Below are positions 1 through 64,000 of a stretch of DNA of 64,000 bases, one piece after another. The stretch is taken from contig NZ_CP118157.1 of NCBI RefSeq assembly GCF_032878875.1, positions 992,001 to 1,056,000 on the forward strand, read 5' to 3'. The DNA is from Microbacterium sp. AB (GTDB lineage Bacteria > Actinomycetota > Actinomycetes > Actinomycetales > Microbacteriaceae). The translations under genes and the position numbers were made by a program. The notes beneath the pieces are model-generated. The model did no database searches. It worked only from the letters and a program-made list of their open reading frames with translations, and was not told where the DNA came from. The first letter of the stretch is position 1; every line of letters begins with the position of its first letter.

Positions 1-1298
1 ACGAGGCGGGCTACCGCGCGTGCAAGCGCTGCCTCCCCGAGGCGGCTCCCGGCTCCCCCGAATGGAATCTCCGCGGCGACGTCGTGGCCCGCGCCATGCG
101 GCTCGTCTCCGACGGTGTCGTCGAGCGGGAGGGCGTCGCGGGGCTCGCGGCCCGGCTCGGGTACTCCTCGCGGCATCTCTCCCGGCTGCTCGCGGCGGAG
201 CTCGGCGCAGGACCCCTCGCCCTCGCCCGGGCGCAGCGCGCGCACACGGCGCGGATGCTCCTCGTCGGCACCGACCTGCCCGCCGCCGACGTCGCGTTCT
301 CGGCCGGGTTCGCGAGCGTCCGGCAGTTCAACGACACCGTGCGCGAGGTGTTCTCCCTCACACCCACGCAGCTCAGGTCGACGCGACGCGCGGCGGCGGC
401 GCCCGCGGGCCTCACGCTTGTGCTGCCCTATCGCGAGCCGTTCGACCACGCGGGCCTGTTCTCCTGGATGTCGGCCCGCACCATCGCGGGGATGGAGGAG
501 GGCGACGGGGCGTCGTTCGCGCGGACCCTGCGGCTTCCGTCCGGCGCCGGATGGTTCCGGCTGCGATTCGACGGCCGGCTGCGTCTCGACGCGCACCTGG
601 AGAGCCTCGGAGACCTCGCGACGCTCGTCGCGCGGGTGCGGCGCCTCTTCGACCTCGACGCCGATCCGCTCGCGGTCGACGCCGCGCTCGCCGCGCATCC
701 CGCGCTCGCCCCCCTCGTCGTCGCCGTGCCCGGGATGCGCCTGCCGGGAACGGCCGATCCGCACGAGATGCTCATCCGCGCCATGATCGGCCAGCAGATC
801 TCCGTCCCGGCCGCCCGCACGCACCTCACGCGCCTCGTCGAGGCGCGGGGAGACCCGGTCGAGCTCGGAGGGGCCTCGCGCCTGCTCTTCCCCGCGATGG
901 AGACGATCGCCGAGCACGGGCCCGAGCTCCTGCGCGGCCCCGCCGCGCGCATCCGCGCCGTCGCGGAGGCGGCGTCGGCGCTCGCCTCGGGCGCGCTCTC
1001 CCTCGGACCCGGCGACGACGCCGTCGCGCAGCGCACGGACCTGCTCGCCCTCCGCGGCGTCGGGGAGTGGACGGCCGACTACGTGCGCATGCGCGTGCTG
1101 GGCGACCCCGACGTCCTGCTCCCCGGCGACGTCGCCCTCCGCGCGGGCGCCGCGGCCGCGGGCCTTCCCGCCGAGCCGCGGCCGCTCGTCGCGTGGGCCG
1201 CTCGTGCCGCGCCGTGGCGCTCGTACCTGTCCATGCACCTGTGGCGGGCCGCCCTCTCGGCGCCGTCCGTCCGCCGTCCGAAGGAGACCGCACCATGA
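1..1298 (+). CDS. alkA: Ada-AlkA fusion: DNA-3-methyladenine glycosylase 2 with AraC-type regulator part (5' truncated)
   Basis: The reading frame is open from base 3, so the N-terminus lies outside the window. What remains begins with a CKRC cysteine pair, which corresponds to the second half of the Ada zinc/methyl-acceptor site. An AraC-type helix-turn-helix ([16 protein letters not shown]) follows, then an AlkA glycosylase domain with a helix-hairpin-helix ([10 protein letters not shown]) and the catalytic aspartate in LLPGDVALR. Known role of the family: it senses methylphosphotriesters, activates the adaptive response and excises 3-methyladenine and other alkylated bases. The stop overlaps the next start (ATGA at 1295-1298), so it is translationally coupled to the Ogt gene. 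This Ada-AlkA fusion is the normal actinobacterial arrangement. The missing piece is short, probably only the first part of the Ada domain. Confidence 0.93.
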
Positions 1299-1828
1299 CC
1301 GATCCGATCCCCGCCGCCGCCCGCACCGCGGTCGTGCAGACCGTCGACACGGCGGACGGCCCGTTCACGATCGTCGCCGGCGCGGACGGCGCCGTGCTCG
1401 CCTCGGGATGGTCGAGCGATGTGCCGACGGTCGTCGACCGCGTGCACCCGCGTCTTCGCCCCCTGGCCGTCGAGGACGGGGAGACGACCGCCGCCGACGC
1501 CGTGGCGGCGTACTACGCGGGCGACCTCGCGGCGATCGACGGCGTCCGGGTCCGGCAGCACGGCACCGCGCTGCAGATCGCCGGATGGCGGGCGCTGCGG
1601 CGGATCGCGCCGGGAGCCCCCCTCGCCTACACGGGCTTCGCGGCGGAGCTCGGCTCGCCCCGCGCCGTCCGCGCCGCCGCGTCGATCTGCGCGCGCAACG
1701 CGCCGGCGCTGTTCGTGCCGTGCCACCGCGTCCTCCGCGGCGACGGCACGATGGGCGGCTTCGCCTGGGGGATCGAGGTCAAGCGCTCGCTCCTGGCGAG
1801 AGAGGCGGCGTCGCGCCACGACGCGTAA
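1295..1828 (+). CDS. ogt: Methylated-DNA--[protein]-cysteine S-methyltransferase
   Basis: 177 aa. The suicide-transfer motif PCHRV is present with the acceptor Cys at about residue 143, preceded by the [19 protein letters not shown] region that forms the DNA-binding wing, and followed by the GGFAWG loop. It repairs O6-methylguanine and O4-methylthymine by irreversible transfer of the methyl group to that Cys. It overlaps the Ada-AlkA gene by four bases (ATGA), so the two alkylation-repair proteins are made together. Length is normal for Ogt. The start is fixed by the overlap; the open frame extends far upstream, but only as a shadow of the previous gene. Confidence 0.95.
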
Positions 1829-1857
1829 CCCGCGCGTCCCGCGCCCTCCCGCGCGAT

Positions 1858-1863
1858 TAGGGT
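1858..1863 (+). promoter_or_regulatory. -10 box TAGGGT of a leaderless transcript
   Basis: TAGGGT lies exactly seven bases before the ATG at 1871 and there is no Shine-Dalgarno sequence between them. In actinobacteria this TAnnnT-to-ATG spacing is typical of leaderless mRNAs, where transcription starts at the A of the start codon. No convincing -35 box is seen. Confidence 0.6.
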
Positions 1864-1870
1864 TGCGAGC

Positions 1871-2218
1871 ATGAGCGATTACTTCGACCGGCAGCACGAC
1901 AAGGCGTACACGCGCGTGTACAAGGAGCAGACCCCCGACATCCTGAAGACGTGGAACGACTTCAACACCGCGGTCTTCGCGAAGGAGGGGCGCGAGATCC
2001 CCCTCAAGTACCGCGAGCTCCTCGCCGTCGCCGTCGCCATCACGACGCAGTGCGTCTACTGCATCGACGCCCACTCGCAGGCCGCCGTGCGCGCCGGGGC
2101 GACGGAGGCGGAGCTCGCCGAGACCGCATGGGTCGCCACCGCCCTGCGCGCCGGAGGAGGCTTCGCCCACGGGCGCCTCGCGTTCAAGCTCGGCGAGGAG
2201 GCCGCGCACCAGCACTGA
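1871..2218 (+). CDS. Carboxymuconolactone decarboxylase / AhpD-like protein
   Basis: 115 aa, all helical in character. The AhpD core motif CVYCIDAH is present: two cysteines separated by two residues, followed by a His, the redox-active/proton-relay site of AhpD-type alkylhydroperoxidases. Family knowledge places such proteins in peroxide or organic hydroperoxide reduction, but many small CMD proteins have no proven substrate. It is monocistronic here, with a likely leaderless start (TAGGGT seven bases upstream). Its length matches single-domain CMD proteins. The specific reductant and substrate cannot be read from sequence. Confidence 0.88.
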   Translation: MSDYFDRQHDKAYTRVYKEQTPDILKTWNDFNTAVFAKEGREIPLKYRELLAVAVAITTQCVYCIDAHSQAAVRAGATEAELAETAWVATALRAGGGFAHGRLAFKLGEEAAHQH

Positions 2219-2328
2219 CCGCGCAGGCGGGCGGCTCCCGTCGCCGACATCGGGCGTCATGAGCGCTCACGCGGCGCAACACGGCGACGAAGCGTTACCG
2301 CGCATCCGCCGAGGACGACGTCGCCGCG

Positions 2329-2334
2329 TAGCGT
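2329..2334 (+). promoter_or_regulatory. -10 box TAGCGT, probably leaderless
   Basis: TAGCGT ends six bases before the ATG at 2341. The bases between (ggcggt) could act as a weak ribosome-binding site if transcription starts further upstream, so leaderless initiation is likely but not certain. Confidence 0.45.
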
Positions 2335-2340
2335 GGCGGT

Positions 2341-3207
2341 ATGAGCGACATCCTCATCACGCCCGACGAGCTCGTGGACCTGTCCGCACGCGACGAGCGC
2401 GTCCGCATCCTCGACGTGCGCTGGCGTCTCGACCGTCCGGACGGGCGGCCGGAGTATCTCGACGGGCACATCCCGGGCGCCGTCTACGTCGACCTCGAGG
2501 CCGAGCTCGCCGGTCGCGGGGCGCCGGCGGAGGGCCGCCATCCGCTGCCGGACACCCCGTCGCTGGAACGCGCAGCGCGCCGCTGGGGTCTCGACGACGG
2601 CGACACCGTCGTCGTGTACGACGACCTGAAGTCGTTCTCGGCCTCGCGCGCGTGGTGGCTGCTGAAGGACGCCGGGGTCGAGGACGTGCGCGTCCTCGAC
2701 GGCGCGCTGCGCGGATGGGTCGCGGCCGGGCACGCCCTCGAGCAGGGCGACGTCGTGCCGGCGCCCGGATCGATCGTCCTCTCGGCGGGAAGGCTCCCGC
2801 AGCTGACGATCGACGCGGCGGCGGCCGTCGCGCAGGAGGGCGTGCTCATCGACGTGCGCGCACCGGAACGGTACCGGGGCGACGTCGAGCCGATCGACCC
2901 GCGAGCGGGGCACGTCCCCGGCGCGCGCAACCTCTTCACGGGGGAGAGCGTCGACGCGCGCGGACGCTTCCTCCCGCCCGACGAGCTCCGGGCGCGGTTC
3001 GAGGAGGTCGGCGCGCGGGTCGACCGGCCGGTGGGCGTCTACTGCGGCTCCGGCGTCACGGCGTCGCACGCCGTGGTCGCACTGACGCTCGCGGGCTTCT
3101 CGCCGCGGCTGTACCCGGGATCGTGGAGCGCCTGGAGCAACACCGAGCGGCCGGTCGCGACGGGCGCGAGCAGATTCGGGGAGGCGCACGCCGGACCCTT
3201 GGCCTGA
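2341..3207 (+). CDS. Sulfurtransferase, tandem rhodanese (thiosulfate / 3-mercaptopyruvate type)
   Basis: 288 aa with two rhodanese domains. The first (to about residue 130) contains DGHIPGAVYVDLEAEL and lacks a catalytic Cys loop. The second (from about 150) has DVRAPERYRGDVEPIDPRAGH and the active loop CGSGVTA with the sulfur-accepting Cys at about residue 235. A CGSGVTA loop is characteristic of 3-mercaptopyruvate sulfurtransferases (SseA); thiosulfate sulfurtransferases usually carry CRKGVT/CRxGxR. So the mercaptopyruvate reading is favoured but not proven. No signal peptide, hence cytosolic. Monocistronic. Confidence 0.9.
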   Translation: MSDILITPDELVDLSARDERVRILDVRWRLDRPDGRPEYLDGHIPGAVYVDLEAELAGRGAPAEGRHPLPDTPSLERAARRWGLDDGDTVVVYDDLKSFSASRAWWLLKDAGVEDVRVLDGALRGWVAAGHALEQGDVVPAPGSIVLSAGRLPQLTIDAAAAVAQEGVLIDVRAPERYRGDVEPIDPRAGHVPGARNLFTGESVDARGRFLPPDELRARFEEVGARVDRPVGVYCGSGVTASHAVVALTLAGFSPRLYPGSWSAWSNTERPVATGASRFGEAHAGPLA

Positions 3208-3227
3208 GCGCGGGATGGCGATAGGCT
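3199..3227 (+). promoter_or_regulatory. Promoter of the ABC exporter operon
   Basis: TTGGCC (3199-3204) and TAGGCT (3222-3227) are separated by 17 bases, which fits a sigma-70 type promoter. Transcription would start near 3234, giving a leader of about 66 bases before the exporter gene. It overlaps the end of the sulfurtransferase gene. Confidence 0.5.
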
Positions 3228-3299
3228 GAGAGGCTGACCGCCGCTCGGACGGTCGGACACCCCCGCCAGCCCGGTCTGCCGCATTGCGCGCGCACCGCA

Positions 3300-5222
3300 A
3301 TGAGGATCATGTCGCGCCCCACCACCTCTTCCCCTCCCTCGTCGACTCTCCGCTCCCTGCTCCGGCTCGTCCCGTTCGCCCGGCCGGTGCTGTCGCGCCT
3401 CGTGCTCGGCGGCGTCAGCGCGCTCGCCGCCGCCGTGCTCGCCCTGCTCATCCCGATCGCCCTGGAATGGGTCGTCGGCGGACCGATCGCCTCCGGCGCG
3501 GTCCCCGCGATCGTCTGGGGCGCCGGGGTCGTGCTCCTCCTCGGACTCGCCGAGGCCGGGATGGTCTGGCTCCGGCGCTGGCTCGTGCTGGGTCCGGCGA
3601 CGAGCGTCGAGTACGACCTCCGCACGGGGTTCTACGATCGCCTGCAGCGTCTGCCCGTGGAGTTCCACGACCGCTGGCAGGGCGGGCAGCTGCTGAGCCG
3701 CATGATGCAGGACATCAGCCTCATCCGGCGCTGGATGGCCTTCGGGCTCATCATGCTCGTCGTCAACATCCTCACGATCGTGATCGGCGCCGCGCTGCTG
3801 TTCCAATGGCACTGGGCGCTCGCACTCGTGTTCATCGCCGGCGGCGTCCCGATCTGGTACCAGGGGTTCCGCTTCGAGCAGACGTACGGCCTGCTGAGCC
3901 GTCAGAGCCAGGACCAGCAGGGGGACCTCGCCACGAGCGTCGAGGAGAGCGTCCACGGCATCCGCGTGCTCAAGGCCTTCGGGCGCGGGCCGCACGCCCT
4001 GCGCCGCTTCACCCGGCAGGCGGAGACCCTGCGCGCCACGGAGATGAGCAAGGCCGGGGCCGTCGCCCGCATCGACCTGTGGCTCGTCGCGATGCCGGAG
4101 CTCGCGTTCGCCGCCTGCCTCCTGCTCGGCATCTGGCTCTCCTCCGTCCAGGAGATCACGGTGTCGCAGCTCTTCGCGTACTTCGCGATGGCGACGATCC
4201 TGCGCTGGCCCATGGAGTCGATCGGCTTCCTCTTCTCCTTCCTCCTCGACGCGCGCACGGCCACCGACCGCGTCTTCGAGGTGTTCGACGAGATCGACAC
4301 GATCGCCGATCCGGAGGAGCCGCGCACGCTGTCCGCGCCCCGGGGCGCGCTCGCGTTCGAGGACGTCCACTTCCGCTACCAGGACGCCAGGGCGTCGGAG
4401 CCCGACCTGCTCGACGGCATCGACCTCGCCCTCCGTCCCGGCGAGACGATGGCCCTCGTCGGGCTCACCGGCTCGGGCAAGACGACGCTCACGACGCTTC
4501 CCACGCGTCTCTACGACGTCACGGGCGGCCGCGTCTCGCTCGACGGCGTCGACGTGCGCGACCTGTCGATCGTCGAGCTGCGCACGCACATCGCGACCGC
4601 CTTCGAGGACGCGACGCTGTTCTCCGCATCCGTGCGCGAGAACGTGCTCCTCGGCCGCGACGACCTCGACATCCGCTCCCCGGAGGGTGAGCGGGTGCTG
4701 CGGGAGGCGCTCGCCGTCGCGCAGGCGGACTTCGTCGCCGACCTCCCCGAGGGCGCCGAGACGATGATCGGCGAGGAGGGGATGAGCCTCTCCGGCGGCC
4801 AGCGCCAGCGCCTCGCGCTCGCACGCGCCGTGGCGGCGCATCCGACCGTCATCGTCATGGACGACCCGCTCTCGGCGCTGGACGTCGACACGGAGGAGCG
4901 GGTGCAGATCGGGCTGCGTCGTGTCCTCGACGGCACGACGGCCCTCATCGTCGCGCATCGGCCCTCGACGGTCGCGCTCGCCGACCGCGTCGCGCTCCTC
5001 GAGGGCGGCCGCATCACGGCCGTCGGCACGCACTCGGAGCTCATGGCGGCCTCCGCGCACTACCGCAGCGTCATCTCGAGCTTCGAGCGCGAGGACTCGG
5101 AGGACAGGGCCCGGCGCATGGACCCGGAGCGCGAGTTCGATGTGGTCACGGGGGCCATCCCGATCCCGGCGGCGGACGGCGGCGACACGATGCACGAGAC
5201 CGACGAGGAGACGGCCCGATGA
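3300..5222 (+). CDS. ABC exporter half-transporter A (permease-ATPase fusion, degenerate catalytic Glu)
   Basis: 640 aa type IV ABC exporter subunit: a six-helix transmembrane domain (about residues 20-320) and a C-terminal nucleotide-binding domain (NBD, about 345-600). The NBD has Walker [10 protein letters not shown], a canonical LSGGQ signature, Walker B VIVMDD and an H-loop His (IVAHRPST). The residue after the Walker B Asp is Asp rather than the catalytic Glu, so this NBD contributes the Walker side of a degenerate site. The next gene supplies the partner subunit (ATGA overlap at 5219-5222). Family knowledge: such pairs export drugs, lipids or peptides; the substrate here is unknown. 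Start choice is uncertain: the ATG at 3309 is equally possible, and neither has a well-spaced Shine-Dalgarno. Confidence 0.92.
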
Positions 5223-7033
5223 GCGACACGGTCCACGGAACCGCAGGCGAGGACCGGTCCGACTACACGCGGGAGGAGAACCGCGCCATCCGGCGCCGGT
5301 CGTGGCTGCTGCTGCTGTCGCTGCTGCGTCCGCTGAAGGGCCAGGTCGCCCTCGTGGCCGTCGTGGTCGTGCTGCAGACGGCGATACGCGTGCTCGGCCC
5401 CGCCCTCATCGGCATCGGCATCGACCAGGCGCTGCCGTCGGTGCTCGACCACGCCGACTGGGGACCGGCGTGGATCGTCGGATCCGTCTACGTCGTCACG
5501 GCCGTGGGCGGCGGCCTGCTGCTCGCCTGGTACGACCTGCTGGCGGCACGGGTCACCCAGAACGTCCTGCTCGATCTGCGCACGCGCGTCTTCCGCCACA
5601 CGCAGCGGCTGAGCCTGGAGTTCCACGAGACCTATACGTCGGGGCGCATCATCTCCCGTCAGACGAGCGACCTCGACACGATCCGCGAGCTCCTGAACGG
5701 CGGGCTCAACCAGCTCGTCCACGGTGTGCTCTACGGCGTGTTCACGTTCATCGCGCTCGCCCTCGTCGACTGGCGCTCGTCCCTCGTGCTCGTCGTCGCG
5801 TGCGTGCCGCTGGCGATCCTCATGCGCTGGTTCTACGTCAACTCCCAGCGCACGTACCGCGTCTCGCGCGTGGTGAGCGCGAAGCTCATCGTCAAGTTCG
5901 TCGAGACGATGACGGGGATCCGCGCGGGCAAGGCGTTCCGCACCGAGCCGCGCAACGAGGAGGAGTTCGGCGGGCTGTCCCAGGAGTACCGCGAGGTCAA
6001 CATGCGCTCGCTCCGTCTCTTCGGGACCTTCGAGCCGGGACTCATGGCGATCTCGGCGGCCGCGATCGGCGCCGTCGTGCTGTGGGGCGGCGTGCGCGTC
6101 ACGACGGGCGAGTTCACGGCGGGGCTGCTGCTGAGCGCCGTGCTCTACGTGCGGAACTTCTTCAGCCCGCTGCAGGAGGTCGCGATGTTCCTCAACTCCT
6201 TCCAGGCCGCCGCGGCCGCCCTCGAGAAGGTCTCCGGCGTGCTGGAGGAGGACCTCACGGTGCCCGATCCGGTGTCGCCCGTCGCGCTGCCGTCCGCGCA
6301 GGGGCACGTCCGCTTCGACGACGTCGCCTTCGGCTACGCGGGCGGGCGCACGATCCTCCCCGCCTTCGACCTCGACATCCCCGCGGGTCAGACGGTCGCC
6401 CTCGTGGGCACCACGGGCGCGGGGAAGTCGACGCTGGCGAAGCTGCTCTCTCGGTTCTACGATCCGACCGGGGGGAGGATCACGCTCGACGACGTCGACC
6501 TGCGCGATCTCGACGGACGCGACCTGCGCCGCGCGATCGTCATGGTCACCCAGGAGGCGTACCTCTTCAGCGGGACGGTCGCCGACAACATCGCGCTGGG
6601 ACGGCCTGACGCCTCGCTCGAGGAGATCAAGGCGGCCGCACGCGCCGTGGGGGCCGAGGCCTTCATCGAGTCGCTGCCGGACGGCTACGACACCGATGTG
6701 AACAAGCGCGGAGGCCGCGTCTCGGCCGGCCAACGGCAGCTCGTCTCGTTCGCGAGGGCCTTCCTCGCCGATCCCGCCGTGCTCATCCTCGACGAGGCGA
6801 CCGCCTCGCTCGACATCCCGTCCGAGCGGATGATCCAGGACGCGCTGCAGACGCTGCTCGCCGATCGCACGGCCATCATCATCGCGCACCGCCTCTCGAC
6901 GGTCGCGATCGCCGACCGCGTGCTCGTCATGGAGCACGGGAAGGTCATCGAGGACGACGCCCCGGACGCCCTCATCGCCGGCACGGGCAGGTTCGCCCAG
7001 CTGCACGCGGCGTGGAAGGAATCGCTCGTCTGA
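5219..7033 (+). CDS. ABC exporter half-transporter B (permease-ATPase fusion)
   Basis: 604 aa partner of the preceding subunit, with the same architecture: six transmembrane helices then an NBD. Walker A is GTTGAGKST and Walker B LILDEA with the catalytic Glu intact, and the H-loop is IIAHRLST. The signature is VSAGQ instead of LSGGQ. In a head-to-tail NBD dimer this altered signature faces the Walker A/B of subunit A, the one lacking the catalytic Glu. The pair therefore has one consensus and one degenerate ATP site, as in known heterodimeric exporters such as TM287/288. It overlaps subunit A by four bases and is the last gene of the operon. Confidence 0.93.
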
Positions 7034-7108
7034 CGTCCGGAACGGAGAAGGAGGGCGACGGGGTCTCGATGGGGGAGGGGTATTCGAGGCCCCGCCGCCG
7101 GCCATGGG

Positions 7109-7136
7109 TCAGCACGTGTCCTGGCGGCCGTGCTGA
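7109..7136. terminator. Hairpin between convergent genes (possible bidirectional terminator)
   Basis: An 8-bp inverted repeat, tcagcacg (7109-7116) and cgtgctga (7129-7136), encloses a 12-base loop. A short second dyad, ggcgat-cat-atcgcc, lies at about 7151-7165. They sit in the 142-bp gap between the ABC exporter and the convergent acetyltransferase gene. No clear T-run follows on either strand, so termination is an inference from position. Confidence 0.4.
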
Positions 7137-7175
7137 AATCGTTTCATCGGGGCGATCATATCGCCGTCGTCTCGC

Positions 7176-7628
7176 CTAGAAGCGGATCTCGGCAATGATC
7201 TCACCGTACTCGGTCTCGCCCACGGGGGAGAAACCGACACGGTGGAAGAACGCCTCCGGACCGCCCTCGCCCGCCTCGTAGATGACGTCGAGATGGTCGA
7301 AATCGCGTCGCTGCGCCTCGGAGAGCAGCGCCTCGACCGCGAATCGTCCCACGCCGCGCCTCTGCTCGTCCGCGTCGACGTTGATGCGCCACAGGACCGA
7401 CCGGAAGTAGTCGGGAGCGGCCTCGGGGTCGAAGTTCGCGCTGACGAACCCCACGACCTCGGAGCCGTCGAGCACGACGCGCTGCCACGTCGTCTTCGGG
7501 TTCACGACGGAGGCGGCGATGCCGTAGGAGACGGGCGCGAGGAACTGCTCCTGGCCTGGCTTGAGCGACAGGGTGTTCACCTGGACGATCGTGTCGGCCG
7601 AGAGCTCGACGAGGCGCAGTTCGGTCAT
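7176..7628 (-). CDS. GNAT family N-acetyltransferase
   Basis: 150 aa single-domain GNAT protein. The acetyl-CoA pyrophosphate-binding motif A is visible as EQRRGVGRFAVEALL (pattern R/Q-x-x-G-x-G/A), preceded by the beta-4 strand WRINVDADEQ and followed by the YEAGEGGPEAFFHRVGF segment typical of the C-terminal half. It will transfer an acetyl group from acetyl-CoA to an amine; the acceptor is not evident. It is transcribed alone, convergent with the ABC exporter. The reverse-strand upstream sequence has TAGCCT six bases before the ATG, suggesting leaderless translation. Confidence 0.88.
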   Translation of the reverse strand: MTELRLVELSADTIVQVNTLSLKPGQEQFLAPVSYGIAASVVNPKTTWQRVVLDGSEVVGFVSANFDPEAAPDYFRSVLWRINVDADEQRRGVGRFAVEALLSEAQRRDFDHLDVIYEAGEGGPEAFFHRVGFSPVGETEYGEIIAEIRF

Positions 7629-7635
7629 ACCCTCA

Positions 7636-7641
7636 GGCTAG
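7636..7641 (-). promoter_or_regulatory. -10 box TAGCCT of a leaderless transcript
   Basis: Read on the minus strand, TAGCCT is followed by six bases (gagggt) and then the ATG of the acetyltransferase. The gagggt could act as a weak ribosome-binding site if transcription begins earlier, but the spacing matches leaderless genes elsewhere in this window. Confidence 0.5.
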
Positions 7642-7648
7642 CGTCGAA

Positions 7649-9115
7649 TCAGGCGTGGACCCAGACCTCGGTTCCCGTCTGCGCGAAGTAGTACACGCGC
7701 TCGGCGGCCGCGACGGTCATGTTGACGCAGCCGTGGCTCATCAGCGCGCCCGCGCCGAAGTTGTCGTGCCAGTAGGTGCCGTGGAAGCCCTGGTCGCCGT
7801 TGAAGTAGGTGACCCAGGGCACGTCCGCCGTGCAGTAGTCGAAGCGTCCTCCCGGGACGTAGTCCCCGTCCGCGTCGCACGATCCCATGTCCTGGATCGT
7901 GAGCTGCCCGTAGACCGTGAAACGGCCCTCCTGGGTGTCGTAGCCGGGCCTGCCGAGCGCGATCGAGTAGGTGTCGACCACCTGGTCGTTCTCGTAGAGG
8001 ATCGTCGTCCCCGCGCTCTTGTCGACCTCGATCCAGCGGTAGAGCTCCGTCGTCTCGAACGGGACGGCCTCGACCGGCACCTCGTACGCCCCGTCGCCGG
8101 AGGCGAGCTGCTCCGAGAACGCCGCGGCGACGCCGTCGGTGGAGGGGAGCCCCCAGCCGTCCTGGCCCTCCTGGATGACCCGGAGGTGCTCGCCCGAGGA
8201 GTTCGTCACGACCTCCTCGTTCACGACGTCTCGGTTGACCTGCTCCGGCAGGCCGTCGACGACCTGCTGCACGGCGGCCTCGTCGACGGACACCTGGAAT
8301 CCGTCGTCCTCCGTCGTGACGGTGATCCACGAGGCCACCTGGGAGGGCTCGAGGTCGATGACCTCCTCGCCGTCGACGTAGAAGCCGGCGTCGGCGACGA
8401 GCTGGTTGAGCGTCTCGACCTCGGCCTGCGCGTCGGCCGTCGTGACGGCGGGGGCGACCTCGCTCGTCTGCGCCTCGACCGTCACATCGCCCGTGGTCTC
8501 GCTGAGGGCCGTGGAGATGCTCGCCGCGAGCGCGTCGACGTCCACGCCGGAACCGGCCTGCGCGTCGACGGCGGTGTACGCGCCGGCGCCCTCGTCGTAG
8601 GCGACCTCGGCGTTCACGGGATCGGTGAACAGCTCGGGGGCGGCCTCGGCGAGCGCCGCTCGCGCGGTCTCGGCGTCGACGGTCACGTCGACCGGGATGG
8701 AACCGGGGTTCCACGCCCCGACGTTCCACAGCGGATGGTCGCCGAAGGCCTGCTCGGCCACGGCCTGCGCATCCGCCGAGACCCCGAGCTCGGCGCCGGT
8801 CAGGGTGACGTCCCCGGACGGGGCCGCGACGGTGATCTCCGTCGTGGCCAGGCTGTCGTCGATCGTCTGCGTGGCACCGCCCGCGGTCTGCCAGCCGACG
8901 TCGGCACCGGCGGCGACGACGCCCGGGGCGATGAGGATCGCCGAGCACACGGCGGCACCCGCGACGATGAGGCCGCCGGGGATCCCCAGCCACAGGCCGA
9001 GGTGCCGTCTCTTCCTCTCGGGCTCAGCGGGGGCCCACTCGACGGGGGCGCCGGCGCCGAGCGCGCCGTCGTCCCCGCCCGCGGCGGGCTCGGGCTTTGT
9101 CACGAGATCCGTCAT
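7649..9115 (-). CDS. L,D-transpeptidase (YkuD domain) with PG-binding repeats
   Basis: 488 aa. A cytosolic N-terminus of about 40 residues precedes one transmembrane anchor (LGLWLGIPGGLIVAGAAVCS). A long extracellular region with two repeats of the peptidoglycan-binding type 4 kind follows, then a C-terminal YkuD domain. The catalytic motif is MSHGCVNM, with His and the nucleophilic Cys near the C-terminus, preceded by FHGTYWHDNFG. Such enzymes make 3-3 cross-links in actinobacterial peptidoglycan or attach proteins to it. Monocistronic. The ATG at 9115 was preferred over an in-frame TTG at 9121; neither has a strong ribosome-binding site. Length and layout are usual for Microbacteriaceae. 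Confidence 0.92.
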   Translation of the reverse strand: MTDLVTKPEPAAGGDDGALGAGAPVEWAPAEPERKRRHLGLWLGIPGGLIVAGAAVCSAILIAPGVVAAGADVGWQTAGGATQTIDDSLATTEITVAAPSGDVTLTGAELGVSADAQAVAEQAFGDHPLWNVGAWNPGSIPVDVTVDAETARAALAEAAPELFTDPVNAEVAYDEGAGAYTAVDAQAGSGVDVDALAASISTALSETTGDVTVEAQTSEVAPAVTTADAQAEVETLNQLVADAGFYVDGEEVIDLEPSQVASWITVTTEDDGFQVSVDEAAVQQVVDGLPEQVNRDVVNEEVVTNSSGEHLRVIQEGQDGWGLPSTDGVAAAFSEQLASGDGAYEVPVEAVPFETTELYRWIEVDKSAGTTILYENDQVVDTYSIALGRPGYDTQEGRFTVYGQLTIQDMGSCDADGDYVPGGRFDYCTADVPWVTYFNGDQGFHGTYWHDNFGAGALMSHGCVNMTVAAAERVYYFAQTGTEVWVHA

Positions 9116-9275
9116 CTTCAATACCCCCAGAGGCGCGCCGGAAGAGGCGTGGTCCGTCGCTCCATGCTACGCGGGCGTGCCGGGATCGGGCGCGCCCGAC
9201 GATCACGATGTGAGCACGATCGCCGAGTCTGTGCTACCGCTGTGCCCGGCGGGCCGGGTCGCGCTCCTCCTCGCG

Positions 9276-11090
9276 TCACCCGGTGTGCGCCGCCCGCTCC
9301 GCGAGCGACCGGCGCAGCGGGGCGAGCCGCGCGATGCTGTCGTCGAGCCCGCCGTGCCGCGACGAGAGCAGCCAGGCCTCGCGCTGGGCGTCGAGCAGGG
9401 CGTCGAGCCGGTCGAGCAGGAGGCCCGCGGCGACGCGGTCGGACGCCGCGGGCTCGCGGGCGAGGATCCCGTCCGCGAGCAGATCGACGGCGAAGAGGGC
9501 GAGGTGCACGGCCTGCCGGATCTCGGTGCGGACGGCGGCGGCGTCGGGGGAGGCGGGCCGCGCCGCATGCAGGTCGTCCAGCGCCTCCCGCAGCGTCGTC
9601 CGCGCCGCCTGCAGCGCGTCCGGGGCGGGGTGCTGCTCGGCGGGGAACCCCTCCGCGTCCAGCAGCACGCGGAAGAGCGGGCTCGCGTTGAACATCGGCA
9701 CGTCGAGCTGCGCCGCCACGCCGCCGACGGCGGTGAGCACCTCGCCGATCAGGCCGGTCTCGTCGGCGAAGACCCTCGTGTTGAGGACCTCGGAGAGGTC
9801 GAGGCCGCGGTTGGCCTCCAGGCCCCAGCTGACGGCGGCCCCGTAGACGATGGGCCCGTACGACATCACGGGCGGGTCGTACATGCCGTGGTCGCCCCAT
9901 GCCGTGATGAGATAGCCGCCGGAGCCGTGCTCCAGGCCCACGGCCGCGGCGTCCTCCAGGTTCTCGACGGCGTTGTCGAGCCGTCCCACGAGGGACAGCC
10001 ATGTGCTCGTCCCCGGCGCCACCCAGAAGGACGTCCCGCTGTCGATGAGCGGACGGGCCCGGTCGACGAAGCCGGCCGTGAGCGCGGCGACGTCCACGCC
10101 GTGCGCGAGCAGCCGCCGGCGCTCCGCCTCCGGCATGCGCTCCACCGAGGCGCGCATGAGCGACGGCGAGTCGTACTGCCACACGATGGGGATGGCGCCT
10201 GCGGGCACGCGCGACGCGACCTCGGGGTGATTGGCGAGGATGTCCGCCCAGAACTCCACCGAGTAGCCCCGATCCAGCCAGGGGGAGATGACCTGGGCGA
10301 GGTACTCGACGTAGACCGTGCCGAGCCCCTCGCGCTCCGCCCGCTCGCGACTGGCCCCGAGCCCCAGCTCCCAGGTCTCGTCGGCGCCGACGTTGACGCG
10401 CCGCGAGCGCAGGTGCGACGTCAGCTCCTCCACGAGACCCGTCACGAAGGCCGCGTTGTCCGCCGTCGGCGCGAGGGTCGACGGCGGACGCAGCTGATCC
10501 CCGATCTCGACGGGCTCGGCGATCTCGCCGCGGTCGCGATAGGCGTCGTGCGCGAGCCAGCGCTCCCAGTGGCCGAAGGTGTTCTGGTTCGCGACGAGCT
10601 CGATGCCCCTCGACGCGCACAGATCGTCGAGCCAGCGCACGTCCTCCGGCGTGAGGGGGGAGGCGTCGCGCCAGACGGCCTCGTGCCCGCTGTAGGCGAA
10701 GGCGTGCTCGAGGTAGAGCTCGAACTGGTTGATGCGGGCGAGCGAGAGGACCTCGACGAGCCGCGCCAGGCTCGCACGGGTCGGCACGCGGTCGCGGCTG
10801 ACGTCGAGCATGAAGCCGCGTCGCCCGAAGTCGGGCCAGTCCTCGATCTCGGCGGCCGTCTGCTCCGCGGCGGGCAGGCCCCGCAGCTGATCGAGCGTCT
10901 GCTGGGCATAGCGGAGCCCGGCGGCGTCCGCGTAGTCGAGGGCGACCGCGCCCGCGGCGTATCGCAGCCGGTAGCCCTGCGGGGGCAGCTCGGGGTCGTG
11001 GCGGACGCGCACGGCCTCGTCGGCGGCGGGCGGGGCGGCGTCGATCGGCGTGAGGGATCGGGGGGCGGGGAACAGCGACGGTGTGGACAA
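9276..11090 (-). CDS. Family 20-type glycoside hydrolase (beta-N-acetylhexosaminidase-like), cytosolic
   Basis: 604 aa. A GH20b-like N-terminal domain (about 1-85) leads to the catalytic barrel starting at RRGFMLDVSRDRVPT. The catalytic Asp-Glu pair lies in VNVGADET (about residues 227-228), where most GH20 enzymes have H-x-G-G-DE. There is no signal peptide, so it acts on imported oligosaccharides. It is the last gene of an operon with a sugar importer and faces a ROK regulator, ROK kinase and nagB, which supports cleavage of N-acetylglucosamine-containing di- or oligosaccharides. Start: TTG at 11090, chosen because AGG of gaaagcagg lies nine bases upstream; no in-frame ATG exists before the conserved region. 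The frame stays open further upstream only through overlap with the permease gene. Confidence 0.82.
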   Translation of the reverse strand: MSTPSLFPAPRSLTPIDAAPPAADEAVRVRHDPELPPQGYRLRYAAGAVALDYADAAGLRYAQQTLDQLRGLPAAEQTAAEIEDWPDFGRRGFMLDVSRDRVPTRASLARLVEVLSLARINQFELYLEHAFAYSGHEAVWRDASPLTPEDVRWLDDLCASRGIELVANQNTFGHWERWLAHDAYRDRGEIAEPVEIGDQLRPPSTLAPTADNAAFVTGLVEELTSHLRSRRVNVGADETWELGLGASRERAEREGLGTVYVEYLAQVISPWLDRGYSVEFWADILANHPEVASRVPAGAIPIVWQYDSPSLMRASVERMPEAERRRLLAHGVDVAALTAGFVDRARPLIDSGTSFWVAPGTSTWLSLVGRLDNAVENLEDAAAVGLEHGSGGYLITAWGDHGMYDPPVMSYGPIVYGAAVSWGLEANRGLDLSEVLNTRVFADETGLIGEVLTAVGGVAAQLDVPMFNASPLFRVLLDAEGFPAEQHPAPDALQAARTTLREALDDLHAARPASPDAAAVRTEIRQAVHLALFAVDLLADGILAREPAASDRVAAGLLLDRLDALLDAQREAWLLSSRHGGLDDSIARLAPLRRSLAERAAHTG

Positions 11091-11125
11091 GACGAGATGC
11101 CTGCTTTCTTCTGGGATGCGGATGG

Positions 11126-11995
11126 TCAGCCCTTGACGGCGCCGGCGACCATGCCGCGCGCCATCGTCCGCTGGACGAACACGAAAAGGACGATGACGGG
11201 GACGGCGACGAGGACGGACCCGGCCATGACGCCGCCCCAGTCGGTGCCCTGCATCCCCTGCTGGAAGGTCTGCAGCCACACGGGAAGCGTCGTCGAGCCG
11301 CCCGAGGAGAGCATGACGAGGGCGAGCGTGTACTCGTTCCACGCGACGAGGAAGCCGAAGACGCCGGTCGAGACGAGGCCGGGGCCGAGCAGCGGCAGCG
11401 TGACGCGGAAGAAGGCGCTCACCTTGCCGCACCCGTCGACCATGGCGGCCTCCTCGAGCTCGATCGGCACCCCGTCGACGAACCCCTTGAGCATCCAGGT
11501 GATGAACGGCAGGACCGTCCCCACGTACAGCAGGCTGAGCCCGAGGACGGAGTTCAGCAGCCCCCACGAGTCGAGCATGCGGTACTGGGAGATGAAGAGC
11601 GCCTCGGCGGGGATCATCTGCACGACGAGGACCGCCACGATCATCCCCGCCCGTCCCCGGAAGCGGAACCGGCTGAGCGCGACCGCCGCGAGCACGGCCG
11701 ACAGCAGCGAGACGGCGACCGCGAGGAGGCTCACCCTGGCGCTCGTCCAGAGCGACGACCAGAACGTCGCGTCGGCGAGCACTCCGGCGTAGGACGACAG
11801 GGTGGGGTCGACGGGGAACAGCCGCGGCTCGCTGATGCGCAGCAGGTTCGGGTCCTGCAGCGAGGCGTTGACCATCCAGTAGATGGGGAACACCCAGACG
11901 AGCGCCAGGACGATCGCGACGATGCTCGCGACGCTCCTCGTCGTGGAGCGGCGACGGCGTCTCGGGCGCGAGGCGGACAGGACGAGCGAGGTCAT
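11126..11995 (-). CDS. Carbohydrate ABC transporter permease (MalG type)
   Basis: 289 aa integral membrane protein with six predicted helices. The EAA loop that docks onto the ATPase is clear (ELEEAAMVDGCGKVSAFFRVTLPLL). The N-terminal cytosolic tail is rich in Arg. With the upstream MalF-type permease it forms the membrane channel of a sugar importer; the start overlaps the MalF stop by four bases (ATGA, 11992-11995). No ATPase gene is in this operon, so a shared MsiK/UgpC-type ATPase must power it. Substrate is inferred from neighbours to be an amino-sugar oligosaccharide such as chitobiose. Confidence 0.92.
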   Translation of the reverse strand: MTSLVLSASRPRRRRRSTTRSVASIVAIVLALVWVFPIYWMVNASLQDPNLLRISEPRLFPVDPTLSSYAGVLADATFWSSLWTSARVSLLAVAVSLLSAVLAAVALSRFRFRGRAGMIVAVLVVQMIPAEALFISQYRMLDSWGLLNSVLGLSLLYVGTVLPFITWMLKGFVDGVPIELEEAAMVDGCGKVSAFFRVTLPLLGPGLVSTGVFGFLVAWNEYTLALVMLSSGGSTTLPVWLQTFQQGMQGTDWGGVMAGSVLVAVPVIVLFVFVQRTMARGMVAGAVKG

Positions 11996-12972
11996 GCGAG
12001 GTCTCCCTGCTTGCCGAGCTGGCGCACGTAGCGCCACGTGATGACGAGGAGGACCGCGAGCATGACCATGGCGAGAGCCGACGCCATGCCGTAGTCGCCG
12101 CCCGCGATGCCGGTGTTGTAGACGTAGGTGCCGAGCAGGTGCGTCTGCGTGGCGTCGCCGCCTGCCCGCTGCAGCACGTGGATCTGGGTGAAGACGCGCA
12201 GATCCCAGATGATCTGCAGGATGCCCAGCAGCAGGATGACGGGTCTGACGAGCGGCAGCACGACGCTCGCGAGCTGGCGTCGCAGGCCCGCGCCGTCGAG
12301 CTGCGCGGCCTCGACGAGCGACGGGTCCACCTGCGTCAGCGCCGCGAACGTGGAGAGCGTGACGAGCGGAACGCTCGCCCAGACGATGACGCTGCCCGCG
12401 ACGGCCCAGAACGTGAAGGGGCTCGCGTGCAGCCAGTTGAAGCTCTGGAACCCCGACAGGCCGAGGCCGGTGAGCACCTCGTTGACGAGGCCGTTCCTCT
12501 GGTCCACCAGCAGCTGCCAGACGGTCAGCGCCGCGACCGTGGGCGTGGCCCAGGCGAGGACGAGGCCGATCTGGAGCGCGAGGCGCGCGGCGGGCCAGAT
12601 GTGCTGCATGAGCACCGCCAGCGCGACGCCGACGAGCATCGTGAGGCCCGCGCAGAGGAAGCAGAAGAGGAGGGATCGCAGCAGGACGAGCCAGAAGTAC
12701 GGATCGGTCGCGATCTCCGCGTAGTTGTCGAGGCCGACCCAGTCGGCCGGCTGGCCGAACTGCTGGGCGAGGCCGAACTGCTGGAAGGACATGATCAGCT
12801 GCTGCACGAGTGGGTACCCGAGTGCGAGCACGACAAGGGTCACGGGCAGGGCGATCAGAAGATAGGGGGCGGCCTTCTGGGCGCGCCGTCCCCGGCGTCC
12901 CGCGGCGGGGACGTGGACGGTCTGGGCCGGAGGCGCCTGGGCGCTCTCCCTGTCCTCGAGCTGCATCGTCAT
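11992..12972 (-). CDS. Carbohydrate ABC transporter permease (MalF type)
   Basis: 326 aa with six to seven predicted transmembrane helices. An Arg-rich cytosolic N-terminus (RRGRRAQKAAPYLL) leads into the first helix, and the EAA loop reads LVEAAQLDGAGLRRQLASVVLPLV. It pairs with the MalG-type permease, which starts inside its stop codon. It sits 51 bp downstream of the binding-protein gene, and that gap holds a strong hairpin, so it is probably expressed at a lower level than the binding protein. A second ATG two codons downstream (12966) is an alternative start. Confidence 0.92.
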   Translation of the reverse strand: MTMQLEDRESAQAPPAQTVHVPAAGRRGRRAQKAAPYLLIALPVTLVVLALGYPLVQQLIMSFQQFGLAQQFGQPADWVGLDNYAEIATDPYFWLVLLRSLLFCFLCAGLTMLVGVALAVLMQHIWPAARLALQIGLVLAWATPTVAALTVWQLLVDQRNGLVNEVLTGLGLSGFQSFNWLHASPFTFWAVAGSVIVWASVPLVTLSTFAALTQVDPSLVEAAQLDGAGLRRQLASVVLPLVRPVILLLGILQIIWDLRVFTQIHVLQRAGGDATQTHLLGTYVYNTGIAGGDYGMASALAMVMLAVLLVITWRYVRQLGKQGDLA

Positions 12973-12988
12973 CGTTCGATCCCTTCAC

Positions 12989-13015
12989 GGGGCGCCCGCC
13001 CGCGGCGGGCGCCCC
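12989..13015 (-). terminator. Intra-operon hairpin between binding protein and permease genes
   Basis: Perfect 11-bp inverted repeat, ggggcgcccgc (12989-12999) and gcgggcgcccc (13005-13015), with a 5-base loop. It lies in the gap after the solute-binding-protein stop. No T-tract follows, so it more likely protects the 3' end of the binding-protein message or partly attenuates transcription than stops it fully. The second sugar importer in the window has an equivalent hairpin at the same place. Confidence 0.65.
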
Positions 13016-13023
13016 GACCGGCT

Positions 13024-14301
13024 TCAGTCGTTGAGCATGTCCTCGAGCTGCGCGTCGACGTCCGCTCCCACGGTCTGGACGTCCTCGCCGTTCGCGATCC
13101 GGGTGAAGATGCTCGCGGGCACCTGCGCGCTGTCGGCGACGCCCCAGGCCGGGGTGTTGGGCGTGAGCTTCGAGGCCTCGACGGCCGTCGTGGCGAACTC
13201 CGCGGTGACGCCCTCGAGGGCTCCCGCGTAGTCGAGGTTCCCCGGCACCCAGCCCCCGTCCGAGGCGAGCATCGACTGGAACTCCTCGCTGTAGATGAGG
13301 CTCATGGCCTCCTGGGCGAGGCCCTGGTTCGGAGAGGCGGCCGAGATCGCCATGTTCGAGCCGCCCGCGAAGGTCACTCCCGGCTCGCCCGCCTCGAGCC
13401 CGGGAAGCGCCATCACGCCGACCTTGCCCTCGTCCCAGAGCGACTGGTCGATGCGGGCCTCCGCGTAGTTCAGGTAGGAGAGGAAGCCGATGCGGCCCTC
13501 GTTGAACAGCTCGGGCGCTGCCTGGACGGCGTCGTTGGAGTCGAGGTCGTACTCCGAGCCCTCCAGGAAGATGCGCTGGATGGCCGTGAGCGCCTCCTGC
13601 GACTCGGGGGTGGACAGCGCGCCCTCCCAGGTGCCGTCGGAGCCCTGCACGGCGTAGTCGCCGCCGTAGGTGAAGAGCAGCCCCTCGAGCGTGTGCGGGT
13701 CGGCTGCGGCGAGGTACATCCCGGTGAAGTCGTCCGTGCCCTCCGGGTTGGCCTCGTTGAGGGCGATCGCCGCGTCGGCGAGCTCGTCGATCGTGGTCGG
13801 CACCGCGATGCCCGCGGCCTCGAGCAGGTCGGTGCGGTAGAAGATGACGCGGGCGCCCTGGTACAGCGGCGTCGCGTAGACGACGTCGTCCCAGGAGCCC
13901 GCCTCGATGCCGCTGGCGACGAGGCTGTCGCCGCCGAGGTCGCCGAGGAGGTCGTCCAGCGGGGTGAACGCGCCGACCGAGGTGAACGTCGAGGCCTGCG
14001 TGTTGCCGACCTCCACGAGGTCGGGGGTCTCGCTTGCGCTCGGCAGCGCCGTCTGGAGCTTCTCGACGATCCCCGGCCAGGTCTGGATCTCGACGCTGAG
14101 CGTCGAGCCCTCGTTCTGCGCGGCGAACTCGGTCTGCAGCCATTCGACGGCGGTGTCGGGGATGGAGCTCTCCATGAACCAGACCGTGAGGTCGGCCGTC
14201 GCGTCGTCTCCGCCGCCGTCCGCGGTGTCTCCGGAGCCGCACGCGGTCAGGGCGAGAGCGCTCGCCGAGGCGAGGGCGAGGAGGGGGAGCGTCTTCTTCA
14301 T
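13024..14301 (-). CDS. Sugar ABC transporter substrate-binding lipoprotein
   Basis: 425 aa. A lipoprotein signal peptide (MKKTLPLLALASASALALTACG) has a lipobox ending in Cys about residue 21. The mature part is a type 1 extracellular solute-binding protein, with TVWFMESSIPDTAVEWLQTEF as first strand and helix and a long acidic surface. It captures the sugar outside the membrane and delivers it to the two downstream permeases. It is the first gene of an operon that ends with the GH20-type hydrolase. ATG start with a good ribosome-binding site (gagagga). The divergent ROK gene upstream is the obvious regulator. Confidence 0.93.
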   Translation of the reverse strand: MKKTLPLLALASASALALTACGSGDTADGGGDDATADLTVWFMESSIPDTAVEWLQTEFAAQNEGSTLSVEIQTWPGIVEKLQTALPSASETPDLVEVGNTQASTFTSVGAFTPLDDLLGDLGGDSLVASGIEAGSWDDVVYATPLYQGARVIFYRTDLLEAAGIAVPTTIDELADAAIALNEANPEGTDDFTGMYLAAADPHTLEGLLFTYGGDYAVQGSDGTWEGALSTPESQEALTAIQRIFLEGSEYDLDSNDAVQAAPELFNEGRIGFLSYLNYAEARIDQSLWDEGKVGVMALPGLEAGEPGVTFAGGSNMAISAASPNQGLAQEAMSLIYSEEFQSMLASDGGWVPGNLDYAGALEGVTAEFATTAVEASKLTPNTPAWGVADSAQVPASIFTRIANGEDVQTVGADVDAQLEDMLND

Positions 14302-14370
14302 GGTGTGTCCTCTCGTGGGTGATCTTCCTGGTGCGGGGTATCACGCGGGGCCTTCGTCGTCGAAGCGCCC

Positions 14371-14449
14371 GACACCTTGGAGGAAAGTATGGACACCTAA
14401 CTAACAAAATGGAAGAGTAGGCATGAAGTTGCTCGGAGAGTTTTCCTCC
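14371..14449. promoter_or_regulatory. Divergent control region with candidate ROK operators
   Basis: This stretch between the sugar operon and the ROK regulator is much richer in A+T than its surroundings (ctaactaacaaaat at 14397-14410). It carries a direct repeat gacacct (14371-14377 and 14392-14398, 21 bp apart, two helical turns). It also carries an inverted repeat ggaggaaa (14379-14386) / tttcctcc (14442-14449). Repeats spaced by whole helical turns fit a repressor acting on both promoters. Which element is the operator is an inference. Confidence 0.45.
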
Positions 14450-14500
14450 GTGAAACGTCCGTCTCCCGGCGAAGGTCGTCGAACCGTCGAAAGGACCGTC

Positions 14501-15631
14501 ATGGGCGCCTCGTCCGCTCTCTCGCGTCGTGCCAGGACCGGCACCCGCCAGCTGCCCGAGCACGCGCGCGTGCACAACAGGGCCCTCGTCCTCACGACGC
14601 TCTTCCACGAGGGGGCGATGAGCCGCGCGGACCTCGCGCGTGAGACGGGGCTGACACGGGTGACGACGTCGGACCTCGTCGCCGAGCTGGTGCGCGACGG
14701 TCTCGTCCTCGAGCTGGGGCTGCGCGCGCCCTCGGGGCCGGGCAAGCCGGCCCTCCTCGTCGACCTCGATCGCACGGGCCTGCTCGTGGCCGGGATCGAC
14801 CTCTCCGGCGCGGACGAGTACGTCGGCGCCGTGATGGACCTCACCGGGGCGGTCCGCACGCGGATCTCGTCGCCGCGGGCGACGGGGGAGACGAGCGAGG
14901 AGGCGCAGGCGACCGTCGTCTCCCTCGCCCGGCGGCTCGTCGAGGCGCCGGGCGGCCGCCTGCTCGGCGTGGGCGTCGCCTCGCCCGGCGTCGTCTCCGC
15001 CGACGGCGTCGTGCTGGAGGCGCCCAACATCGGATGGAACGGCGTGCCGCTGCGGGAGCTGCTCGAACGCGAGCTCGGCGTCGTGGTGAGCGTCGGCAAC
15101 GACGCGAACGCGGCCGCTCTCGCGGAGTACACGCTCGGCGGCGGCGAGCCCGATCTCATCCTCGTGCGCATCGCACGCGGCGTCGGCGCGGGTCTCCTCC
15201 TGCGCGGGGAGCTGGTCGCCGGACGCCACGAGGCCGCGGGCGAGATCGGGCACGTGCCCGTCGGCTCCGGGGGGCCGGAATGCGCGTGCGGCAACCGGGG
15301 CTGTCTCGAGGCGTGGATCGCGATGCCGCGTCTCCTGGAGCAGCTCGACGGGGCGCCGGAGCCCGACGCGGTCCTCCGCGATGCGGGAGGACGCCTCGGG
15401 ATGGCGCTGGCGCCCGTCGTGGGGGCGCTCGACGTGTCGGACGTCGTCGTGGCCGCGCCGCCGGAGCTGTACGACGGCGTGCTGCTCGACGCCGCGCGGG
15501 ACATGCTGCGCGAGCGCACGCTCGGACGCTTCCGCTCGCGTGTGCGGATGCGCATCTCCGAGCACAACGACGACATCGTGCTGCGCGGCGCTCTCGTCAT
15601 GGTCCTGTCGACGGCGCTCGGGGTCTCGTGA
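14501..15631 (+). CDS. ROK family transcriptional regulator
   Basis: 376 aa. An N-terminal winged helix-turn-helix (about 30-90, ALVLTTLFHEGAMSRADLA and TRVTTSDLVAELVRDGLV) is fused to a ROK fold. The ROK zinc motif CACGNRGCLE is intact. The usual ATP-binding DxGGTK motif is replaced by DLSGADE, so it should sense sugar but not phosphorylate it. It is divergent from the sugar-importer/hexosaminidase operon and overlaps the ROK kinase gene by four bases (GTGA). Start at 14501 was chosen over 14423 because aaagga lies six bases before this ATG and the wHTH alignment begins shortly after. NagC/Mlc-like repression relieved by an imported sugar is the likely mode. Confidence 0.88.
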   Translation: MGASSALSRRARTGTRQLPEHARVHNRALVLTTLFHEGAMSRADLARETGLTRVTTSDLVAELVRDGLVLELGLRAPSGPGKPALLVDLDRTGLLVAGIDLSGADEYVGAVMDLTGAVRTRISSPRATGETSEEAQATVVSLARRLVEAPGGRLLGVGVASPGVVSADGVVLEAPNIGWNGVPLRELLERELGVVVSVGNDANAAALAEYTLGGGEPDLILVRIARGVGAGLLLRGELVAGRHEAAGEIGHVPVGSGGPECACGNRGCLEAWIAMPRLLEQLDGAPEPDAVLRDAGGRLGMALAPVVGALDVSDVVVAAPPELYDGVLLDAARDMLRERTLGRFRSRVRMRISEHNDDIVLRGALVMVLSTALGVS

Positions 15632-16617
15632 GCGAGATCCTCGCGGGAGGCGCGGTGCGCATCGGTCTCGACATGGGCGGCACGAAGACCGACGCCGTCG
15701 CCCTGGACCGCGACGGCCGCATCGCCGCGCGGGCCCGCATCGCGACCGAGCACGGTGCCGACGGAGCCGTGGCGACCGCCCTGCGCGCGCTCGAGGCGCT
15801 GGACCGCGGCGGCGCGGCGCGGCGTCCGGCGTCCATCGGCATCGGGGTTCCCGGGCAGATCGACGGCGGCCGGGTGAGGCACGCGGTGAACCTGCGGGTG
15901 ACGGATCTCGACCTCGGCGGAGAGGTCGAGCGCGCGACGGGGATCCCCGTCCGGGTCGAGAACGACGTCAAGGCCGCGGCCCTCGGCGCGTCCGCGCTGC
16001 GTCGCGGCGCGCGTGCGGACGCGCTGAGCGAAGGCGCGAGCCGCGCGGCGGACGCCGACGTGATCGCGTACCTCAACCTCGGCACGGGGACGGCGGCCGG
16101 CATCGTCGCCGCGGGACGGCTGTGGCGCGGCGCAGGAGGCGCGGCGGGGGAGATCGGGCATCTGTCGATCGATCCCGCCGGCCCCGTGTGCGTGTGCGGG
16201 CAGCGGGGGTGCATCGAGACCTACACGGGCGGCGCGGCGATCGCCCGTCGCTGGGGACGCGGCGGGGAGCTGCCGGTGCGCGACGTCTTCGACGCGGCCG
16301 ACGCGGCCGACCCGCACGCCGTCGCGCTGCGCGACGGCCTCGCGCGCGGCGTGGCGGCGGCCGTCCGGCTGCTGGTCCTCGCCGTCGACGCGCGGACCAT
16401 CGTGATCGGCGGCGGTCTCGCAGCCCTCGGGGACCGGCTGCTCGCCGTCGTGAACGCGGAGCTGATCCCCTCCGGTGCGGCGTCGCCGTTCATCCGCTCG
16501 CTCCGGCTCGCCGAGCGCATCGAGCTGCTGCCGCCGGCCTCGGCCGCGGCAGCCGTGGGGGCGTCCCTCGTCGGCCGCGGCGAGCCCGTCGCCTCGTCGC
16601 CGACGCTCCGCACGTGA
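15628..16617 (+). CDS. ROK family sugar kinase (probable N-acetylglucosamine/glucosamine kinase)
   Basis: About 329 aa. The ATP-binding motif DMGGTKTD, the catalytic Asp in ENDVKAAALG, and the zinc-binding CVCGQRGCIE motif are all present, so this is an active ROK kinase, in contrast to the regulator before it. Placement between a ROK repressor and nagB suggests phosphorylation of GlcNAc or glucosamine released by the hexosaminidase. The specificity is inferred from neighbours only. Start: the GTG at 15628 overlaps the regulator stop (GTGA). A GTG at 15655, four bases after gggagg, would give the canonical short ROK N-terminus (VRIGLDMGG) and is a serious alternative. Confidence 0.85.
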   Translation: MSEILAGGAVRIGLDMGGTKTDAVALDRDGRIAARARIATEHGADGAVATALRALEALDRGGAARRPASIGIGVPGQIDGGRVRHAVNLRVTDLDLGGEVERATGIPVRVENDVKAAALGASALRRGARADALSEGASRAADADVIAYLNLGTGTAAGIVAAGRLWRGAGGAAGEIGHLSIDPAGPVCVCGQRGCIETYTGGAAIARRWGRGGELPVRDVFDAADAADPHAVALRDGLARGVAAAVRLLVLAVDARTIVIGGGLAALGDRLLAVVNAELIPSGAASPFIRSLRLAERIELLPPASAAAAVGASLVGRGEPVASSPTLRT

Positions 16618-16644
16618 ACGCTCCCCGTCTGACAGGGTGGTCCT

Positions 16645-17424
16645 ATGGCTGAAGTCGTGATCGTCTCCGATGCGTCCGTCGCGGGGGGTGTCGTCGCGGA
16701 CGAGATCGTGCGCGTGGTCCGGTCGCGTCCCGATGCCGTGCTGGGGCTCGCCACGGGGTCCACGCCGTTGCCGGTGTACGAGGCGTTGCGTCCGCGCCTG
16801 GGGGGTGTGGACGTGTCCCGGATGCGCGGGTTCGCGCTCGACGAGTACGTGGGCCTGGACCCCTCGCATCCGCAGTCGTACCGGTCGGTCATCGCCCGGG
16901 AGGTCGTCGAGCCGCTCGGCCTGGACCCCGCGCGCATCCGCACGCCCGACGGGTCCCTCGAGGGCATCGCGCACGCCGGCGAGGACTACGAGGCGGCCAT
17001 CGAGGCGGCCGGGGGCGTGGACCTGCAGATCCTGGGCATCGGGACGGACGGCCACATCGGCTTCAACGAGCCGGGATCGTCGTTCGCGTCCCTCACCCGG
17101 GTGAAGACGCTGACCCGGCAGACGCGGGAGGACAACGCGCGCTTCTTCGACCGCATCGACGACGTGCCGATGCACTGCATCACCCAGGGTCTGGGCACGA
17201 TCCTGCGCGCACGACACCTCGTGCTCCTCGCGTTCGGGGCGGGCAAGGCCGAGGCCGTCGCCGGCGCCGTCGAGGGCCCCGTGACCGCGTCGCTGCCGGG
17301 CTCGGCCATCCAGCTCCACCCGCACGTCACCGTCCTCGTCGACGAGGACGCCGCCTCCGGCCTGCGCGACGCCGACTACTACCGGTACACGTGGAACAAC
17401 AAACCCGCCTGGCAGACGATCTGA
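16645..17424 (+). CDS. nagB: Glucosamine-6-phosphate deaminase
   Basis: 259 aa, normal NagB length. Recognisable motifs: GLATGSTPLPVYEAL (phosphate/substrate loop), the catalytic Asp in FALDEYVGL, LGIGTDGHIGFNEPGS with the catalytic His/Glu, and the allosteric-type C-terminus HPHVTVLVDEDAA. It converts glucosamine 6-phosphate to fructose 6-phosphate and ammonia, feeding amino sugars into glycolysis. It lies 27 bp after the ROK kinase. A CAGGGT six bases before the ATG could be its own leaderless -10 box. No nagA deacetylase is in this cluster; it must be elsewhere if acetylated sugars are used. Confidence 0.96.
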   Translation: MAEVVIVSDASVAGGVVADEIVRVVRSRPDAVLGLATGSTPLPVYEALRPRLGGVDVSRMRGFALDEYVGLDPSHPQSYRSVIAREVVEPLGLDPARIRTPDGSLEGIAHAGEDYEAAIEAAGGVDLQILGIGTDGHIGFNEPGSSFASLTRVKTLTRQTREDNARFFDRIDDVPMHCITQGLGTILRARHLVLLAFGAGKAEAVAGAVEGPVTASLPGSAIQLHPHVTVLVDEDAASGLRDADYYRYTWNNKPAWQTI

Positions 17425-17434
17425 CGCGGCGAGG

Positions 17435-17815
17435 TCATCCCACCGCCCGGAGGTTGTGCAGCACCCCGATCACGACCGCGAACGCGCCGACCCCGACCCC
17501 GAGCCAGGGCAGATCGAGTCCCCAGAGGGCGATGGTCGCGGTGAGGAAGACCGCGAGCTCGACGAGCGCCCGCAGGAAGGGATGAACGGGAAGGACCGCC
17601 TTCGGCGAGACGAACAGGGCCCAGGCGAGGATCGCGAGCACGGGTGCTCCGATCCCCGCGACGACGTTCCACGGAAAGGCCCACGCGAGGAAGCCCCAGG
17701 CCGCGATGCTCGCGAACGCGAGCACTTCGGAGAGGAGCCGCAGCACGTCGAGGAGCGTGATGCGGCGGGATCTCACACCGGGCGTTCCTGCGGCGAGAGC
17801 GGCGGAGTCGGGCAT
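17435..17815 (-). CDS. YrdB family membrane protein (DUF2568)
   Basis: 126 aa with four predicted transmembrane helices (FASIAAWGFLAWAF, IGAPVLAILAWALFV, LVELAVFLTATIAL, GVGVGAFAVVIGVL). The pattern of an initial Glu in helix 1 (LLSEVLAFAS), the Trp-rich loop and PHPFLRALVELAVF matches YrdB/DUF2568 proteins. No biochemical function is known for the family. It is convergent with nagB, with only 10 bp between stops. Its upstream region has TAGACT followed by ggagtcc and the ATG, so it can be either leaderless or use GGAG as ribosome-binding site. Confidence 0.85.
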   Translation of the reverse strand: MPDSAALAAGTPGVRSRRITLLDVLRLLSEVLAFASIAAWGFLAWAFPWNVVAGIGAPVLAILAWALFVSPKAVLPVHPFLRALVELAVFLTATIALWGLDLPWLGVGVGAFAVVIGVLHNLRAVG

Positions 17816-17822
17816 GGACTCC

Positions 17823-17828
17823 AGTCTA
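17823..17828 (-). promoter_or_regulatory. -10 box TAGACT of the YrdB gene
   Basis: On the minus strand TAGACT is seven bases before the ATG at 17815. A GGAG in the intervening bases makes it unclear whether the transcript is leaderless. Confidence 0.45.
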
Positions 17829-17839
17829 GAACCGCACGC

Positions 17840-18364
17840 TCAGGCCTCGGATCCCGGCTGCGACTCCTCGATCGTGGTGGGAGGCCCGCCCGAGACCGCT
17901 TCGCGGGCGAGCGCCTCGAGGTCCTCGTCCGTGGCGGCGATCTGCGCATCGTGGAGGCGCTGCGCGAGCATCCGCGACACCCCCGACTCCGTGAGCCGGT
18001 CCGTCGAGAGGTCGGCCTGCACCTGCACGAGGATGCCGCGGATCCGTTCGTCCGCCGATGCCGCGGGGACGTCCTCGCGCGGCTCGGTCTGCGCGTCCTC
18101 CCGCCCGAGGGCGGGGTCCTCGGGCAGGGCGGGGCCGACGCCCGCGATGTCGTTCTGCTCGCCGGAATCGGGTGATCCGTCCACCTCGCCCTCGACGTCC
18201 ACGAGGTCGGTCGCTCCGCTGTCGGCTCCGCCCCGGCCCGCGGGGACGCTCCCGTCCGGTGTGATGTCTCCCTGGCCGTCCTCTCCGAGATCCGCGGCGA
18301 GGGGGTCGTCGCCCTGCGTCTCGGGTGCGAGGTCGTCGCCGGCGGGTTCCTGGTGAGTGCTCAT
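17840..18364 (-). CDS. Hypothetical acidic protein, disordered N-terminus
   Basis: 174 aa. The first about 105 residues are low-complexity and dominated by Asp, Glu, Gly and Pro, with no predicted fold. The C-terminal 65 residues (ERIRGILVQVQADLSTDRLTES and following) look helical and well conserved in character: amphipathic segments with LAQRLHDAQIAATDEDLEALAREAV. The start has a strong ribosome-binding site (aggagg, four bases before the ATG). The next gene upstream, 26 bp away on the same strand, is another small acidic protein, so they probably form an operon divergent from the SPFH gene. I do not recognise the function. Confidence 0.75.
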   Translation of the reverse strand: MSTHQEPAGDDLAPETQGDDPLAADLGEDGQGDITPDGSVPAGRGGADSGATDLVDVEGEVDGSPDSGEQNDIAGVGPALPEDPALGREDAQTEPREDVPAASADERIRGILVQVQADLSTDRLTESGVSRMLAQRLHDAQIAATDEDLEALAREAVSGGPPTTIEESQPGSEA

Positions 18365-18390
18365 CGTGCTCCTCCTGTCGTCCGGCGGTC

Positions 18391-18648
18391 TCAGCGCTCG
18401 TCGTCGTCGACGTCGGCGTCCGCCTCGGGTGCGTCCGCATACCCCTCGTCGGCGTCGCGCCGGTCGTCCGGCAGGACGGCGTGGTCGAGCGCCGCGTCGG
18501 GGAGAGGGCCGCGGTCGTCCGCGAGCTCTTCGGGATCGCGGTCGTCCTCCAGCGCGTCGAGCTCCGCGTCGTCGGGCACCTCGCGGCGCTCCGGCGGCTG
18601 GATGGGTCGGGTCTGGATGTCGGGGTCGGTGCCCTCGGCGTTCGACAT
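18391..18648 (-). CDS. Hypothetical small acidic protein
   Basis: 85 aa with about one third Asp and Glu and no hydrophobic core, so probably intrinsically disordered. The start at 18648 is set by gaggagg about five bases upstream; an upstream in-frame ATG at 18717 has no such support. It is co-directional with and just upstream of the 174-aa acidic protein, and divergent from the flotillin-like gene. The composition resembles small halo- or stress-type acidic proteins common in Microbacteriaceae, but I assign no function. Confidence 0.7.
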   Translation of the reverse strand: MSNAEGTDPDIQTRPIQPPERREVPDDAELDALEDDRDPEELADDRGPLPDAALDHAVLPDDRRDADEGYADAPEADADVDDDER

Positions 18649-18715
18649 GGCGTCCTCCTCGTTCGATGTGGGGTCCACTGTGCGCCGGTGCGCTCCCGAT
18701 CTCCACGGGGTTGAC

Positions 18716-18776
18716 ACCGCGCCGCGCGGTGCTCGATGTCCCGCGGTGGTCGATGTCCCGCGGTGGTCGATAGGGT
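18716..18776 (+). promoter_or_regulatory. Tandem 17-bp repeats and -10 box upstream of the SPFH gene
   Basis: Two identical 17-bp units cgatgtcccgcggtggt (18734-18750 and 18751-18767) are followed by the start of a third (cgat), which runs into a TAGGGT -10 box at 18771-18776. A diverged copy (ccgcgcggtgct) precedes them. The array ends exactly at the promoter of the SPFH gene and lies between divergent genes, as expected for tandem binding sites of a regulator. Confidence 0.55.
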
Positions 18777-18851
18777 GGCAGCGAGACCGTCCGCGCCCGA
18801 CGGGCCGGCATCGCGGCGCGCCGCGGACCGTCGCAGCGAAGGGGGTAGTGC

Positions 18852-20330
18852 ATGGACGGGTTCCTTGCCACAGCCGGAGGCGTCGGAGTCGTCGTCGCGA
18901 TCGTGATCGTCGTGGTCGTCGTCGTGGTCGTCGCGCTCGTCGTGACGCTTCTGATGCGCGCGTGGTACAAGGTCGCGCGTGCGGACGAGGCGCTCATCAT
19001 CGTCGGCAAGAAGCAGAAGGCCAAGGACGGCACGTCGTCGAACGTCGCCGTGATCCGCGGCGGCGGCGCGATCGTCAATCCGATCACGCAGCGCGCCGAG
19101 ACGCTGTCGCTGCGCGCGCGTCAGATCATGGTGAAGCCGACGGCGCAGTCGATCCAGGGCGTGACGGTGGACGTCACGGGCGTCGCGCTCGTGAAGATCG
19201 GCTCGACGCCGGAGTCCATCGCGAGCGCGGCCGAGCGCTTCGTCTCGCAGGACGACGCCATCGAGGTCTTCACGACCGAGCAGCTCGAGGGCGCGCTGCG
19301 CGGCGTCGTCGCGACGCTCACCGTCGAGCAGCTCATGCGCGACAGGCAGGAGCTCTCGGACCAGATCGCCGCCCTCATCAAGAGCGATCTGGAGGACCAG
19401 GGACTCGTGCTCGACAGCTTCCAGATCCAGGGGATCACCGACCAGAACGGTTACATCGACGCCCTCGGCGCCGAGGAGGTCTCGAAGGTCAAGCGGCAGG
19501 CGGAGATCGCCCGCATCGACGCCGAGCGTCAGATCAAGGCCCGGGAGATCGCGACGAGCGAAGAGACGCTCATCGAGCAGACCGCGTTCGACCGCAACTC
19601 CGCCGAGGCCGCGGCCGACGTCGGGCAGGCGCGGGCGGAGGCCGAGCAGGCCGAGGCGCTCGCCCGCGCGAAGGCGCAGCAGGGCGTCCTCATGCAGGAG
19701 GCCGAGAACAAGCAGGCCGAGCTCGACGCCGACGTCAAGCGCGTCGCCGACGCGGCCCTCTACGAGCGGCAGAAGCGCGCAGACGCCGACGCCTACGCGC
19801 GCGTCAAGGACGCGGAGGCGCAGGCGCTCATCGCCGACCAGGAGGCGCGCGCGATCCGCGTGAAGGCGGAGGCCGACGCCGAGGCCGTGAGGCTCGAGGG
19901 AGACGCGAAGGCGGCGGCGATCGAGGCGGAGGCGGCGGCCCTGGCGAAGAACCAGGACGCGTTCCTCGCCCAGCGCGCCCTCGACGCTCTCGTGCCCATG
20001 ATGACGGAGTTCGCCAAGGGCTATGCGAACGTCGGCAGCGTCACGGTGCTGTCCGGCTCGGGGTCGGAGGGGGCCAGCGGCCATCTCGCGGGCGAGACCG
20101 CCGTGGGGCTCCGCACGATGTTCGACAGCGTGCAGGCCGCGACGGGCGTCGATCTCGCGGCCGTCATCCAGGGCCATGCGATCGGCCGCGGGGTCGCGGC
20201 GGGCCAGCGGTCAGCGGCGGACGAGCCGACGACGCCGACGCGCGAGCCGAAGGCGCCCGCCGCGGGCGAGGCGACCGCGGACGCCGCACCGCCCGAGGCC
20301 GCAGGGGACGTCGACCCGGCCTCCGCGTAG
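18852..20330 (+). CDS. SPFH/Band 7 domain protein (flotillin-like)
   Basis: 492 aa. One N-terminal transmembrane helix made almost only of Val and Ile (residues about 11-35) is followed by the SPFH domain (about 40-210). A long Ala/Glu-rich coiled coil with AEAEQAEALARAKAQ-type repeats covers about 210-385, followed by an oligomerisation segment and an Ala/Pro tail. This is the layout of flotillins, which organise membrane microdomains and scaffold signalling and transport proteins. There is no adjacent NfeD gene, which often accompanies bacterial flotillins. Start has a good ribosome-binding site (aaggggg). Transcribed alone from a promoter preceded by 17-bp tandem repeats. Confidence 0.9.
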   Translation: MDGFLATAGGVGVVVAIVIVVVVVVVVALVVTLLMRAWYKVARADEALIIVGKKQKAKDGTSSNVAVIRGGGAIVNPITQRAETLSLRARQIMVKPTAQSIQGVTVDVTGVALVKIGSTPESIASAAERFVSQDDAIEVFTTEQLEGALRGVVATLTVEQLMRDRQELSDQIAALIKSDLEDQGLVLDSFQIQGITDQNGYIDALGAEEVSKVKRQAEIARIDAERQIKAREIATSEETLIEQTAFDRNSAEAAADVGQARAEAEQAEALARAKAQQGVLMQEAENKQAELDADVKRVADAALYERQKRADADAYARVKDAEAQALIADQEARAIRVKAEADAEAVRLEGDAKAAAIEAEAAALAKNQDAFLAQRALDALVPMMTEFAKGYANVGSVTVLSGSGSEGASGHLAGETAVGLRTMFDSVQAATGVDLAAVIQGHAIGRGVAAGQRSAADEPTTPTREPKAPAAGEATADAAPPEAAGDVDPASA

Positions 20331-20341
20331 CGGGCGGCGTC

Positions 20342-21499
20342 TCAGGCGCGTCGGTACTGCGATGCCATCGGGCAGTCGAAGGGGTCGCGTGCGGCGAGCC
20401 CGACGCGGTTCAGGTACGCGATGACGATCCCGTATGAGCGCAGGAGGCTCGTCTCGGTGTACGGCACGTCGTTCGAGGCGCAGTAGTCGCGGACGATGTC
20501 GCGCGCCTTCGCGAGGTGGGGGCGGGGCATGCTCGGGAACAGGTGGTGCTCGACCTGGTAGTTCAGCCCGCCCATGAGCCAGGTGGCCCACCAGCCGCCG
20601 GCGATGTTGCGCGAGGTCCGCACCTGCTTCGAGAAGAAGTCGAGCTTCGCTCCCGGGGCGATGACGGGCATCCCCTTGTGGTTGGGGGCGAACGAGGCCC
20701 CCATGTACACGCCGAAGACGGCGAGCTGCACGCCGAGGAAGGCGAACGCCATCCCGAGCGGGAGCATCAGGAAGAGGGGCGTGAGGAACAGCGCGAAGCG
20801 CAGGGCGATGATGCCGAGCTCGATCCAGCGTCCCTTCACGGGGCCGCGCGAGAGCAGGTGCTTCAGGCTGAGGTAGTGGAGATTGAGGCCCTCCATCGTG
20901 AGGAGGGGGAAGAACAGCCATCCCTGCCTGCGCGTGATGAGCCGGCGGATCCCGCGAGCCTGAGCGGCGTCCTCCTCGACGAACGAGATCGTGTCGACCG
21001 CGATGTCGGGATCCTTCCCGACGCGGTTCGGGTTGGCGTGATGACGGCTGTGCTTCGAGTCCCACCAGGAATAGCTCATGCCGATGCTGCCGGCGAGGAT
21101 CCGCGCGAGCCGGTCGTTCGCGGGGCCGGTCGTGAGGATCTGCCGGTGCGCCGCCTCGTGCGCGAGGAAGGCGATCTGCGTGAAGACGATGCCGAGCGCG
21201 CCGGCGATGAGCAGCTGGAACCAGCTGTCGCCGAGCAGGATGAATCCTGTCACGGCTCCTCCCAGCGCGACGAGGATGCCCGCGCCGACGAGGGCGTAGA
21301 AGAGGTGGGCGCGATGCAGGAGGCCCATCTCCCGGACGACCTGCGCGACCTGGGTGTACGCCCGAGCGATGGGAGGGAAGGTGTCGGTGCCCGCGTACGT
21401 CTGACGGACCGCTCCGAGCCGCTGTCCGACGGCTTCTGTCTGGGTAGGGGAGATGAGCTTCTCCTGTCGATCGACAGCCGGTGAGGCCGGGGGAGCCAA
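20342..21499 (-). CDS. Membrane fatty-acid desaturase (acyl-CoA desaturase type)
   Basis: Up to 385 aa. All three di-iron histidine boxes are present: HEAAH, HSRHHANPN (HxxHH type) and QVEHHLFP. The Gln before the third box is typical of front-end and mycobacterial DesA3-like acyl-CoA desaturases. Four transmembrane helices surround the boxes. It introduces a double bond into acyl chains, adjusting membrane fluidity. The start is uncertain: 21499 is a TTG without a ribosome-binding site. A perfect AGGAGA lies five bases before an in-frame ATC codon about 14 codons further in, and no ATG or GTG lies between. The minus-strand -10 candidate TAGCCT is at 21524-21529. Confidence 0.9.
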   Translation of the reverse strand: MAPPASPAVDRQEKLISPTQTEAVGQRLGAVRQTYAGTDTFPPIARAYTQVAQVVREMGLLHRAHLFYALVGAGILVALGGAVTGFILLGDSWFQLLIAGALGIVFTQIAFLAHEAAHRQILTTGPANDRLARILAGSIGMSYSWWDSKHSRHHANPNRVGKDPDIAVDTISFVEEDAAQARGIRRLITRRQGWLFFPLLTMEGLNLHYLSLKHLLSRGPVKGRWIELGIIALRFALFLTPLFLMLPLGMAFAFLGVQLAVFGVYMGASFAPNHKGMPVIAPGAKLDFFSKQVRTSRNIAGGWWATWLMGGLNYQVEHHLFPSMPRPHLAKARDIVRDYCASNDVPYTETSLLRSYGIVIAYLNRVGLAARDPFDCPMASQYRRA

Positions 21500-21607
21500 A
21501 GGCGGATGCCGATCGCTGCCCTCAGGCTAGCCGCTGCCGTATGCGGCGTGGGGTATGCGGAGGGGGTTGCCAGGAGATGGCTACGCGGATGACATCTTCG
21601 CCGCGCG

Positions 21608-21949
21608 CTACGCCCGGTTGCGGGCGACGGCCTCCCGCACGAGCGAGACGAACGCCTCCTCGTCGAGGGCGTCGTGCTCGCGGACGTCGATCGCGCGTCG
21701 CGTGCCGGAGTCGAGGCTCGCGTTGAAGAGCCCGGCGGGGTCGTCCAGCGAGGCGCCCCTCGCGAAGGTCAGCTTGATCTTGTCGCGGTAGGTCTCGACG
21801 GTGCAGATCAGCCCGGACGACGAGAACGTCGGCACCCCGTCGGGGTTCGACGGCTTCCGCCACTTCGTCTCCTCGACCACGTCGGGCTCGGCCCGACGGA
21901 TCAGGGATCGCACCGTCTCGACCCTGCTCCACCGCCAGTCAGCGCTCAT
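21608..21949 (-). CDS. DUF1801 domain protein
   Basis: 113 aa. The pattern VVEETKWRKPSNPDGVPTFSSSGLICTVETYRDKIKLTFARGASL followed by a short helical end matches the DUF1801/YdhG fold (SufE-like SCP family of small cytosolic proteins). In this family the biochemical role is unknown. The start at 21949 was chosen because a minus-strand TATCGT lies seven bases upstream, giving a leaderless message; the frame continues upstream for 25 codons without support. Its promoter sits inside a decayed DUF2255 gene on the other strand. Confidence 0.8.
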   Translation of the reverse strand: MSADWRWSRVETVRSLIRRAEPDVVEETKWRKPSNPDGVPTFSSSGLICTVETYRDKIKLTFARGASLDDPAGLFNASLDSGTRRAIDVREHDALDEEAFVSLVREAVARNRA

Positions 21950-22124
21950 AGGCGACACGATACGCACTCGCGCGGGGCGGCGCGGCGACCTCCACGATGC
22001 GATCGACGCCGAGCTCGCCCGCAAGTACGCCGCCTATCCCCAGTACGTCGCGCCCATCGTGACCGACGTCTCGCACACCGCGACGCTCCGCGTGACGCCG
22101 CTGGCCGGAGACGGCGGGAGCTGA
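21950..22124 (+). pseudogene. 3' remnant of a DUF2255 gene
   Basis: The last about 57 codons of an open frame (ending at the TGA at 22122-22124) read ...IDAELARKYAAYPQYVAPIVTDVSHTATLRVTP.... This matches the conserved C-terminal end of DUF2255/nitroreductase-like proteins (pattern D-x-x-x-x-KY-x-x-x-Y-x-x-P-[MI]-x-x-x-x-x-x-AT-x-RV-x-P). Everything before it is missing, and the sequence upstream is the DUF1801 gene on the opposite strand. There is no start codon or ribosome-binding site close by. It is best read as a truncated leftover. Confidence 0.55.
21957..21962 (-). promoter_or_regulatory. -10 box TATCGT of a leaderless transcript
   Basis: On the minus strand TATCGT is followed by seven bases (gtcgcct) and the ATG of the DUF1801 gene; no ribosome-binding site is present. 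Confidence 0.5.
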
Positions 22125-22165
22125 CGCCGGCCGGCGCGGGCTCTTCGCCCCATCGGCCCGCCGGC

Positions 22166-22996
22166 TCAGCCCCGTCGGGCCTCGAGCCAGCGGGTGAGCT
22201 CCGACGACAGCGCGGCGGGCGCGTCGAGCTGGATGAGATGACCGGCTTCGGGGACGATCGCGAGCGTGGCGTGGGGGATGAGCTCACGCAGACGGTGCGC
22301 CCTGTCGGCGGGGATCCAGGCGTCCTCGGCGCCCCAGACGATGTGCGTCGGCTCGTCGACGTCCCCGTAGAGGGCTTCGACCTCGTCGGTGAACCCCTCG
22401 TCGGCCTGCGCGATCTGGCGGTAGAACGCCGCCTGCCCGGGGCCTTCGTTCCAGGGCCCGACGAGCATGTCCAGGTCGTCGGCTCCGATCCCGTGGTGAC
22501 TCGCCCCCCGGACGTACGCCTCGACGGCTCCGCGGTGGACCGCCTCGGGCAGCTGGGCGAAGACGTCGGAGTGCTGTTTCACGAGCCGGAAGAACGGCGA
22601 CCCCCAAGGGCGGAGCGCGACCACGTCGACGAGACACAGCGACGCGTAGCGGACGCCGTGCAGCAGCCGGGCGCGAAGGGCCACGGCGCCGCCGATGTCG
22701 TGGGCGACGACATGGGGCCGGTCGAGGCGCCATTCGGCGAGCAGGTGGGCGAACAGCTCGCCCTGGGCGCCGAGGTCCACCGCGTGCTCGGCGTGCTTCG
22801 AGGACGCGCCGTAGCCCGGCATGTCCCACAGGTGGACGGTGAAGCGGCGTGCCAGCGCGTCGGCGATCGGCCGCCAGAGCGCGGACGACCACGGAGTGCC
22901 GTGCAGGAACACCAGGGGAGGGCCCTCCCCGAACCGCTCCCACGCGACGGTGCGGTTCCGCCACACGAGCGTCTGGCCGAGGGCGTGAGGAGGCAT
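22166..22996 (-). CDS. Alpha/beta hydrolase with Asp nucleophile (dehalogenase/epoxide hydrolase-like)
   Basis: 276 aa. The oxyanion segment LHGTPWSSALW, the nucleophile elbow AHDIGG and the catalytic His in PEAGHLIQLD are present in order. The nucleophile position (about residue 100) is Asp, not Ser. In this fold an Asp there is typical of haloalkane dehalogenases, fluoroacetate dehalogenases and epoxide hydrolases. The substrate cannot be told. It is a single gene. The minus strand has TACTGT six bases before the ATG with only gtgggg between, pointing to leaderless translation. Confidence 0.85.
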   Translation of the reverse strand: MPPHALGQTLVWRNRTVAWERFGEGPPLVFLHGTPWSSALWRPIADALARRFTVHLWDMPGYGASSKHAEHAVDLGAQGELFAHLLAEWRLDRPHVVAHDIGGAVALRARLLHGVRYASLCLVDVVALRPWGSPFFRLVKQHSDVFAQLPEAVHRGAVEAYVRGASHHGIGADDLDMLVGPWNEGPGQAAFYRQIAQADEGFTDEVEALYGDVDEPTHIVWGAEDAWIPADRAHRLRELIPHATLAIVPEAGHLIQLDAPAALSSELTRWLEARRG

Positions 22997-23002
22997 CCCC
23001 AC

Positions 23003-23008
23003 ACAGTA
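23003..23008 (-). promoter_or_regulatory. -10 box TACTGT of the alpha/beta hydrolase gene
   Basis: Minus-strand TACTGT with six bases (gtgggg) to the ATG at 22996; the spacing matches leaderless genes elsewhere in the window. Confidence 0.45.
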
Positions 23009-23060
23009 GCGGCGCAGGGCGGCGGCCGGGGCCCGTGCCGTGGCGGAGAATGGAGGCACC

Positions 23061-23777
23061 ATGACTGCATCCGAAGACCATGCACGCTGGCGCGCGGAGC
23101 GCCGGGCCGCCGTGACGGCGCCCACGGGCAACCTCGCCCTCGTCGAGACGCGCTGGACGGGGAGCACGCGCCCGGACATCGCGGCCGAGCAGGAGGCGGC
23201 GCCCGCATCCGTGACCGTGACGCCGATCGAGCGCAAGGACATCGTCACGGGCGAGCCCGAACACGGTCTGCGCGTCTGGGACGCCGAATCGCCGGCGATC
23301 CGCGCGTTCCAGGGCATCGACGTGTACGAGTACGACCCCGCCTGGGCGATCGACGCGCAGTTCACGCCCGTCGGGAGCGACCGCACGGTGCCGTTCGAGC
23401 ACATCCGCGACAACGGCGGGACGCGCGACCTCGTCGTCCCGGGCGACATCGCGTTCCGCCGCGAGGGCGTCGACCACCGCTTCGCGGCGTTCGACGACGG
23501 CGGGGCGCTGATCCTCGTGTTCGGCGATCCCACGAACGGCGAGGAGACGTACGGCTCCGGCCGGTTCCTCTTCGTGCGACGCCGCGACGGCGCCGGCTTC
23601 GGGGAGCCGGGAACGGTCATCCTCGACTTCAACAGGGCCTTCGTGCCTCCGTGCGGGTTCTCGGCGCAATACAATTGTCCGTTGCCGCCTGCGCAGAACC
23701 GTTTCACCGTGCCCGTCCGTGCCGGTGAGAGGAACGTCCTGTTCCACGACGGCTTCGACATCTACGCCGCGGCCTGA
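23061..23777 (+). CDS. DUF1684 domain-containing protein
   Basis: 238 aa cytosolic protein. The N-terminal HARWRAERRAAVTAPTGNLALVE and the C-terminal FNRAFVPPCGFSAQYNCPLPPAQNRF segment with the terminal PVRAGER motif are diagnostic of DUF1684. The family has no established biochemical role. Start at 23061 is supported by ggagg six bases upstream. It lies 33 bp before the dipeptide-type binding-protein gene on the same strand, so the two may share a transcript, although there is no functional link that I can name. Confidence 0.85.
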   Translation: MTASEDHARWRAERRAAVTAPTGNLALVETRWTGSTRPDIAAEQEAAPASVTVTPIERKDIVTGEPEHGLRVWDAESPAIRAFQGIDVYEYDPAWAIDAQFTPVGSDRTVPFEHIRDNGGTRDLVVPGDIAFRREGVDHRFAAFDDGGALILVFGDPTNGEETYGSGRFLFVRRRDGAGFGEPGTVILDFNRAFVPPCGFSAQYNCPLPPAQNRFTVPVRAGERNVLFHDGFDIYAAA

Positions 23778-23810
23778 GCCGCGGCACCGCACAGCGCCTC
23801 AGGAGCACCC

Positions 23811-25310
23811 GTGAGAAGTCCCCTCGCCCTCGCCGCGACCGTCCTCGCCTCGGCTCTCGTCCTCGCCGGCTGCTCGTCCGCGGGCACGACGGCCGACGGC
23901 GGCGACAGCGCCGACGCGACCGTCTCCATCGGGTCGCTCTACGAGCCGCAGAACCTCAGCAACACCCAGGGCGGCGGTCAGGGCGTCACGGAGGCCTTCA
24001 ACGGCAACGTCTACGAGGGCCTGTACAAGCTGACCGACGACGGCGAGGTCGAGCCCCTCCTCGCCGACAGCGCGGAGACGAGCGACGACGGGCTCACCTA
24101 CACGATCGCGCTGCGCGACGACGTGACCTTCCACTCCGGCAAGCAGCTGACCTCGTCCGACGTCGCGTCGAGCATCGAGGCCGTGACCGCGGAGGACTCC
24201 CAGTCGGCCCGCAAGTCGGCGTTCGAGGTGATCTCCGGCATCGAGACGCCGGATGACCAGACCGTCGTCTTCACGCTGTCGGAGCCGTCGATCTCCTTCC
24301 TCTACAACCTCAGCTACGTCTGGATCGTGAACGGCGAGGCGGAGGAGCTGACGACGAGCGAGGACGGCACGGGGCCGTACACGCTCGGCGAGTGGAAGCA
24401 GGGCAGCACGCTCACCCTCGACCGGTGGGACGACTACTGGGGCGACCCCGCGGCCAACGCCGAGGTCGTGTTCACGTACTTCACGGACGCCACGGCGCAG
24501 AACAACGCCCTGCTCACGGGCGAGATCGACGTCATCACGAGCGTTCAGAGCCCCGACGCGCTCGCGCAGTTCGAAGGCGACGACGCCTACACCGTCAGCG
24601 AGGGAACGTCGACGACCAAGGAGCTGCTCGCCTTCAACGACCGCGTCGCGCCGTTCGACGATCCCCTCGTCCGGAAGGCGATCTCCTCCGCCATCGACAC
24701 CGAGAAGCTCCTGAGCTCCATCTGGGGCGACTACGGCACGCTCATCGGCTCGATGGTGCCGCCGACCGACCCGTGGTACGAGGACCTCACCGACGTCAAC
24801 CCGTACGACGTCGACCTCGCGAGGGAGCAGCTCGCCGAGGCCGGCTACCCCGACGGCTTCACGTTCACCCTCGACACCCCGAGCTACGACCCGCACCCGG
24901 CCGTGGCCGAGCTCCTCCAGTCGCAGCTCGCCGCCGTCGGCATCACGGTGGAGATCAACACGATCAGCGCGGACGAGTGGTACACGAAGGTGTTCCAGGA
25001 CCGCGACTTCGAGGCGACCCTGCAGGAGCACGTCAACGACCGCGACGTCGTCTGGTACGGCAACCCCGACTTCTACTGGGGCTACGACAACGCCGACGTC
25101 CAGCAGTGGGTCTCCGAGGCGGAGCAGGCGCAGACGACCGACGAGCAGACGGAGCTGCTGAAGAAGGTCAACGAGCAGATCGCGGAGGACGCCGCGAGCG
25201 TGTGGCTCTACCTCTATCCGCAGATCGTGGTGGCGTCGAGCGGGCTCACGGGCTACCCCGTCAACGGCCTGAACTCGCAGTTCTTCGCCTACGACATCGT
25301 CAAGTCCTGA
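23811..25310 (+). CDS. Peptide/opine-type ABC transporter substrate-binding lipoprotein
   Basis: 499 aa family 5 extracellular solute-binding protein. A lipoprotein signal (LVLAGCSS, Cys about residue 21) precedes the conserved entry VSIGSLYEPQNLSNTQGG, the family 5 signature region LADSAETSDDGLTYTIALRDDVTFHSGK and the C-terminal hinge. GTG start with caggag seven bases upstream. It is the first of five genes encoding a complete importer (binding protein, two permeases, two ATPases). Ligands of the family include di- and oligopeptides, nickel, heme and oligosaccharides; nothing here decides between them. Confidence 0.92.
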   Translation: MRSPLALAATVLASALVLAGCSSAGTTADGGDSADATVSIGSLYEPQNLSNTQGGGQGVTEAFNGNVYEGLYKLTDDGEVEPLLADSAETSDDGLTYTIALRDDVTFHSGKQLTSSDVASSIEAVTAEDSQSARKSAFEVISGIETPDDQTVVFTLSEPSISFLYNLSYVWIVNGEAEELTTSEDGTGPYTLGEWKQGSTLTLDRWDDYWGDPAANAEVVFTYFTDATAQNNALLTGEIDVITSVQSPDALAQFEGDDAYTVSEGTSTTKELLAFNDRVAPFDDPLVRKAISSAIDTEKLLSSIWGDYGTLIGSMVPPTDPWYEDLTDVNPYDVDLAREQLAEAGYPDGFTFTLDTPSYDPHPAVAELLQSQLAAVGITVEINTISADEWYTKVFQDRDFEATLQEHVNDRDVVWYGNPDFYWGYDNADVQQWVSEAEQAQTTDEQTELLKKVNEQIAEDAASVWLYLYPQIVVASSGLTGYPVNGLNSQFFAYDIVKS

Positions 25311-25341
25311 CCTGCCGGGGGCTCGCCTCCGCCGCGATCGC

Positions 25342-26304
25342 ATGCTCGTCTACCTCCTCCGCCGCCTCGGGTTCCTCCTGGTGTCGCTCGTCGTCGCCAT
25401 GTCGGTGATCTTCGTGCTGCTGCGTCTCCTGCCGGGGGACCCCGCCAACGCCCTGCTGTCCGTGGACGCCACCCCCGAGCAGATCGCCGCGGCCCGGGCC
25501 CAGGCGGGGTCGGACCAGCCGCTCGCGCAGCAGTTCCTCACCTGGGCGGGGCAGGTGGCGCGATTCGACCTCGGGGAGTCGTACATCAGCACGCTCCCGG
25601 TCGCGCCGGAGATCGCGTCGCGGCTCGTCGTCACGATCCCCCTGACGCTCCTGTCGTTCGCACTGGCGCTCGTGCTCGCGCTGCTCGCGGGGATCACGGC
25701 GGCCGTCAGGGCCGACCGGTGGTACGGCAGCCTGCTCTCCGGCTTCTCGCAGCTCGGGATCGCCGTGCCGGTGTTCTGGGTGGGCATCATCCTCGTGTGG
25801 GTCTTCGCGCTCGGGCTCGGCGTCCTTCCGTCGGGCGGCTTCCCGCGGGCGGACTGGGCCGAGCCGGCCGACGCGCTGCGCTCGCTGACCCTTCCCGTGG
25901 TCACGATCGCGCTGGTGATGAGCGCCTCCCTCGCCCGTTACGTCCGCACGGCGACGCTCGACGTGCTCGGCAGCGACTATCTGCGCACCGCGCGCGCCGG
26001 CGGATCGGGGCTCGGGGAGGCGCTCCTGCGGCACGGCCTCCGCAACGGGGCGGTGCCCGTCGTCGCCGTGCTCGGCATCGAGCTGTCGACGACCCTCCTC
26101 GGCGCCGTCGTGGTCGAGAGCGTGTTCACGCTCCCGGGCCTGGGCAGCATGCTCCTCACGGCGATCGAGCAGCACGACTTCGCGAACATCCAGGGCGTGC
26201 TCGTGGTGAGCACGCTGTTCGTGCTCCTCGTCGGGTTCCTCGCCGACGTCGTCCAGCGCATCGTCGACCCGCGGCTGCGCACGAGCGTCTCGGGCAACCG
26301 ATGA
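25342..26304 (+). CDS. ABC transporter permease (DppB/OppB type)
   Basis: 320 aa with six transmembrane helices. The N-terminus is the conserved OppB start (LLRRLGFLLVSLVVAMSVIFVLLRLLPGDPAN) and the cytoplasmic coupling loop reads YLRTARAGGSGLGEALLRHGLRNG. It forms the channel with the next permease, whose ATG overlaps its stop (ATGA 26301-26304). Confidence 0.93.
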   Translation: MLVYLLRRLGFLLVSLVVAMSVIFVLLRLLPGDPANALLSVDATPEQIAAARAQAGSDQPLAQQFLTWAGQVARFDLGESYISTLPVAPEIASRLVVTIPLTLLSFALALVLALLAGITAAVRADRWYGSLLSGFSQLGIAVPVFWVGIILVWVFALGLGVLPSGGFPRADWAEPADALRSLTLPVVTIALVMSASLARYVRTATLDVLGSDYLRTARAGGSGLGEALLRHGLRNGAVPVVAVLGIELSTTLLGAVVVESVFTLPGLGSMLLTAIEQHDFANIQGVLVVSTLFVLLVGFLADVVQRIVDPRLRTSVSGNR

Positions 26305-27164
26305 GCGCCGTCGTCGCGCAGACGATCGCGGAGACCGCTCCGGCGCGTCGCCGCGGTCGCCGGACGACTCTCGTGCTCGGCCTCGTGTTCACGGGCGCCG
26401 TCGTCGCCCTCGCTGTCGTCTCGCTCCTGTGGCTTCCCTACGATCAGTCGGACACGTCCGGCGGGCGGCTCGAAGGGCCCACGGGAGCGCATCCGCTCGG
26501 CACGGACAAGCTCGGGCGCGACCTGCTCACGCAGCTCATGATCGGCGCCCGCATCGCCCTCCTCGTCGGGCTCGGCTCCGTCGCGATCGCCGCGCTCCTC
26601 GGGGTCATCCTGGGCCTCGTCGCGGCGTTCGCGCGCCCGTGGATCGACGACACGCTGTCGGCTGCGCTGGACGTCGTCATCGCGTTCCCCGTGCTGCTCC
26701 TGGCCATGCTCGTCGTGGCCGTGCAGGGAGCGTCGCTGTGGTCGGCGATCCTCGCGATCGGGCTCGCGATGTCGGCCGTCGTCGCGCGGCTGACGCGCAT
26801 CCTCGCCCGTCGGGTGCTGCAGGAGCAGTTCGTCACGGCGGCGCGCACGAGCGGGACGCGCTGGCCGGGCATCGTCGTCTTCCACGTGCTCCCCCACATC
26901 GCCCCGACGCTGGGCGTCAACCTCGCCCTCCAGTTCGGCGCCGCCGTCCTCGCGGAGTCGAGCCTGTCGTACCTCGGACTCGGCGCGCCGCCGCCCAACG
27001 CGTCCTGGGGCCGCCTGCTGCAGGAGGCGCAGGGCACCGTGCTCACCGCCCCCGCCGGGGCGATCGCGCCGGGGATCGCCCTGGTCGTCCTCGTCCTGGG
27101 CGTCAACTTCATCGCCGACGGTCTCCGCGACGTGGGCGATCCGACGCGGAGGAGGGCACGATGA
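26301..27164 (+). CDS. ABC transporter permease (DppC/OppC type)
   Basis: 287 aa. A cytosolic Arg-rich N-terminus, one helix, then the OppC landmark HPLGTDKLGRDLLTQLMIGARIAL and five more helices, with the coupling loop FVTAARTSGTRWPGIVVFHVLPH. It is translationally coupled on both sides: ATGA overlap with the DppB-type gene upstream and ATGA overlap with the first ATPase gene downstream (27161-27164). Confidence 0.93.
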   Translation: MSAVVAQTIAETAPARRRGRRTTLVLGLVFTGAVVALAVVSLLWLPYDQSDTSGGRLEGPTGAHPLGTDKLGRDLLTQLMIGARIALLVGLGSVAIAALLGVILGLVAAFARPWIDDTLSAALDVVIAFPVLLLAMLVVAVQGASLWSAILAIGLAMSAVVARLTRILARRVLQEQFVTAARTSGTRWPGIVVFHVLPHIAPTLGVNLALQFGAAVLAESSLSYLGLGAPPPNASWGRLLQEAQGTVLTAPAGAIAPGIALVVLVLGVNFIADGLRDVGDPTRRRAR

Positions 27165-27982
27165 GCCTGCTCGAGATCTCCGGCCTCACCGTCGCGGCGT
27201 CCGGCAAGCGGCTCGTCGACGACGTCACGTTCGCCCTGTCGGCGGGGGATCGTCTCGGCGTGATCGGCGAGTCGGGGTCGGGGAAGTCGGTGACCTCTCT
27301 CGCCGTCATGGGGCTTCTCGCCGACTCGCTCACGGCATCCGGATCCGTACTCCTCGAGGGCACGCAGGTGATCGGAGCGCCCGATCGCGCCCTGCGCCCC
27401 CTCCGCGGCCGGATCGCCGGGATCGTCTTCCAGGAGCCCCGGACCGCGCTCGACCCGCTCATGCGCGTCGGACGGCAGATCGCCGAGCCGATGCGGCGTC
27501 ACCTCGGTCTGCGCGGCCAGGCGCTGAAGGACGCCGTGCGCGGATCGCTCGCGGAGGTCGCGCTCTCCGAGCCGCGGATCGCCCGGGCGTTCCCGCATGA
27601 GCTCTCGGGCGGACAACGCCAGCGCGTGGCGATCGCGGTCGCGCTCGCCGCGCGGCCGGAGCTGCTCGTCGCCGACGAGCCGACGACGGCCCTCGACGTC
27701 ACCGTGCAGGACGAGATCCTCACGCTTCTCGACCGGGTCGTCGCAGAGCGCGGGATGGGTCTGCTCTTCGTCAGCCACGATCTCGCGGTCGTCGCGCGGA
27801 TGACGGACCGGGTCGTCGTCATGCAGCGCGGGAGAGCGGTCGAGCAGGGCGCGGTGGAGCGGATCGTCTCGGCGCCGGAGCACCCGTACACCGCGTCGCT
27901 CGTCGCGAGCGCCCGTGCGCTCGACTCCGCCCTCGACGGGGTCTCCCTCGGCGGGCGGCCGAAGGAGGGGGACGGACGATGA
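27161..27982 (+). CDS. ABC transporter ATP-binding protein (DppD/OppD type)
   Basis: 273 aa ATPase: Walker A GESGSGKS, Q-loop IVFQEPRTALDPLM, signature LSGGQRQR, Walker B LLVADEPTTALD, H-loop FVSHD. The C-terminal extension that in many OppD proteins binds an iron-sulfur cluster is short here, ending soon after EHPYTASLVAS. ATGA overlaps on both ends bind it into the five-gene importer operon. Confidence 0.93.
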   Translation: MSLLEISGLTVAASGKRLVDDVTFALSAGDRLGVIGESGSGKSVTSLAVMGLLADSLTASGSVLLEGTQVIGAPDRALRPLRGRIAGIVFQEPRTALDPLMRVGRQIAEPMRRHLGLRGQALKDAVRGSLAEVALSEPRIARAFPHELSGGQRQRVAIAVALAARPELLVADEPTTALDVTVQDEILTLLDRVVAERGMGLLFVSHDLAVVARMTDRVVVMQRGRAVEQGAVERIVSAPEHPYTASLVASARALDSALDGVSLGGRPKEGDGR

Positions 27983-28734
27983 GCATCCTCGAGCTCCGCG
28001 ACGCGAGCTTCTCCTACGGCTCGCGCACGGTCGTCGACGACGTGTCCCTCGGCGTCTCGGAAGGGGAGACCGTCGGGCTCGTCGGCGAATCGGGCGCGGG
28101 GAAGTCGACGATCCTGTCGATGCTGCTGGGCCTCGCCGCTCCCCGCGCCGGCACGGTCCTCTTCGACGGCGTGCCTCTGGACGTCCGCGACAGGCATGCC
28201 ATGCGGCGCTTCCGGGCGAGCGTGCAGACGGTCTTCCAGGACCCGTACTCGTCGCTCGATCCTCGGCAGCGCGTCGACCGCATCGTGGGAGAGCCGCTGC
28301 GATCGCTGGGCGTCGCGCGGGGCGACGAGGCGCGTCGTGCGGCGGCGGACGCCCTCGCCTCCGTCGGGCTGGACGACGACGCGCTCGGGCGCTATCCGCA
28401 CGAGTTCTCGGGCGGGCAGCGCCAGCGCATCGCCATCGCGCGCGCGATCGTGTCGAAGCCGCGGGTGCTGCTCGCGGACGAGCCGGTGAGCGCGCTCGAC
28501 GTCACCACGCGGATCCAGGTGATCGCGCTGCTGGACGAACTGCGGCGGGCATCGGGGCTCGCGCTCGTGATGGTCTCGCACGATCTCAGCGCCGTCGCCG
28601 CCGTGTGCGAGCGGACGATCGTGCTGAGAGGGGGCCGCATCGTCGAGGCGGGGTCGACGCGAGACGTCCTCGACGCCCCCCGCACGGACTACGCCCGGGC
28701 TCTCGTCTCGGCCGTGCCGCGGCTGCCGCGCTGA
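27979..28734 (+). CDS. ABC transporter ATP-binding protein (DppF/OppF type)
   Basis: 251 aa, the second ATPase of the importer: Walker A GESGAGKST, Q-loop TVFQDPYSSLDPR, signature FSGGQRQR, Walker B VLLADEPVSALD, H-loop MVSHD. It dimerises with the previous ATPase to power uptake. It is the last gene of the operon and is followed at once by a strong hairpin terminator. The stretch is shorter than E. coli OppF, lacking the usual C-terminal tail. Confidence 0.93.
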   Translation: MSILELRDASFSYGSRTVVDDVSLGVSEGETVGLVGESGAGKSTILSMLLGLAAPRAGTVLFDGVPLDVRDRHAMRRFRASVQTVFQDPYSSLDPRQRVDRIVGEPLRSLGVARGDEARRAAADALASVGLDDDALGRYPHEFSGGQRQRIAIARAIVSKPRVLLADEPVSALDVTTRIQVIALLDELRRASGLALVMVSHDLSAVAAVCERTIVLRGGRIVEAGSTRDVLDAPRTDYARALVSAVPRLPR

Positions 28735-28735
28735 G

Positions 28736-28768
28736 CCGCCCCGCCGGGGCGATGCCCCGGCGGGGCGG
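28736..28768. terminator. Strong hairpin terminator between convergent operons
   Basis: Perfect 15-bp stem (28736-28750 with 28754-28768) and a 3-base loop, all G+C. It begins two bases after the stop of the last importer gene and lies 10 bp before the stop of the convergent alcohol dehydrogenase gene, so it can serve both. It has no T-run, as is common in high-GC actinobacteria. Confidence 0.85.
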
Positions 28769-28777
28769 GCCCGAGGA

Positions 28778-29818
28778 TCACGCGGAGGCGAGGTCCTTGA
28801 CGTTGATGACCGCGCGGCCGGTGATGCGGCCGCCGCGCATGTCGTCGAACACCTCGTTGATCTCGCCGAACGCGTGCTCCGTGGCGATCGTGTGGACCTT
28901 GCCGCGGGCCGCGAAGTCGAGCGCCTCCGCCAGATCGGCGCGCGTGCCGACGATCGAGCCGCGCAGCGTGATCCCCTTGAGCACCGTGTTGAAGATGTTC
29001 ACGGGGAAGTCGCCGGAGGGCAGGCCGTTGATCGCGACGGTGCCGCCGCGGCGCACCATGTCCATCGCCTGCGCGAAGGCGATGGGGCTGGGCGCGGTGA
29101 CGAGCACGCCGTGCGTGCCGCCGAGCTCGCGCTGGAGGTACTCCGCCGGGTTCTGCTCACGGGCGTTGATCGTGATCGTCGCGCCGAGCTTCCGGGCCAG
29201 CTCGAGCTTGTCGTCGCCGACATCCACGGCGGCGACGTTGAGGCCCATGGCGACGGCGTACTGCACGGCGAGGTGACCGAGTCCGCCGACGCCGGAGACG
29301 GTCACCCACTCGCCGGGCCGCGCCTCGGTGACCTTCAGCCCCTTGTAGACGGTGACGCCCGCGCACAGGATCGGCGCGATCGTGACGGGGTCCACGCCCT
29401 CCGGGATGATGCCGGCGTAACGCGCGTCGACCAGCATGTACTCGCCGAACGAGCCGTCGACGCTGTAGCCGCCGTTCTTCTGCTTCTCGCAGAGGGTCTC
29501 GCGGCCCGTGAGGCAGAAGACGCACTCGCCGCACGCGCTCCACAGCCAGGCGTTCCCGATGTGGTCGCCGACCTCGACGTTGGTGACCTGGTCGCCGATC
29601 GCGACGACCGTGCCGTGCCCTTCGTGGCCCGGGATGAACGGAGGATTCGGCTTCACCGGCCAGTCGCCCTCGATGGCGTGGAGATCGGTGTGGCAGACGC
29701 CCGTGTAGTCGACCTTGACGAGCGCCTCGTGCGGACCCGGCTCGGGGATGCGCACCTCGTCGAGCGTCAGCGGCGCGCCGAACTCGTGGACGACCGCGGC
29801 GAGCATGGTGTCGGACAT
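28778..29818 (-). CDS. adhP: Zinc-dependent alcohol dehydrogenase (AdhP type)
   Basis: 346 aa medium-chain dehydrogenase. Catalytic zinc ligands lie in GVCHTDLHA (Cys, with His downstream in GHEGHG), and the structural zinc site is the four-cysteine lobe CGECVFCLTGRETLC. The NAD-binding fold has VSGVGGLGHLAVQYA. The protein is most like bacterial AdhP, which oxidises ethanol and other short primary alcohols with NAD. Start has aaggaagaagga upstream. It is divergent from a GntR regulator, with 230 bp of A+T-richer DNA between them carrying a perfect palindrome. Confidence 0.92.
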   Translation of the reverse strand: MSDTMLAAVVHEFGAPLTLDEVRIPEPGPHEALVKVDYTGVCHTDLHAIEGDWPVKPNPPFIPGHEGHGTVVAIGDQVTNVEVGDHIGNAWLWSACGECVFCLTGRETLCEKQKNGGYSVDGSFGEYMLVDARYAGIIPEGVDPVTIAPILCAGVTVYKGLKVTEARPGEWVTVSGVGGLGHLAVQYAVAMGLNVAAVDVGDDKLELARKLGATITINAREQNPAEYLQRELGGTHGVLVTAPSPIAFAQAMDMVRRGGTVAINGLPSGDFPVNIFNTVLKGITLRGSIVGTRADLAEALDFAARGKVHTIATEHAFGEINEVFDDMRGGRITGRAVINVKDLASA

Positions 29819-29914
29819 GGAGTGGTCCTTCTTCCTTGTGGTTCGAGTGATCGGGCACGTCGTCGCCCCTCGCTCCGGATTCGGGTCAGCGGCGACGCGG
29901 CCACGGAGCGAGCG

Positions 29915-29972
29915 TACACAAATCGTATTTATTTAGCTCGGCATCGAGATAGTTTTCTCTCGACGTCGAGAT
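29915..29972. promoter_or_regulatory. Divergent promoter region with a perfect 14-bp palindrome
   Basis: tctcgacgtcgaga (29958-29971) is a perfect palindrome. Its half site tcgagat recurs at 29944-29950, 22 bp upstream. Next to it is an A+T-rich stretch (cacaaatcgtatttatttag, about 29918-29937), unusual for this genome and probably holding the promoters of adhP and the GntR gene. The dyad is a good candidate GntR operator; direct proof is lacking. Confidence 0.5.
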
Positions 29973-30048
29973 GATTCGACGACCTGCCCGCCCGCGGTGA
30001 CATCTCCTCCCCACCCCTCGCATGCGCGATGCCTGCGAGGATGTCGTC

Positions 30049-30720
30049 ATGCCCCGTCCCGCTCGCGTCGACCCCTCGGACAGCAAGACCGAGCGGGTCT
30101 ACGAGCACATCGTCGCGAGGCACGCGCGCGGCGACTACCCGGCGGGTCGTCGCCTCGTCATCTCGCGGATCGCGGAGGAGGTCGGCGTGAGCCCCGTGCC
30201 CGTCCGCGAGGCGCTTCGACGGCTCGAGGCGGACCGGATCGTGGAGTACACGCACCAGAACGGCTTCCGCATCCGCCGCCTCGACGCCGACGACCTGATC
30301 CACGCGCTGGAGGCGCACGGCGTCGTCGAGGCCGCGGCCGTCGCACTCGCCGCGCCGCGGCTTCGGCCGGCCGACATCGCCCGGCTGCGGAGGCTCAACG
30401 CGAGAGTCGCCGCCGCGGAGAGCCACGACGCGTTCGCCGCGGAGAGCATCGCGTTCCACCGGGCACTGGTGGCGGCGTGTCCCAACGCCCACCTGCTCGA
30501 CATGATGGAGCAGGACGGGACGGCGCTGCGCGCCGCCGTCGTGGTCACGACACCCGCACGTGCGGAGCGGGTCGTCGCGGAGCACGACGCCCTGCTGGAC
30601 CTCATCGAGGCGGGGGCGAGCGCCGCGGAGGTCGAGGCGCTCGCGCGCGCGCACCGGCTGCGCACGGTCGACGCGTATCGGGAGAGCGCGACGTCCCGAC
30701 GCGGGTCCGTCATCCCTTGA
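30049..30720 (+). CDS. GntR family transcriptional regulator (FadR/FCD type)
   Basis: 223 aa. The winged helix-turn-helix (about 10-75) contains the GntR core VSRIAEEVGVSPVPVREALRRLEADRIVE-type sequence, followed by an all-helical FCD ligand domain with AESIAFHRALVAACPN supplying the metal/ligand His. FCD regulators usually sense carboxylic acids and repress neighbouring catabolic genes. It is divergent from adhP, and its 3' end overlaps the end of the convergent sugar-permease gene by 11 bp. Start at 30049 is supported by gcgagg eight bases upstream; an in-frame ATG at 30022 is less likely. Confidence 0.88.
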   Translation: MPRPARVDPSDSKTERVYEHIVARHARGDYPAGRRLVISRIAEEVGVSPVPVREALRRLEADRIVEYTHQNGFRIRRLDADDLIHALEAHGVVEAAAVALAAPRLRPADIARLRRLNARVAAAESHDAFAAESIAFHRALVAACPNAHLLDMMEQDGTALRAAVVVTTPARAERVVAEHDALLDLIEAGASAAEVEALARAHRLRTVDAYRESATSRRGSVIP

Positions 30721-31570
30721 CGGCGCCGCCGAGGATGCCCCTGATGAAGGAGCGCTGGAGCGCGAGCGCGACCACGACGGGGACCGCCATCGCGAGCACG
30801 GCTCCCGCCGTCACGATGCCGAGGCCGCCGCCGGTCGACTGCACGAGCCCGGCGACCTGCACGGTCGCCGGCGCGACCGAGGCGCTCCCGCCCAGGAACA
30901 GCAGGGGGATGAGCAGGTCGTTCCACGACCACATGAACTGCATGATCGCCAGTGCGGCGAGAACGGGCACGGAGGTGGGGATCACCATCTGGAAGAACGT
31001 GCGGACCGTGCCCGCCCCGTCGAGGGAGGCCGCCTCGATGATCTCCTCCGGGAAGGCGCGGAAGAAGCCGTAGAGCAGGTAGATCCCGAACGGCACGACG
31101 AAGCCCACCTGGTAGATCCAGACGCCCGGTATCTGGCCGATCAGTCCGAGCTCGCGGAACACGCGCAGCAGCGGGACGAGCGTGAGCTGCGGAGGCACGA
31201 CGATCAGCGCGACCGCGAAGAGCAGGAGCGTCACGCGGCCGCGAAAGCGCATCCGCGCGAGCGCATAGGCCCCGATCGCGCTGACCAGGACGGTGATGAC
31301 CGTGGTCGGCACGGTGATGAGCAGGCTGTTGACGAGGCTCCGGCCCAGGCCGCCGACGTCGATCGCGTCGGCGTAGTTGCGCAGGGTGAACAGCGGATCG
31401 ACGAAGGCCGTCCACCACCCGGTCACCGCCGAGTCGTTCCCCGTGCGGAAGGAGTACACCAGGAGGCCGGCGATCGGGACGACCCACATGATCGCGACCG
31501 CGACGAGGACGACGTGGACCAGCGCTCGCCGCGGCGAGAACGCCCGGCGTCGACGGGAGGTGGTGAGCAT
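30710..31570 (-). CDS. Carbohydrate ABC transporter permease (MalG type), second importer
   Basis: 286 aa with six helices. The EAA loop is EIIEAASLDGAGTVRTFFQMVIPTSVP and the C-terminus ends in the common GAVKG. It forms the channel with the MalF-type protein, whose stop lies 2 bp upstream of this start. Last gene of a three-gene importer that lacks an ATPase. Its 3' end overlaps the convergent GntR gene by 11 bp. Confidence 0.92.
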   Translation of the reverse strand: MLTTSRRRRAFSPRRALVHVVLVAVAIMWVVPIAGLLVYSFRTGNDSAVTGWWTAFVDPLFTLRNYADAIDVGGLGRSLVNSLLITVPTTVITVLVSAIGAYALARMRFRGRVTLLLFAVALIVVPPQLTLVPLLRVFRELGLIGQIPGVWIYQVGFVVPFGIYLLYGFFRAFPEEIIEAASLDGAGTVRTFFQMVIPTSVPVLAALAIMQFMWSWNDLLIPLLFLGGSASVAPATVQVAGLVQSTGGGLGIVTAGAVLAMAVPVVVALALQRSFIRGILGGAVKG

Positions 31571-31572
31571 GA

Positions 31573-32535
31573 CTAGCGCTCCGCTCGGAACTGTCGGACG
31601 TTCGCGACGATGACGGGGACGGCCGCGAGGAGGAGGACGATCGCGATCGCCGCCGCATGACCGTACTCGCGTGCCCGGAAGAGCTCGGAGTACATCCGGT
31701 TGGCGATGACGTCGGTGTTGAACGCGCCGTTCGTCATCGTGTAGACGATGTCGAACACCTTCAGCGAGAAGATCACCTGGGTGGTGTACACGACGCTGAC
31801 GGTCGGGGCGATCTGTGGAAGGGTGACGTGCCAGAACGCCCCGAACGGCCCGGTCCCGTCGAGCTGCGCGGCCTCGAGCGTCGAGGAGTCGACGTTCTTG
31901 ATGGCCGACGAGAGCATGACCATCGCGAGCCCCGTCGACATCCAGATGCCGACCGCGATCAGGGAGAACGTGGCGATCGTCGGATCGGACAGGAAGGCGA
32001 CGGTGTCGGCGCCGAGCAGATCGAGGACGGCGTTCAGCGTTCCCAGCTGGTCCGCTCCGCTCGGCTGGTAGGCGTACATCAGACGCCAGATGACGGCGGC
32101 CGCGGCGAACGAGATCGCCATCGGCAGCAGCATGACCGTCCGGATGAGCCATTCGTACCGGACCCCGTCGGCGAGCGCCGCGAGGGCCAGCCCGAGCAGG
32201 AGCGTCGTCGCCGGCAGGAGGACGAGCCAGGCGAGGTTGTTCAGCAGCACCGGAAGGACGCCCTCGCTGAACACCCACGCGTAGTTCTGCAGGCCGACGA
32301 ACCCGGTGCCGTCCGGACCCTGGAAGGACATCGCGAAGGTCTGGATCAGCGGATACAGGAGGATGCCCCCGGCGAGGACGACCGGCAGGGCCAGCCACAG
32401 CCAGGCCCGCACGCTCTCCTGACGACGATGCGGCACCGCCGTCACGATGCGCTCGGCGATCACGAGCCAGAGGACCACCGCCGCGGGCACCGCGACGACG
32501 CCCGTCACCGCGGTCACGATGTCGGAGCTGCCCAT
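31573..32535 (-). CDS. Carbohydrate ABC transporter permease (MalF type), second importer
   Basis: 320 aa. An extra N-terminal hydrophobic segment (VVAVPAAVVLWLVIAERIV) precedes the usual six helices, so it has seven predicted spans; the EAA loop is TLEAAQLDGTGPFGAFWHVTLPQI. Good ribosome-binding site (gagggagg). It is 90 bp downstream of the binding-protein gene, a gap that contains a strong hairpin. The importer belongs to the CUT1 type that handles oligosaccharides, polyols or glycerol phosphates. Confidence 0.92.
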   Translation of the reverse strand: MGSSDIVTAVTGVVAVPAAVVLWLVIAERIVTAVPHRRQESVRAWLWLALPVVLAGGILLYPLIQTFAMSFQGPDGTGFVGLQNYAWVFSEGVLPVLLNNLAWLVLLPATTLLLGLALAALADGVRYEWLIRTVMLLPMAISFAAAAVIWRLMYAYQPSGADQLGTLNAVLDLLGADTVAFLSDPTIATFSLIAVGIWMSTGLAMVMLSSAIKNVDSSTLEAAQLDGTGPFGAFWHVTLPQIAPTVSVVYTTQVIFSLKVFDIVYTMTNGAFNTDVIANRMYSELFRAREYGHAAAIAIVLLLAAVPVIVANVRQFRAER

Positions 32536-32577
32536 CTTCCCTCCCTCACGGTCGTGTCCTGGTCCGGTCGCGGCGCA

Positions 32578-32605
32578 TGCGGGGGCGGTCGAGGCCGCCC
32601 CCGCA
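32578..32605 (-). terminator. Intra-operon hairpin between binding protein and permease genes, second importer
   Basis: Perfect 11-bp stem tgcgggggcgg (32578-32588) / ccgcccccgca (32595-32605) with a 6-base loop, placed between the binding-protein stop and the MalF-type start. It is the counterpart of the hairpin at 12989-13015 and probably raises the ratio of binding protein to permease. Confidence 0.65.
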
Positions 32606-32625
32606 CGCGGGGAGCAGGACGATGC

Positions 32626-34014
32626 TCAGCTCCCGGCGACGAGCTCGTCGAGCGTCGCGAGATTGTCGTCGAGCGTCGACGGGTCCTGCACGAACTCGGC
32701 CGTGGTGCGATAGATCGCGGCCGTGACGTCCGACTGGCTCACCACGGTGGGGAAGGGCACGAGGTCCTCGGAGGAGAGGATCTCGGTCGCCACCTTCGCG
32801 AGGATCTCGTTCGGGTACGACGCGGCGTCCGTCCCCGTGTTCGGAGACGTCCAGTTGCCGGTCGCCGCGATGAGGTTCGCGTGCTCGGACGACGCCAGGT
32901 AGGTCATCAGGGCGGCGACCTCCGGGCGGTCCGAGAACGCGGACAGGATCGTGCCCGCGTACCCCTGGGCGTCGGCGTAGGCCGGGTCGATCGTGGGCAT
33001 CAGGAGGAAGTCGAGGTCGTCGACCGGCTCCAGCGACTCGTCCGAGGCGAGGACGATCGCGGCGGTGAACGTGCCCCAGTGCATGAGCTCGCACTGCGCG
33101 GGGTCCGTGTACATGCCGGCGCCCGCCGCTCCGGGGTCCGTGCTCAACGCGCCGTCGGGGCCGCCGCTCACGGTGCTCGCGTCGGCGACGACGGCGGAGA
33201 AGCGGTCGAACGCCGTGCGCACCTCGGGGGAGTCCCACGCGGCGTCGCCGGTGCCGAGCGCCTCGACGAAGTCCGGTCCTGCGTCCTTCAGCAGCAGGTC
33301 GAGGACGAAGTACGCGCCCGGCCATCCGGTGTTCGCGCCGGCGCTGAGCCCCATGCACCACGGCGCGGTCCCGGAGCCCGACAGCTCGTCCGCGTAGGCG
33401 GAGACCTCGTCCCACGTGACGTCCGTCCCGGTCGGGCCCTCGTAGCTGCCGGGGTCGTACCAGACCATGTAGTTGTCGACCATGCTCCACAGGCCGTAGT
33501 TGCCGCCGTCGACGGAGGTCGACGAGAGGAACCCGTCGCCGTACCCGGAGGCGAGTGCCTCCTCGCCGATCAGCTCGTTGAGATCCACGAGGTCGCCGCT
33601 CTCGGCGTAGCTGTGGACGATCCCGAGGCTGCTCGCGGCGGCGACGTCGATCGGGTTCCCCGAGTCCACGCCCGACTGGATGACGCTCTGGTAGTCCTCC
33701 GTGCCCGTGAACTCGACGGTGACTCCCGTCGCCTCCTCGAAGGGCTCGAGGGTGGCGAGGAAGCGCTCGCGCTCGCTGCCTCCCCAGGTGCCGATCATCG
33801 TGACGGTCGTCCCGTCGAGCTCGGCGCCGTCGGCGATCTCGGTCGCGCGGGCGGTGGCCGCCTCGACCAGCTCCGCGGGGAAGATGCCCGATGAGACCGA
33901 GTCGGCCTCGCCTTCGGGCGGGGCGGTGTCGGCGCAGCCGGCGAGGACGAGCGCCAGCGCGCTCGTCGCGGCGAGCGCCGGCCACACGGTCCGGCGTGCT
34001 GTGGTGCTGTGCAT
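32626..34014 (-). CDS. Sugar ABC transporter substrate-binding lipoprotein, second importer
   Basis: 462 aa. Lipoprotein signal peptide with lipobox LVLAGC (Cys about residue 27), then a type 1 solute-binding fold starting TVTMIGTWGGSERERFLATLEPFEEATGV. An ABC importer operon (this gene plus two permeases, no ATPase) follows. Strong ribosome-binding site (aaggag). Ligand unknown; the adjacent LysR-controlled oxidoreductase operon hints at a glycoside or sugar alcohol that is then oxidised. The length is slightly above average for the family because of an acidic N-terminal stretch. Confidence 0.92.
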   Translation of the reverse strand: MHSTTARRTVWPALAATSALALVLAGCADTAPPEGEADSVSSGIFPAELVEAATARATEIADGAELDGTTVTMIGTWGGSERERFLATLEPFEEATGVTVEFTGTEDYQSVIQSGVDSGNPIDVAAASSLGIVHSYAESGDLVDLNELIGEEALASGYGDGFLSSTSVDGGNYGLWSMVDNYMVWYDPGSYEGPTGTDVTWDEVSAYADELSGSGTAPWCMGLSAGANTGWPGAYFVLDLLLKDAGPDFVEALGTGDAAWDSPEVRTAFDRFSAVVADASTVSGGPDGALSTDPGAAGAGMYTDPAQCELMHWGTFTAAIVLASDESLEPVDDLDFLLMPTIDPAYADAQGYAGTILSAFSDRPEVAALMTYLASSEHANLIAATGNWTSPNTGTDAASYPNEILAKVATEILSSEDLVPFPTVVSQSDVTAAIYRTTAEFVQDPSTLDDNLATLDELVAGS

Positions 34015-34311
34015 GGGTTCTCCTTGGGGATGGGCGGGTGACGGGGACGGCGCGGTGGCGCGAAGGGGTCGTCGGCGTGCGCGCGGCACGGGTCGGGTGG
34101 GCGATCGCGGAGCGGATGTCCTCGTCCGGGGCGGGGACGTCCGCGGGGGGCCGCGCATCGCCTGTGGAGTATGCTCCGGCAAAACGAATTCACAAGGCAA
34201 GCAAGCCAAGGTGAAGCACTGCATCGGTTATTCATATGCAAGGGCGTGGAAATGACCTCGATTCGAGCATGTAACACAGACGAAAACCGCGTCCGGCGGT
34301 GAGGAGGGGAC
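34015..34311. promoter_or_regulatory. 297-bp divergent control region, importer / LysR gene
   Basis: No gene is seen here. On the minus strand a promoter for the importer fits: TTGTGA (34190-34195) and CATACT (34168-34173) spaced by 16 bp, which gives a leader of about 150 bases. Just upstream lie four copies of CAAG (34193, 34198, 34202 and 34207). The segment 34180-34275 is markedly richer in A+T than its surroundings and includes ttattcatatgcaa. These are plausible operator sites for the LysR protein encoded next door. Confidence 0.45.
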
Positions 34312-35262
34312 GTGAGCAGGCGGCCTGAGATCACGCTGACGCAGCTGCACTACTTCGTCGCGGCCGCGGAGCACCTGAGCATGACGGAGGCCGCGCGCGA
34401 CTTCTTCGTCGCGCAGTCGGCCGTGTCGGCGGCCATCGCCCAGCTCGAGCAGCTCCTCGGCGCCCAGCTCTTCATCCGGCAGCGGGCCAAGGGCATCGTG
34501 CTCACGCCGGCCGGCCTGCAGTTCCTCGGCGACGTGAGGGCGCTGCTGCTGAGCCTCGACGGCGCGCTCGACGCCGCGCGAGGCATCGACAACCAGGTGC
34601 GAGGGACGGTCCGCATCGCGTGCTTCATCACGCTCGCGCCGTTCCTGCTCCCCGAGGTGATCTCCCGTGCGCGATCGAGGCACCCCTATCTCGACATCGC
34701 CGTCGACGAGGTCGACGCGGAGGAGGGGCGCGACCTGGTGCGTGCGGGCCGGATAGAACTCCTGGTCGGATACGACTTCGCCCTCGGGGAGGACATCCGT
34801 CGCGAGACGATCGTCGAGGCGCCGCCTCACATCATCCTGCCCGTGGGCCATCCGCTCGCCGGACATGACCGGATCTTCCTGCGCGAGCTCTCGCGCGAGA
34901 AGCTGATCCTGCTCGACCTGCCGTACAGCCGGGACTACTTCCTGCGCATCCTGCACTCGGCCGGGCTCGAGCCCGACGTGCGGCACCGCTCGCGGAGCTA
35001 CGAGACCGTGCGCTCGCTCGTCGCGCACGGCCACGGCTTCTCCGTGCTCAACCAGCGCCCGGCCCATGCGCTGACCTACGACGGCTTCGAGGTGTCGGCG
35101 ATCCCGATCGCCGACGACGCCCCGGCGCTGCAGGTCGTGCTCGCGTCCCTGCGCGACGTGCGGCAGAGCGCCCGCGCCCGGGCCGTCGCCGGGATCATCC
35201 GGGAGGTCGCACGGGAACTGTTCGACGGAAAACGCGCGCGGGGGACGGGAACGCCCGGATGA
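34312..35262 (+). CDS. LysR family transcriptional regulator
   Basis: 316 aa. The winged helix-turn-helix (LTQLHYFVAAAEHLSMTEAARDFFVAQSAVSAAIAQLE) is followed by the linker helix and a periplasmic-binding-protein-like effector domain (about 95-295). GTG start with gaggagggg upstream. It stands between the second sugar importer (divergent) and the nine-gene oxidoreductase operon (same direction), and a LysR-type ATC-N9-GAT box lies just downstream at 35298-35312. It is therefore the prime candidate regulator of both. Confidence 0.92.
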   Translation: MSRRPEITLTQLHYFVAAAEHLSMTEAARDFFVAQSAVSAAIAQLEQLLGAQLFIRQRAKGIVLTPAGLQFLGDVRALLLSLDGALDAARGIDNQVRGTVRIACFITLAPFLLPEVISRARSRHPYLDIAVDEVDAEEGRDLVRAGRIELLVGYDFALGEDIRRETIVEAPPHIILPVGHPLAGHDRIFLRELSREKLILLDLPYSRDYFLRILHSAGLEPDVRHRSRSYETVRSLVAHGHGFSVLNQRPAHALTYDGFEVSAIPIADDAPALQVVLASLRDVRQSARARAVAGIIREVARELFDGKRARGTGTPG

Positions 35263-35295
35263 CGGGTCTGTTTCCGCGAGATGACAGGATCCCCT

Positions 35296-35314
35296 GCATC
35301 TCGATTTCTGATGC
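35296..35314 (+). promoter_or_regulatory. LysR-type box GCATC-N9-GATGC upstream of the oxidoreductase operon
   Basis: The dyad gcatc (35296-35300) / gatgc (35310-35314) with nine bases between contains ATC-N9-GAT, the classical LysR recognition pattern (T-N11-A). Another gcatc lies at 35327-35331, a possible weaker activation site. It sits 118 bp before the start of the monooxygenase gene in an A+T-richer patch (35290-35360). Confidence 0.55.
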
Positions 35315-35431
35315 GTCTTCACAGCAGCATCTATTTGCCGTTCGCTTCGTCACGATTCGAGACTCGGACCATCCCGCCGTTCCGGAGAGAACGCCGGTGG
35401 GGGAAGAGCGTGCGTATCCGAGTGGAGTGGG

Positions 35432-36715
35432 ATGTCGAGCCAAGAGATCGAAGTCGTCGTCGTCGGGGCGGGACAGGCCGGGGTGGCGATGAGCGAGCAC
35501 CTGAGCGGCCACGGCGTGCCGCACGTCGTCCTGGAGCGCCATCGCATCGCCGAGAGCTGGCGCTCCGCGCGGTGGGACTCGCTCGTCGCGAACGGTCCCG
35601 CCTGGCACGATCGGTTCCCCGGCCTGGAGTTCGGCGACGTCCGCCCCGACGGCTTCGCGTCGAAGGAGCGGGTCGCGGACTACTTCGCCGCCTACGCGGA
35701 GAAGATCGGCGCGCCGGTCCGGTGCGGCGTCGAGGTGACCTCCGTGCGCAGGAACGCAGGCCGGCCGGGCTTCCGCGTGGAGACGTCGGACGGCGTCGTC
35801 GACGCGCGCTACGTCGTCGCGGCGACGGGCGCGTTCCAGCGTCCCGTCATCCCCCCGGTCGTGCCGGACGGCGCCGGGGTCCGCCAGATCCACTCCAGCG
35901 CGTACCGCAACCCGCGGCAGCTGCCGGACGGCGCCGTCCTCGTCGTCGGGGCGGGATCGTCGGGCGTGCAGATCGCCGACGAGATCCAGAGGTCCGGCCG
36001 GCAGGCGTACCTCTCCGTCGGCCCGCACGACCGGCCCCCGCGGAGGTACCGCGGACGCGACTTCGTCTGGTGGCTCGGCGTCCTGGGAAAGTGGGACGCC
36101 GCTGCGCCCTCCCCCGGCGCGGAGCACGTCACGATCGCGGTGACCGGCGCGGACGGCGGCCACACCGTGGACTTCCGCGCGCTCGCCGCCGGCGGCGTCC
36201 GGCTCGTCGGGAGGACCGTCTCGTTCGACGAGGGCGCCGTGCGCTTCGCGCCGGACCTCCGCGACAACATCGCGAGGGGCGACGCGAACTACCTGTCCCT
36301 GCTCGACGAGGCCGACGCGTACGTCGGGCGCAACGGCCTCGACCTCCCGGAGGAGCCCGGGGCCCGCGTCCTCGGGCCGGACCCGGACGGCGTGACCGAC
36401 CCCGTCGTCGAGCTCGACCTCGAGGGCGCGGGCGTCGGCGCGATCGTCTGGGCGACCGGCTTCGCGGCCGACTACGGCTGGCTGCAGGTCGACGCCTTCG
36501 ACGAGCACGGCAGGCCGAGGCATCAGCGCGGCGTCTCGTCCGAGCCCGGCGTCTACTTCCTGGGCCTGCCCTGGCAGTCGCGACGGGGATCGAGCTTCAT
36601 CTGGGGGGTCTGGCACGACGCCAAGCACCTCGCCGACCACATCATGATCCAGCGGGGCTACCTCGCCCACGAGCCCGTGGACGCTCTCGTCCCCGGAAGG
36701 GAGAACGCCCGATGA
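35432..36715 (+). CDS. FAD/NADPH-dependent monooxygenase-like oxidoreductase (CzcO/FMO type)
   Basis: 427 aa with two Rossmann motifs: VVVGAGQAGVAMSEHL (FAD, residues about 8-23) and VLVVGAGSSGVQIADEI (NADPH, about 165-185). The motif ESWRSARWDSLVANGPAWHDRFPG after the first fold is typical of the flavin-monooxygenase group often annotated as CzcO or flavoprotein involved in K+ transport. ATGFAADYGWL near the C-terminus is the second FMO-type motif. It would hydroxylate or N-/S-oxygenate an organic substrate. First gene of the large operon; its stop overlaps the RidA start (ATGA). Confidence 0.88.
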   Translation: MSSQEIEVVVVGAGQAGVAMSEHLSGHGVPHVVLERHRIAESWRSARWDSLVANGPAWHDRFPGLEFGDVRPDGFASKERVADYFAAYAEKIGAPVRCGVEVTSVRRNAGRPGFRVETSDGVVDARYVVAATGAFQRPVIPPVVPDGAGVRQIHSSAYRNPRQLPDGAVLVVGAGSSGVQIADEIQRSGRQAYLSVGPHDRPPRRYRGRDFVWWLGVLGKWDAAAPSPGAEHVTIAVTGADGGHTVDFRALAAGGVRLVGRTVSFDEGAVRFAPDLRDNIARGDANYLSLLDEADAYVGRNGLDLPEEPGARVLGPDPDGVTDPVVELDLEGAGVGAIVWATGFAADYGWLQVDAFDEHGRPRHQRGVSSEPGVYFLGLPWQSRRGSSFIWGVWHDAKHLADHIMIQRGYLAHEPVDALVPGRENAR

Positions 36716-37140
36716 GCACGCCGACGCACACGCGCATCCGCCCCTTCAACACGATGGACACCTACCCCGAGCAGAACCTCGACAACGACCTGTGCCAGGC
36801 CGTCGTCGCGAACGGGGTCGTCTACCTGCGCGGGCAGATCGGCCAGGACCTCGACACCCGTGAGAGCGTCGGCGTCGGCGACGTCGAGGCGCAGGCCGAG
36901 AAGGCGATGGCCAACGTCGACCTGCTGCTGCGCGAGGCGGGCAGCGGCCTGCGCGACATCGTGAAGGTCGTCGTCTACCTCACCGACATCCGCTACCGCG
37001 AGCCCGTGTACCGGGTGATGGGCCGCTGGCTGAAGGGCGTCCACCCGGTCTCGACCGGACTCGTCGTCGACGCGCTCGCCCGTCCGGAGTGGCTCGTCGA
37101 GATCGACGCGACCGCCGTCGTGAGCGGGGAGGCGTCGTGA
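36712..37140 (+). CDS. RidA/YjgF family protein
   Basis: 142 aa. The fold is recognisable by NGVVYLRGQIGQDL, the VDLLLREAGSGLRDIVKVVVYLTD core and the Arg in YREPVYRVMGRWL; the C-terminal ALARPEWLVEIDATAVV stretch closes the trimer site. RidA proteins hydrolyse reactive enamine/imine intermediates, and related subfamilies act as aminoacrylate or aminomuconate deaminases. Overlapped by four bases on each side (ATGA with the monooxygenase, GTGA with DUF1028). Its presence implies that an imine or enamine forms in this pathway. Confidence 0.9.
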   Translation: MSTPTHTRIRPFNTMDTYPEQNLDNDLCQAVVANGVVYLRGQIGQDLDTRESVGVGDVEAQAEKAMANVDLLLREAGSGLRDIVKVVVYLTDIRYREPVYRVMGRWLKGVHPVSTGLVVDALARPEWLVEIDATAVVSGEAS

Positions 37141-37811
37141 CCTTCTCGCTCGCCGCGCGCGATCCGGACAGCGGCGCCTTCGGGATGGTGCTCAGCTCGT
37201 CGAGCCCGGCGGTGGCCGCGCGCTGCCTCCACCTGCGCCCCCGCGTGGGCGCCGTCGCCTCCCAGAACGTCACCGACCCGGCGCTGGGCCCGCTGCTGCT
37301 CGACCTGCTGGAACGGGGTGCGACGGCGGAGGAGGCGCTCGCGCGTGCCGTGGCGGACGAGCCGTTCCCGCAGCACCGCCAGCTCACGGTGGTCGACGCC
37401 GCGGGCCGCACGGCGGTGTTCTCGGGCGAGCGCGCGCTCGGCACCCCGGCCACCGCGACCGGTCGTCAGGCGGCCGCCGCCGGCAATCTGCTCGCGGGAG
37501 CCCACGTGCCGCGCGCCATGATCGACGCCTACGAGGCCAGCACCGCCGCGACGTTCGAGGAACGGCTGCTCGACGGCTTCCTCGGCGCCGTCGCGGCGGG
37601 CGGCGAGGCGGGACCCGTCCGCTCGGCGGGCCTCGCCGTCGTCGCGGACGCCTCGTGGCGCGTGACCGACCTCCGCGTGGACGACGCCGACGACCCAGCG
37701 GGCGAGCTCGCCCGCCTCGTGGCGCTCTGGCTGCCGCGGAAGCACGACTATCTCGTGAGAGCCCTCGATCCCGAGGCGGCGCCCTCCTACGGCGTGCCCG
37801 GAGACCTCTGA
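37137..37811 (+). CDS. DUF1028 domain protein (Ntn-hydrolase-like)
   Basis: 224 aa. It starts FSLAARDPDSGAFGMVLSSSSPAVAARC, followed by GAVASQNVTDP and the long helical second half with DGFLGAVAAGGEAGPVRSAGLAVV. These are the hallmarks of DUF1028, a family with an Ntn-hydrolase-like fold whose reaction is not established. GTG start overlapping the RidA stop (GTGA), and its stop overlaps the M20 start (TGATG). Constant company with RidA and an M20 hydrolase suggests an amide- or amidine-type substrate. Confidence 0.86.
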   Translation: MTFSLAARDPDSGAFGMVLSSSSPAVAARCLHLRPRVGAVASQNVTDPALGPLLLDLLERGATAEEALARAVADEPFPQHRQLTVVDAAGRTAVFSGERALGTPATATGRQAAAAGNLLAGAHVPRAMIDAYEASTAATFEERLLDGFLGAVAAGGEAGPVRSAGLAVVADASWRVTDLRVDDADDPAGELARLVALWLPRKHDYLVRALDPEAAPSYGVPGDL

Positions 37812-38971
37812 TGCCGCGGGCGGTCGCGTTGAAGGCCCGCGTCGCGGGGCACGTCGACGACGGGCTCGCGGCGCTGCTCGGCATCAGCCGCCGGCTGCAC
37901 GCCCACCCCGAGACGGCGTGGCGGGAGCATGCGTCGGCGGCCCTGCTCGCGGGGGAGCTGGAGGCCCGCGGCTTCGCCGTCGAGCGCGGCGCCGCCGGCC
38001 TGCCGACGGCCTTCGTCGCCGAGGCGGGGACGGGTCCCGTCGCGGTCGGCCTCGTCGCCGAGTACGACGCGCTCCCGGGGCTCGGGCACGCCTGCGGGCA
38101 CAACGTCATCGCCGCGGCCGCCGTCGGAGCCGCCGGCGCCCTCGCCGCGGTGGCGGGCGAGCTGGGCATCCGCGTGCGGGTGATCGGCAGCCCCGCCGAG
38201 GAGGGCGGCGGAGGCAAGATCCCGCTGCTCGACGAGGGACGCTTCGACGATCTCGCGCTCGCGATGATGGTCCACCCGGGCCCCGCCGACGCCGTCTACG
38301 CCCGGCCGCGCGCCGTCGCCCACGTCGACGTGTCCTATCGCGGCGTCACGTCCCACGCGGGCGCCTACCCCCACCTCGGCCGGAACGCGGCCGACGCCTT
38401 CGCCGTGGCCCAGGTCGCCATCGGCCTGCTCCGGCAGCAGCTGCCGCCCTCCGTGCGCGTGCACGGGATCGTCACGGAGGCCGGCACCGCGCCCAACGCC
38501 ATCCCGGACGTCGCGAAGGGCTCCTGGTACGTCCGCGCCGACACGCTCGGGGAGCTGGCCGGCGTCTTCGAGCGGGTGCGGGCGTGCTTCGAGGCGGGAG
38601 CCCTCGCCACCGGCTGCGAGGGGGAGCTCATCGAGACCAGCCCCCGGTACGCGGAGTTCCGCAACGACGAGCAGCTGGCCGGGCTCTTCGCCGCCAACGC
38701 CGCCGCTCTCGGCCGCGACATGGACCTCGCGGAGGACGGGCCGCGGGGCATGGCGACCGCCTCCACCGACATGGGCAACGTCTCGCAGCGGGTACGGGCC
38801 ATCCACCCGTACCTGGGGATCGACTCGACGCCCGCCGTCAACCACCAGCCCGCCTTCGCCGACGCGGCCGCCGGCCCCGCCGCCGACCGTGCCGTACGGG
38901 ACGGCGCGGTGCTGCTGGCGCAGACGGCGATCGACGCCGTGCTCACCCGACCATCCACGCAGGAGGACTGA
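37811..38971 (+). CDS. M20 family metallohydrolase (M20D amidohydrolase type)
   Basis: 386 aa. Metal ligands of the M20 fold are visible: HAHPETAW (first His), GLVAEYDALPGLGHACGHNV (Asp and His bridging the metals), GSPAEEGGGGK (Glu-Glu) and the dimerisation lid with SHAGAYPHLGRNAADAF. This is the M20D layout used by N-acyl amino-acid hydrolases, aminobenzoyl-glutamate hydrolase and auxin-conjugate hydrolases. It should cleave an amide bond in the cytosol. Overlaps DUF1028 by one base; the aldehyde dehydrogenase starts two bases after its stop. Confidence 0.9.
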   Translation: MPRAVALKARVAGHVDDGLAALLGISRRLHAHPETAWREHASAALLAGELEARGFAVERGAAGLPTAFVAEAGTGPVAVGLVAEYDALPGLGHACGHNVIAAAAVGAAGALAAVAGELGIRVRVIGSPAEEGGGGKIPLLDEGRFDDLALAMMVHPGPADAVYARPRAVAHVDVSYRGVTSHAGAYPHLGRNAADAFAVAQVAIGLLRQQLPPSVRVHGIVTEAGTAPNAIPDVAKGSWYVRADTLGELAGVFERVRACFEAGALATGCEGELIETSPRYAEFRNDEQLAGLFAANAAALGRDMDLAEDGPRGMATASTDMGNVSQRVRAIHPYLGIDSTPAVNHQPAFADAAAGPAADRAVRDGAVLLAQTAIDAVLTRPSTQED

Positions 38972-38972
38972 C

Positions 38973-40481
38973 ATGCCCACCCGAGCCGAATGGGAGCAGC
39001 TCGCCCGCACCGTCCAGCCGCGCCGACGGGCGTTCATCGACGGCGCCTTCGCCGACGCCGCGGACGGCGACGAGTTCGAGACCGTCAACCCCGCCACGGG
39101 AACCGTCCTCGCGCGCGTCGCACGAGGCCGGTCGGCCGACGTCGACAGGGCCGTGGCGGCGGCGCGCCGCGCCTTCGACGCCGGAGCCTGGTCGCGGGCG
39201 GCGCCCGCGCACCGCAAGGCCGTCCTGCTGGCGCTCGCCGAGGCCGTCCGGGCGCACGCCGACGAGCTCGCCGTGCTCGACACGCTCGACGGCGGCAAGC
39301 TCATCGCCGACACCTCCGCCGTGGACGTCCCCGGCTCCGCGGCCATCCTGCAGTGGTACGCGGAGTCGGTCGACAAGCAGTACGGGGAGGTCGCCCCGAC
39401 CGCCCCCGCCGACCTGGCCATCGTCACCCGCGAGCCCGTGGGGGTCGTCGGCGCCGTCGTGCCGTGGAACTACCCGCTCGAGATGGCGATCTGGAAGCTC
39501 GCCCCCGCGCTCGCCGCCGGCAACAGCGTCGTCCTCAAGCCCGCCGAGGAGTCGCCGCTCTCGGCGCTGCGCCTGGCCGAGCTGGCGGCGGAGGCGGGCC
39601 TGCCCGACGGCGTGCTGAACGTCGTGCCCGGATACGGCGAGGAGGCCGGTCAGGCCCTCGGCCGTCATCCCGACGTCGACGTGATCGCGTTCACGGGATC
39701 GACCTCCGTCGGCAAGCTGTTCCTGCGCTACGCGGGCGAGTCGAACATGAAGCAGGTCTGGCTGGAGTGCGGCGGCAAGAGCGCCAACCTCGTGTTCGCC
39801 GACGCCGGCGACCTGGACCTCGTGGCGGACAGGGCCGTGACGGGCATCTTCGGATGCGCGGGGCAGGTGTGCTCGGCCAACTCGCGGCTGCTCGTCGAGG
39901 AGTCGATCGCCGACGACCTGCTGGAGCGCATCGCGGTGCGCGCCGCGGCGCTGCGGGTCGGCGACCCGCTCGACCCCGGATCCACGATGGGGCCGCTCAT
40001 CAGCCGCCGCCAGCTCGATCGCGTCCTCGGCCGCATCGAGTCCGGCCGCTCCGAGGCGACCCTCGCGTTCGGCGGCGGCCGCGTCCATGAGGACAGCGGC
40101 GGGTTCTACGTCGAGCCCACGGCCTTCCGCGACGTGCCGTCCGAGGCCGCGATCTCTCGCGAGGAGGTGTTCGGGCCGGTGCTGGCGGTCTCGACCTTCC
40201 GCGCCGAGGAGGAGGCGATCGGCCGCGCCAACGCGAGCGAGTACGGGCTGGCGGCGTCCGTGTTCACCGACAGCATCCATCGCGCCCGGCGCGTGGCCCG
40301 TGCCCTGCACGCGGGCACCGTCTCGGTCAACACCGTCGACGCGCTCGACGTCACGACCCCCTTCGGCGGCGTGAAGCAGTCCGGGTTCGGACGCGACCTC
40401 TCGTTGCACGCGCTCGACAAGTTCACGTCGCTGAAGACCACGTGGTTCGCAGACCCGACGGCCGCCCCTCAGGAAGGATGA
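38973..40481 (+). CDS. NAD(P)-dependent aldehyde dehydrogenase
   Basis: 502 aa, standard ALDH length. Motifs: VPWNYPLEMAIWKLAPAL (catalytic Asn in PWN), FTGSTSVGK (coenzyme), the general-base Glu in LECGGKSAN and the nucleophilic Cys in GCAGQVCSANSR. The sequence is closest to betaine-aldehyde/gamma-aminobutyraldehyde-type dehydrogenases. aggagg lies five bases before the ATG, between overlapping neighbours. It probably oxidises the aldehyde produced by the GMC oxidoreductase encoded next. Confidence 0.93.
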   Translation: MPTRAEWEQLARTVQPRRRAFIDGAFADAADGDEFETVNPATGTVLARVARGRSADVDRAVAAARRAFDAGAWSRAAPAHRKAVLLALAEAVRAHADELAVLDTLDGGKLIADTSAVDVPGSAAILQWYAESVDKQYGEVAPTAPADLAIVTREPVGVVGAVVPWNYPLEMAIWKLAPALAAGNSVVLKPAEESPLSALRLAELAAEAGLPDGVLNVVPGYGEEAGQALGRHPDVDVIAFTGSTSVGKLFLRYAGESNMKQVWLECGGKSANLVFADAGDLDLVADRAVTGIFGCAGQVCSANSRLLVEESIADDLLERIAVRAAALRVGDPLDPGSTMGPLISRRQLDRVLGRIESGRSEATLAFGGGRVHEDSGGFYVEPTAFRDVPSEAAISREEVFGPVLAVSTFRAEEEAIGRANASEYGLAASVFTDSIHRARRVARALHAGTVSVNTVDALDVTTPFGGVKQSGFGRDLSLHALDKFTSLKTTWFADPTAAPQEG

Positions 40482-40483
40482 GC

Positions 40484-42028
40484 ATGGCCTACGACACCCC
40501 CGACATCGTCGACTACCTCGTGCTCGGCGGCGGCACCGCCGGCTGCATCGTCGCGGCGCGCCTGAGCGAGGACCCCGACGCGAGCGTCGGCCTCGTGGAG
40601 GCCGGGCCCACCGACGCCGACGAGCCCCGCGCGAACTCCATCCGCCGCTGGGCCGAGATGCTGGAGGGGGAGTACGACCTCGACTACCGCAGCGTCCCCA
40701 ACGAGCGCGGCAACTCCTCCATCCGCCAGGCACGCATGCGCATCATGGGCGGCTGCTCCACGGCGAACACGATGATCGCGTGGCGTCCCCTCCGCGGGGA
40801 CATGGACCAATGGGTCGCGCTCGGGGCCGACGGCTGGGACTACGACACCGTGAGCTCCTGCTACGACCGCATCCTGGCGCCCGTCACGCCGATCCCGCCC
40901 GAGGACCGCAACCCCTACCTGCAGGACGTCATCGACTCCGCGACAGCGGCGCTGGGCGTGCCGGTGCGCGAGACGTGGAACGACGCCGAGGTCCGCAACG
41001 GCGCCGGGTACTTCGAGATCGGCTACGACCCCCTGACCAACCAGCGCTCGTCGGCGTCGTACGCGTACATCCGCAGCGGCGCCGATCGGCGCCCGAACCT
41101 CCACATCACCCTCGGCGGGCTCGTGGAGCGGCTGATCGTGGAGGACGGCCGAGCGGTCGGCGCGGCGGTGCGCACCGCGGAGGGCGTGCGGCAGCTGCGT
41201 GCGCGGCGCGAGGTGGTCGTCAGCTGCGGCGCGATCGACAGCCCCGCGCTGCTCATGCGGTCGGGGATCGGCCCGCGCGCCGTGCTGGCGGCCGCGGGCG
41301 TCGACGCGCTCGTCGACCTTCCCGGCGTCGGCGAGAACCTGCAGGACCACGCCGAGGGCCTCCTCGTCTGGGAGGCGCGTTCCGAGCGCTCCGCGATCAG
41401 CGCCACAGGCTGGGACGCCGGCTACGTCGTGACGGTCGACGACGACGCGTCCGTCCCCGACGTCTCCACGCACATCCCGCTGGAGACCTGGGGCGTGCAC
41501 GCCGAGCGCGAGGGCACGGCGCTGCCCGCGAACACCGTGTCGCTCGTGCCCAACGTCGCCAAGCCCCGCAGCCGCGGTCGCGTGTGGATCACTTCGCCCT
41601 CGGCCGACGACGCCCCCTCGATCGACTACCGCTCCTTCACCGATCCCGACGGCCGCGACGAGCGGATGCTCGTGGCCGGTGCGCGCCTGGCGCGCAGGGT
41701 CGCCCAGCGGGAGCCGTTCGCCTCCCATCTCGTGCGCGAGGTGTTCCCGGGGCCCGAGGCGCAGAGCGACGAGGAGCTGTCGGCGGCACTGCGCGCCACC
41801 CATCAGACCGTCTACCACGTGTCGTGCACCTGCCGGATGGGCGCGGACGACGACCCGGCGGCCGTGCTCGACGCCCGGCTGCGCGTGCGAGGAGTCGACG
41901 GGCTGCGCGTCGTGGACGCGTCCTCGTTCCCCACGCTCTCGGCGCTCAACCCCGTCGGCCTCATCATGTCCGTCGCCGAGCGCGCCGTCGACCTCATCCG
42001 CGAGGACGCCGCGGAGGCCGCCCGATGA
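40484..42028 (+). CDS. GMC family FAD-dependent alcohol dehydrogenase/oxidase (choline-dehydrogenase-like)
   Basis: 514 aa. The N-terminal FAD fold LVLGGGTAGCIVAARLSED, the GMC signature region IMGGCSTANTMIAWR, the second signature SCGAIDSPALLMRSGIG and the catalytic His-Asn pair (YHVSCTCRMG, SALNPVG) are present. It oxidises a primary alcohol to an aldehyde; the neighbouring ALDH could take this to the acid. Start at 40484 was preferred over 40478 because aggaagg (40471-40477) is six bases before it. The stop overlaps the next gene (ATGA). Electron acceptor (oxygen or a carrier) is not evident. Confidence 0.9.
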   Translation: MAYDTPDIVDYLVLGGGTAGCIVAARLSEDPDASVGLVEAGPTDADEPRANSIRRWAEMLEGEYDLDYRSVPNERGNSSIRQARMRIMGGCSTANTMIAWRPLRGDMDQWVALGADGWDYDTVSSCYDRILAPVTPIPPEDRNPYLQDVIDSATAALGVPVRETWNDAEVRNGAGYFEIGYDPLTNQRSSASYAYIRSGADRRPNLHITLGGLVERLIVEDGRAVGAAVRTAEGVRQLRARREVVVSCGAIDSPALLMRSGIGPRAVLAAAGVDALVDLPGVGENLQDHAEGLLVWEARSERSAISATGWDAGYVVTVDDDASVPDVSTHIPLETWGVHAEREGTALPANTVSLVPNVAKPRSRGRVWITSPSADDAPSIDYRSFTDPDGRDERMLVAGARLARRVAQREPFASHLVREVFPGPEAQSDEELSAALRATHQTVYHVSCTCRMGADDDPAAVLDARLRVRGVDGLRVVDASSFPTLSALNPVGLIMSVAERAVDLIREDAAEAAR

Positions 42029-43602
42029 CCTCCCCCGAGTTCGACGTGCTCATCGTCGGCGGAGGCCTGATGGGCGCCGGTCTCGCACGAGCCGTGCGCG
42101 ACGCCGATCCCGACGCGCGCATCGCGATCGTCGAGGCCGGACCCGCGATCGGCGGGACCCGAGGGCAGCACCTGCACGAGATCGACGACCCCGAGCTGTG
42201 GCGCCGCTACAACCGCGGCCTTCGGGCGGGCACGCAGGCGCACTACGTCGGCGCGGCCGCGGCATCCGATCCCGGCTCGACCGCGGCCCACGCGGAGCCG
42301 GGCGTCTACCGCCTCGGCTCCTTCGGCGAGGACGCCGACGAGCTCCCCGGAGCCGCGATCGCGTGGAACTCCGGCGGCATGGGAGCCCACTGGACCGCCG
42401 CCACCCCGACGCCGTACGGCGCCGAGGTGTTCGCCTTCGGCGGCCGGGACGAGTGGGACGCCGATCTGGCGCGCGCCCGGGAGCTGCTGCAGGTGCATCC
42501 CGACCCCTACGGGCAGGATCCGGCCGCAGAGCCCGTGATCGCCCGCCTGCGCGAGCTGTTCGATCCGGTCAGCGCCCCCGGCCGCGGCGTGCAGGCCATG
42601 CCGATGGCCGTGCAGCCGGTGGGCGACGCCGGACCGCACGGGCCGCTGCGCCGCACGAGTCCCCGCGTGATCTTCCCGCCGATCGCCGACGGCTCCGACC
42701 CGGCGTTCACGATGCTCTCCGACTCGCTGTGCCTCGGTCTCGTCATGGACGGCTCGACGGCGACGGGCGCGCGCGTCCGGCACCTGCCGACCGGCGGGGA
42801 GCGGGAGGTCACGGCCGCGCGGGTCGCCGTGTGCGCCGACGCGATGCGCACGCCCCAGCTGCTGTTCGCCTCGGGCATCCGGCCGCCCGCCCTCGGCCGG
42901 CGTCTCAACGAGCACGTCTTCGTCTCCGGGCGCGTGCTCGTGGACGCCGCCGAGGTGCCGCTCGACCTGGCCGCGCTGCGCCCGACGCTCGCGGGCGAGT
43001 GGCACGTGGCGTCCCACTGGCTGCCGCACAGCGGAGCGCGTCAGCCCTTCCAGGGGCAGATCATGAGCGCGCTCGTGCTCGACGAGGACCTGCGCACGCC
43101 GCTCGGCTACTTCGTCCAGCTGTCCTGGTACGTCCCGACGGAGACGCGGGAGGAGAACCGGGTGGAGTTCTCGGAGACGGAGACGGACGTCGCCGGGCTG
43201 CCGCGCATGCGCGTGCGCTTCTCGTACTCCGACGCCGACCGGCGGATGATCGCCGAGGCCCGGGCGGCGCAGCGCCGGGCGGGGGAGGCGCTCGGAGACT
43301 TCGTCCCGGGGCGCGACTCGGAGGTGCTGGCACCGGGCTCGTCGCTGCACTACACGGGCACGGTGCGGATGGGCCTCGACCCGGAGACGAGCGTGTGCGA
43401 CCCGGACGGCCGCGTCTGGGGCACCGACAACGTGTACGTCGCCGGCAACGGCGTCATCCCCACGCCGATGACCGCCAACACGACGCTCACGGGGATGGTC
43501 ACGGTCGTCCGGGCGGCGCGGGCCGTGGCGAGCGCGGCGGAGGCCTCCGACGGGCTCCCCGCGCGGGGGCGCGCCGCCGGTCCGGGCGGCACGAGTCCTT
43601 GA
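42025..43602 (+). CDS. GMC flavoenzyme resembling pyranose 2-oxidase / glycoside 3-oxidase
   Basis: 525 aa. FAD fold VLIVGGGLMGAGLARAV at the N-terminus. The segment GGMGAHWTAATP matches the pyranose 2-oxidase FAD-linkage motif (G-G-M-x-x-H-W-T-x-A-T-P; in fungal enzymes this His carries covalent FAD). Near the C-terminus SLHYTGTVRMG and TANTTLTG supply the catalytic His and Asn in pyranose-oxidase order. Relatives in Arthrobacter and Microbacterium oxidise sugars or C-/O-glycosides at C2 or C3. It is joined to the other GMC gene by ATGA overlap. Its position in an operon next to a sugar importer fits a glycoside substrate. Exact regioselectivity is inferred only. Confidence 0.82.
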   Translation: MTSPEFDVLIVGGGLMGAGLARAVRDADPDARIAIVEAGPAIGGTRGQHLHEIDDPELWRRYNRGLRAGTQAHYVGAAAASDPGSTAAHAEPGVYRLGSFGEDADELPGAAIAWNSGGMGAHWTAATPTPYGAEVFAFGGRDEWDADLARARELLQVHPDPYGQDPAAEPVIARLRELFDPVSAPGRGVQAMPMAVQPVGDAGPHGPLRRTSPRVIFPPIADGSDPAFTMLSDSLCLGLVMDGSTATGARVRHLPTGGEREVTAARVAVCADAMRTPQLLFASGIRPPALGRRLNEHVFVSGRVLVDAAEVPLDLAALRPTLAGEWHVASHWLPHSGARQPFQGQIMSALVLDEDLRTPLGYFVQLSWYVPTETREENRVEFSETETDVAGLPRMRVRFSYSDADRRMIAEARAAQRRAGEALGDFVPGRDSEVLAPGSSLHYTGTVRMGLDPETSVCDPDGRVWGTDNVYVAGNGVIPTPMTANTTLTGMVTVVRAARAVASAAEASDGLPARGRAAGPGGTSP

Positions 43603-43679
43603 CACGGCGTTTCGCCGGGGTTTGACTGCGGGTACGGCCCGGAGACACCGGGCGCGGGTTCGACGAGGAGCTTCGCGAG

Positions 43680-44870
43680 ATGGCGACCGTGCTGTGCGTC
43701 CTGTACCCCGATCCGACCGACGGTCATCCGCCGACCTACGCAAGGGACTCGATCCCGGAGATCGCCCGCTATCCGGGCGGGGAGACGACGCCGAGCCCGC
43801 GCGGGATCGACTTCGTGCCCGGACAGCTGGTCGGCAGCGTCTCCGGCGGCCTCGGGCTCCGTCCGTACCTCGAGAAGGCGGGGCACCGGTTCGTCGTGAC
43901 CAGCGACAAGGAGGGCCCCGACAGCGAGTTCGAGCGGCTCCTCCCCGAGGCCGACGTGGTGATCTCGCAGCCGTTCTGGCCCGCGTACCTGGACGCCGAT
44001 CGCCTCGCGAAGGCACGACGTCTCCGGCTCGCCGTCACGGCGGGCGTCGGATCGGACCACGTCGATCTCGGAGCCGCCATCGAGCGGGGGATCACCGTCG
44101 CCGAGGTCACGTACTCGAACTCTCTCAGCGTCGCCGAGCACGCGGTGATGCAGATCCTCGCGCTGGTCCGCGACTACCTGCCGGCGCACGACATCGTCCG
44201 GGCGGGCGGATGGAACATCGCCGACGCCGTGAAGCGCAGCTACGACATCGAGGGCATGGAGGTCGGGGTCGTGGCCGCCGGGCGCATCGGACGGGCGGTG
44301 CTCGAGCGCCTGAAGCCGTTCGGGGTGCGCCTGGCCTACTTCGACAAGCACCGGCTCCCGGCCGATGTGGAGAAGGAGCTCGGCACGACCTACCACGACG
44401 ACGTCAGAGCGCTCACCGCCGCCGTCGACGTGCTGTCGATCCATGCTCCGCTGCAGCCGGAGACCTACCGCCTGTTCGACGACGAGCTGATCGGGACGAT
44501 GCGGCGTGGGTCGTACATCGTGAACACGGCCCGGGCGGCGATCGTCGACCGGGACGCCGTCGTGCGCGCACTGGAGTCGGGAAGGCTCGCGGGCTACGCC
44601 GGCGACGTGTGGTACCCGCAGCCGCCGCCGGCCGACCATCCGTGGCGGTCGATGCCGCACGAGGCGATGACGCCGCACATGTCGGGTTCGTCGCTGTCCG
44701 CCCAGGCCCGGTACGCGGCGGGGACGCGCGAGATCCTCGAGGCGTTCTTCGACGGCACGCCGATCCGCGAGGAGTACCTCATCGCCGCGGGCGGCGCTCT
44801 CGTCGGTGCCGGCGCGCACGCGTACACCGCGGCCGCCGGCCAGGCGAGCCCCGGAAGCACGGGGCGCTGA
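43680..44870 (+). CDS. fdh: NAD-dependent formate dehydrogenase (D-2-hydroxyacid dehydrogenase fold)
   Basis: 396 aa, closely resembling Pseudomonas sp. 101 FDH along its whole length. FDH-specific features: the N-terminal extension VLCVLYPDP and YPGGETTPSP, the QPFWPAY substrate loop, Asn of TYSNSLSVAEH, Arg of NTARA, and the catalytic Gln/His pair with MTPHMSG. The Asp in YFDKHRLP selects NAD over NADP. It oxidises formate to CO2, making NADH. Only one Cys is present (residue 6), where Pseudomonas FDH has several. It follows the GMC gene by 77 bp and precedes the formaldehyde dehydrogenase by 73 bp. Ribosome-binding site gaggag. Confidence 0.95.
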   Translation: MATVLCVLYPDPTDGHPPTYARDSIPEIARYPGGETTPSPRGIDFVPGQLVGSVSGGLGLRPYLEKAGHRFVVTSDKEGPDSEFERLLPEADVVISQPFWPAYLDADRLAKARRLRLAVTAGVGSDHVDLGAAIERGITVAEVTYSNSLSVAEHAVMQILALVRDYLPAHDIVRAGGWNIADAVKRSYDIEGMEVGVVAAGRIGRAVLERLKPFGVRLAYFDKHRLPADVEKELGTTYHDDVRALTAAVDVLSIHAPLQPETYRLFDDELIGTMRRGSYIVNTARAAIVDRDAVVRALESGRLAGYAGDVWYPQPPPADHPWRSMPHEAMTPHMSGSSLSAQARYAAGTREILEAFFDGTPIREEYLIAAGGALVGAGAHAYTAAAGQASPGSTGR

Positions 44871-44943
44871 GAAGGCGGGCCGCTGCCGATCGCACAGGCC
44901 ATCCGGGCGCGATCGCGACCGGATACGCGAAGGAGAGGACACC

Positions 44944-46167
44944 ATGACAACCAACCGAGCGGTCGCGTACAAGGGACCCGGAAAGGTCGAGGTCGTCGAT
45001 ACCCCGTACCCGGAGTTCGAGCTCAAGGACGGTCCGGGAGTGAATCCCGCCAACATCGGGCGCAAGGTGCCGCATGGCGCGATCCTGCGCACCGTCAGCA
45101 CGAACATCTGCGGCTCCGACCAGCACATGGTGCGTGGGCGCACGACGGCTCCCGCGGGGCTCGTGCTCGGCCACGAGATCACCGGCGAGGTGATCGAGGT
45201 CGGACCGGACGTCGAGTTCGTCCAGGTCGGGGACATCGTCTCGGTGCCGTTCAACATCGCCTGCGGCCGCTGCCGCAACTGCAAGGAGGGCAAGACCGGC
45301 ATCTGTCTGAACGTCAACCCCGACCGCCCCGGCAGCGCATACGGCTACGTCGACATGGGCGGATGGGTCGGCGGTCAGGCGGAGTACGTGCTCGTCCCGT
45401 ACGCGGACTGGAACCTGCTGAGATTCCCCGACCGCGACCAGGCGCTCGAGAAGATCCTCGACCTGACGATGCTGTCGGACATCTTCCCCACGGGCTTCCA
45501 CGGCGCCGTCACCGCGGGCGTGGGCCCGGGATCGACCGTCTACATCGCCGGAGCCGGGCCGGTGGGCCTCGCCGCCGCCGTCGGCGCCCAGCTGCTGGGA
45601 GCCGCCGTCGTCATCGTGGCCGACCTCAACGAGGACCGCCTGGCTCAGGCGCGCTCGTTCGGCGCCGAGACGGTGAACGTCGCCGAGGGCGACCCCCGCG
45701 ACCAGATCGAGCAGCTCCTGGGCGTCCCCGAGGTCGACTCCGCCGTCGACGCGGTGGGCTTCGAAGCGCGCGGGCACGGAGCCGAAGCCGCGCACGAGGC
45801 CCCGGCGACGGTGCTCAACTCGCTGTTCGACGTGACCGCGGCCGGCGGCGCGGTCGGCATCCCCGGTCTCTACGTGACGGGAGACCCGGGCGGCGTCGAC
45901 GACGCGGCCAAGGTCGGATCGCTGTCGCTGCGGCTCGGTCTCGGCTGGGCGAAGTCGCTGTCCTTCACGACCGGGCAGTGCCCCGTCATGAGGTACAACC
46001 GGCAGCTGATGCAGGCGATCCTCCACGACAGGGTCCAGATCGCGAAGGCCGTGAACGCGACGCCGATCTCCCTCGACGACGCGCCGCAGGGGTACGCGGA
46101 CTTCGACCAGGGCGCGGCGCGGAAGTTCGTGCTCGACCCGAACGGCTACATCGCGGACGCGGCATGA
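44944..46167 (+). CDS. fdhA: Glutathione-independent formaldehyde dehydrogenase (zinc, NAD)
   Basis: 407 aa medium-chain dehydrogenase of the Pseudomonas putida FdhA group. Catalytic zinc ligands CGSDQH and GHEITGEV, structural zinc lobe CGRCRNCKEGKTGIC, and the group-specific insertion SAYGYVDMGGWVGGQAEYV. The tight NAD-binding fold GAGPVGLAAAVGAQL and long insert with APATVLNSLFDVTAAGGAVGIPGLY are as in dismutating formaldehyde dehydrogenases. It converts formaldehyde to formate, which the preceding FDH oxidises further. Strong ribosome-binding site (aaggagagga). Last gene of the run. Confidence 0.93.
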   Translation: MTTNRAVAYKGPGKVEVVDTPYPEFELKDGPGVNPANIGRKVPHGAILRTVSTNICGSDQHMVRGRTTAPAGLVLGHEITGEVIEVGPDVEFVQVGDIVSVPFNIACGRCRNCKEGKTGICLNVNPDRPGSAYGYVDMGGWVGGQAEYVLVPYADWNLLRFPDRDQALEKILDLTMLSDIFPTGFHGAVTAGVGPGSTVYIAGAGPVGLAAAVGAQLLGAAVVIVADLNEDRLAQARSFGAETVNVAEGDPRDQIEQLLGVPEVDSAVDAVGFEARGHGAEAAHEAPATVLNSLFDVTAAGGAVGIPGLYVTGDPGGVDDAAKVGSLSLRLGLGWAKSLSFTTGQCPVMRYNRQLMQAILHDRVQIAKAVNATPISLDDAPQGYADFDQGAARKFVLDPNGYIADAA

Positions 46168-46188
46168 CGCGTCGCAGCGGAGGGGCGC

Positions 46189-46677
46189 CTACCCCGCGAT
46201 GCGGACGACGGGGATGCTCGAGGTGGGCAGCGGCAGCGTCAGCGGAGGCAACAGGCCGATGACGGCGGCGGCCGGCACGGGCAGGGGCAGCTCGGGGGAC
46301 GGCTCCCTGCCCGGCAGGCCGATCGCGCCGGTCGCGTCCTCTCCCGTCGGGGAGGCCGCGATCTGCGCGGAAGCGGCGAGGCCCGAGGAGTCCTCGACGC
46401 TCCGGCGTGCGATGGCGACGAGCGTGTGGAGGCCCACGGCGGCCCAGACGACGTTCGACGCCACGCTCGGCCAGGCTCCGTAGAGGACTCCCGCGATCGC
46501 GCCGAGCAGGCCCCCGAGCGTGTTCAGGACCGCGTAGATCCGCGAGGCGGGTCCGACTCGGCCCCGCCAGAGGAGGGCATACGCGCCGAAGGTGCCCAGG
46601 GTCCCGAGCCAGCCGATGACCCCGGCCGAGATGTCGTCCACGAGAGCTCGTCGTTCCTTTCGCACGTCGCCGAACAC
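46189..46677 (-). CDS. Small membrane protein with CBU_0592-like domain
   Basis: 162 aa. Three transmembrane helices in the N-terminal half (IGWLGTLGTFGAYALLW, IYAVLNTLGGLLGAIAGVLYG, ASNVVWAAVGLHTLVAIA) fit the CBU_0592-like membrane domain. The C-terminal 65 residues are Pro/Ala/Ser-rich and end with a hydrophobic run. Function unknown. Start is uncertain: GTG codons at 46677, 46665 and 46641 are all in frame, and the last gives a natural N-terminus just before helix 1. It is convergent with the formaldehyde dehydrogenase gene and divergent from a LysR regulator. Confidence 0.7.
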   Translation of the reverse strand: MFGDVRKERRALVDDISAGVIGWLGTLGTFGAYALLWRGRVGPASRIYAVLNTLGGLLGAIAGVLYGAWPSVASNVVWAAVGLHTLVAIARRSVEDSSGLAASAQIAASPTGEDATGAIGLPGREPSPELPLPVPAAAVIGLLPPLTLPLPTSSIPVVRIAG

Positions 46678-46701
46678 CGCAACCCTAGGCCGGCGACGAC
46701 A

Positions 46702-46741
46702 TGCAGAACAAGTGAACTTTTCGCAACCGAGGGTTTAGGTT
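46702..46741 (+). promoter_or_regulatory. LysR autoregulatory region, imperfect dyad and promoter
   Basis: tgcagaacaagt (46702-46713) and acttttcgca (46715-46724 with offset) form an imperfect dyad in an A+T-rich patch between two divergent genes. TAGGTT (46736-46741) lies eight bases before the GTG start of the LysR gene with a 17-bp gap to a weak -35 (TGAACT, 46713-46718). The dyad overlaps the -35, as expected for self-repression. Confidence 0.45.
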
Positions 46742-46749
46742 TGCTGAAT

Positions 46750-47670
46750 GTGAGCATCAACCCGTCCCGCCTCCCGTTCCTCCTCGCGATCGCCCGCCAC
46801 GGCGGCGTCCTCGCCGCGGCGGAGGCGCTGCACGTCACGCCGTCCGCGGTGTCGCAGCAGCTGGCCCGCCTGGAGGACGAGGTGGGCCGCCCCCTCGTCG
46901 AGCGCACGCCGCGCGGGACGACGATGACCGGCGCCGGGCGCGAGCTCGTGGAGCTCGCCGAGAACGTCGAGCGCGAGGTCAACGAGGCGGAGCAGCGCCT
47001 CGTCGCGGGCGACGCCGATCCGCGAGGACGCGTCCGGATCGGCGGGTTCCAGTCGTTCTTCTGCGCGGTTCTGGTGCCGGCCCTGCCGCGGTGGCGGAAC
47101 GAGCTCTTCCACGTCGAGGTCGATCTGCGCGAGGGGACGCGAGCCCAGCTGCTGCGGAGCCTGCGCGCGGCGGAGCTCGACGTCGTCGTCGTCGAGTACG
47201 ACGCCTCCGAGCCGGTCCCCGCGCTGGGGTCGGGCGTGCACGAGGTCCCGCTGATGGACGACCCGTGGAAGCTCGTCGTCCCGGCCGGGACGGTCGCCGC
47301 CGGCGAGGTCGTCGAGCTGGAGCGGCTGCGCGCGCCGTGGCTCGGCGTCGAGTCGTCGGCCGCGACGCTCGATGCCGTGCGTCGCGTGCGGACGTCGTTG
47401 CGGGGCTCGACCTCGGCGCACACATACGGGGAGTACGCCACGGCGCTCGCCCTCGTCGCGGCGGGGGAGGGGGTGACGCTCCTCCCGAGCCTCGCGCTGC
47501 AGGGCCCGCTCCCGGACGGCGTGGACGTCGTCGACGTCCCCGGGCTGGGGGCGCGCCGCCTCGCCGTGCGGCATCGCTCGAACCGTCGGGAGCCGGGCCC
47601 CGCCGTGCGGGCCGCCGTCGGATTCCTGCGCGACGTCTCCGCGGCGTTCCAGGCGTCCCAGGGGAGCTGA
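46750..47670 (+). CDS. LysR family transcriptional regulator
   Basis: 306 aa. The helix-turn-helix (LPFLLAIARHGGVLAAAEALHVTPSAVSQQLARLEDE) is followed by RVRIGGFQSFFCAVLVPALPRW, which opens the effector-binding domain. GTG start at 46750; an in-frame TTG three codons before is less likely. It sits 94 bp upstream of the second peptide-type importer operon on the same strand and divergent from the small membrane gene, so either could be its target. Confidence 0.9.
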   Translation: MSINPSRLPFLLAIARHGGVLAAAEALHVTPSAVSQQLARLEDEVGRPLVERTPRGTTMTGAGRELVELAENVEREVNEAEQRLVAGDADPRGRVRIGGFQSFFCAVLVPALPRWRNELFHVEVDLREGTRAQLLRSLRAAELDVVVVEYDASEPVPALGSGVHEVPLMDDPWKLVVPAGTVAAGEVVELERLRAPWLGVESSAATLDAVRRVRTSLRGSTSAHTYGEYATALALVAAGEGVTLLPSLALQGPLPDGVDVVDVPGLGARRLAVRHRSNRREPGPAVRAAVGFLRDVSAAFQASQGS

Positions 47671-47764
47671 GAGCGTCCGCACCAGGTAAAAGGCGTGTTA
47701 CGAGGCGCCGGTCCGCCCGTCGATCCCTTATCGTTCAAGTGACCTATTAGCGACCGGAGCCACT

Positions 47765-49312
47765 GTGAACCTGCCGATCGACCGCCGCCGCTTCCTCGCG
47801 GGAGCGCTCGTCGGCGCGTCCACGCTGGCGCTCGCCGCATGCGGCGCCCCGCCCCTGAGCGTGCCCGAGCAGGCGGCGAGGGGCGCAGCACGGCGCGGAG
47901 CGACCATGCGCATCGCCCGCCCCGCCGCGAGCGCCGCGGAGACGCTGGACCCGGCGAGCTCGCTGTCGGCTTACGAGTACCTCGGCGCGCTCTACAACCG
48001 GCTGGTGCGCCTGAGCCCCGCAGGCGAGACCGTGCCCGACCTCGCGACGGACTGGTCGTCCAACGCCAGCGCCACGATCTGGGACTTCCGGCTCCGCGAC
48101 GGCGTCCGGTTCCACGACGGGCGCCTGCTGACCTCCCGCGACGTCCGCTACACGTTCGATCACATCCTCGACCCCGACACCGCATCGCCCCAGGCGGGGC
48201 CTCTCTCGCTCGTCTCGGCGATCGACGCCGTCGACGCGACGCGCGTGCGGTTCCGGCTCGGCACGCCGAACGCCGAGTTCCCCTCGCTCCTGACCGCGTA
48301 CCAGTGCTACATCGTCCCCGAGGACTCCGCGCCCGAGATCGGGCGGACGGGCGTCGGAACGGGACCCTTCGTCCTCGAGAGCTTCACGCCGGCGGGAAGC
48401 GGCGTCGTGCGCGCGAACGACGACTACTTCGACGGTCGCGCGAACCTGGACCGCATCGAGTTCTTCTCGATCCAGGACGCCTCGGCACGCGTCAACGCGC
48501 TGCTCTCGCGCCAGGTCGATCTGCTGTCGCAGACCAACCTCGACAACCCGACGGCGCGCGTCGTGTCCGCCGCAGCGGGGACGACCATCGCCCGCGTCGC
48601 CGACGCGCAGTGGTACACGATCCCCATGCTCGCGACGAGCGACGAGTTCGCCGATCCGCTCATGCGCCAGGCGATGAAGCTCGCCTACGACCCCGAGGCG
48701 ATCCTCGCGACCGCGCTCCAGGGGACGGGCACCGGCGGATGGGACAACCCCGTGCCGAGCGGCGTCGTGGGGCGGCTGGAGTACGAGCGGGAGCACGACC
48801 CCGAGAAGGCCCGCGCCATCCTGCGCAGGATCGGGCGGGAGGACCCCGTCTTCACGATCCACACGTCGGCCTACGAGCCGAACCTCACCGCGATCGCGAC
48901 GGCGTACGCCGACCAGGTCGCACAGGCGGGCATCACGCTGAACATCGCGAACGCGTCGGCGGACTCCTACTACACCGAGATCTGGATGAACCGGCCGCTC
49001 ATGGTGAGCTACTGGTTCACGGGGCGCCCGATGGACCAGCTGCTCAACCAGATCTTCCGCTCCGGCTCGAGCTACAACGAGTCGGCGTGGTCGAACCCGC
49101 GGTTCGACCGGCTGCTCGACGAGGCGCGCGCCGACACGAACGAGGCGTCGCGGCGGCAGAAGTACGAGGACGCGCAGCGCCTCGTCATCGACGACGGCGC
49201 CGCGATGACCCCGGTCTTCGGCGACCGGCTCGTGGGCCTGTCGGACGAGGTCGTGGGCTACGACGAGCACGGGTTCGAGTTCGACTACCTCGGCCTCGGG
49301 CTGAAGGCGTGA
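47765..49312 (+). CDS. Peptide-type ABC transporter substrate-binding lipoprotein with Tat signal
   Basis: 515 aa family 5 solute-binding protein. The N-terminus carries a twin-arginine motif (DRRRFLAG) followed by a lipobox (LALAAC, Cys about residue 27), so it is probably exported folded by Tat and lipidated. The family signature region LATDWSSNASATIWDFRLRDGVRFHDG is clear. GTG start with ggag six bases upstream. First gene of a second complete importer operon (47.8-52.9 kb). The Tat route hints at a cofactor-like or rapidly folding ligand-bound state, but ligand identity is unknown. Confidence 0.92.
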   Translation: MNLPIDRRRFLAGALVGASTLALAACGAPPLSVPEQAARGAARRGATMRIARPAASAAETLDPASSLSAYEYLGALYNRLVRLSPAGETVPDLATDWSSNASATIWDFRLRDGVRFHDGRLLTSRDVRYTFDHILDPDTASPQAGPLSLVSAIDAVDATRVRFRLGTPNAEFPSLLTAYQCYIVPEDSAPEIGRTGVGTGPFVLESFTPAGSGVVRANDDYFDGRANLDRIEFFSIQDASARVNALLSRQVDLLSQTNLDNPTARVVSAAAGTTIARVADAQWYTIPMLATSDEFADPLMRQAMKLAYDPEAILATALQGTGTGGWDNPVPSGVVGRLEYEREHDPEKARAILRRIGREDPVFTIHTSAYEPNLTAIATAYADQVAQAGITLNIANASADSYYTEIWMNRPLMVSYWFTGRPMDQLLNQIFRSGSSYNESAWSNPRFDRLLDEARADTNEASRRQKYEDAQRLVIDDGAAMTPVFGDRLVGLSDEVVGYDEHGFEFDYLGLGLKA

Positions 49313-49324
49313 GGGGCTGAGACG

Positions 49325-50323
49325 ATGCTGCGGATGATCGGGGAGCGGCTGGCGACGATGATCGTCACGCTGGCGCTCGCCGCGTTCTTCGTGTTCTTCG
49401 CCGTGCAGGCGCTGCCGGGCGACGTCGCCGAGCAGCTCCTCGGGCAGAACGCCACTCCGGAGGCCGTGGCGACGCTGCGCGCGCAGCTCGGCCTCGACGT
49501 CAACGTCTGGGTCCGGTTCGCGCAGTGGGCGGGAGCCGCCGTCACGGGCGACTTCGGCGTCTCCCTCGTCTCCGGCGAGCCGGTGTCGGCGACGATCTGG
49601 TCGGCGTTCTCGAACTCGCTGCTCATCGCGGTGCCGGCCATCCTCGTCGGCGTCGCGCTGTCGCTCCTCCTGGGAGTCTGGGCGGGAGCCCGACGCGGGC
49701 GCGGCACGGACACCTCCATCTCGCTCGTCGCGCTCATCGCGATGAGCGTCCCCGAGTTCGTCGTCGCGACGGTCCTGGTCCTCGCGCTCGCGATCGCGGT
49801 GCCGGTCTTCCCCGCCACGGTGCTCAGGGGGACGGATGCGACCCTCGCCGATCTGCTGCCGGCGGCCGTCCTCCCCGCCGTGACGCTCGTGATCGCCATG
49901 GCCGCCTACATCATCCGCGCGATGCGCACGTCCACGATCGACGGCCTCGCCACCGAGTACGCCACGACGGCCGAGCTCAAGGGCGTGCCGCATCGCCGGG
50001 TGCTCTGGCGGCACGTCGTGCCCACGGCCGTACTGCCGGTGCTCCCGGTCATCTCCATCAACGTCGCATGGCTCCTCGGCGGCGTGGTCGTCGTCGAGTC
50101 GGTGTTCAACTACCCCGGGCTCGGCACGCTCATGCTCGAGTCCGTCTCGACGCGCGACCTGCCGGTGCTGCAGGCGATCGCGCTCCTGAGCGCCGCGGTG
50201 TACGTCACCGTGAACCTGCTCGCCGACGTGCTCGCGCTCGTCGCGGATCCGCGCCAGCGCACGCTCCAGCGGGCGCGGCGCCGGACCGCCGCCACGACCG
50301 CCACGACGGAGGAGAAGCGATGA
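49325..50323 (+). CDS. ABC transporter permease (DppB/OppB type), second peptide importer
   Basis: 332 aa, six helices, OppB-type start ERLATMIVTLALAAFFVFFAVQALPGDVAEQ and coupling loop YATTAELKGVPHRRVLWRHVVPTA. The C-terminus is an unusual Arg/Thr/Ala-rich tail (RRRTAATTATT). Starts 12 bp after the binding-protein stop; its stop overlaps the next permease (ATGA 50320-50323). Confidence 0.92.
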   Translation: MLRMIGERLATMIVTLALAAFFVFFAVQALPGDVAEQLLGQNATPEAVATLRAQLGLDVNVWVRFAQWAGAAVTGDFGVSLVSGEPVSATIWSAFSNSLLIAVPAILVGVALSLLLGVWAGARRGRGTDTSISLVALIAMSVPEFVVATVLVLALAIAVPVFPATVLRGTDATLADLLPAAVLPAVTLVIAMAAYIIRAMRTSTIDGLATEYATTAELKGVPHRRVLWRHVVPTAVLPVLPVISINVAWLLGGVVVVESVFNYPGLGTLMLESVSTRDLPVLQAIALLSAAVYVTVNLLADVLALVADPRQRTLQRARRRTAATTATTEEKR

Positions 50324-51165
50324 GCGCCGACGGACGCCGCCGCGACGGCCTCACTCCCGGAACCCTCGTCGGCATCGGGCTCGTCGCCGTGACCGTGCTC
50401 GTCGCGCTGCTCGCCCCGTGGCTCTCGCCGTACGACCCGATCGCGACCGACTCCGGGAACGCGCTCGCCGGCGCCAGCGGGAGCCACTGGCTCGGCACCG
50501 ACCAGTACGGCAGGGACGTCCTCTCCCGGACGCTCGAGGGAGGACGCTTCGCGCTGCTCGTCTCGCTGCTGGCCACCACGGTCGCCGTCGGCGTCGGCAC
50601 GCTCGCCGGGACCGTCGCCGCCTCCTCCGGCAGATGGGTCGACGGATCGATCACGCGCGTCCTCGACGCCGTGCTGGCGGTGCCGTCCGTGCTCGCGCTG
50701 CTCGTCATCGTCTCCGTGTTCGGCAACAGCCTCCCGGTGCTCGTGCTCGCCGTCTCCGTGATCTACGTGCCCGCCGTGGCGAGGGTCGTCCGCGGAGCCG
50801 CGCGCCCCGTCCTCTCGTCCGCGTACGTCACGGCCGCCCGCGCCCGCGGCGAGGGCATGCTCGCGATCATCCGCCGCGAGGTGCTCCCGAACATCCTCGA
50901 CACGGTGCTCGTCGAGTTCGCGATGCGCGCGTCATGGGTGATCCTGCTCATCTCGACGCTGTCGTTCCTCGGCTTCGGGGTCAATCCGCCCACACCCGAC
51001 TGGGGACTGATGATCCAGGAAAACCGCACCGCCGTGACGGTGGCCCCGGCGGGGACGATCGCGCCCATCGTCGCCCTGTCGCTCCTCGTCGTCGGGCTGA
51101 ACCTCGCCGCCGACGGACTGGGCAAGCACTTCGGCATCGACCGTGCGCGCCGGGGGGTGGTGTGA
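50320..51165 (+). CDS. ABC transporter permease (DppC/OppC type), second peptide importer
   Basis: 281 aa with one N-terminal and five further helices. OppC landmark SHWLGTDQYGRDVLSRTLEGGRFALL and coupling loop YVTAARARGEGMLAIIRREVLPN. Translationally coupled upstream (ATGA) and to the double ATPase downstream by a one-base TGATG overlap at 51163-51167. Confidence 0.92.
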   Translation: MSADGRRRDGLTPGTLVGIGLVAVTVLVALLAPWLSPYDPIATDSGNALAGASGSHWLGTDQYGRDVLSRTLEGGRFALLVSLLATTVAVGVGTLAGTVAASSGRWVDGSITRVLDAVLAVPSVLALLVIVSVFGNSLPVLVLAVSVIYVPAVARVVRGAARPVLSSAYVTAARARGEGMLAIIRREVLPNILDTVLVEFAMRASWVILLISTLSFLGFGVNPPTPDWGLMIQENRTAVTVAPAGTIAPIVALSLLVVGLNLAADGLGKHFGIDRARRGVV

Positions 51166-52886
51166 TGTCCGAGACCGCCGTCGCCGAGGTCACCGGCCTC
51201 CGCATCTCGTACCGGGCGGGCGCGCGCCGCGTCGTCGTGGCCGACGACGTGTCCTTCCGCCTGGAGCCGGGCCGGACGCTCGGTCTCGTCGGCGAGTCGG
51301 GGAGCGGGAAGTCGACGGTCGCGCGCACGCTGCTCGGGCACCTGCGCGCCGGCTCGTTCGTCGACGCCGGCTCGGTGACGGTCCTCGGCGAGGACGTCTT
51401 CGCGCTGCCCTCGGAACGGCTGCGCCGGCTCCGGGGCGCAGAGGTCTCGCTCGTCTCGCAGAACGCCGGGCACGCCCTCACGCCGTCGATGCGCGTGGGA
51501 GCCCAGATCCGGGAGGCGCTCGCCGTCCACGGCCTGCCGTGCGACGACGCGCGGATCGTCGAGCTGCTGACCCTCGTCCGCCTCCCGTCGCCGGCCTCGC
51601 TCGCCCGGCGTCACGCGCACGAGCTCTCGGGCGGACAGCAGCAGCGCGTGGCGATCGCGATGGCGGTCGCGACGAACCCGAAGATCCTCGTGCTGGACGA
51701 GCCGACCACGGCGCTCGACGTCGTGACGCAGGCCGCCGTGCTCGCCCTCGTCGACGACCTCCGCGCGACCCTCGGCATGGCGGTCCTCATCGTGAGCCAT
51801 GACCTGGGCGTGGTCTCGGCGGTGGCGGACGAGATGCTCGTCCTCGATCACGGGCGGGTCGTCGAGCACGGACCCACGACGGAGGTGCTCCACACGCCCC
51901 GCGCCGACGAGACGCGCACGCTCATCCAGGCCGCCCCGCGCATCCACGGCGTCGACATGCCCGCCGTGCGGGACCTCGCCGAGGCGGATGTCGTGGTGCG
52001 CTGCCGCGATGTCGACGTCCGCTACCCGCGCGCCGCGACGCTCGCCGTCCACGGCGTCGATCTGGAGCTGCGGCGCGGAGAGACGGTGGCGATCGTCGGC
52101 GAGTCCGGCAGCGGGAAGTCCACCGTCGCGGCCGCGCTCGCCGGCCTCGTCCCCGTCGAGCGCGGCGACGCGCACCTGTGGACGGCGGACGGGGCGCGCC
52201 ACGATCTGCTCGGCGTCGCGGGAAGACGCCCGCTCGACGTCCGGCGGTCCGTGCAGCTCGTCTTCCAGAACGCCGATCTCGCGCTCAACCCGCGCCGCAC
52301 GGTCGGCGACGCGATCGCCCGGCCGCTCAGCGTGTTCCGCCGCGCCCGGGGCAGGGCGGCGCAGCGCGACGTCGTCTCCCGGCTGCTCACCGAGGTCGGG
52401 CTCAGCCCCGACGTGGCGCTGCGGCTCCCCGCTCAGCTCTCCGGCGGGCAGCGGCAGCGCGTCGGGATCGCCCGAGCCCTCGCCGCCGAGCCGTCCGTCC
52501 TCATCGCCGACGAGATCACGACGGCGCTGGACGTGTCGGTCCAGGCGGAGGTGCTCGCGCTGCTCGACGACCTGCGGCGTGCGCGCGGGCTGTCCTGCCT
52601 GTTCATCAGCCACGACCTCGCCGTCGTGCGCAGCGTGGCCGACCGGATCGTCGTCATGAACGAGGGGCGGGTCGTCGAGACCGCGCCCACGGCGTCGCTG
52701 TTCGCGAGCCCCCGCCACCCGTACACGCGGATGCTCCTCGACGCGGTCGTCGAGCCCGGTCACACCGATCTGCCTTCGAGCGACGCGGACAGCCGCGTCC
52801 TCGACCTGGACCCCGCCGCCGCCCTCGTCGACGTCGGCGACGGTCATCGAGTACGCGCCGACAGAGGAGCACGCACCACCCCATGA
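51165..52886 (+). CDS. ABC transporter ATPase with two fused nucleotide-binding domains (DppD-DppF fusion)
   Basis: 573 aa. Two complete ATPase domains in one chain: NBD1 (about 5-265) with Walker A GESGSGKST, signature LSGGQQQR, Walker B ILVLDEPTTALD and H-loop IVSHD; NBD2 (about 285-540) with [17 protein letters not shown], Walker B VLIADEITTALD and FISHD. Both sites look catalytic. This replaces the two separate ATPases found in the other peptide-type importer of this window. The C-terminal 40 residues are Asp/Ala-rich. The stop overlaps the hydrolase start (ATGA 52883-52886). Confidence 0.93.
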   Translation: MSETAVAEVTGLRISYRAGARRVVVADDVSFRLEPGRTLGLVGESGSGKSTVARTLLGHLRAGSFVDAGSVTVLGEDVFALPSERLRRLRGAEVSLVSQNAGHALTPSMRVGAQIREALAVHGLPCDDARIVELLTLVRLPSPASLARRHAHELSGGQQQRVAIAMAVATNPKILVLDEPTTALDVVTQAAVLALVDDLRATLGMAVLIVSHDLGVVSAVADEMLVLDHGRVVEHGPTTEVLHTPRADETRTLIQAAPRIHGVDMPAVRDLAEADVVVRCRDVDVRYPRAATLAVHGVDLELRRGETVAIVGESGSGKSTVAAALAGLVPVERGDAHLWTADGARHDLLGVAGRRPLDVRRSVQLVFQNADLALNPRRTVGDAIARPLSVFRRARGRAAQRDVVSRLLTEVGLSPDVALRLPAQLSGGQRQRVGIARALAAEPSVLIADEITTALDVSVQAEVLALLDDLRRARGLSCLFISHDLAVVRSVADRIVVMNEGRVVETAPTASLFASPRHPYTRMLLDAVVEPGHTDLPSSDADSRVLDLDPAAALVDVGDGHRVRADRGARTTP

Positions 52887-54880
52887 GGATCGTCGACATC
52901 GACCCCGCGACTCTCGACGTGCGCGACCTGTGGATCCCGATGCGCGACGGGGTGCGGCTGCACGCGCGCGCGTGGCTGCCGGCCGACGCGGACGAGCACC
53001 CGGTTCCCGCCCTGCTGGAGTACCTGCCCTACCGGCTGGACGACTGGACGTCGCCGCGCGACAGCGAGCGCCATCCGTACTACGCCGCACACGGCTACGC
53101 GTCGGTGCGCGTCGACATCCGCGGCACGGGCAGCTCGGACGGACTCTTCGACGACGAGTACTCCCCGGCCGAGCTCGGCGACGGCGTCGCGGTCGTCGAG
53201 TGGCTCGCGGCGCAGCCGTGGTGCACGGGGGCGGTCGGGATGTTCGGCATCTCGTGGGGCGGGTTCAACGCGCTCCAGATCGCGCAGCGCGCGCCCGAGG
53301 CGCTGAAGGCGATCGTGACGGTCTGCTCGACGGACGACCGCTACGACAACGACGTCCACTACGTCGGCGGCGCGGTCCTCGGCGTGGACATGTCGGCGTG
53401 GGCGGGGACGATGCTGGCCTTCGCGTCCCGTCCGCCGCGGCCCGAGGTCGTGGGCTCCGGATGGGTGGAGCAGTGGCGCGAGCGCCTCGCGCACCAGACG
53501 CCGCTCGCCCCCGTCTGGCTCGGGCATCAGGAGCGCGACGCCTATTGGAGGCGGGGCAGCGTCAACGAGGACTACGGCGCCATCCGGGCCGCCGTGCTCG
53601 CCGTGGGCGGATGGGCCGACCCCTATCGAGACACGGTGCTGCGCCTGCTGACCCACCTCGACGCGCCGGTCAAGGGCATCATCGGCCCGTGGTCGCATCA
53701 GTACCCCGACCGCGGGTTGGCTCCGGGGCCGGGCATCGGGTTCCTGCAGGAGACCCTCCGCTGGTGGGACAGGTGGCTGAAGGGCGTCGCCACCGGCGTG
53801 GAGGACGACCCCGACCTGCGCGCGTGGGTCAACGACCCGGAGCGTCCGTCGACGTACGTGGAGGAGCGCGAGGGCCGCTGGGCGGGCCTCGGATGGCCGG
53901 GCGCGGGCGAGCGCCGACGGCTGCCGCTCGGCGACGGCCGCGTCGTCGTCAGGTCGCCGTGGGCGACGGGGCAGGACGCGGGGCGGTTCTTCCCGTTCGG
54001 GAACGCCGCCGACCTGCCTCCGGACCAGCGTGCGGAGGACGGGCGGTCGGTGTGTGTGGATCTCGACGTGGGAGAGGAGCCGCTCGACCTCCTCGGCAAC
54101 GCCACGGCACGTCTCCGCCTGCGTTCGACCCACGATCGAGGCCACGTGATCGTGCGGCTCTGCGACGTCGCGCCCGACGGGGCGTCGACCCTCGTGACGC
54201 GCGGGGTGCTCAACCTGCTCAAGCGGGACGGGATGGACGCCGTGGCGCCGCTGACGCCGGGAGAGGACGTCGACGTCGAGGTGCCGCTCGTCGCCGCGGG
54301 GTACCGCTTCGCGCCCGGCCACCGCATCCGCGTCGCGCTGAGCAACCGCTACTGGCCCTGGGTCTGGCCGCACGGCGTCGACGACGCGCTCGAGGTCGAC
54401 CTCTCGGCGTCGTCCGTCACCCTTCCCCTCGTCCCCGTCGAGGGCGTGGAGACGCCGGCCTTCGCGCCGCCCGAGCACGCACGGCCGATCGCGATCGAGA
54501 CCCCGCTCTCGGCGGAGGAGCCTCACCCCGAGCGGCTCGTCACGCACGACGTGGCGCGCGGCGAGACGACGCTGCGCGTGGATCCGGGGTACGGCGGCAC
54601 GCGTCGCTACCCCGACGGCCTGAGCTTCTGGGAGTCCGCCGAGGAGGTCTACGTCGTCCGGGAAGGAGACCCCTGCTCGCCCGAGGCGCGGAGCCGCTGG
54701 CGGATCCGGATGGCGGGCGAGGGCTGGGAGGCGGACGTCGAGACGACGACGACGATCACCGCGGACGAGCGGGAGTTCCGGATCGCGAGCCGCGTGCGCG
54801 CGGAGGCGGTCCGCGGCGGCGTGCGCGAGGTCGTGGCGGACCGCTCGCTCGAGGACGTCGTCCCGAGGACGTCGGCATGA
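52883..54880 (+). CDS. CocE/NonD family serine hydrolase
   Basis: 665 aa. The alpha/beta hydrolase part has IPMRDGVRLHARAWLP at the start, the DIRGTGSSDG strand, the nucleophile elbow GISWGG (Ser about residue 124), an Asp in GGWADPYRD and the His in IGPWSHQYPD. A C-terminal jelly-roll (PepX_C) domain follows, with the RFAPGHRIRVALSNRYWP motif. This is the cocaine-esterase / X-Pro dipeptidyl-peptidase / glutaryl acylase layout; it should hydrolyse esters or amides. No signal peptide, so it acts on cytosolic, imported substrate. Coupled to the importer by ATGA overlap, and to the TetR gene the same way. Confidence 0.9.
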   Translation: MRIVDIDPATLDVRDLWIPMRDGVRLHARAWLPADADEHPVPALLEYLPYRLDDWTSPRDSERHPYYAAHGYASVRVDIRGTGSSDGLFDDEYSPAELGDGVAVVEWLAAQPWCTGAVGMFGISWGGFNALQIAQRAPEALKAIVTVCSTDDRYDNDVHYVGGAVLGVDMSAWAGTMLAFASRPPRPEVVGSGWVEQWRERLAHQTPLAPVWLGHQERDAYWRRGSVNEDYGAIRAAVLAVGGWADPYRDTVLRLLTHLDAPVKGIIGPWSHQYPDRGLAPGPGIGFLQETLRWWDRWLKGVATGVEDDPDLRAWVNDPERPSTYVEEREGRWAGLGWPGAGERRRLPLGDGRVVVRSPWATGQDAGRFFPFGNAADLPPDQRAEDGRSVCVDLDVGEEPLDLLGNATARLRLRSTHDRGHVIVRLCDVAPDGASTLVTRGVLNLLKRDGMDAVAPLTPGEDVDVEVPLVAAGYRFAPGHRIRVALSNRYWPWVWPHGVDDALEVDLSASSVTLPLVPVEGVETPAFAPPEHARPIAIETPLSAEEPHPERLVTHDVARGETTLRVDPGYGGTRRYPDGLSFWESAEEVYVVREGDPCSPEARSRWRIRMAGEGWEADVETTTTITADEREFRIASRVRAEAVRGGVREVVADRSLEDVVPRTSA

Positions 54881-55473
54881 CGCAGCGCCGCTTCGCGCCT
54901 GCGGAACGGCGTCGGCTGATCGTCGAGGCCGCGCGCTCCGTCATCGTGCAGCGAGGGCTCGCGGCGACGTCGCTGCGCGACATCGCCGCGGCGTCCGGCG
55001 TCTCGCTCGGCACGGTCACCTACCACTTCTCGAGCATCGACGAGATCCTCAGCGCGGTCGTCGTCGCCGAGTCGGAGCGGTTCTACGGAGAGGTCGTGAA
55101 GGCGGCCGACGCCGAGCCCGAGCCGCGGCGCGCGCTCACGATGCTCGTCGATCCGCTCTTCTCGGACGATGCGGACGTCGAGGCGCACTGGCGGATCTGG
55201 TCGGACTACTGGGCGGCCGTCGCCCGGCGCCCGGAGATCGCCGACGCCTACGCGACGCGGATCCGCTCCTGGGAGGCCTGCTGCGCGCGGGTCATCCGTC
55301 GTGGCGTCGACGCGGGCGTCTTCGCCGCGGTCGACCCGGAGGAGGCGGCGCTCAAGCTCGCGGCGTACTCCGACGGGCTCGGCACGCAGCGCGCCCAGGG
55401 CACATCCGGCCTCACCGCCGAGACGGCGCGGGCGTGGATGGGGGAGTTCACGGGCCTGCTGCTCGCGCGCTGA
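54877..55473 (+). CDS. TetR family transcriptional regulator
   Basis: 198 aa. N-terminal helix-turn-helix (RRRLIVEAARSVIVQRGLAATSLRDIAAASGVSLGTVTYHFSS) and an all-helical ligand domain with WRIWSDYWAAVARRPE, similar to BetI/AcrR-type TetR_C6. It is the last gene of the second peptide-type importer operon, overlapping the hydrolase by four bases, so it is co-expressed with and probably represses this operon, with the imported or hydrolysed compound as inducer. Confidence 0.9.
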   Translation: MTQRRFAPAERRRLIVEAARSVIVQRGLAATSLRDIAAASGVSLGTVTYHFSSIDEILSAVVVAESERFYGEVVKAADAEPEPRRALTMLVDPLFSDDADVEAHWRIWSDYWAAVARRPEIADAYATRIRSWEACCARVIRRGVDAGVFAAVDPEEAALKLAAYSDGLGTQRAQGTSGLTAETARAWMGEFTGLLLAR

Positions 55474-55517
55474 GGGGGCGTCGTGGCCGCTCCGCGCCGC
55501 ATGACGCCGTGTGACGT

Positions 55518-55543
55518 CGCGCATCATGTGCGCGGGCTAGGGT
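55518..55543 (+). promoter_or_regulatory. Carbonic anhydrase promoter with dyad before the -10 box
   Basis: cgcgca-tcatg-tgcgcg (55518-55534) is a perfect 6-bp-arm inverted repeat, followed four bases on by TAGGGT (55538-55543), a typical actinobacterial -10. The dyad occupies the -35/-10 spacer, a classic repressor position. The start codon lies 55 bases further on. Confidence 0.5.
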
Positions 55544-55597
55544 GCCCGTACCGCAGTTCCGAGCCGTGTCCGCCCATCCGTCTGGAGCGTGTGACCG

Positions 55598-56176
55598 ATG
55601 TCCGTTCTCACCGAAGTCCTGTCCGCCAACGAGGCCTACGCCGAGTCGTTCGGCGACAAGGCCGCCCTCGCCCTGCCGCCCGCCCGCGGCTTCGCCATCC
55701 TGACCTGCATGGATGCGCGCCTCGATCCCGCGAAGTACGCGGGTCTCTCGGAAGGCGACGCCCACGTCATCCGCAACGCCGGAGGGCGTGCGTCGGACGA
55801 CGCCATCCGCTCGCTCGTCATCTCGTACAAGCTCCTCGGCACGAAGGAGTGGTTCGTCATCCACCACAGCGACTGCGGCATGGAGTTCTTCACGGACGAC
55901 GTGATCCGCGGACTGCTCGCGAGCAGCCTCGAGACCGCCGCGCTGGGCTCCGACGGCTTCACCGACGTCGGCGAGGGTCCGGGCGCGCGTGAAGGGGACT
56001 ATATCGACTGGCTGACGATCTCCGACCAGGTCGAGAGCGTCACGGAAGACGTGCGGCGGATCCGAGAGCACCCCCTCGTCCCGGGCCGCATCCCCATCCA
56101 CGGCTACATCTACGCCGTGTCGACGGGTCGCCTGATCGAGGTGCCCGAGGCCACGGAGGTCGGCGCGGCGCGATAG
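55598..56176 (+). CDS. Beta-class carbonic anhydrase
   Basis: 192 aa. Zinc ligands and catalytic dyad of the beta class are present: [10 protein letters not shown] (Cys, and the Asp-Arg pair) and [10 protein letters not shown] (His-x-x-Cys). It interconverts CO2 and bicarbonate. The length and the short helical N-terminus fit the single-domain, type-II-like group common in actinobacteria. Monocistronic. Some members of this group lack hydratase activity, so the metal site alone does not prove it. Confidence 0.9.
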
Positions 56177-56210
56177 GCGCGTCTCGTCGCTCTCCTTTGC
56201 CGGCCGCAGG

Positions 56211-56270
56211 GTTCATATCGCAGTAAGTGCTCTTCCGCGGCTTTGCAAGGGCACTTATCGCGATATGAAC
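56211..56270. repeat. A+T-rich 20-bp inverted repeat between convergent genes
   Basis: gttcatatcgcagtaagtgc (56211-56230) and gcacttatcgcgatatgaac (56251-56270) are inverted copies differing at two positions, separated by 20 bases. The right arm itself contains the palindrome tatcgcgata. At about 40-45 percent G+C it stands out sharply from the surrounding DNA. It lies between the ends of the convergent carbonic anhydrase and 109-aa membrane genes, 35 and 43 bp from them. It may be a bidirectional terminator, a dispersed repeat or a regulator site. Confidence 0.75.
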
Positions 56271-56312
56271 GCCGGACGGGCGGCTGGCGGCCGGCGCGTC
56301 GAACGGCGTCCG

Positions 56313-56642
56313 TCACCCGACGATGACGGAGCAGACGACGGCGAGCACCAGCGTGCGCGCGAGCACGGCCCATGCGGAGCCGCGGAGAGACCTGTTCCGA
56401 CTCCGCAGGACGAGCGCGGCGCCTGCGTACAGGATGACGTTCGCGATCCCTCCGAAGAACGCGAGCGATATCGCGGTGTCGTATGCCGCGCCGTCTGCGC
56501 CGCCGGTCTGGAACGCCCTGAAGGCCAAGACGACGGGCAGCGCGGCCGACAGCACGATGCCGAGAATCCAGGTGAGGGCGGCGAGCGTGCCCGCCGGTTC
56601 CTCTCGGCCGATGTCGTCGTCCGAGCCCGCGCGGGTGCTCAC
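56313..56642 (-). CDS. Hypothetical membrane protein
   Basis: 109 aa with three predicted transmembrane helices (LTWILGIVLSAALPVVLAF, TAISLAFFGGIANVILYAGAALV, LARTLVLAVVCSVIVG) after an acidic 15-residue N-terminus. GTG start overlapping the stop of the lipoprotein gene upstream (GTGA at 56639-56642), so the two form an operon. No family recognised. Confidence 0.75.
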   Translation of the reverse strand: MSTRAGSDDDIGREEPAGTLAALTWILGIVLSAALPVVLAFRAFQTGGADGAAYDTAISLAFFGGIANVILYAGAALVLRSRNRSLRGSAWAVLARTLVLAVVCSVIVG

Positions 56643-57424
56643 TCGAAGACCTCTTCGAGCCTGGTGCCCGACTCCTGCAGGCTGCGGATCGTCTCGTCGC
56701 GCGCCTTCCGCTGCGCGGCGTTCAGCCCGTCGAGCGTCCCCCCGGGCTCGGCCTCACGGAGGGAACCGTCTGCGGAGCTTCCGAGGTACGGCCACACGAG
56801 CTCCTCAGATCCGGCCAGCTCCACGACCAATCCCTGAGGGTTGGGATACTGCCACAGGGGCACGTTGGCCGTCCGCTCGTCCACCCGCTCGACGTCGTAG
56901 GCGGGATCGGCCGCACGCTCCTCGGCGCTCAGCGGCTCGGACAGATAGACGAGAGCATCTCTGCCGGTCGGAAGGTCTGCCGTGAGCGCCGCGGGATCCA
57001 TCGTCGGCGCGATGCGCGACACGTGGATGACGTCGCCCTCCCGCACCGACTGGCCGTCGCTCTGGTCGATCACGCGCGTGATCTCCAGCTGCATCACGAT
57101 GGTCGAGCCGACGTCCATGCCCGTCGTCGTGCGGGTGATGACCCCGGGCATCCATTCCACGATCGTGCCCTCGGCGACGAGGTCGGACACGACGCCGAGC
57201 CCCGTCGAGTCGAGGTAGACGGCTTGAAGGACCGCTTCGGTGCTCAAAGCCGTGAGGAGCGCCTCGTCTCCGCGTGCTTCCGTCTCGTCGACGATGCTCG
57301 GGATGGAGGTCGTCGCGCTGACGGATGCGTCGTCCATCGTGGTCGCGCATCCCGTGGCCAGGCTCAGGAGGGCGATGGCCGGAACGACGGCGAAAGGAGG
57401 CAACGAGGGACGGGTCTTCGTCAT
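56639..57424 (-). CDS. Hypothetical lipoprotein
   Basis: 261 aa. Signal peptide with lipobox (ALLSLATGC, Cys about residue 27), followed by an acidic linker and a beta-rich domain: LVAEGTIVEWMPGVITR, TIVMQLEITRVI, VREGDVIHVSR, TGRDALVYLS. It resembles the small secreted proteins of Microbacteriaceae that follow tRNA genes, but I know no function. Start at 57424 was chosen because a signal peptide follows directly; the open frame continues upstream only through the tRNA-Ser gene. A palindromic TATGGT -10 candidate lies 15 bases before the ATG. Confidence 0.75.
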   Translation of the reverse strand: MTKTRPSLPPFAVVPAIALLSLATGCATTMDDASVSATTSIPSIVDETEARGDEALLTALSTEAVLQAVYLDSTGLGVVSDLVAEGTIVEWMPGVITRTTTGMDVGSTIVMQLEITRVIDQSDGQSVREGDVIHVSRIAPTMDPAALTADLPTGRDALVYLSEPLSAEERAADPAYDVERVDERTANVPLWQYPNPQGLVVELAGSEELVWPYLGSSADGSLREAEPGGTLDGLNAAQRKARDETIRSLQESGTRLEEVFE

Positions 57425-57439
57425 CGCGGGCACGGCACC

Positions 57440-57445
57440 ACCATA
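57440..57445 (-). promoter_or_regulatory. -10 candidate TATGGT of the lipoprotein operon
   Basis: Minus-strand TATGGT, part of the palindrome accatatggt (57440-57449), 15 bases before the lipoprotein ATG. It would give a very short leader. No ribosome-binding site is clear. Confidence 0.35.
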
Positions 57446-57519
57446 TGGTTGCAGCGGGCCAGAGCGGGAGGACGAGAACCCCCTGACCAAGAAGAACCTG
57501 ATCAGGCGTTGAATCGTTT

Positions 57520-57608
57520 TGGCGGAGGATAGGGGATTCGAACCCCTGAGGGCTTGCACCCAACACGCTTTCCAAGCGTGCGCCATAGGCCACTAGGCGA
57601 ATCCTCCA
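57520..57608 (-). tRNA. tRNA-Ser (anticodon GGA)
   Basis: The minus strand begins GGAGGATT, and its 5' acceptor GGAGG pairs with the 3' CCTCC. The anticodon arm cgcttGGAaagcg has GGA, reading serine codons UCC and UCU. A long variable arm (ttgggtgcaagccctca) is typical of tRNA-Ser, followed by the T-arm ggggTTCGAAtcccc. The 3' CCA is encoded (included in the coordinates). 89 nt in all. Confidence 0.95.
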
Positions 57609-57670
57609 GGGCCCTTGCGGGCCGCAGACCATCCTACAGGGCGTGCGAGGCGCGTCTCGACACGGGCGCG

Positions 57671-58855
57671 TCAGACGAGCACGTCGGCGTACAGCGCGCG
57701 CGTGCGGTCGGCGATCGCATCCCACGAGAACTCGCGCTCTGCGCGCTCGCGACCTGCTTCGCCGAGTGCCCGGGCCCGGGCGGGGTCCGACACCATCTCG
57801 GCGAGAGCGTCGGCGAGGTCCGCCACGAACCGCACAGGATCGAGGGGGGTTCCCGTGCCGTCGTCGGCCTGATCGAGCGGCACGATCGCGCCCGTCACGC
57901 CGTCGGCGACGACCTCGGGGATGCCGCCCGTGCCGGTGCCGACGACGGGTGCGCCGCAGGCCATCGCCTCGAGGTTCACGATGCCGAGCGGCTCGTAGAC
58001 GGAAGGGCACACGAACGTCGTGGCGGCGCTCAGCAGGGCCGTGAGCTCCGGGCGGGGGAGATGCCGGTCGATCCAGACGACGCCGTCGCGCTCCACGCGC
58101 AGCTCGGCGACGAGGCCCTCCACCTCCGCCATGATCTCGGGGGTGTCGGGCGCGCCCGCGCACAGCACGAGCTGCACGTCACCGGGCAGGGATCGCGCGG
58201 CGCGCAGCAGGTAGGGCAGGCCCTTCTGCCGGGTGATCCGCCCGACGAAGACGATCGACGGGCGATCGGGGTCGACGCCCAGCGCCCGCACGGCGTCGCC
58301 GTCGTCCACGCGCCGCCAGCCGTCGAGGTCGATGCCGTTGTAGACGACCCTGACGCGATCGGGCTCCAGCTCGGGATACACGCGCAGCAGGTCGCGCCGC
58401 ATGCCCTCGCTCACGGCCACGACGGCGTCGGCGGAGGCCAGCGCGTCGCGCTCGATCCAGCTCGACAGGCGGTACCCGCCGCCCAGCTGCTCGGCCTTCC
58501 ACGGACGCAGCGGCTCGAGACTGTGGGCGGTGGCGACGTGCGGGATGCCGTGCAGCAGCTGGGCGACGCGTCCCGCGAGGTTCGCGTACCAGGTGTGCGA
58601 GTGGACGAGGTCCGCGCCCGCGACGTCGCGGGCGATCGCGAGGTCGGCGCCCATCGTCTGCAGCGCGCCGTTGGCGTCCTCCAGGCCGGCGGGCGTCGCA
58701 TAGGAGAACACTCCGGGCTCGTCCCGCGGAGCCCCGAACGCGCGCACGACCACCTCGATGTCCCGGCGCAGCGCCCTGACGAGCTCCGCGACGTGCACGC
58801 CGGCGCCGCCGTACACCTCCGGCGGGTATTCACGGGAGAGCAGATCGACGCGCAT
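57671..58855 (-). CDS. glgA: Glycogen synthase / alpha-maltose-1-phosphate synthase (GT4 family)
   Basis: 394 aa GT-B glycosyltransferase. N-terminal REYPPEVYGGAGVHVAELV is the actinobacterial GlgA/GlgM acceptor loop; SHTWYANLAG, ATAHSLEPLRPWK and the donor-site VGRITRQKGLPYLL, and the E-x7-E motif in VCPSVYEPLGIVNLEAMACG are present. It is divergent from glgC, as in mycobacteria, where the orthologue (Rv1212c) makes maltose 1-phosphate from ADP-glucose. So it may build glycogen directly or feed the GlgE pathway. No ribosome-binding site; TAGGTT lies six bases before the ATG, indicating a leaderless message. Confidence 0.92.
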   Translation of the reverse strand: MRVDLLSREYPPEVYGGAGVHVAELVRALRRDIEVVVRAFGAPRDEPGVFSYATPAGLEDANGALQTMGADLAIARDVAGADLVHSHTWYANLAGRVAQLLHGIPHVATAHSLEPLRPWKAEQLGGGYRLSSWIERDALASADAVVAVSEGMRRDLLRVYPELEPDRVRVVYNGIDLDGWRRVDDGDAVRALGVDPDRPSIVFVGRITRQKGLPYLLRAARSLPGDVQLVLCAGAPDTPEIMAEVEGLVAELRVERDGVVWIDRHLPRPELTALLSAATTFVCPSVYEPLGIVNLEAMACGAPVVGTGTGGIPEVVADGVTGAIVPLDQADDGTGTPLDPVRFVADLADALAEMVSDPARARALGEAGRERAEREFSWDAIADRTRALYADVLV

Positions 58856-58861
58856 GCAGTC

Positions 58862-58867
58862 AACCTA
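58862..58867 (-). promoter_or_regulatory. -10 box TAGGTT of leaderless glgA
   Basis: Minus-strand TAGGTT, then six bases (gactgc), then the ATG. There is no Shine-Dalgarno. Confidence 0.6.
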
Positions 58868-58953
58868 GCCGCCCGCCGGGACGCAGGGGAGACGATCGCA
58901 CGATCCGCGTCTCTTTCCGCGCGCCACCCCTGCCGTTCCGCCTCGCGCGTCAC

Positions 58954-58959
58954 TAGGGT
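58954..58959 (+). promoter_or_regulatory. -10 box TAGGGT of leaderless glgC
   Basis: TAGGGT, then six bases (gaggcc), then the ATG at 58966. It mirrors the glgA promoter 86 bp away on the other strand. Confidence 0.6.
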
Positions 58960-58965
58960 GAGGCC

Positions 58966-60204
58966 ATGGCCAAGTACTTCGGCATCGTCCTCGCCGGCGG
59001 CGAAGGAAAGCGGCTCCTGCCGCTGACGGCGGATCGAGCGAAGCCGGCGGTGCCGTTCGGCGGCCAGTACCGGCTCATCGACTTCGCGCTGTCGAACCTC
59101 ATCAACTCGGGGCTCCGGCAGATCGTCGTCCTGACGCAGTACAAGTCGCACAGCCTCGACCGGCACATCTCCCAGCTGTGGCGCATGAACGGCCTCCTCG
59201 GCTCCTACATCGCCTCCGTGCCCGCGCAGCAGCGCCTCGGGAAGCGCTGGTACCAGGGATCGGGCGACGCCATCTTGCAGAGCCTCAACCTCGTGTACGA
59301 CGAGAACCCCGACTACATCGTCGTCGTCGGCGCCGACCACGTGTACCGGATGGACTTCTCGCAGATGCTCGACGCGCACATCGCCTCGGGCGCCGACGCC
59401 ACCGTCGCGGCCATCCGCCAGCCCATCGCGCTCGCCGACCAGTTCGGCGTCATCGACATCGATCCCGACGAGCCCGCGCGCATCCGCGCGTTCCTCGAGA
59501 AGCCGTCCGATCCCGAGGGCCTGCCCGACTCGCCGGGCGAGGTGCTCGCGTCGATGGGCAACTACGTCTTCACCGCGCAGGCGCTCATCGACGAGGTGCT
59601 GCGCGACGGCGACCGCACCGACTCCGGCCATGACATGGGCGGCGACATCATCCCGGCCTTCGTCGAGCGCGGCACCGCGGGCGTGTACGACATGAAGGAG
59701 AACGTCGTCCCGGGCGCCTCGGCGCGCGATCGCTACTACTGGCGCGACGTGGGGACCATCGACTCCTACTTCGAGGCGCACCAGGACCTCATCTCGGTGC
59801 TGCCCGTCTTCAACCTGTACAACCAGGACTGGCCGATCTTCAGCCAGCAGGTCAATCTGCCTCCGGCGAAGTTCACGAGGGACGCCCGCGGCACGCTGAG
59901 CACGGTGATCGACTCGATCGTCGCGAGCGGGTCCGTCGTCTCCGGCGCCCACGTCGAGCGCAGCGTTCTCGGCTCCGGCGGGATCGTCGAGTCGGGGGCG
60001 CACGTGAGCGACTCCATCGTCTTCGAGAACGCCCGCATCAAGCCGGGCGCGACCGTGCGCCGCGCGATCCTCGACAAGAACGTCGTCGTCGAGGCGGGCG
60101 CCACGATCGGGCTGTCCCGCGAGGCGGACGCCGCGCGCGGCTTCGCGGTCACGCCGAGCGGCATCACGCTCGTGGGCAAGGGAGAGACGGTCCCCGTCGC
60201 CTGA
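58966..60204 (+). CDS. glgC: Glucose-1-phosphate adenylyltransferase
   Basis: 412 aa. N-terminal nucleotidyltransferase motif [25 protein letters not shown], substrate residues in [10 protein letters not shown] and GADHVYRMD, and a C-terminal left-handed beta-helix with the allosteric region. It makes ADP-glucose from glucose 1-phosphate and ATP, the committed step to glycogen and GlgM products. Divergent from glgA across a 110-bp region in which both promoters look leaderless. Length normal for actinobacterial GlgC. Confidence 0.96.
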
Positions 60205-60220
60205 GACGCCGCTCGCCGTC

Positions 60221-62476
60221 TCAGGCGTCGTCGGCGAGGCCGGGTCGCACGACGAGGGAGCGGGGCAGGACGGCTGCGCGGATGCGCACCGCGGTGCTCG
60301 GGAGGAGCGCGTGGCGGATGCGGCGGAGCGCGGCCTCCGCGGCGCGACGGGGGAGGGCCTCGGCGTCGCGGGCGAACGCCGCCCGCTCGACCGCGCCGAC
60401 GAGGAGGGCGACGTCGGCAGCGGGCGCGCCCCGGTCCGCGACGAGCCGTGCGCCGAGTGTCCGCGGCGACTCGCTCGCGCTCACCTCCGCTCCCGCGTCG
60501 ATCGCGGTGTCGACGAGCTCGAGCCACGCCGCCTCCGCGAGGGCGGTGCCGCGCGCGCGGACGCGTCGCGCCCGGCGGAGGCGGCGCACGGCCAGGGGCA
60601 GCGCGAGGACGAGCGCGGCGACCAGCGCGCCGATCGCGATGCCGCGCGACCGGGACGCGTCCGAGGCGTCCGCGTCCGACTCCGAGGCGGGGGGCTGGTC
60701 CTCGACGGGGACGGTCTCGCCCGTCGTCGGCGTCGGAGACGGCGCGGCATCCGGGCTCTCGGGCTCCTCCTCGGGGCTCTCGGACGCCCCGAGCGTCTGC
60801 GGCAGGAAGTTCGTCGCCACGCCGAGCGAGGCCGTCGGCTCGAACGGGACCCAGCCGATGCCCTCGAGATACGCCTCGGGCCACGCGTGCAGCTGCCTGC
60901 TCGTCACCGAGTACGTCACACGGCCGTCGTCGTCGGTCTCCCCCGTGGACGTTCCGGGGAGGTAGCCGACGACGACGCGCGAGGGGATGCCGAGCGTGCG
61001 CGCCATGACGGCGAACGACGAGGCGAAGTGCACGCAGTAGCCGGCGCGCACGTCGAGGAACTCCGCGATCGCGTCGACCCCCGAGCCGTCGAAGCCCTCC
61101 TCGACGGGCGCGTCGAGCGAGTAGGCGAACTCCCCGCCGCGGAACCAGCTCTGCAGCGCGCGCAGCTCGTCGTAGGGGTTCTCCGCGCCGGAGGTCAACT
61201 CGGCCGCGAGCTCGGGGATGACGTCCGGCAGCTCCGGCAGCTCCAGGGTCTGCTCGGGCACGGATGCGCCGTCCGCGGACGCCGCTCGGGCCTGCTCCCG
61301 CGTGGGAGCCGCATGCTGCCATCCCACCGTGTACTCCGCGCCGAGAGACGTGCTCGAGCTCGACACGACCGTGCGGTTCGCCACGAGCATCGACCACGAC
61401 TCGTCCACGCCCTCGAGCTCCGTCGCGGCGTAGGGGACGGGCAGGTACTCGCCCCTCAGCTGCGTGATCTCGACGAGGGCCGAGCTCTCGACGCTCGGCG
61501 CGGTGCCCTCCTCGACGCCGGGGAGCGCGCCGACCGCGGACAGCCGGCCCGTGTCGGGCTCCCAGACATCGCCGTCGAAAGACGACAGGGTCGCGACGCG
61601 CAGATAGGGCGCGGAGCCGGCGTCGGTCGTGATCCTCAGCACCTCGGTCTCGGCGGGCTGGCGCAGGCTGGCTCCGAGATCGAGGTCGGCGTCGATGGTC
61701 GTGGTAGGACCGAAGCCCGAGCCCGGGCGGGCGACGGGCTCGGGCAGGAGGGGCGGGACGACCAGGGCCGCGACCACCGTGACGGCGCCGACGATCGCCG
61801 CGACGGCGGAGACGGATGCCGTGTGCCGGGCGTCGCGTCGCGGTCCCCGTGCGCGCGCATCCGCGTGGAGAAGGAGCAGGATCGACACCGCGGACGGCAC
61901 GAAGAACACCGCGTCGACCCGTTGCGGGACGACGAGCGACGGGACGAGCGAGACGGCGATGAGGCCGACCGACGCGAGCAGCGGGAGACGAGCGGTCAGG
62001 ATGACGTGCGCCATCGCGATCGCGAAGACGCCGAAGGCCGCCGCCAGCACCCACGACAGCCCCGCCGAGGGGGCCACGGGCGCCACCCCGTCCATGATCT
62101 CCTCGGACGCCCCCGCGAACAGGGCTTCGAGCGCGGGGAACGTGTCCCGGACGGGCAGCACCACGAGCCGCGGCACGGTGGGCGGCAGCAGCAGCGCGAC
62201 GCACAGGGCCCATGCGGCGATCTCCGCGGCGACCGCCCATCCCGGTCGCGCGGAGCGCCGCACGAGGGAGCCCGCGGCGAGGACGACCGCGACGACGAGG
62301 AGAGCCGACGGCAGCCAGGCGGGCACGATGACGCGCGCGAGGGGCAGGGCGGAGGCGATGACCGCGACGCCGGTCCACAGCGCGAGGAGCGGGTCGCCCC
62401 GGCGCGGAGCCCGTGCGGCCCCGCCCGGTCGGGCCCGCGTCGTCCTCGTGCCGTCCGGACGATCAGCCGCGGCCAT
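60221..62476 (-). CDS. Transglutaminase-like membrane protein (TgpA type, DUF3488-TGc-DUF4129)
   Basis: 751 aa. Six N-terminal transmembrane helices (about 25-225), a large extracytoplasmic part with the transglutaminase-like core, one more helix (about 640-660) and a cytosolic DUF4129 tail. Catalytic residues: Cys in RAGYCVHFASSF, His in SRQLHAWPEAYL, and an acidic residue (Glu) in GWVPFEPT. It is the third gene of the conserved MoxR-DUF58-transglutaminase operon. The start at 62476 lies inside the DUF58 gene (14-bp overlap). Role: probably a surface protein-processing or assembly system; the substrate is not known. Confidence 0.9.
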   Translation of the reverse strand: MAAADRPDGTRTTRARPGGAARAPRRGDPLLALWTGVAVIASALPLARVIVPAWLPSALLVVAVVLAAGSLVRRSARPGWAVAAEIAAWALCVALLLPPTVPRLVVLPVRDTFPALEALFAGASEEIMDGVAPVAPSAGLSWVLAAAFGVFAIAMAHVILTARLPLLASVGLIAVSLVPSLVVPQRVDAVFFVPSAVSILLLLHADARARGPRRDARHTASVSAVAAIVGAVTVVAALVVPPLLPEPVARPGSGFGPTTTIDADLDLGASLRQPAETEVLRITTDAGSAPYLRVATLSSFDGDVWEPDTGRLSAVGALPGVEEGTAPSVESSALVEITQLRGEYLPVPYAATELEGVDESWSMLVANRTVVSSSSTSLGAEYTVGWQHAAPTREQARAASADGASVPEQTLELPELPDVIPELAAELTSGAENPYDELRALQSWFRGGEFAYSLDAPVEEGFDGSGVDAIAEFLDVRAGYCVHFASSFAVMARTLGIPSRVVVGYLPGTSTGETDDDGRVTYSVTSRQLHAWPEAYLEGIGWVPFEPTASLGVATNFLPQTLGASESPEEEPESPDAAPSPTPTTGETVPVEDQPPASESDADASDASRSRGIAIGALVAALVLALPLAVRRLRRARRVRARGTALAEAAWLELVDTAIDAGAEVSASESPRTLGARLVADRGAPAADVALLVGAVERAAFARDAEALPRRAAEAALRRIRHALLPSTAVRIRAAVLPRSLVVRPGLADDA

Positions 62477-63701
62477 GGGACGCCCCCGGATCCAGGGAAC
62501 GGGCCCACGCGGTCGCGGCATCGTCCTCGAGCAGGACCGAGCGCCATCCGGCGCGCGTCGCCGCGTCGAGGGCGTCGCCGTGCGGAGCGGCGGCGAAGAG
62601 CAGGGGCAGCGACGCCTGGCGCACGACACGCGCGAGCAGGGGAGCGTCGGCGGCGTCGAGCCGGCCCGTGATCAGCACCAGCGGCCCCGCGGCGACCCCG
62701 GCGAGCACCTCCGCCAGCCGCGGCAGGGCATCGGGGGAACGCGTGCCGACGGCGGCGAACGCGCTGAGCAGCTCGTGGCGCTCGTCGGACTGCGCGGCGC
62801 CCTGGACGCCGAGGGAGGCGAGGGGAGCGCCTTCGCCGTCGACCACGCTGACGAGGTATCCGTCGCGTGCGAGCCGCCACGCGGCCGACACGCACAGGGT
62901 CACCGCGGTCTCGAACGCCTCGTCCGCGCCCGGCGAGGCCGCGTCGGGCGACCAACGGGCGGCGCTGCGGTCGAGCACGACGACGGCCCGGGGCGACGCC
63001 TCGTGCTCCTCCTCGCGCACCATGAAGTCGCCCAGCCGTGCCGACGCGCGCCAGTGGATGCGGCGCATCGAGTCCCCGGGCGCGTACGGACGGGGGATGA
63101 GGTTGTCGCTCCCCTGCCCGCGGCGCTCTGCGGTCGTCAGCGCGAGGCCGGAGTCGCCCGCGACCCGCGGCAGCGGCGCGAGCGGCGCGAGACGCGGCGT
63201 GACGGCGGCGGAGGTGCCGCGGCCGAGCCGTCGCGCCCGCCTGGCGATGCCGAAGGGGTCGTGCTCGACGACCGTGAGCGGGCCGATCTCCCACACGCCG
63301 CGTCGTATGCCGGTGACCGTATATGAGAGCTCGAGGGCGTCGTTCGCCCCGATGCCGGGCAGGAGGCGCGCGGAGAACGTCCCCGAGGCCTCGCCCGACA
63401 GGCCCGCGGGCAGATCGTCCGACCAGCTCCCTCCGGCCGTCGGGAGCGCCGAGCGTCCCGACACGCGCACGACCACGGCGCTCTCCTCGTCGATCGCGAC
63501 GGTCTCCGGGCGCACGACGCGCGTGAGCCGCCCCGGGCGGCGGCGCAGGTACACCGACAGCAGGCTGGCGGCGACGAGCGCGATCATGAGCACGCCGAAG
63601 GCGAGGGCCTCGCTCGAGCCGACGACGTGCGCAGCGGTCCACAGCCCGGCGCCCAGCACGAGCGCGCCCGTCCCGCGCAGCGTGAGCGGCCAGCGTCGCA
63701 T
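62463..63701 (-). CDS. DUF58 domain membrane protein
   Basis: 412 aa. Two N-terminal transmembrane helices (LRGTGALVLGAGLWTAAHVVG and FGVLMIALVAASLLSVYL) precede a beta-rich region. The DUF58 core follows, with RRGQGSDNLIPRPYAPGDSMRRIHWRASARLGDFMVREEEHEAS and a VWA-like metal motif VVLDRSAARWS. It lies directly after the MoxR ATPase gene (5-bp gap between the moxR stop at 63707 and its start) and is overlapped by the transglutaminase gene. MoxR-DUF58 pairs are thought to be chaperone/assembly systems. Confidence 0.9.
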   Translation of the reverse strand: MRRWPLTLRGTGALVLGAGLWTAAHVVGSSEALAFGVLMIALVAASLLSVYLRRRPGRLTRVVRPETVAIDEESAVVVRVSGRSALPTAGGSWSDDLPAGLSGEASGTFSARLLPGIGANDALELSYTVTGIRRGVWEIGPLTVVEHDPFGIARRARRLGRGTSAAVTPRLAPLAPLPRVAGDSGLALTTAERRGQGSDNLIPRPYAPGDSMRRIHWRASARLGDFMVREEEHEASPRAVVVLDRSAARWSPDAASPGADEAFETAVTLCVSAAWRLARDGYLVSVVDGEGAPLASLGVQGAAQSDERHELLSAFAAVGTRSPDALPRLAEVLAGVAAGPLVLITGRLDAADAPLLARVVRQASLPLLFAAAPHGDALDAATRAGWRSVLLEDDAATAWARSLDPGASHGRG

Positions 63702-63706
63702 GGCGG

Positions 63707-64000
63707 TCAGGGCGTCGCCGTCAGCGGCACCCGGATGGACCGCACGACGCGCTCGAGGATGCCGGAGGCGGCATCCTCCTCGCCGCGATGCCGGGCGGCC
63801 TCCCGCGTGGGGATGACGCGATGCGCGAACACGGGCACGAGCAGCGCGGCGATGTCGTCGGGGATGACGTACTCGCGCCCGTCGAGGGCCGCGCGGACCT
63901 TCGCGGCGCGGACGAGCTGGATCGTCGCGCGCGGGCTCGCCCCGAGGCGCAGGTCGGGATGGCGCCTCGTCGCCTGCGCGATCGCGACCGCGTACCGCTC
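63707..64000 (-). CDS. MoxR family AAA+ ATPase (N-terminal part outside window)
   Basis: The last 97 codons only. They cover the MoxR lid domain, with RRHPDLRLGASPRATIQLVRAAKVRAALDGR carrying the sensor-2 Arg, then the YVIPDDIAALLVPVFAHRVIPT segment, typical of MoxR proteins. The Walker motifs are off the window edge. It heads the MoxR-DUF58-transglutaminase operon. The frame is open to the window end. Confidence 0.93.
   Translation of the reverse strand, partial: ERYAVAIAQATRRHPDLRLGASPRATIQLVRAAKVRAALDGREYVIPDDIAALLVPVFAHRVIPTREAARHRGEEDAASGILERVVRSIRVPLTATP

What the first reader, a model, noticed from the sequence alone, without database searches (positions are those of the whole stretch)
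35432..46167. Nine-gene oxidoreductase operon ending in a formaldehyde-to-CO2 module, of unknown substrate
Seen: monooxygenase, RidA, DUF1028, M20 hydrolase, ALDH, GMC alcohol oxidase, pyranose-oxidase-like GMC, formate dehydrogenase, formaldehyde dehydrogenase. The first seven are joined by overlaps or gaps of two bases or less; the last two follow at 77 and 73 bp. A LysR gene and a sugar importer sit just upstream. Known: RidA removes imines, FMOs oxygenate N or C, M20D cleaves amides, FdhA and FDH burn formaldehyde. Inference: a methylated amine, ether or glycoside is imported, oxidised and demethylated, and the released formaldehyde is oxidised to CO2 for NADH. I know of no characterised pathway with this exact combination.
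Basis: partly seen in the sequence, partly recalled or inferred. Interest (0 to 1): 0.72.

Follow-up and report, generated by a model that had tools for sequence, protein, structure and literature searches.

The report
Imidazole-breakdown operon with alcohol oxidases
A Microbacterium carries the known bacterial genes that break the imidazole ring of histamine down to aspartate, but with alcohol-oxidase genes where most of its relatives have an amine oxidase, which suggests that it eats an imidazole alcohol (possibly sugar-linked) rather than histamine.

Summary
The interpretation changes.

Genes 1-4 (FMO, RidA, DUF1028, M20) with the aldehyde dehydrogenase correspond to the published histamine (Hin) pathway, HinF-L-H-G plus HinD: imidazole-4-acetate to aspartate plus formate. 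FMO, RidA and DUF1028 occur together in 93 of 99 FMO-anchored loci; 39 of the 99 also hold a histamine dehydrogenase-type protein or a copper amine oxidase.

The window differs at the entry step. Its genome has no copper amine oxidase. GMC1 belongs to a choline-oxidase-derived clade; in a search of 198 Microbacterium genomes its orthologues lie at Hin loci in 3 of 3. It lost the flavin-linking His99 but kept Glu312 and the aromatic cage, and the genome has a separate canonical choline oxidase. I infer that GMC1 oxidises an imidazole alcohol (histaminol).

GMC2 and a divergent sugar-type importer are conserved at this locus in one relative only. FDH fits formate release. FDH and FdhA are linked to the operon in 0 of 98 other loci, so the formaldehyde module is not supported.

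Verdict: a new variant of a known pathway. By-products: DUF1028 as a Thr2 Ntn-type hydrolase of this pathway; M20D and ArgE exchanging places as deformylase.

The parts
30710..31555 (-). ABC importer permease, CUT1-like (nearest GlcU, UgpE, MalG)
   Evidence: NCBIfam, below cut-offs; PF00528; syntenic in G079
31573..32535 (-). ABC importer permease, CUT1-like (nearest GlcT, UgpA, MalF)
   Evidence: NCBIfam, below cut-offs; PF00528; syntenic in G079
32626..34017 (-). solute-binding protein of the importer (identified by eye from its lipoprotein-like start and its place; no Pfam family at E<=0.01)
   Evidence: homologue (66% over 78%) divergent from the operon in G079
34312..35262 (+). LysR regulator; best PDB matches 3fzv and 6m5f (recalled: HinK, PA0218)
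   Evidence: a LysR homologue (26-64%) lies in 68 of the 80 loci
35432..36715 (+). flavin monooxygenase, HinF type: predicted imidazoleacetate 4-monooxygenase
   Evidence: 69-81% identity over 80 loci; separated from 18 TIGR04046-like paralogues with support 1.0
36712..37140 (+). RidA, HinL type enamine/imine deaminase
   Evidence: PF01042; in the locus with FMO and DUF1028 in 93 of 99
37137..37811 (+). DUF1028, HinH type; Ntn-type hydrolase with N-terminal Thr2 (inferred)
37811..38971 (+). M20D amidohydrolase at the HinG (N-formylaspartate deformylase) position
   Evidence: TIGR01891 over cut-off; 53 loci have it, 37 have ArgE, none both
38973..40481 (+). aldehyde dehydrogenase, HinD-like role (imidazoleacetaldehyde to imidazoleacetate)
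   Evidence: PF00171; an ALDH at 45% or more in 54 of 99 loci
40478..42028 (+). GMC1: choline-oxidase-derived alcohol oxidase; predicted imidazole alcohol (histaminol) oxidase
42025..43602 (+). GMC2: pyranose oxidase / glycoside 3-oxidase-like flavoprotein
   Evidence: 8qve 293 bits, 7dve 253, 7qf8 238; 84% orthologue in G079 at the same place
43680..44870 (+). NAD-dependent formate dehydrogenase; fits formate from the M20 step; not conserved at this locus
   Evidence: NF005750 over cut-off; 6 of 198 genus genomes
44944..46167 (+). glutathione-independent formaldehyde dehydrogenase; not part of the conserved operon
   Evidence: TIGR02819 over cut-off; over cut-off in 51 of 198 genus genomes

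Best explanation
The operon is a variant of the histamine/imidazoleacetate (Hin) catabolic operon in which alcohol oxidation takes the place of amine oxidation as the entry. GMC1 oxidises an imidazole alcohol, most simply imidazole-4-ethanol (histaminol), to the aldehyde (inferred). The ALDH makes imidazole-4-acetate. The FMO (HinF) oxygenates the ring with NADH and O2. The resulting imidazolone acetate opens to N-formimino-aspartate, which RidA (HinL) and the Thr-dependent DUF1028 hydrolase (HinH) convert to N-formyl-L-aspartate (which of the two does what is not settled). M20D (HinG position) releases aspartate and formate. FDH then turns formate into CO2 and the NADH that HinF needs; that last link is seen in this strain only. 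Aspartate goes to fumarate through an ammonia-lyase encoded elsewhere in the genome. The importer and GMC2 deliver or prepare the substrate; their exact roles are open.
For: Gene order FMO-RidA-DUF1028-ArgE in Pseudomonas loci equals hinF-L-H-G (PAO1 PA5393-PA5390), and the published annotations match: FAD-monooxygenase EC 1.14.13.5, enamine deaminase, amidase, amidase EC 3.5.1.8. FMO+RidA+DUF1028 are together in 93 of 99 loci. Of the 99, 21 carry a histamine dehydrogenase-type protein (one member tested: 6de6, 1229 bits), 18 a copper amine oxidase, 22 an aspartate ammonia-lyase. In Microbacterium, 8 of 9 other Hin loci (about 20 kb each) have a copper amine oxidase; the window genome has none and no histamine dehydrogenase (best 30%). 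GMC1 orthologues exist in 3 of 198 genus genomes, all 3 at Hin loci (Fisher p=1.3e-4 with the window's genome included). All 10 clade members read lost His99 but kept W61, E312, W331, H466 and N510, whereas 6 of 6 genus paralogues are canonical choline oxidases, the window genome's own one beside an ALDH and a BCCT transporter. A GMC protein lies beside a cytosine/purine-type permease in 8 loci, 3 of them Acetobacter loci with no amine oxidase or histamine dehydrogenase in the fetched stretch. An aspartate ammonia-lyase-like gene is in the genome (57%).
Against: HinF-L-H-G sequences of P. putida U were not held, so the identity rests on order, annotation and Pseudomonas homologues. Seven of the 10 GMC1 members, those outside the genus, were found because they lie at Hin loci, so only the genus search (3 of 3) tests the linkage. 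GMC1 shares its locus with a copper amine oxidase (L007, L008, L032, G169) or histamine dehydrogenase (L077) in 5 of 10 cases, so it is not a simple replacement. The two copper amine oxidases tested match phenylethylamine oxidase best in the PDB, so their histamine specificity is not shown. E312 and the cage could bind other cations; position 357 is Val in two members. 52 of 99 loci show none of CuAO, HADH or GMC in the fetched stretch. A HinC-type aminotransferase elsewhere in the genome was not searched for. GMC2 and the importer are conserved at the locus in one relative only.
Confidence: 0.6

Rival explanations
1. An ordinary histamine operon: histamine enters through an aminotransferase (HinC type) encoded elsewhere in the genome, and the GMC genes are accessory or serve another alcohol.
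For: P. putida and PAO1 use HinC, an aminotransferase, at a separate locus. GMC1 co-occurs with amine-oxidising enzymes in 5 of 10 loci.
Against: 8 of 9 other Microbacterium Hin loci carry a copper amine oxidase in the locus. The window has two GMC oxidases whose reading frames overlap within the operon instead.
Confidence: 0.23
2. The first reader's module: a methylated amine, ether or glycoside is demethylated and the formaldehyde is burned by FdhA and FDH.
For: FDH and FdhA are present, adjacent and co-directional, with no terminator found before them.
Against: None of the nine genes is a demethylase by family; 0 of 98 other loci link FDH/FdhA to the operon; in G079 they are on another contig. 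Formate is explained by the HinG step.
Confidence: 0.05
3. GMC1 and the ALDH are a second choline-to-betaine pair that happens to sit in the operon.
For: GMC1's nearest solved relatives are choline oxidases (367-372 bits) and the quaternary-ammonium cage is largely kept.
Against: His99 is lost in all 10 clade members read; the same genome has a canonical choline oxidase with ALDH and BCCT; GMC1 orthologues occur only at Hin loci in the genus search.
Confidence: 0.07

Closest known systems
Histamine (Hin) catabolic pathway of Pseudomonas putida U / P. aeruginosa PAO1 (hinFLHG, hinD, HinK)
   Same: FMO-RidA-DUF1028-M20-superfamily order, ALDH, LysR; imidazoleacetate to aspartate
   Different: M20D instead of an ArgE-like HinG; no HinC or HinA in the operon; GMC1, GMC2, a sugar-type importer and FDH are added
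Actinobacterial histamine loci (Brevibacterium, PMC6467879; Microbacterium relatives L154-L161 with copper amine oxidase)
   Same: FMO-RidA-DUF1028-M20-ALDH core and LysR
   Different: the window has no copper amine oxidase and no APC permease at the locus, but GMC oxidases and an ABC importer
Choline oxidase (2jbv; recalled: Arthrobacter globiformis)
   Same: GMC1 keeps W61, E312, W331, H351, H466, N510
   Different: His99 to Ala, Ser101 to Thr, Phe357 to Trp; genomic context Hin, not betaine
Pyranose oxidase / glycoside 3-oxidase group (8qve, 7qf8; the latter's activity recalled) and 6'''-hydroxyparomomycin C oxidase (7dve)
   Same: GMC2 aligns over nearly its full length; the HWT, LHY-His and Asn motifs are kept
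   Different: located in a Hin operon; substrate unknown

Membership tests
Hin imidazoleacetate-to-aspartate pathway | adjacent FMO, RidA, amidase (DUF1028) and M20-superfamily deformylase in the order F-L-H-G | tested here: met
Hin imidazoleacetate-to-aspartate pathway | FMO falls in the clade that holds the Pseudomonas loci of hin order, not with the TIGR04046 (MSMEG_0569) paralogues | tested here: met
   window FMO 366 bits, below the TIGR04046 cut-off of 498; bipartition of 99 versus 18 with support 1.0
Hin imidazoleacetate-to-aspartate pathway | direct sequence match to P. putida U HinF (AWA45229) | not testable with these tools
   that record was not held; homologues from Pseudomonas species are 72-73% identical to the window FMO
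Hin imidazoleacetate-to-aspartate pathway | ArgE-like HinG | tested here: not met
   an M20D protein stands at this position; M20D (53 loci) and ArgE (37 loci) never share a locus
Hin histamine pathway (entry step) | histamine oxidase, histamine dehydrogenase or HinC aminotransferase | tested here: inconclusive
   no copper amine oxidase and no histamine dehydrogenase in the genome; HinC-type aminotransferases not searched
Choline oxidase (GMC1) | His99 for covalent FAD and the W61/E312/W331/F357 cage (roles recalled) | tested here: not met
   His99 is Ala; cage kept except Phe357 to Trp
Ntn-hydrolase (DUF1028) | N-terminal Thr/Ser/Cys nucleophile and similarity to Ntn-hydrolase structures | tested here: met
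Glycoside 3-oxidase / pyranose oxidase (GMC2) | catalytic His and Asn plus the HWT motif (roles recalled) | tested here: met
   aligned residues kept; activity not testable
Formaldehyde-to-CO2 module | FDH/FdhA conserved with the upstream operon | tested here: not met
   0 of 98 other loci at 50% identity or more

The most novel reading that the evidence does not exclude
The operon degrades a sugar-linked or polyhydroxylated imidazole alcohol (for example a histaminol glycoside). The CUT1-like importer takes it up, the glycoside-oxidase-like GMC2 oxidises the sugar so that it can be split off (in G079 a xylose-isomerase-like TIM barrel sits between importer and operon), GMC1 oxidises the freed imidazole alcohol, the Hin enzymes yield aspartate and formate, and FDH recycles the NADH. 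No such pathway showed in the paper listings.
Probability: 0.2. Interest if true: 0.65.

Novelty: new variant of a known kind. Interest (0 to 1): 0.45.

Why it matters
It places DUF1028, a Pfam family of unknown function, in a defined reaction sequence with a predicted nucleophile. It shows that two branches of the M20 superfamily fill the same deformylase slot. It predicts a choline-oxidase-derived enzyme clade for an imidazole alcohol, a fusel alcohol of histidine that yeasts are known to make (recalled). That would link amine, alcohol and possibly glycoside routes into one ring-cleavage pathway, and it is testable with a few purified enzymes and simple growth assays. For annotation, it corrects 'putative flavoprotein involved in K+ transport', the source name of many of the 120 listed FMO relatives.

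Tried and rejected
Rejected: (1) formaldehyde module (see rivals). (2) FMO as a member of TIGR04046: below cut-off and a separate clade. (3) Choline pathway for GMC1. (4) FDH as Hin-linked in the genus: 2 of 11 Hin genomes against 4 of 187 others, p=0.037, but p=0.23 without the window's own genome. (5) Presence of a copper amine oxidase somewhere in the genome is weak evidence, since 94 of 198 genus genomes have one; 9 of 11 Hin genomes against 85 of 187, p=0.027. Only its position in the locus is informative.

Led nowhere: text searches for DUF1028 (0 papers); (0 papers); histaminol (19 papers, none about bacterial breakdown by its title); imidazole ethanol and related terms (listing only). 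The Rid family paper PMC4433059 has no mention of histamine or imidazole (term search of its main text). The xylose-isomerase-like protein of G079 has only a 28% partial match in the window genome.

Errors of mine: the binding protein was given one frame off, so its NCBIfam result is void; the Pfam results in the right frame are, both without a family. In one search window:47839-49320 was also the wrong frame; the right one is. In one search the rooting of the FMO tree failed; the bipartition was tested. The gene picker (third-position GC) misses genes, GMC2 of the window among them.

Rows dropped before counts: the set of 99 loci is L002-L081 (80), L082-L089 (8 plasmid regions picked by hand from the 40 rows listed of 930 matching records), L154-L162 (9), G079 contig C29 and the window. 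Left out were L001 and L090-L100 (short copies of loci already counted) and the paralogue loci L101-L118. DUF1028 was sought in 98 loci (the 99 less the window); 6 have none, and Thr2 holds in the other 92. Loci are cut at contig ends and at about 10 kb of flank.
Full report
Observation. FMO, RidA, DUF1028, M20, ALDH, GMC1 and GMC2 are joined by overlaps of 1-4 bases or a gap of 1. FDH and FdhA follow at 77 and 73 bases. A simple scan found no terminator on this strand. The window is G000:C1:992001-1056000 of a 3.64 Mb single-contig genome. A contig of the same-genus genome G079 has the length (51453) given for a record named Microbacterium sp. 18062, so I take the genus to be Microbacterium.

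What the core is. A scan with the FMO returned 80 loci from Actinobacteria, Mesorhizobium and other alphaproteobacteria, Burkholderiales, Pseudomonas and Acetobacter with 69-81% identity. With 8 plasmid regions, 9 further Microbacterium loci and G079 and the window this makes 99 FMO-anchored loci. FMO, RidA and DUF1028 occur together in 93 of 99, with FMO and DUF1028 midpoints within 5 kb in 90 of those 93. An M20D protein is present in 53, an ArgE-like protein in 37, both in none, neither in 9. Annotated plasmid neighbours include aspartate ammonia-lyase, acetylornithine deacetylase (argE), cytosine permease, aldehyde dehydrogenase and primary-amine oxidase.

Link to a known pathway. The order FMO-RidA-DUF1028-ArgE in Pseudomonas loci is that of hinF-hinL-hinH-hinG, listed for PAO1 as PA5393, PA5392, PA5391, PA5390 and for P. 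putida U as cluster hin2 (hinFLHG) in PMC8231116 (passages read). That review says the hin genes had been reported absent from sequenced Gram-positive bacteria; the actinobacterial loci here, like the Brevibacterium report, show otherwise. PMC6467879 (section 'Histamine metabolism' read) lists HinF as FAD-monooxygenase EC 1.14.13.5, HinL as enamine deaminase, HinH as amidase, HinG as amidase EC 3.5.1.8 and HinI as aspartate ammonia-lyase, and reports that three Brevibacterium strains with homologues grow on histamine; its authors note that the role of the genes still has to be verified. PMC2542419 (one passage read) suggests imidazole-4-acetate to imidazolone acetate to N-formyl-L-aspartate in P. 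aeruginosa. That formate leaves at the HinG step follows from EC 3.5.1.8 (formylaspartate deformylase, recalled).

Independent support. In 20 loci of the clustering (21 of 99 by the later count) there is a TMADH-family protein. One member tested matches histamine dehydrogenase 6de6 at 1229 bits and 3k30 at 884 bits. Copper amine oxidases stand in 18 of 99 loci; two were tested and match phenylethylamine oxidase best in the PDB, so their substrate is not shown. The window's LysR has 3fzv and 6m5f as its best PDB matches; that these are HinK is recalled. The window FMO scores 366 bits against TIGR04046 (cut-off 498), while the genome's own paralogue at C1:973255 scores 584. A FastTree of 117 sequences splits 99 core FMOs from 18 paralogues with support 1.0.

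The entry step. In the genus, 11 of 198 genomes including the window's have the core FMO at 70% or more. Of the 9 other than G000 and G079, 8 carry a copper amine oxidase in the fetched stretch (about 20 kb) and 7 of these also an APC permease; the ninth (L162) has neither. The window genome has no copper amine oxidase at all and no histamine dehydrogenase. G079 has two copper amine oxidases, on other contigs. Instead, the window and G079 have GMC1 and GMC2 in the operon and a divergent importer.

GMC1. Its closest solved relatives are choline oxidases. At twelve choline-oxidase positions, all 10 members read (window, L002, L007, L008, L031, L032, L077, L078, G079, G169) have Ala, Gly or Val at 99 and Thr at 101, and keep W61, H310, E312, W331, H351, H466 and N510; position 357 is Trp in eight and Val in two. 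The 6 genus paralogues, including one in the window's own genome, have the full choline-oxidase set (residue roles recalled). The own paralogue lies beside an ALDH and a BCCT transporter. Seven of the 10 members were found because they lie at Hin loci; the unbiased test is the genus search, in which orthologues at 70% or more exist in 3 of 198 genomes, all at Hin loci (Fisher p=1.3e-4, with the window included). GMC proteins stand next to a cytosine/purine-type permease in 8 loci, among them three Acetobacter loci that have no amine oxidase or histamine dehydrogenase in the fetched stretch. I infer an imidazole alcohol as substrate. Against a simple swap: GMC1 shares its locus with a copper amine oxidase (L007, L008, L032, G169) or histamine dehydrogenase (L077) in 5 of 10 cases.

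GMC2 and the importer. GMC2 aligns over nearly its full length with 8qve, 7dve and 7qf8. Of 198 genus genomes 64 have some relative at E<=1e-60, but only G079 has an 84% orthologue, in the same place; the next best is 52%. The window genome's 52% paralogue lies beside a xylose-isomerase-like TIM barrel and a family-1 binding protein. G079 has a TIM barrel of the same Pfam family between operon and importer. This makes a sugar-containing substrate possible, no more.

FDH and FdhA. DNA synteny with G079 ends within GMC2. FDH is in 6 of 198 genus genomes and FdhA over its cut-off in 51 of 198. In G079 the two genes lie about 5 kb apart on contig C1, away from the Hin operon on C29. In 98 other loci neither gene occurs at 50% identity or more; flanks are about 10 kb and some loci end earlier. 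FDH can use the formate from the HinG step and return NADH to HinF; this is inference. FdhA has no evident task in this pathway.

Shown by sequence here: gene content, conservation, clade and residue facts, absence of copper amine oxidase and histamine dehydrogenase in the genome. Taken from papers: the pathway and its intermediates. Inferred: substrates of GMC1, GMC2 and the importer, the M20D step, and the use of FDH.

Noticed in passing
G000:C1:973255-974445 (about 18 kb before the window; L163:8249-9439): A 43% paralogue of the FMO scores over the TIGR04046 (MSMEG_0569, nitrilase-cluster flavoprotein) cut-off.
   Followed up: partly
window 22166-28734: By eye, a peptide-type ABC importer (binding protein, permeases, ATPases) with an alpha/beta hydrolase and a DUF1684 protein beside it; only the last two were tested by HMM.
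   Followed up: partly
window 46735-50323: A second LysR gene, a family-5 binding protein (PF00496) and, by eye, a permease follow after FdhA.
   Followed up: partly
window 32626-34017: The binding protein of the importer matches no Pfam family at E<=0.01 although its permeases are CUT1-like.
   Followed up: partly
L152:17935-18510 and L002:9314-9955: In G079 and Puerhibacterium a flavin reductase gene (PF01613) stands directly upstream of the FMO; I saw none there in the window.
   Followed up: partly
L222:598-1941: In G169 a histidinol-dehydrogenase-family protein (PF00815) and, by eye, a short-chain and a zinc alcohol dehydrogenase lie close to GMC1.
   Followed up: partly
L017-L082, 17 loci read: Mesorhizobium and Acetobacter Hin loci carry other GMC oxidases (33-35% identical to GMC1) without the choline-oxidase cage, so alcohol oxidases may have joined this pathway more than once; two of the 17 are cut short.
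   Followed up: partly
L013, L025, L029, L033, L054, L076: Six loci have the core FMO without RidA and DUF1028 in the fetched stretch.
   Followed up: no
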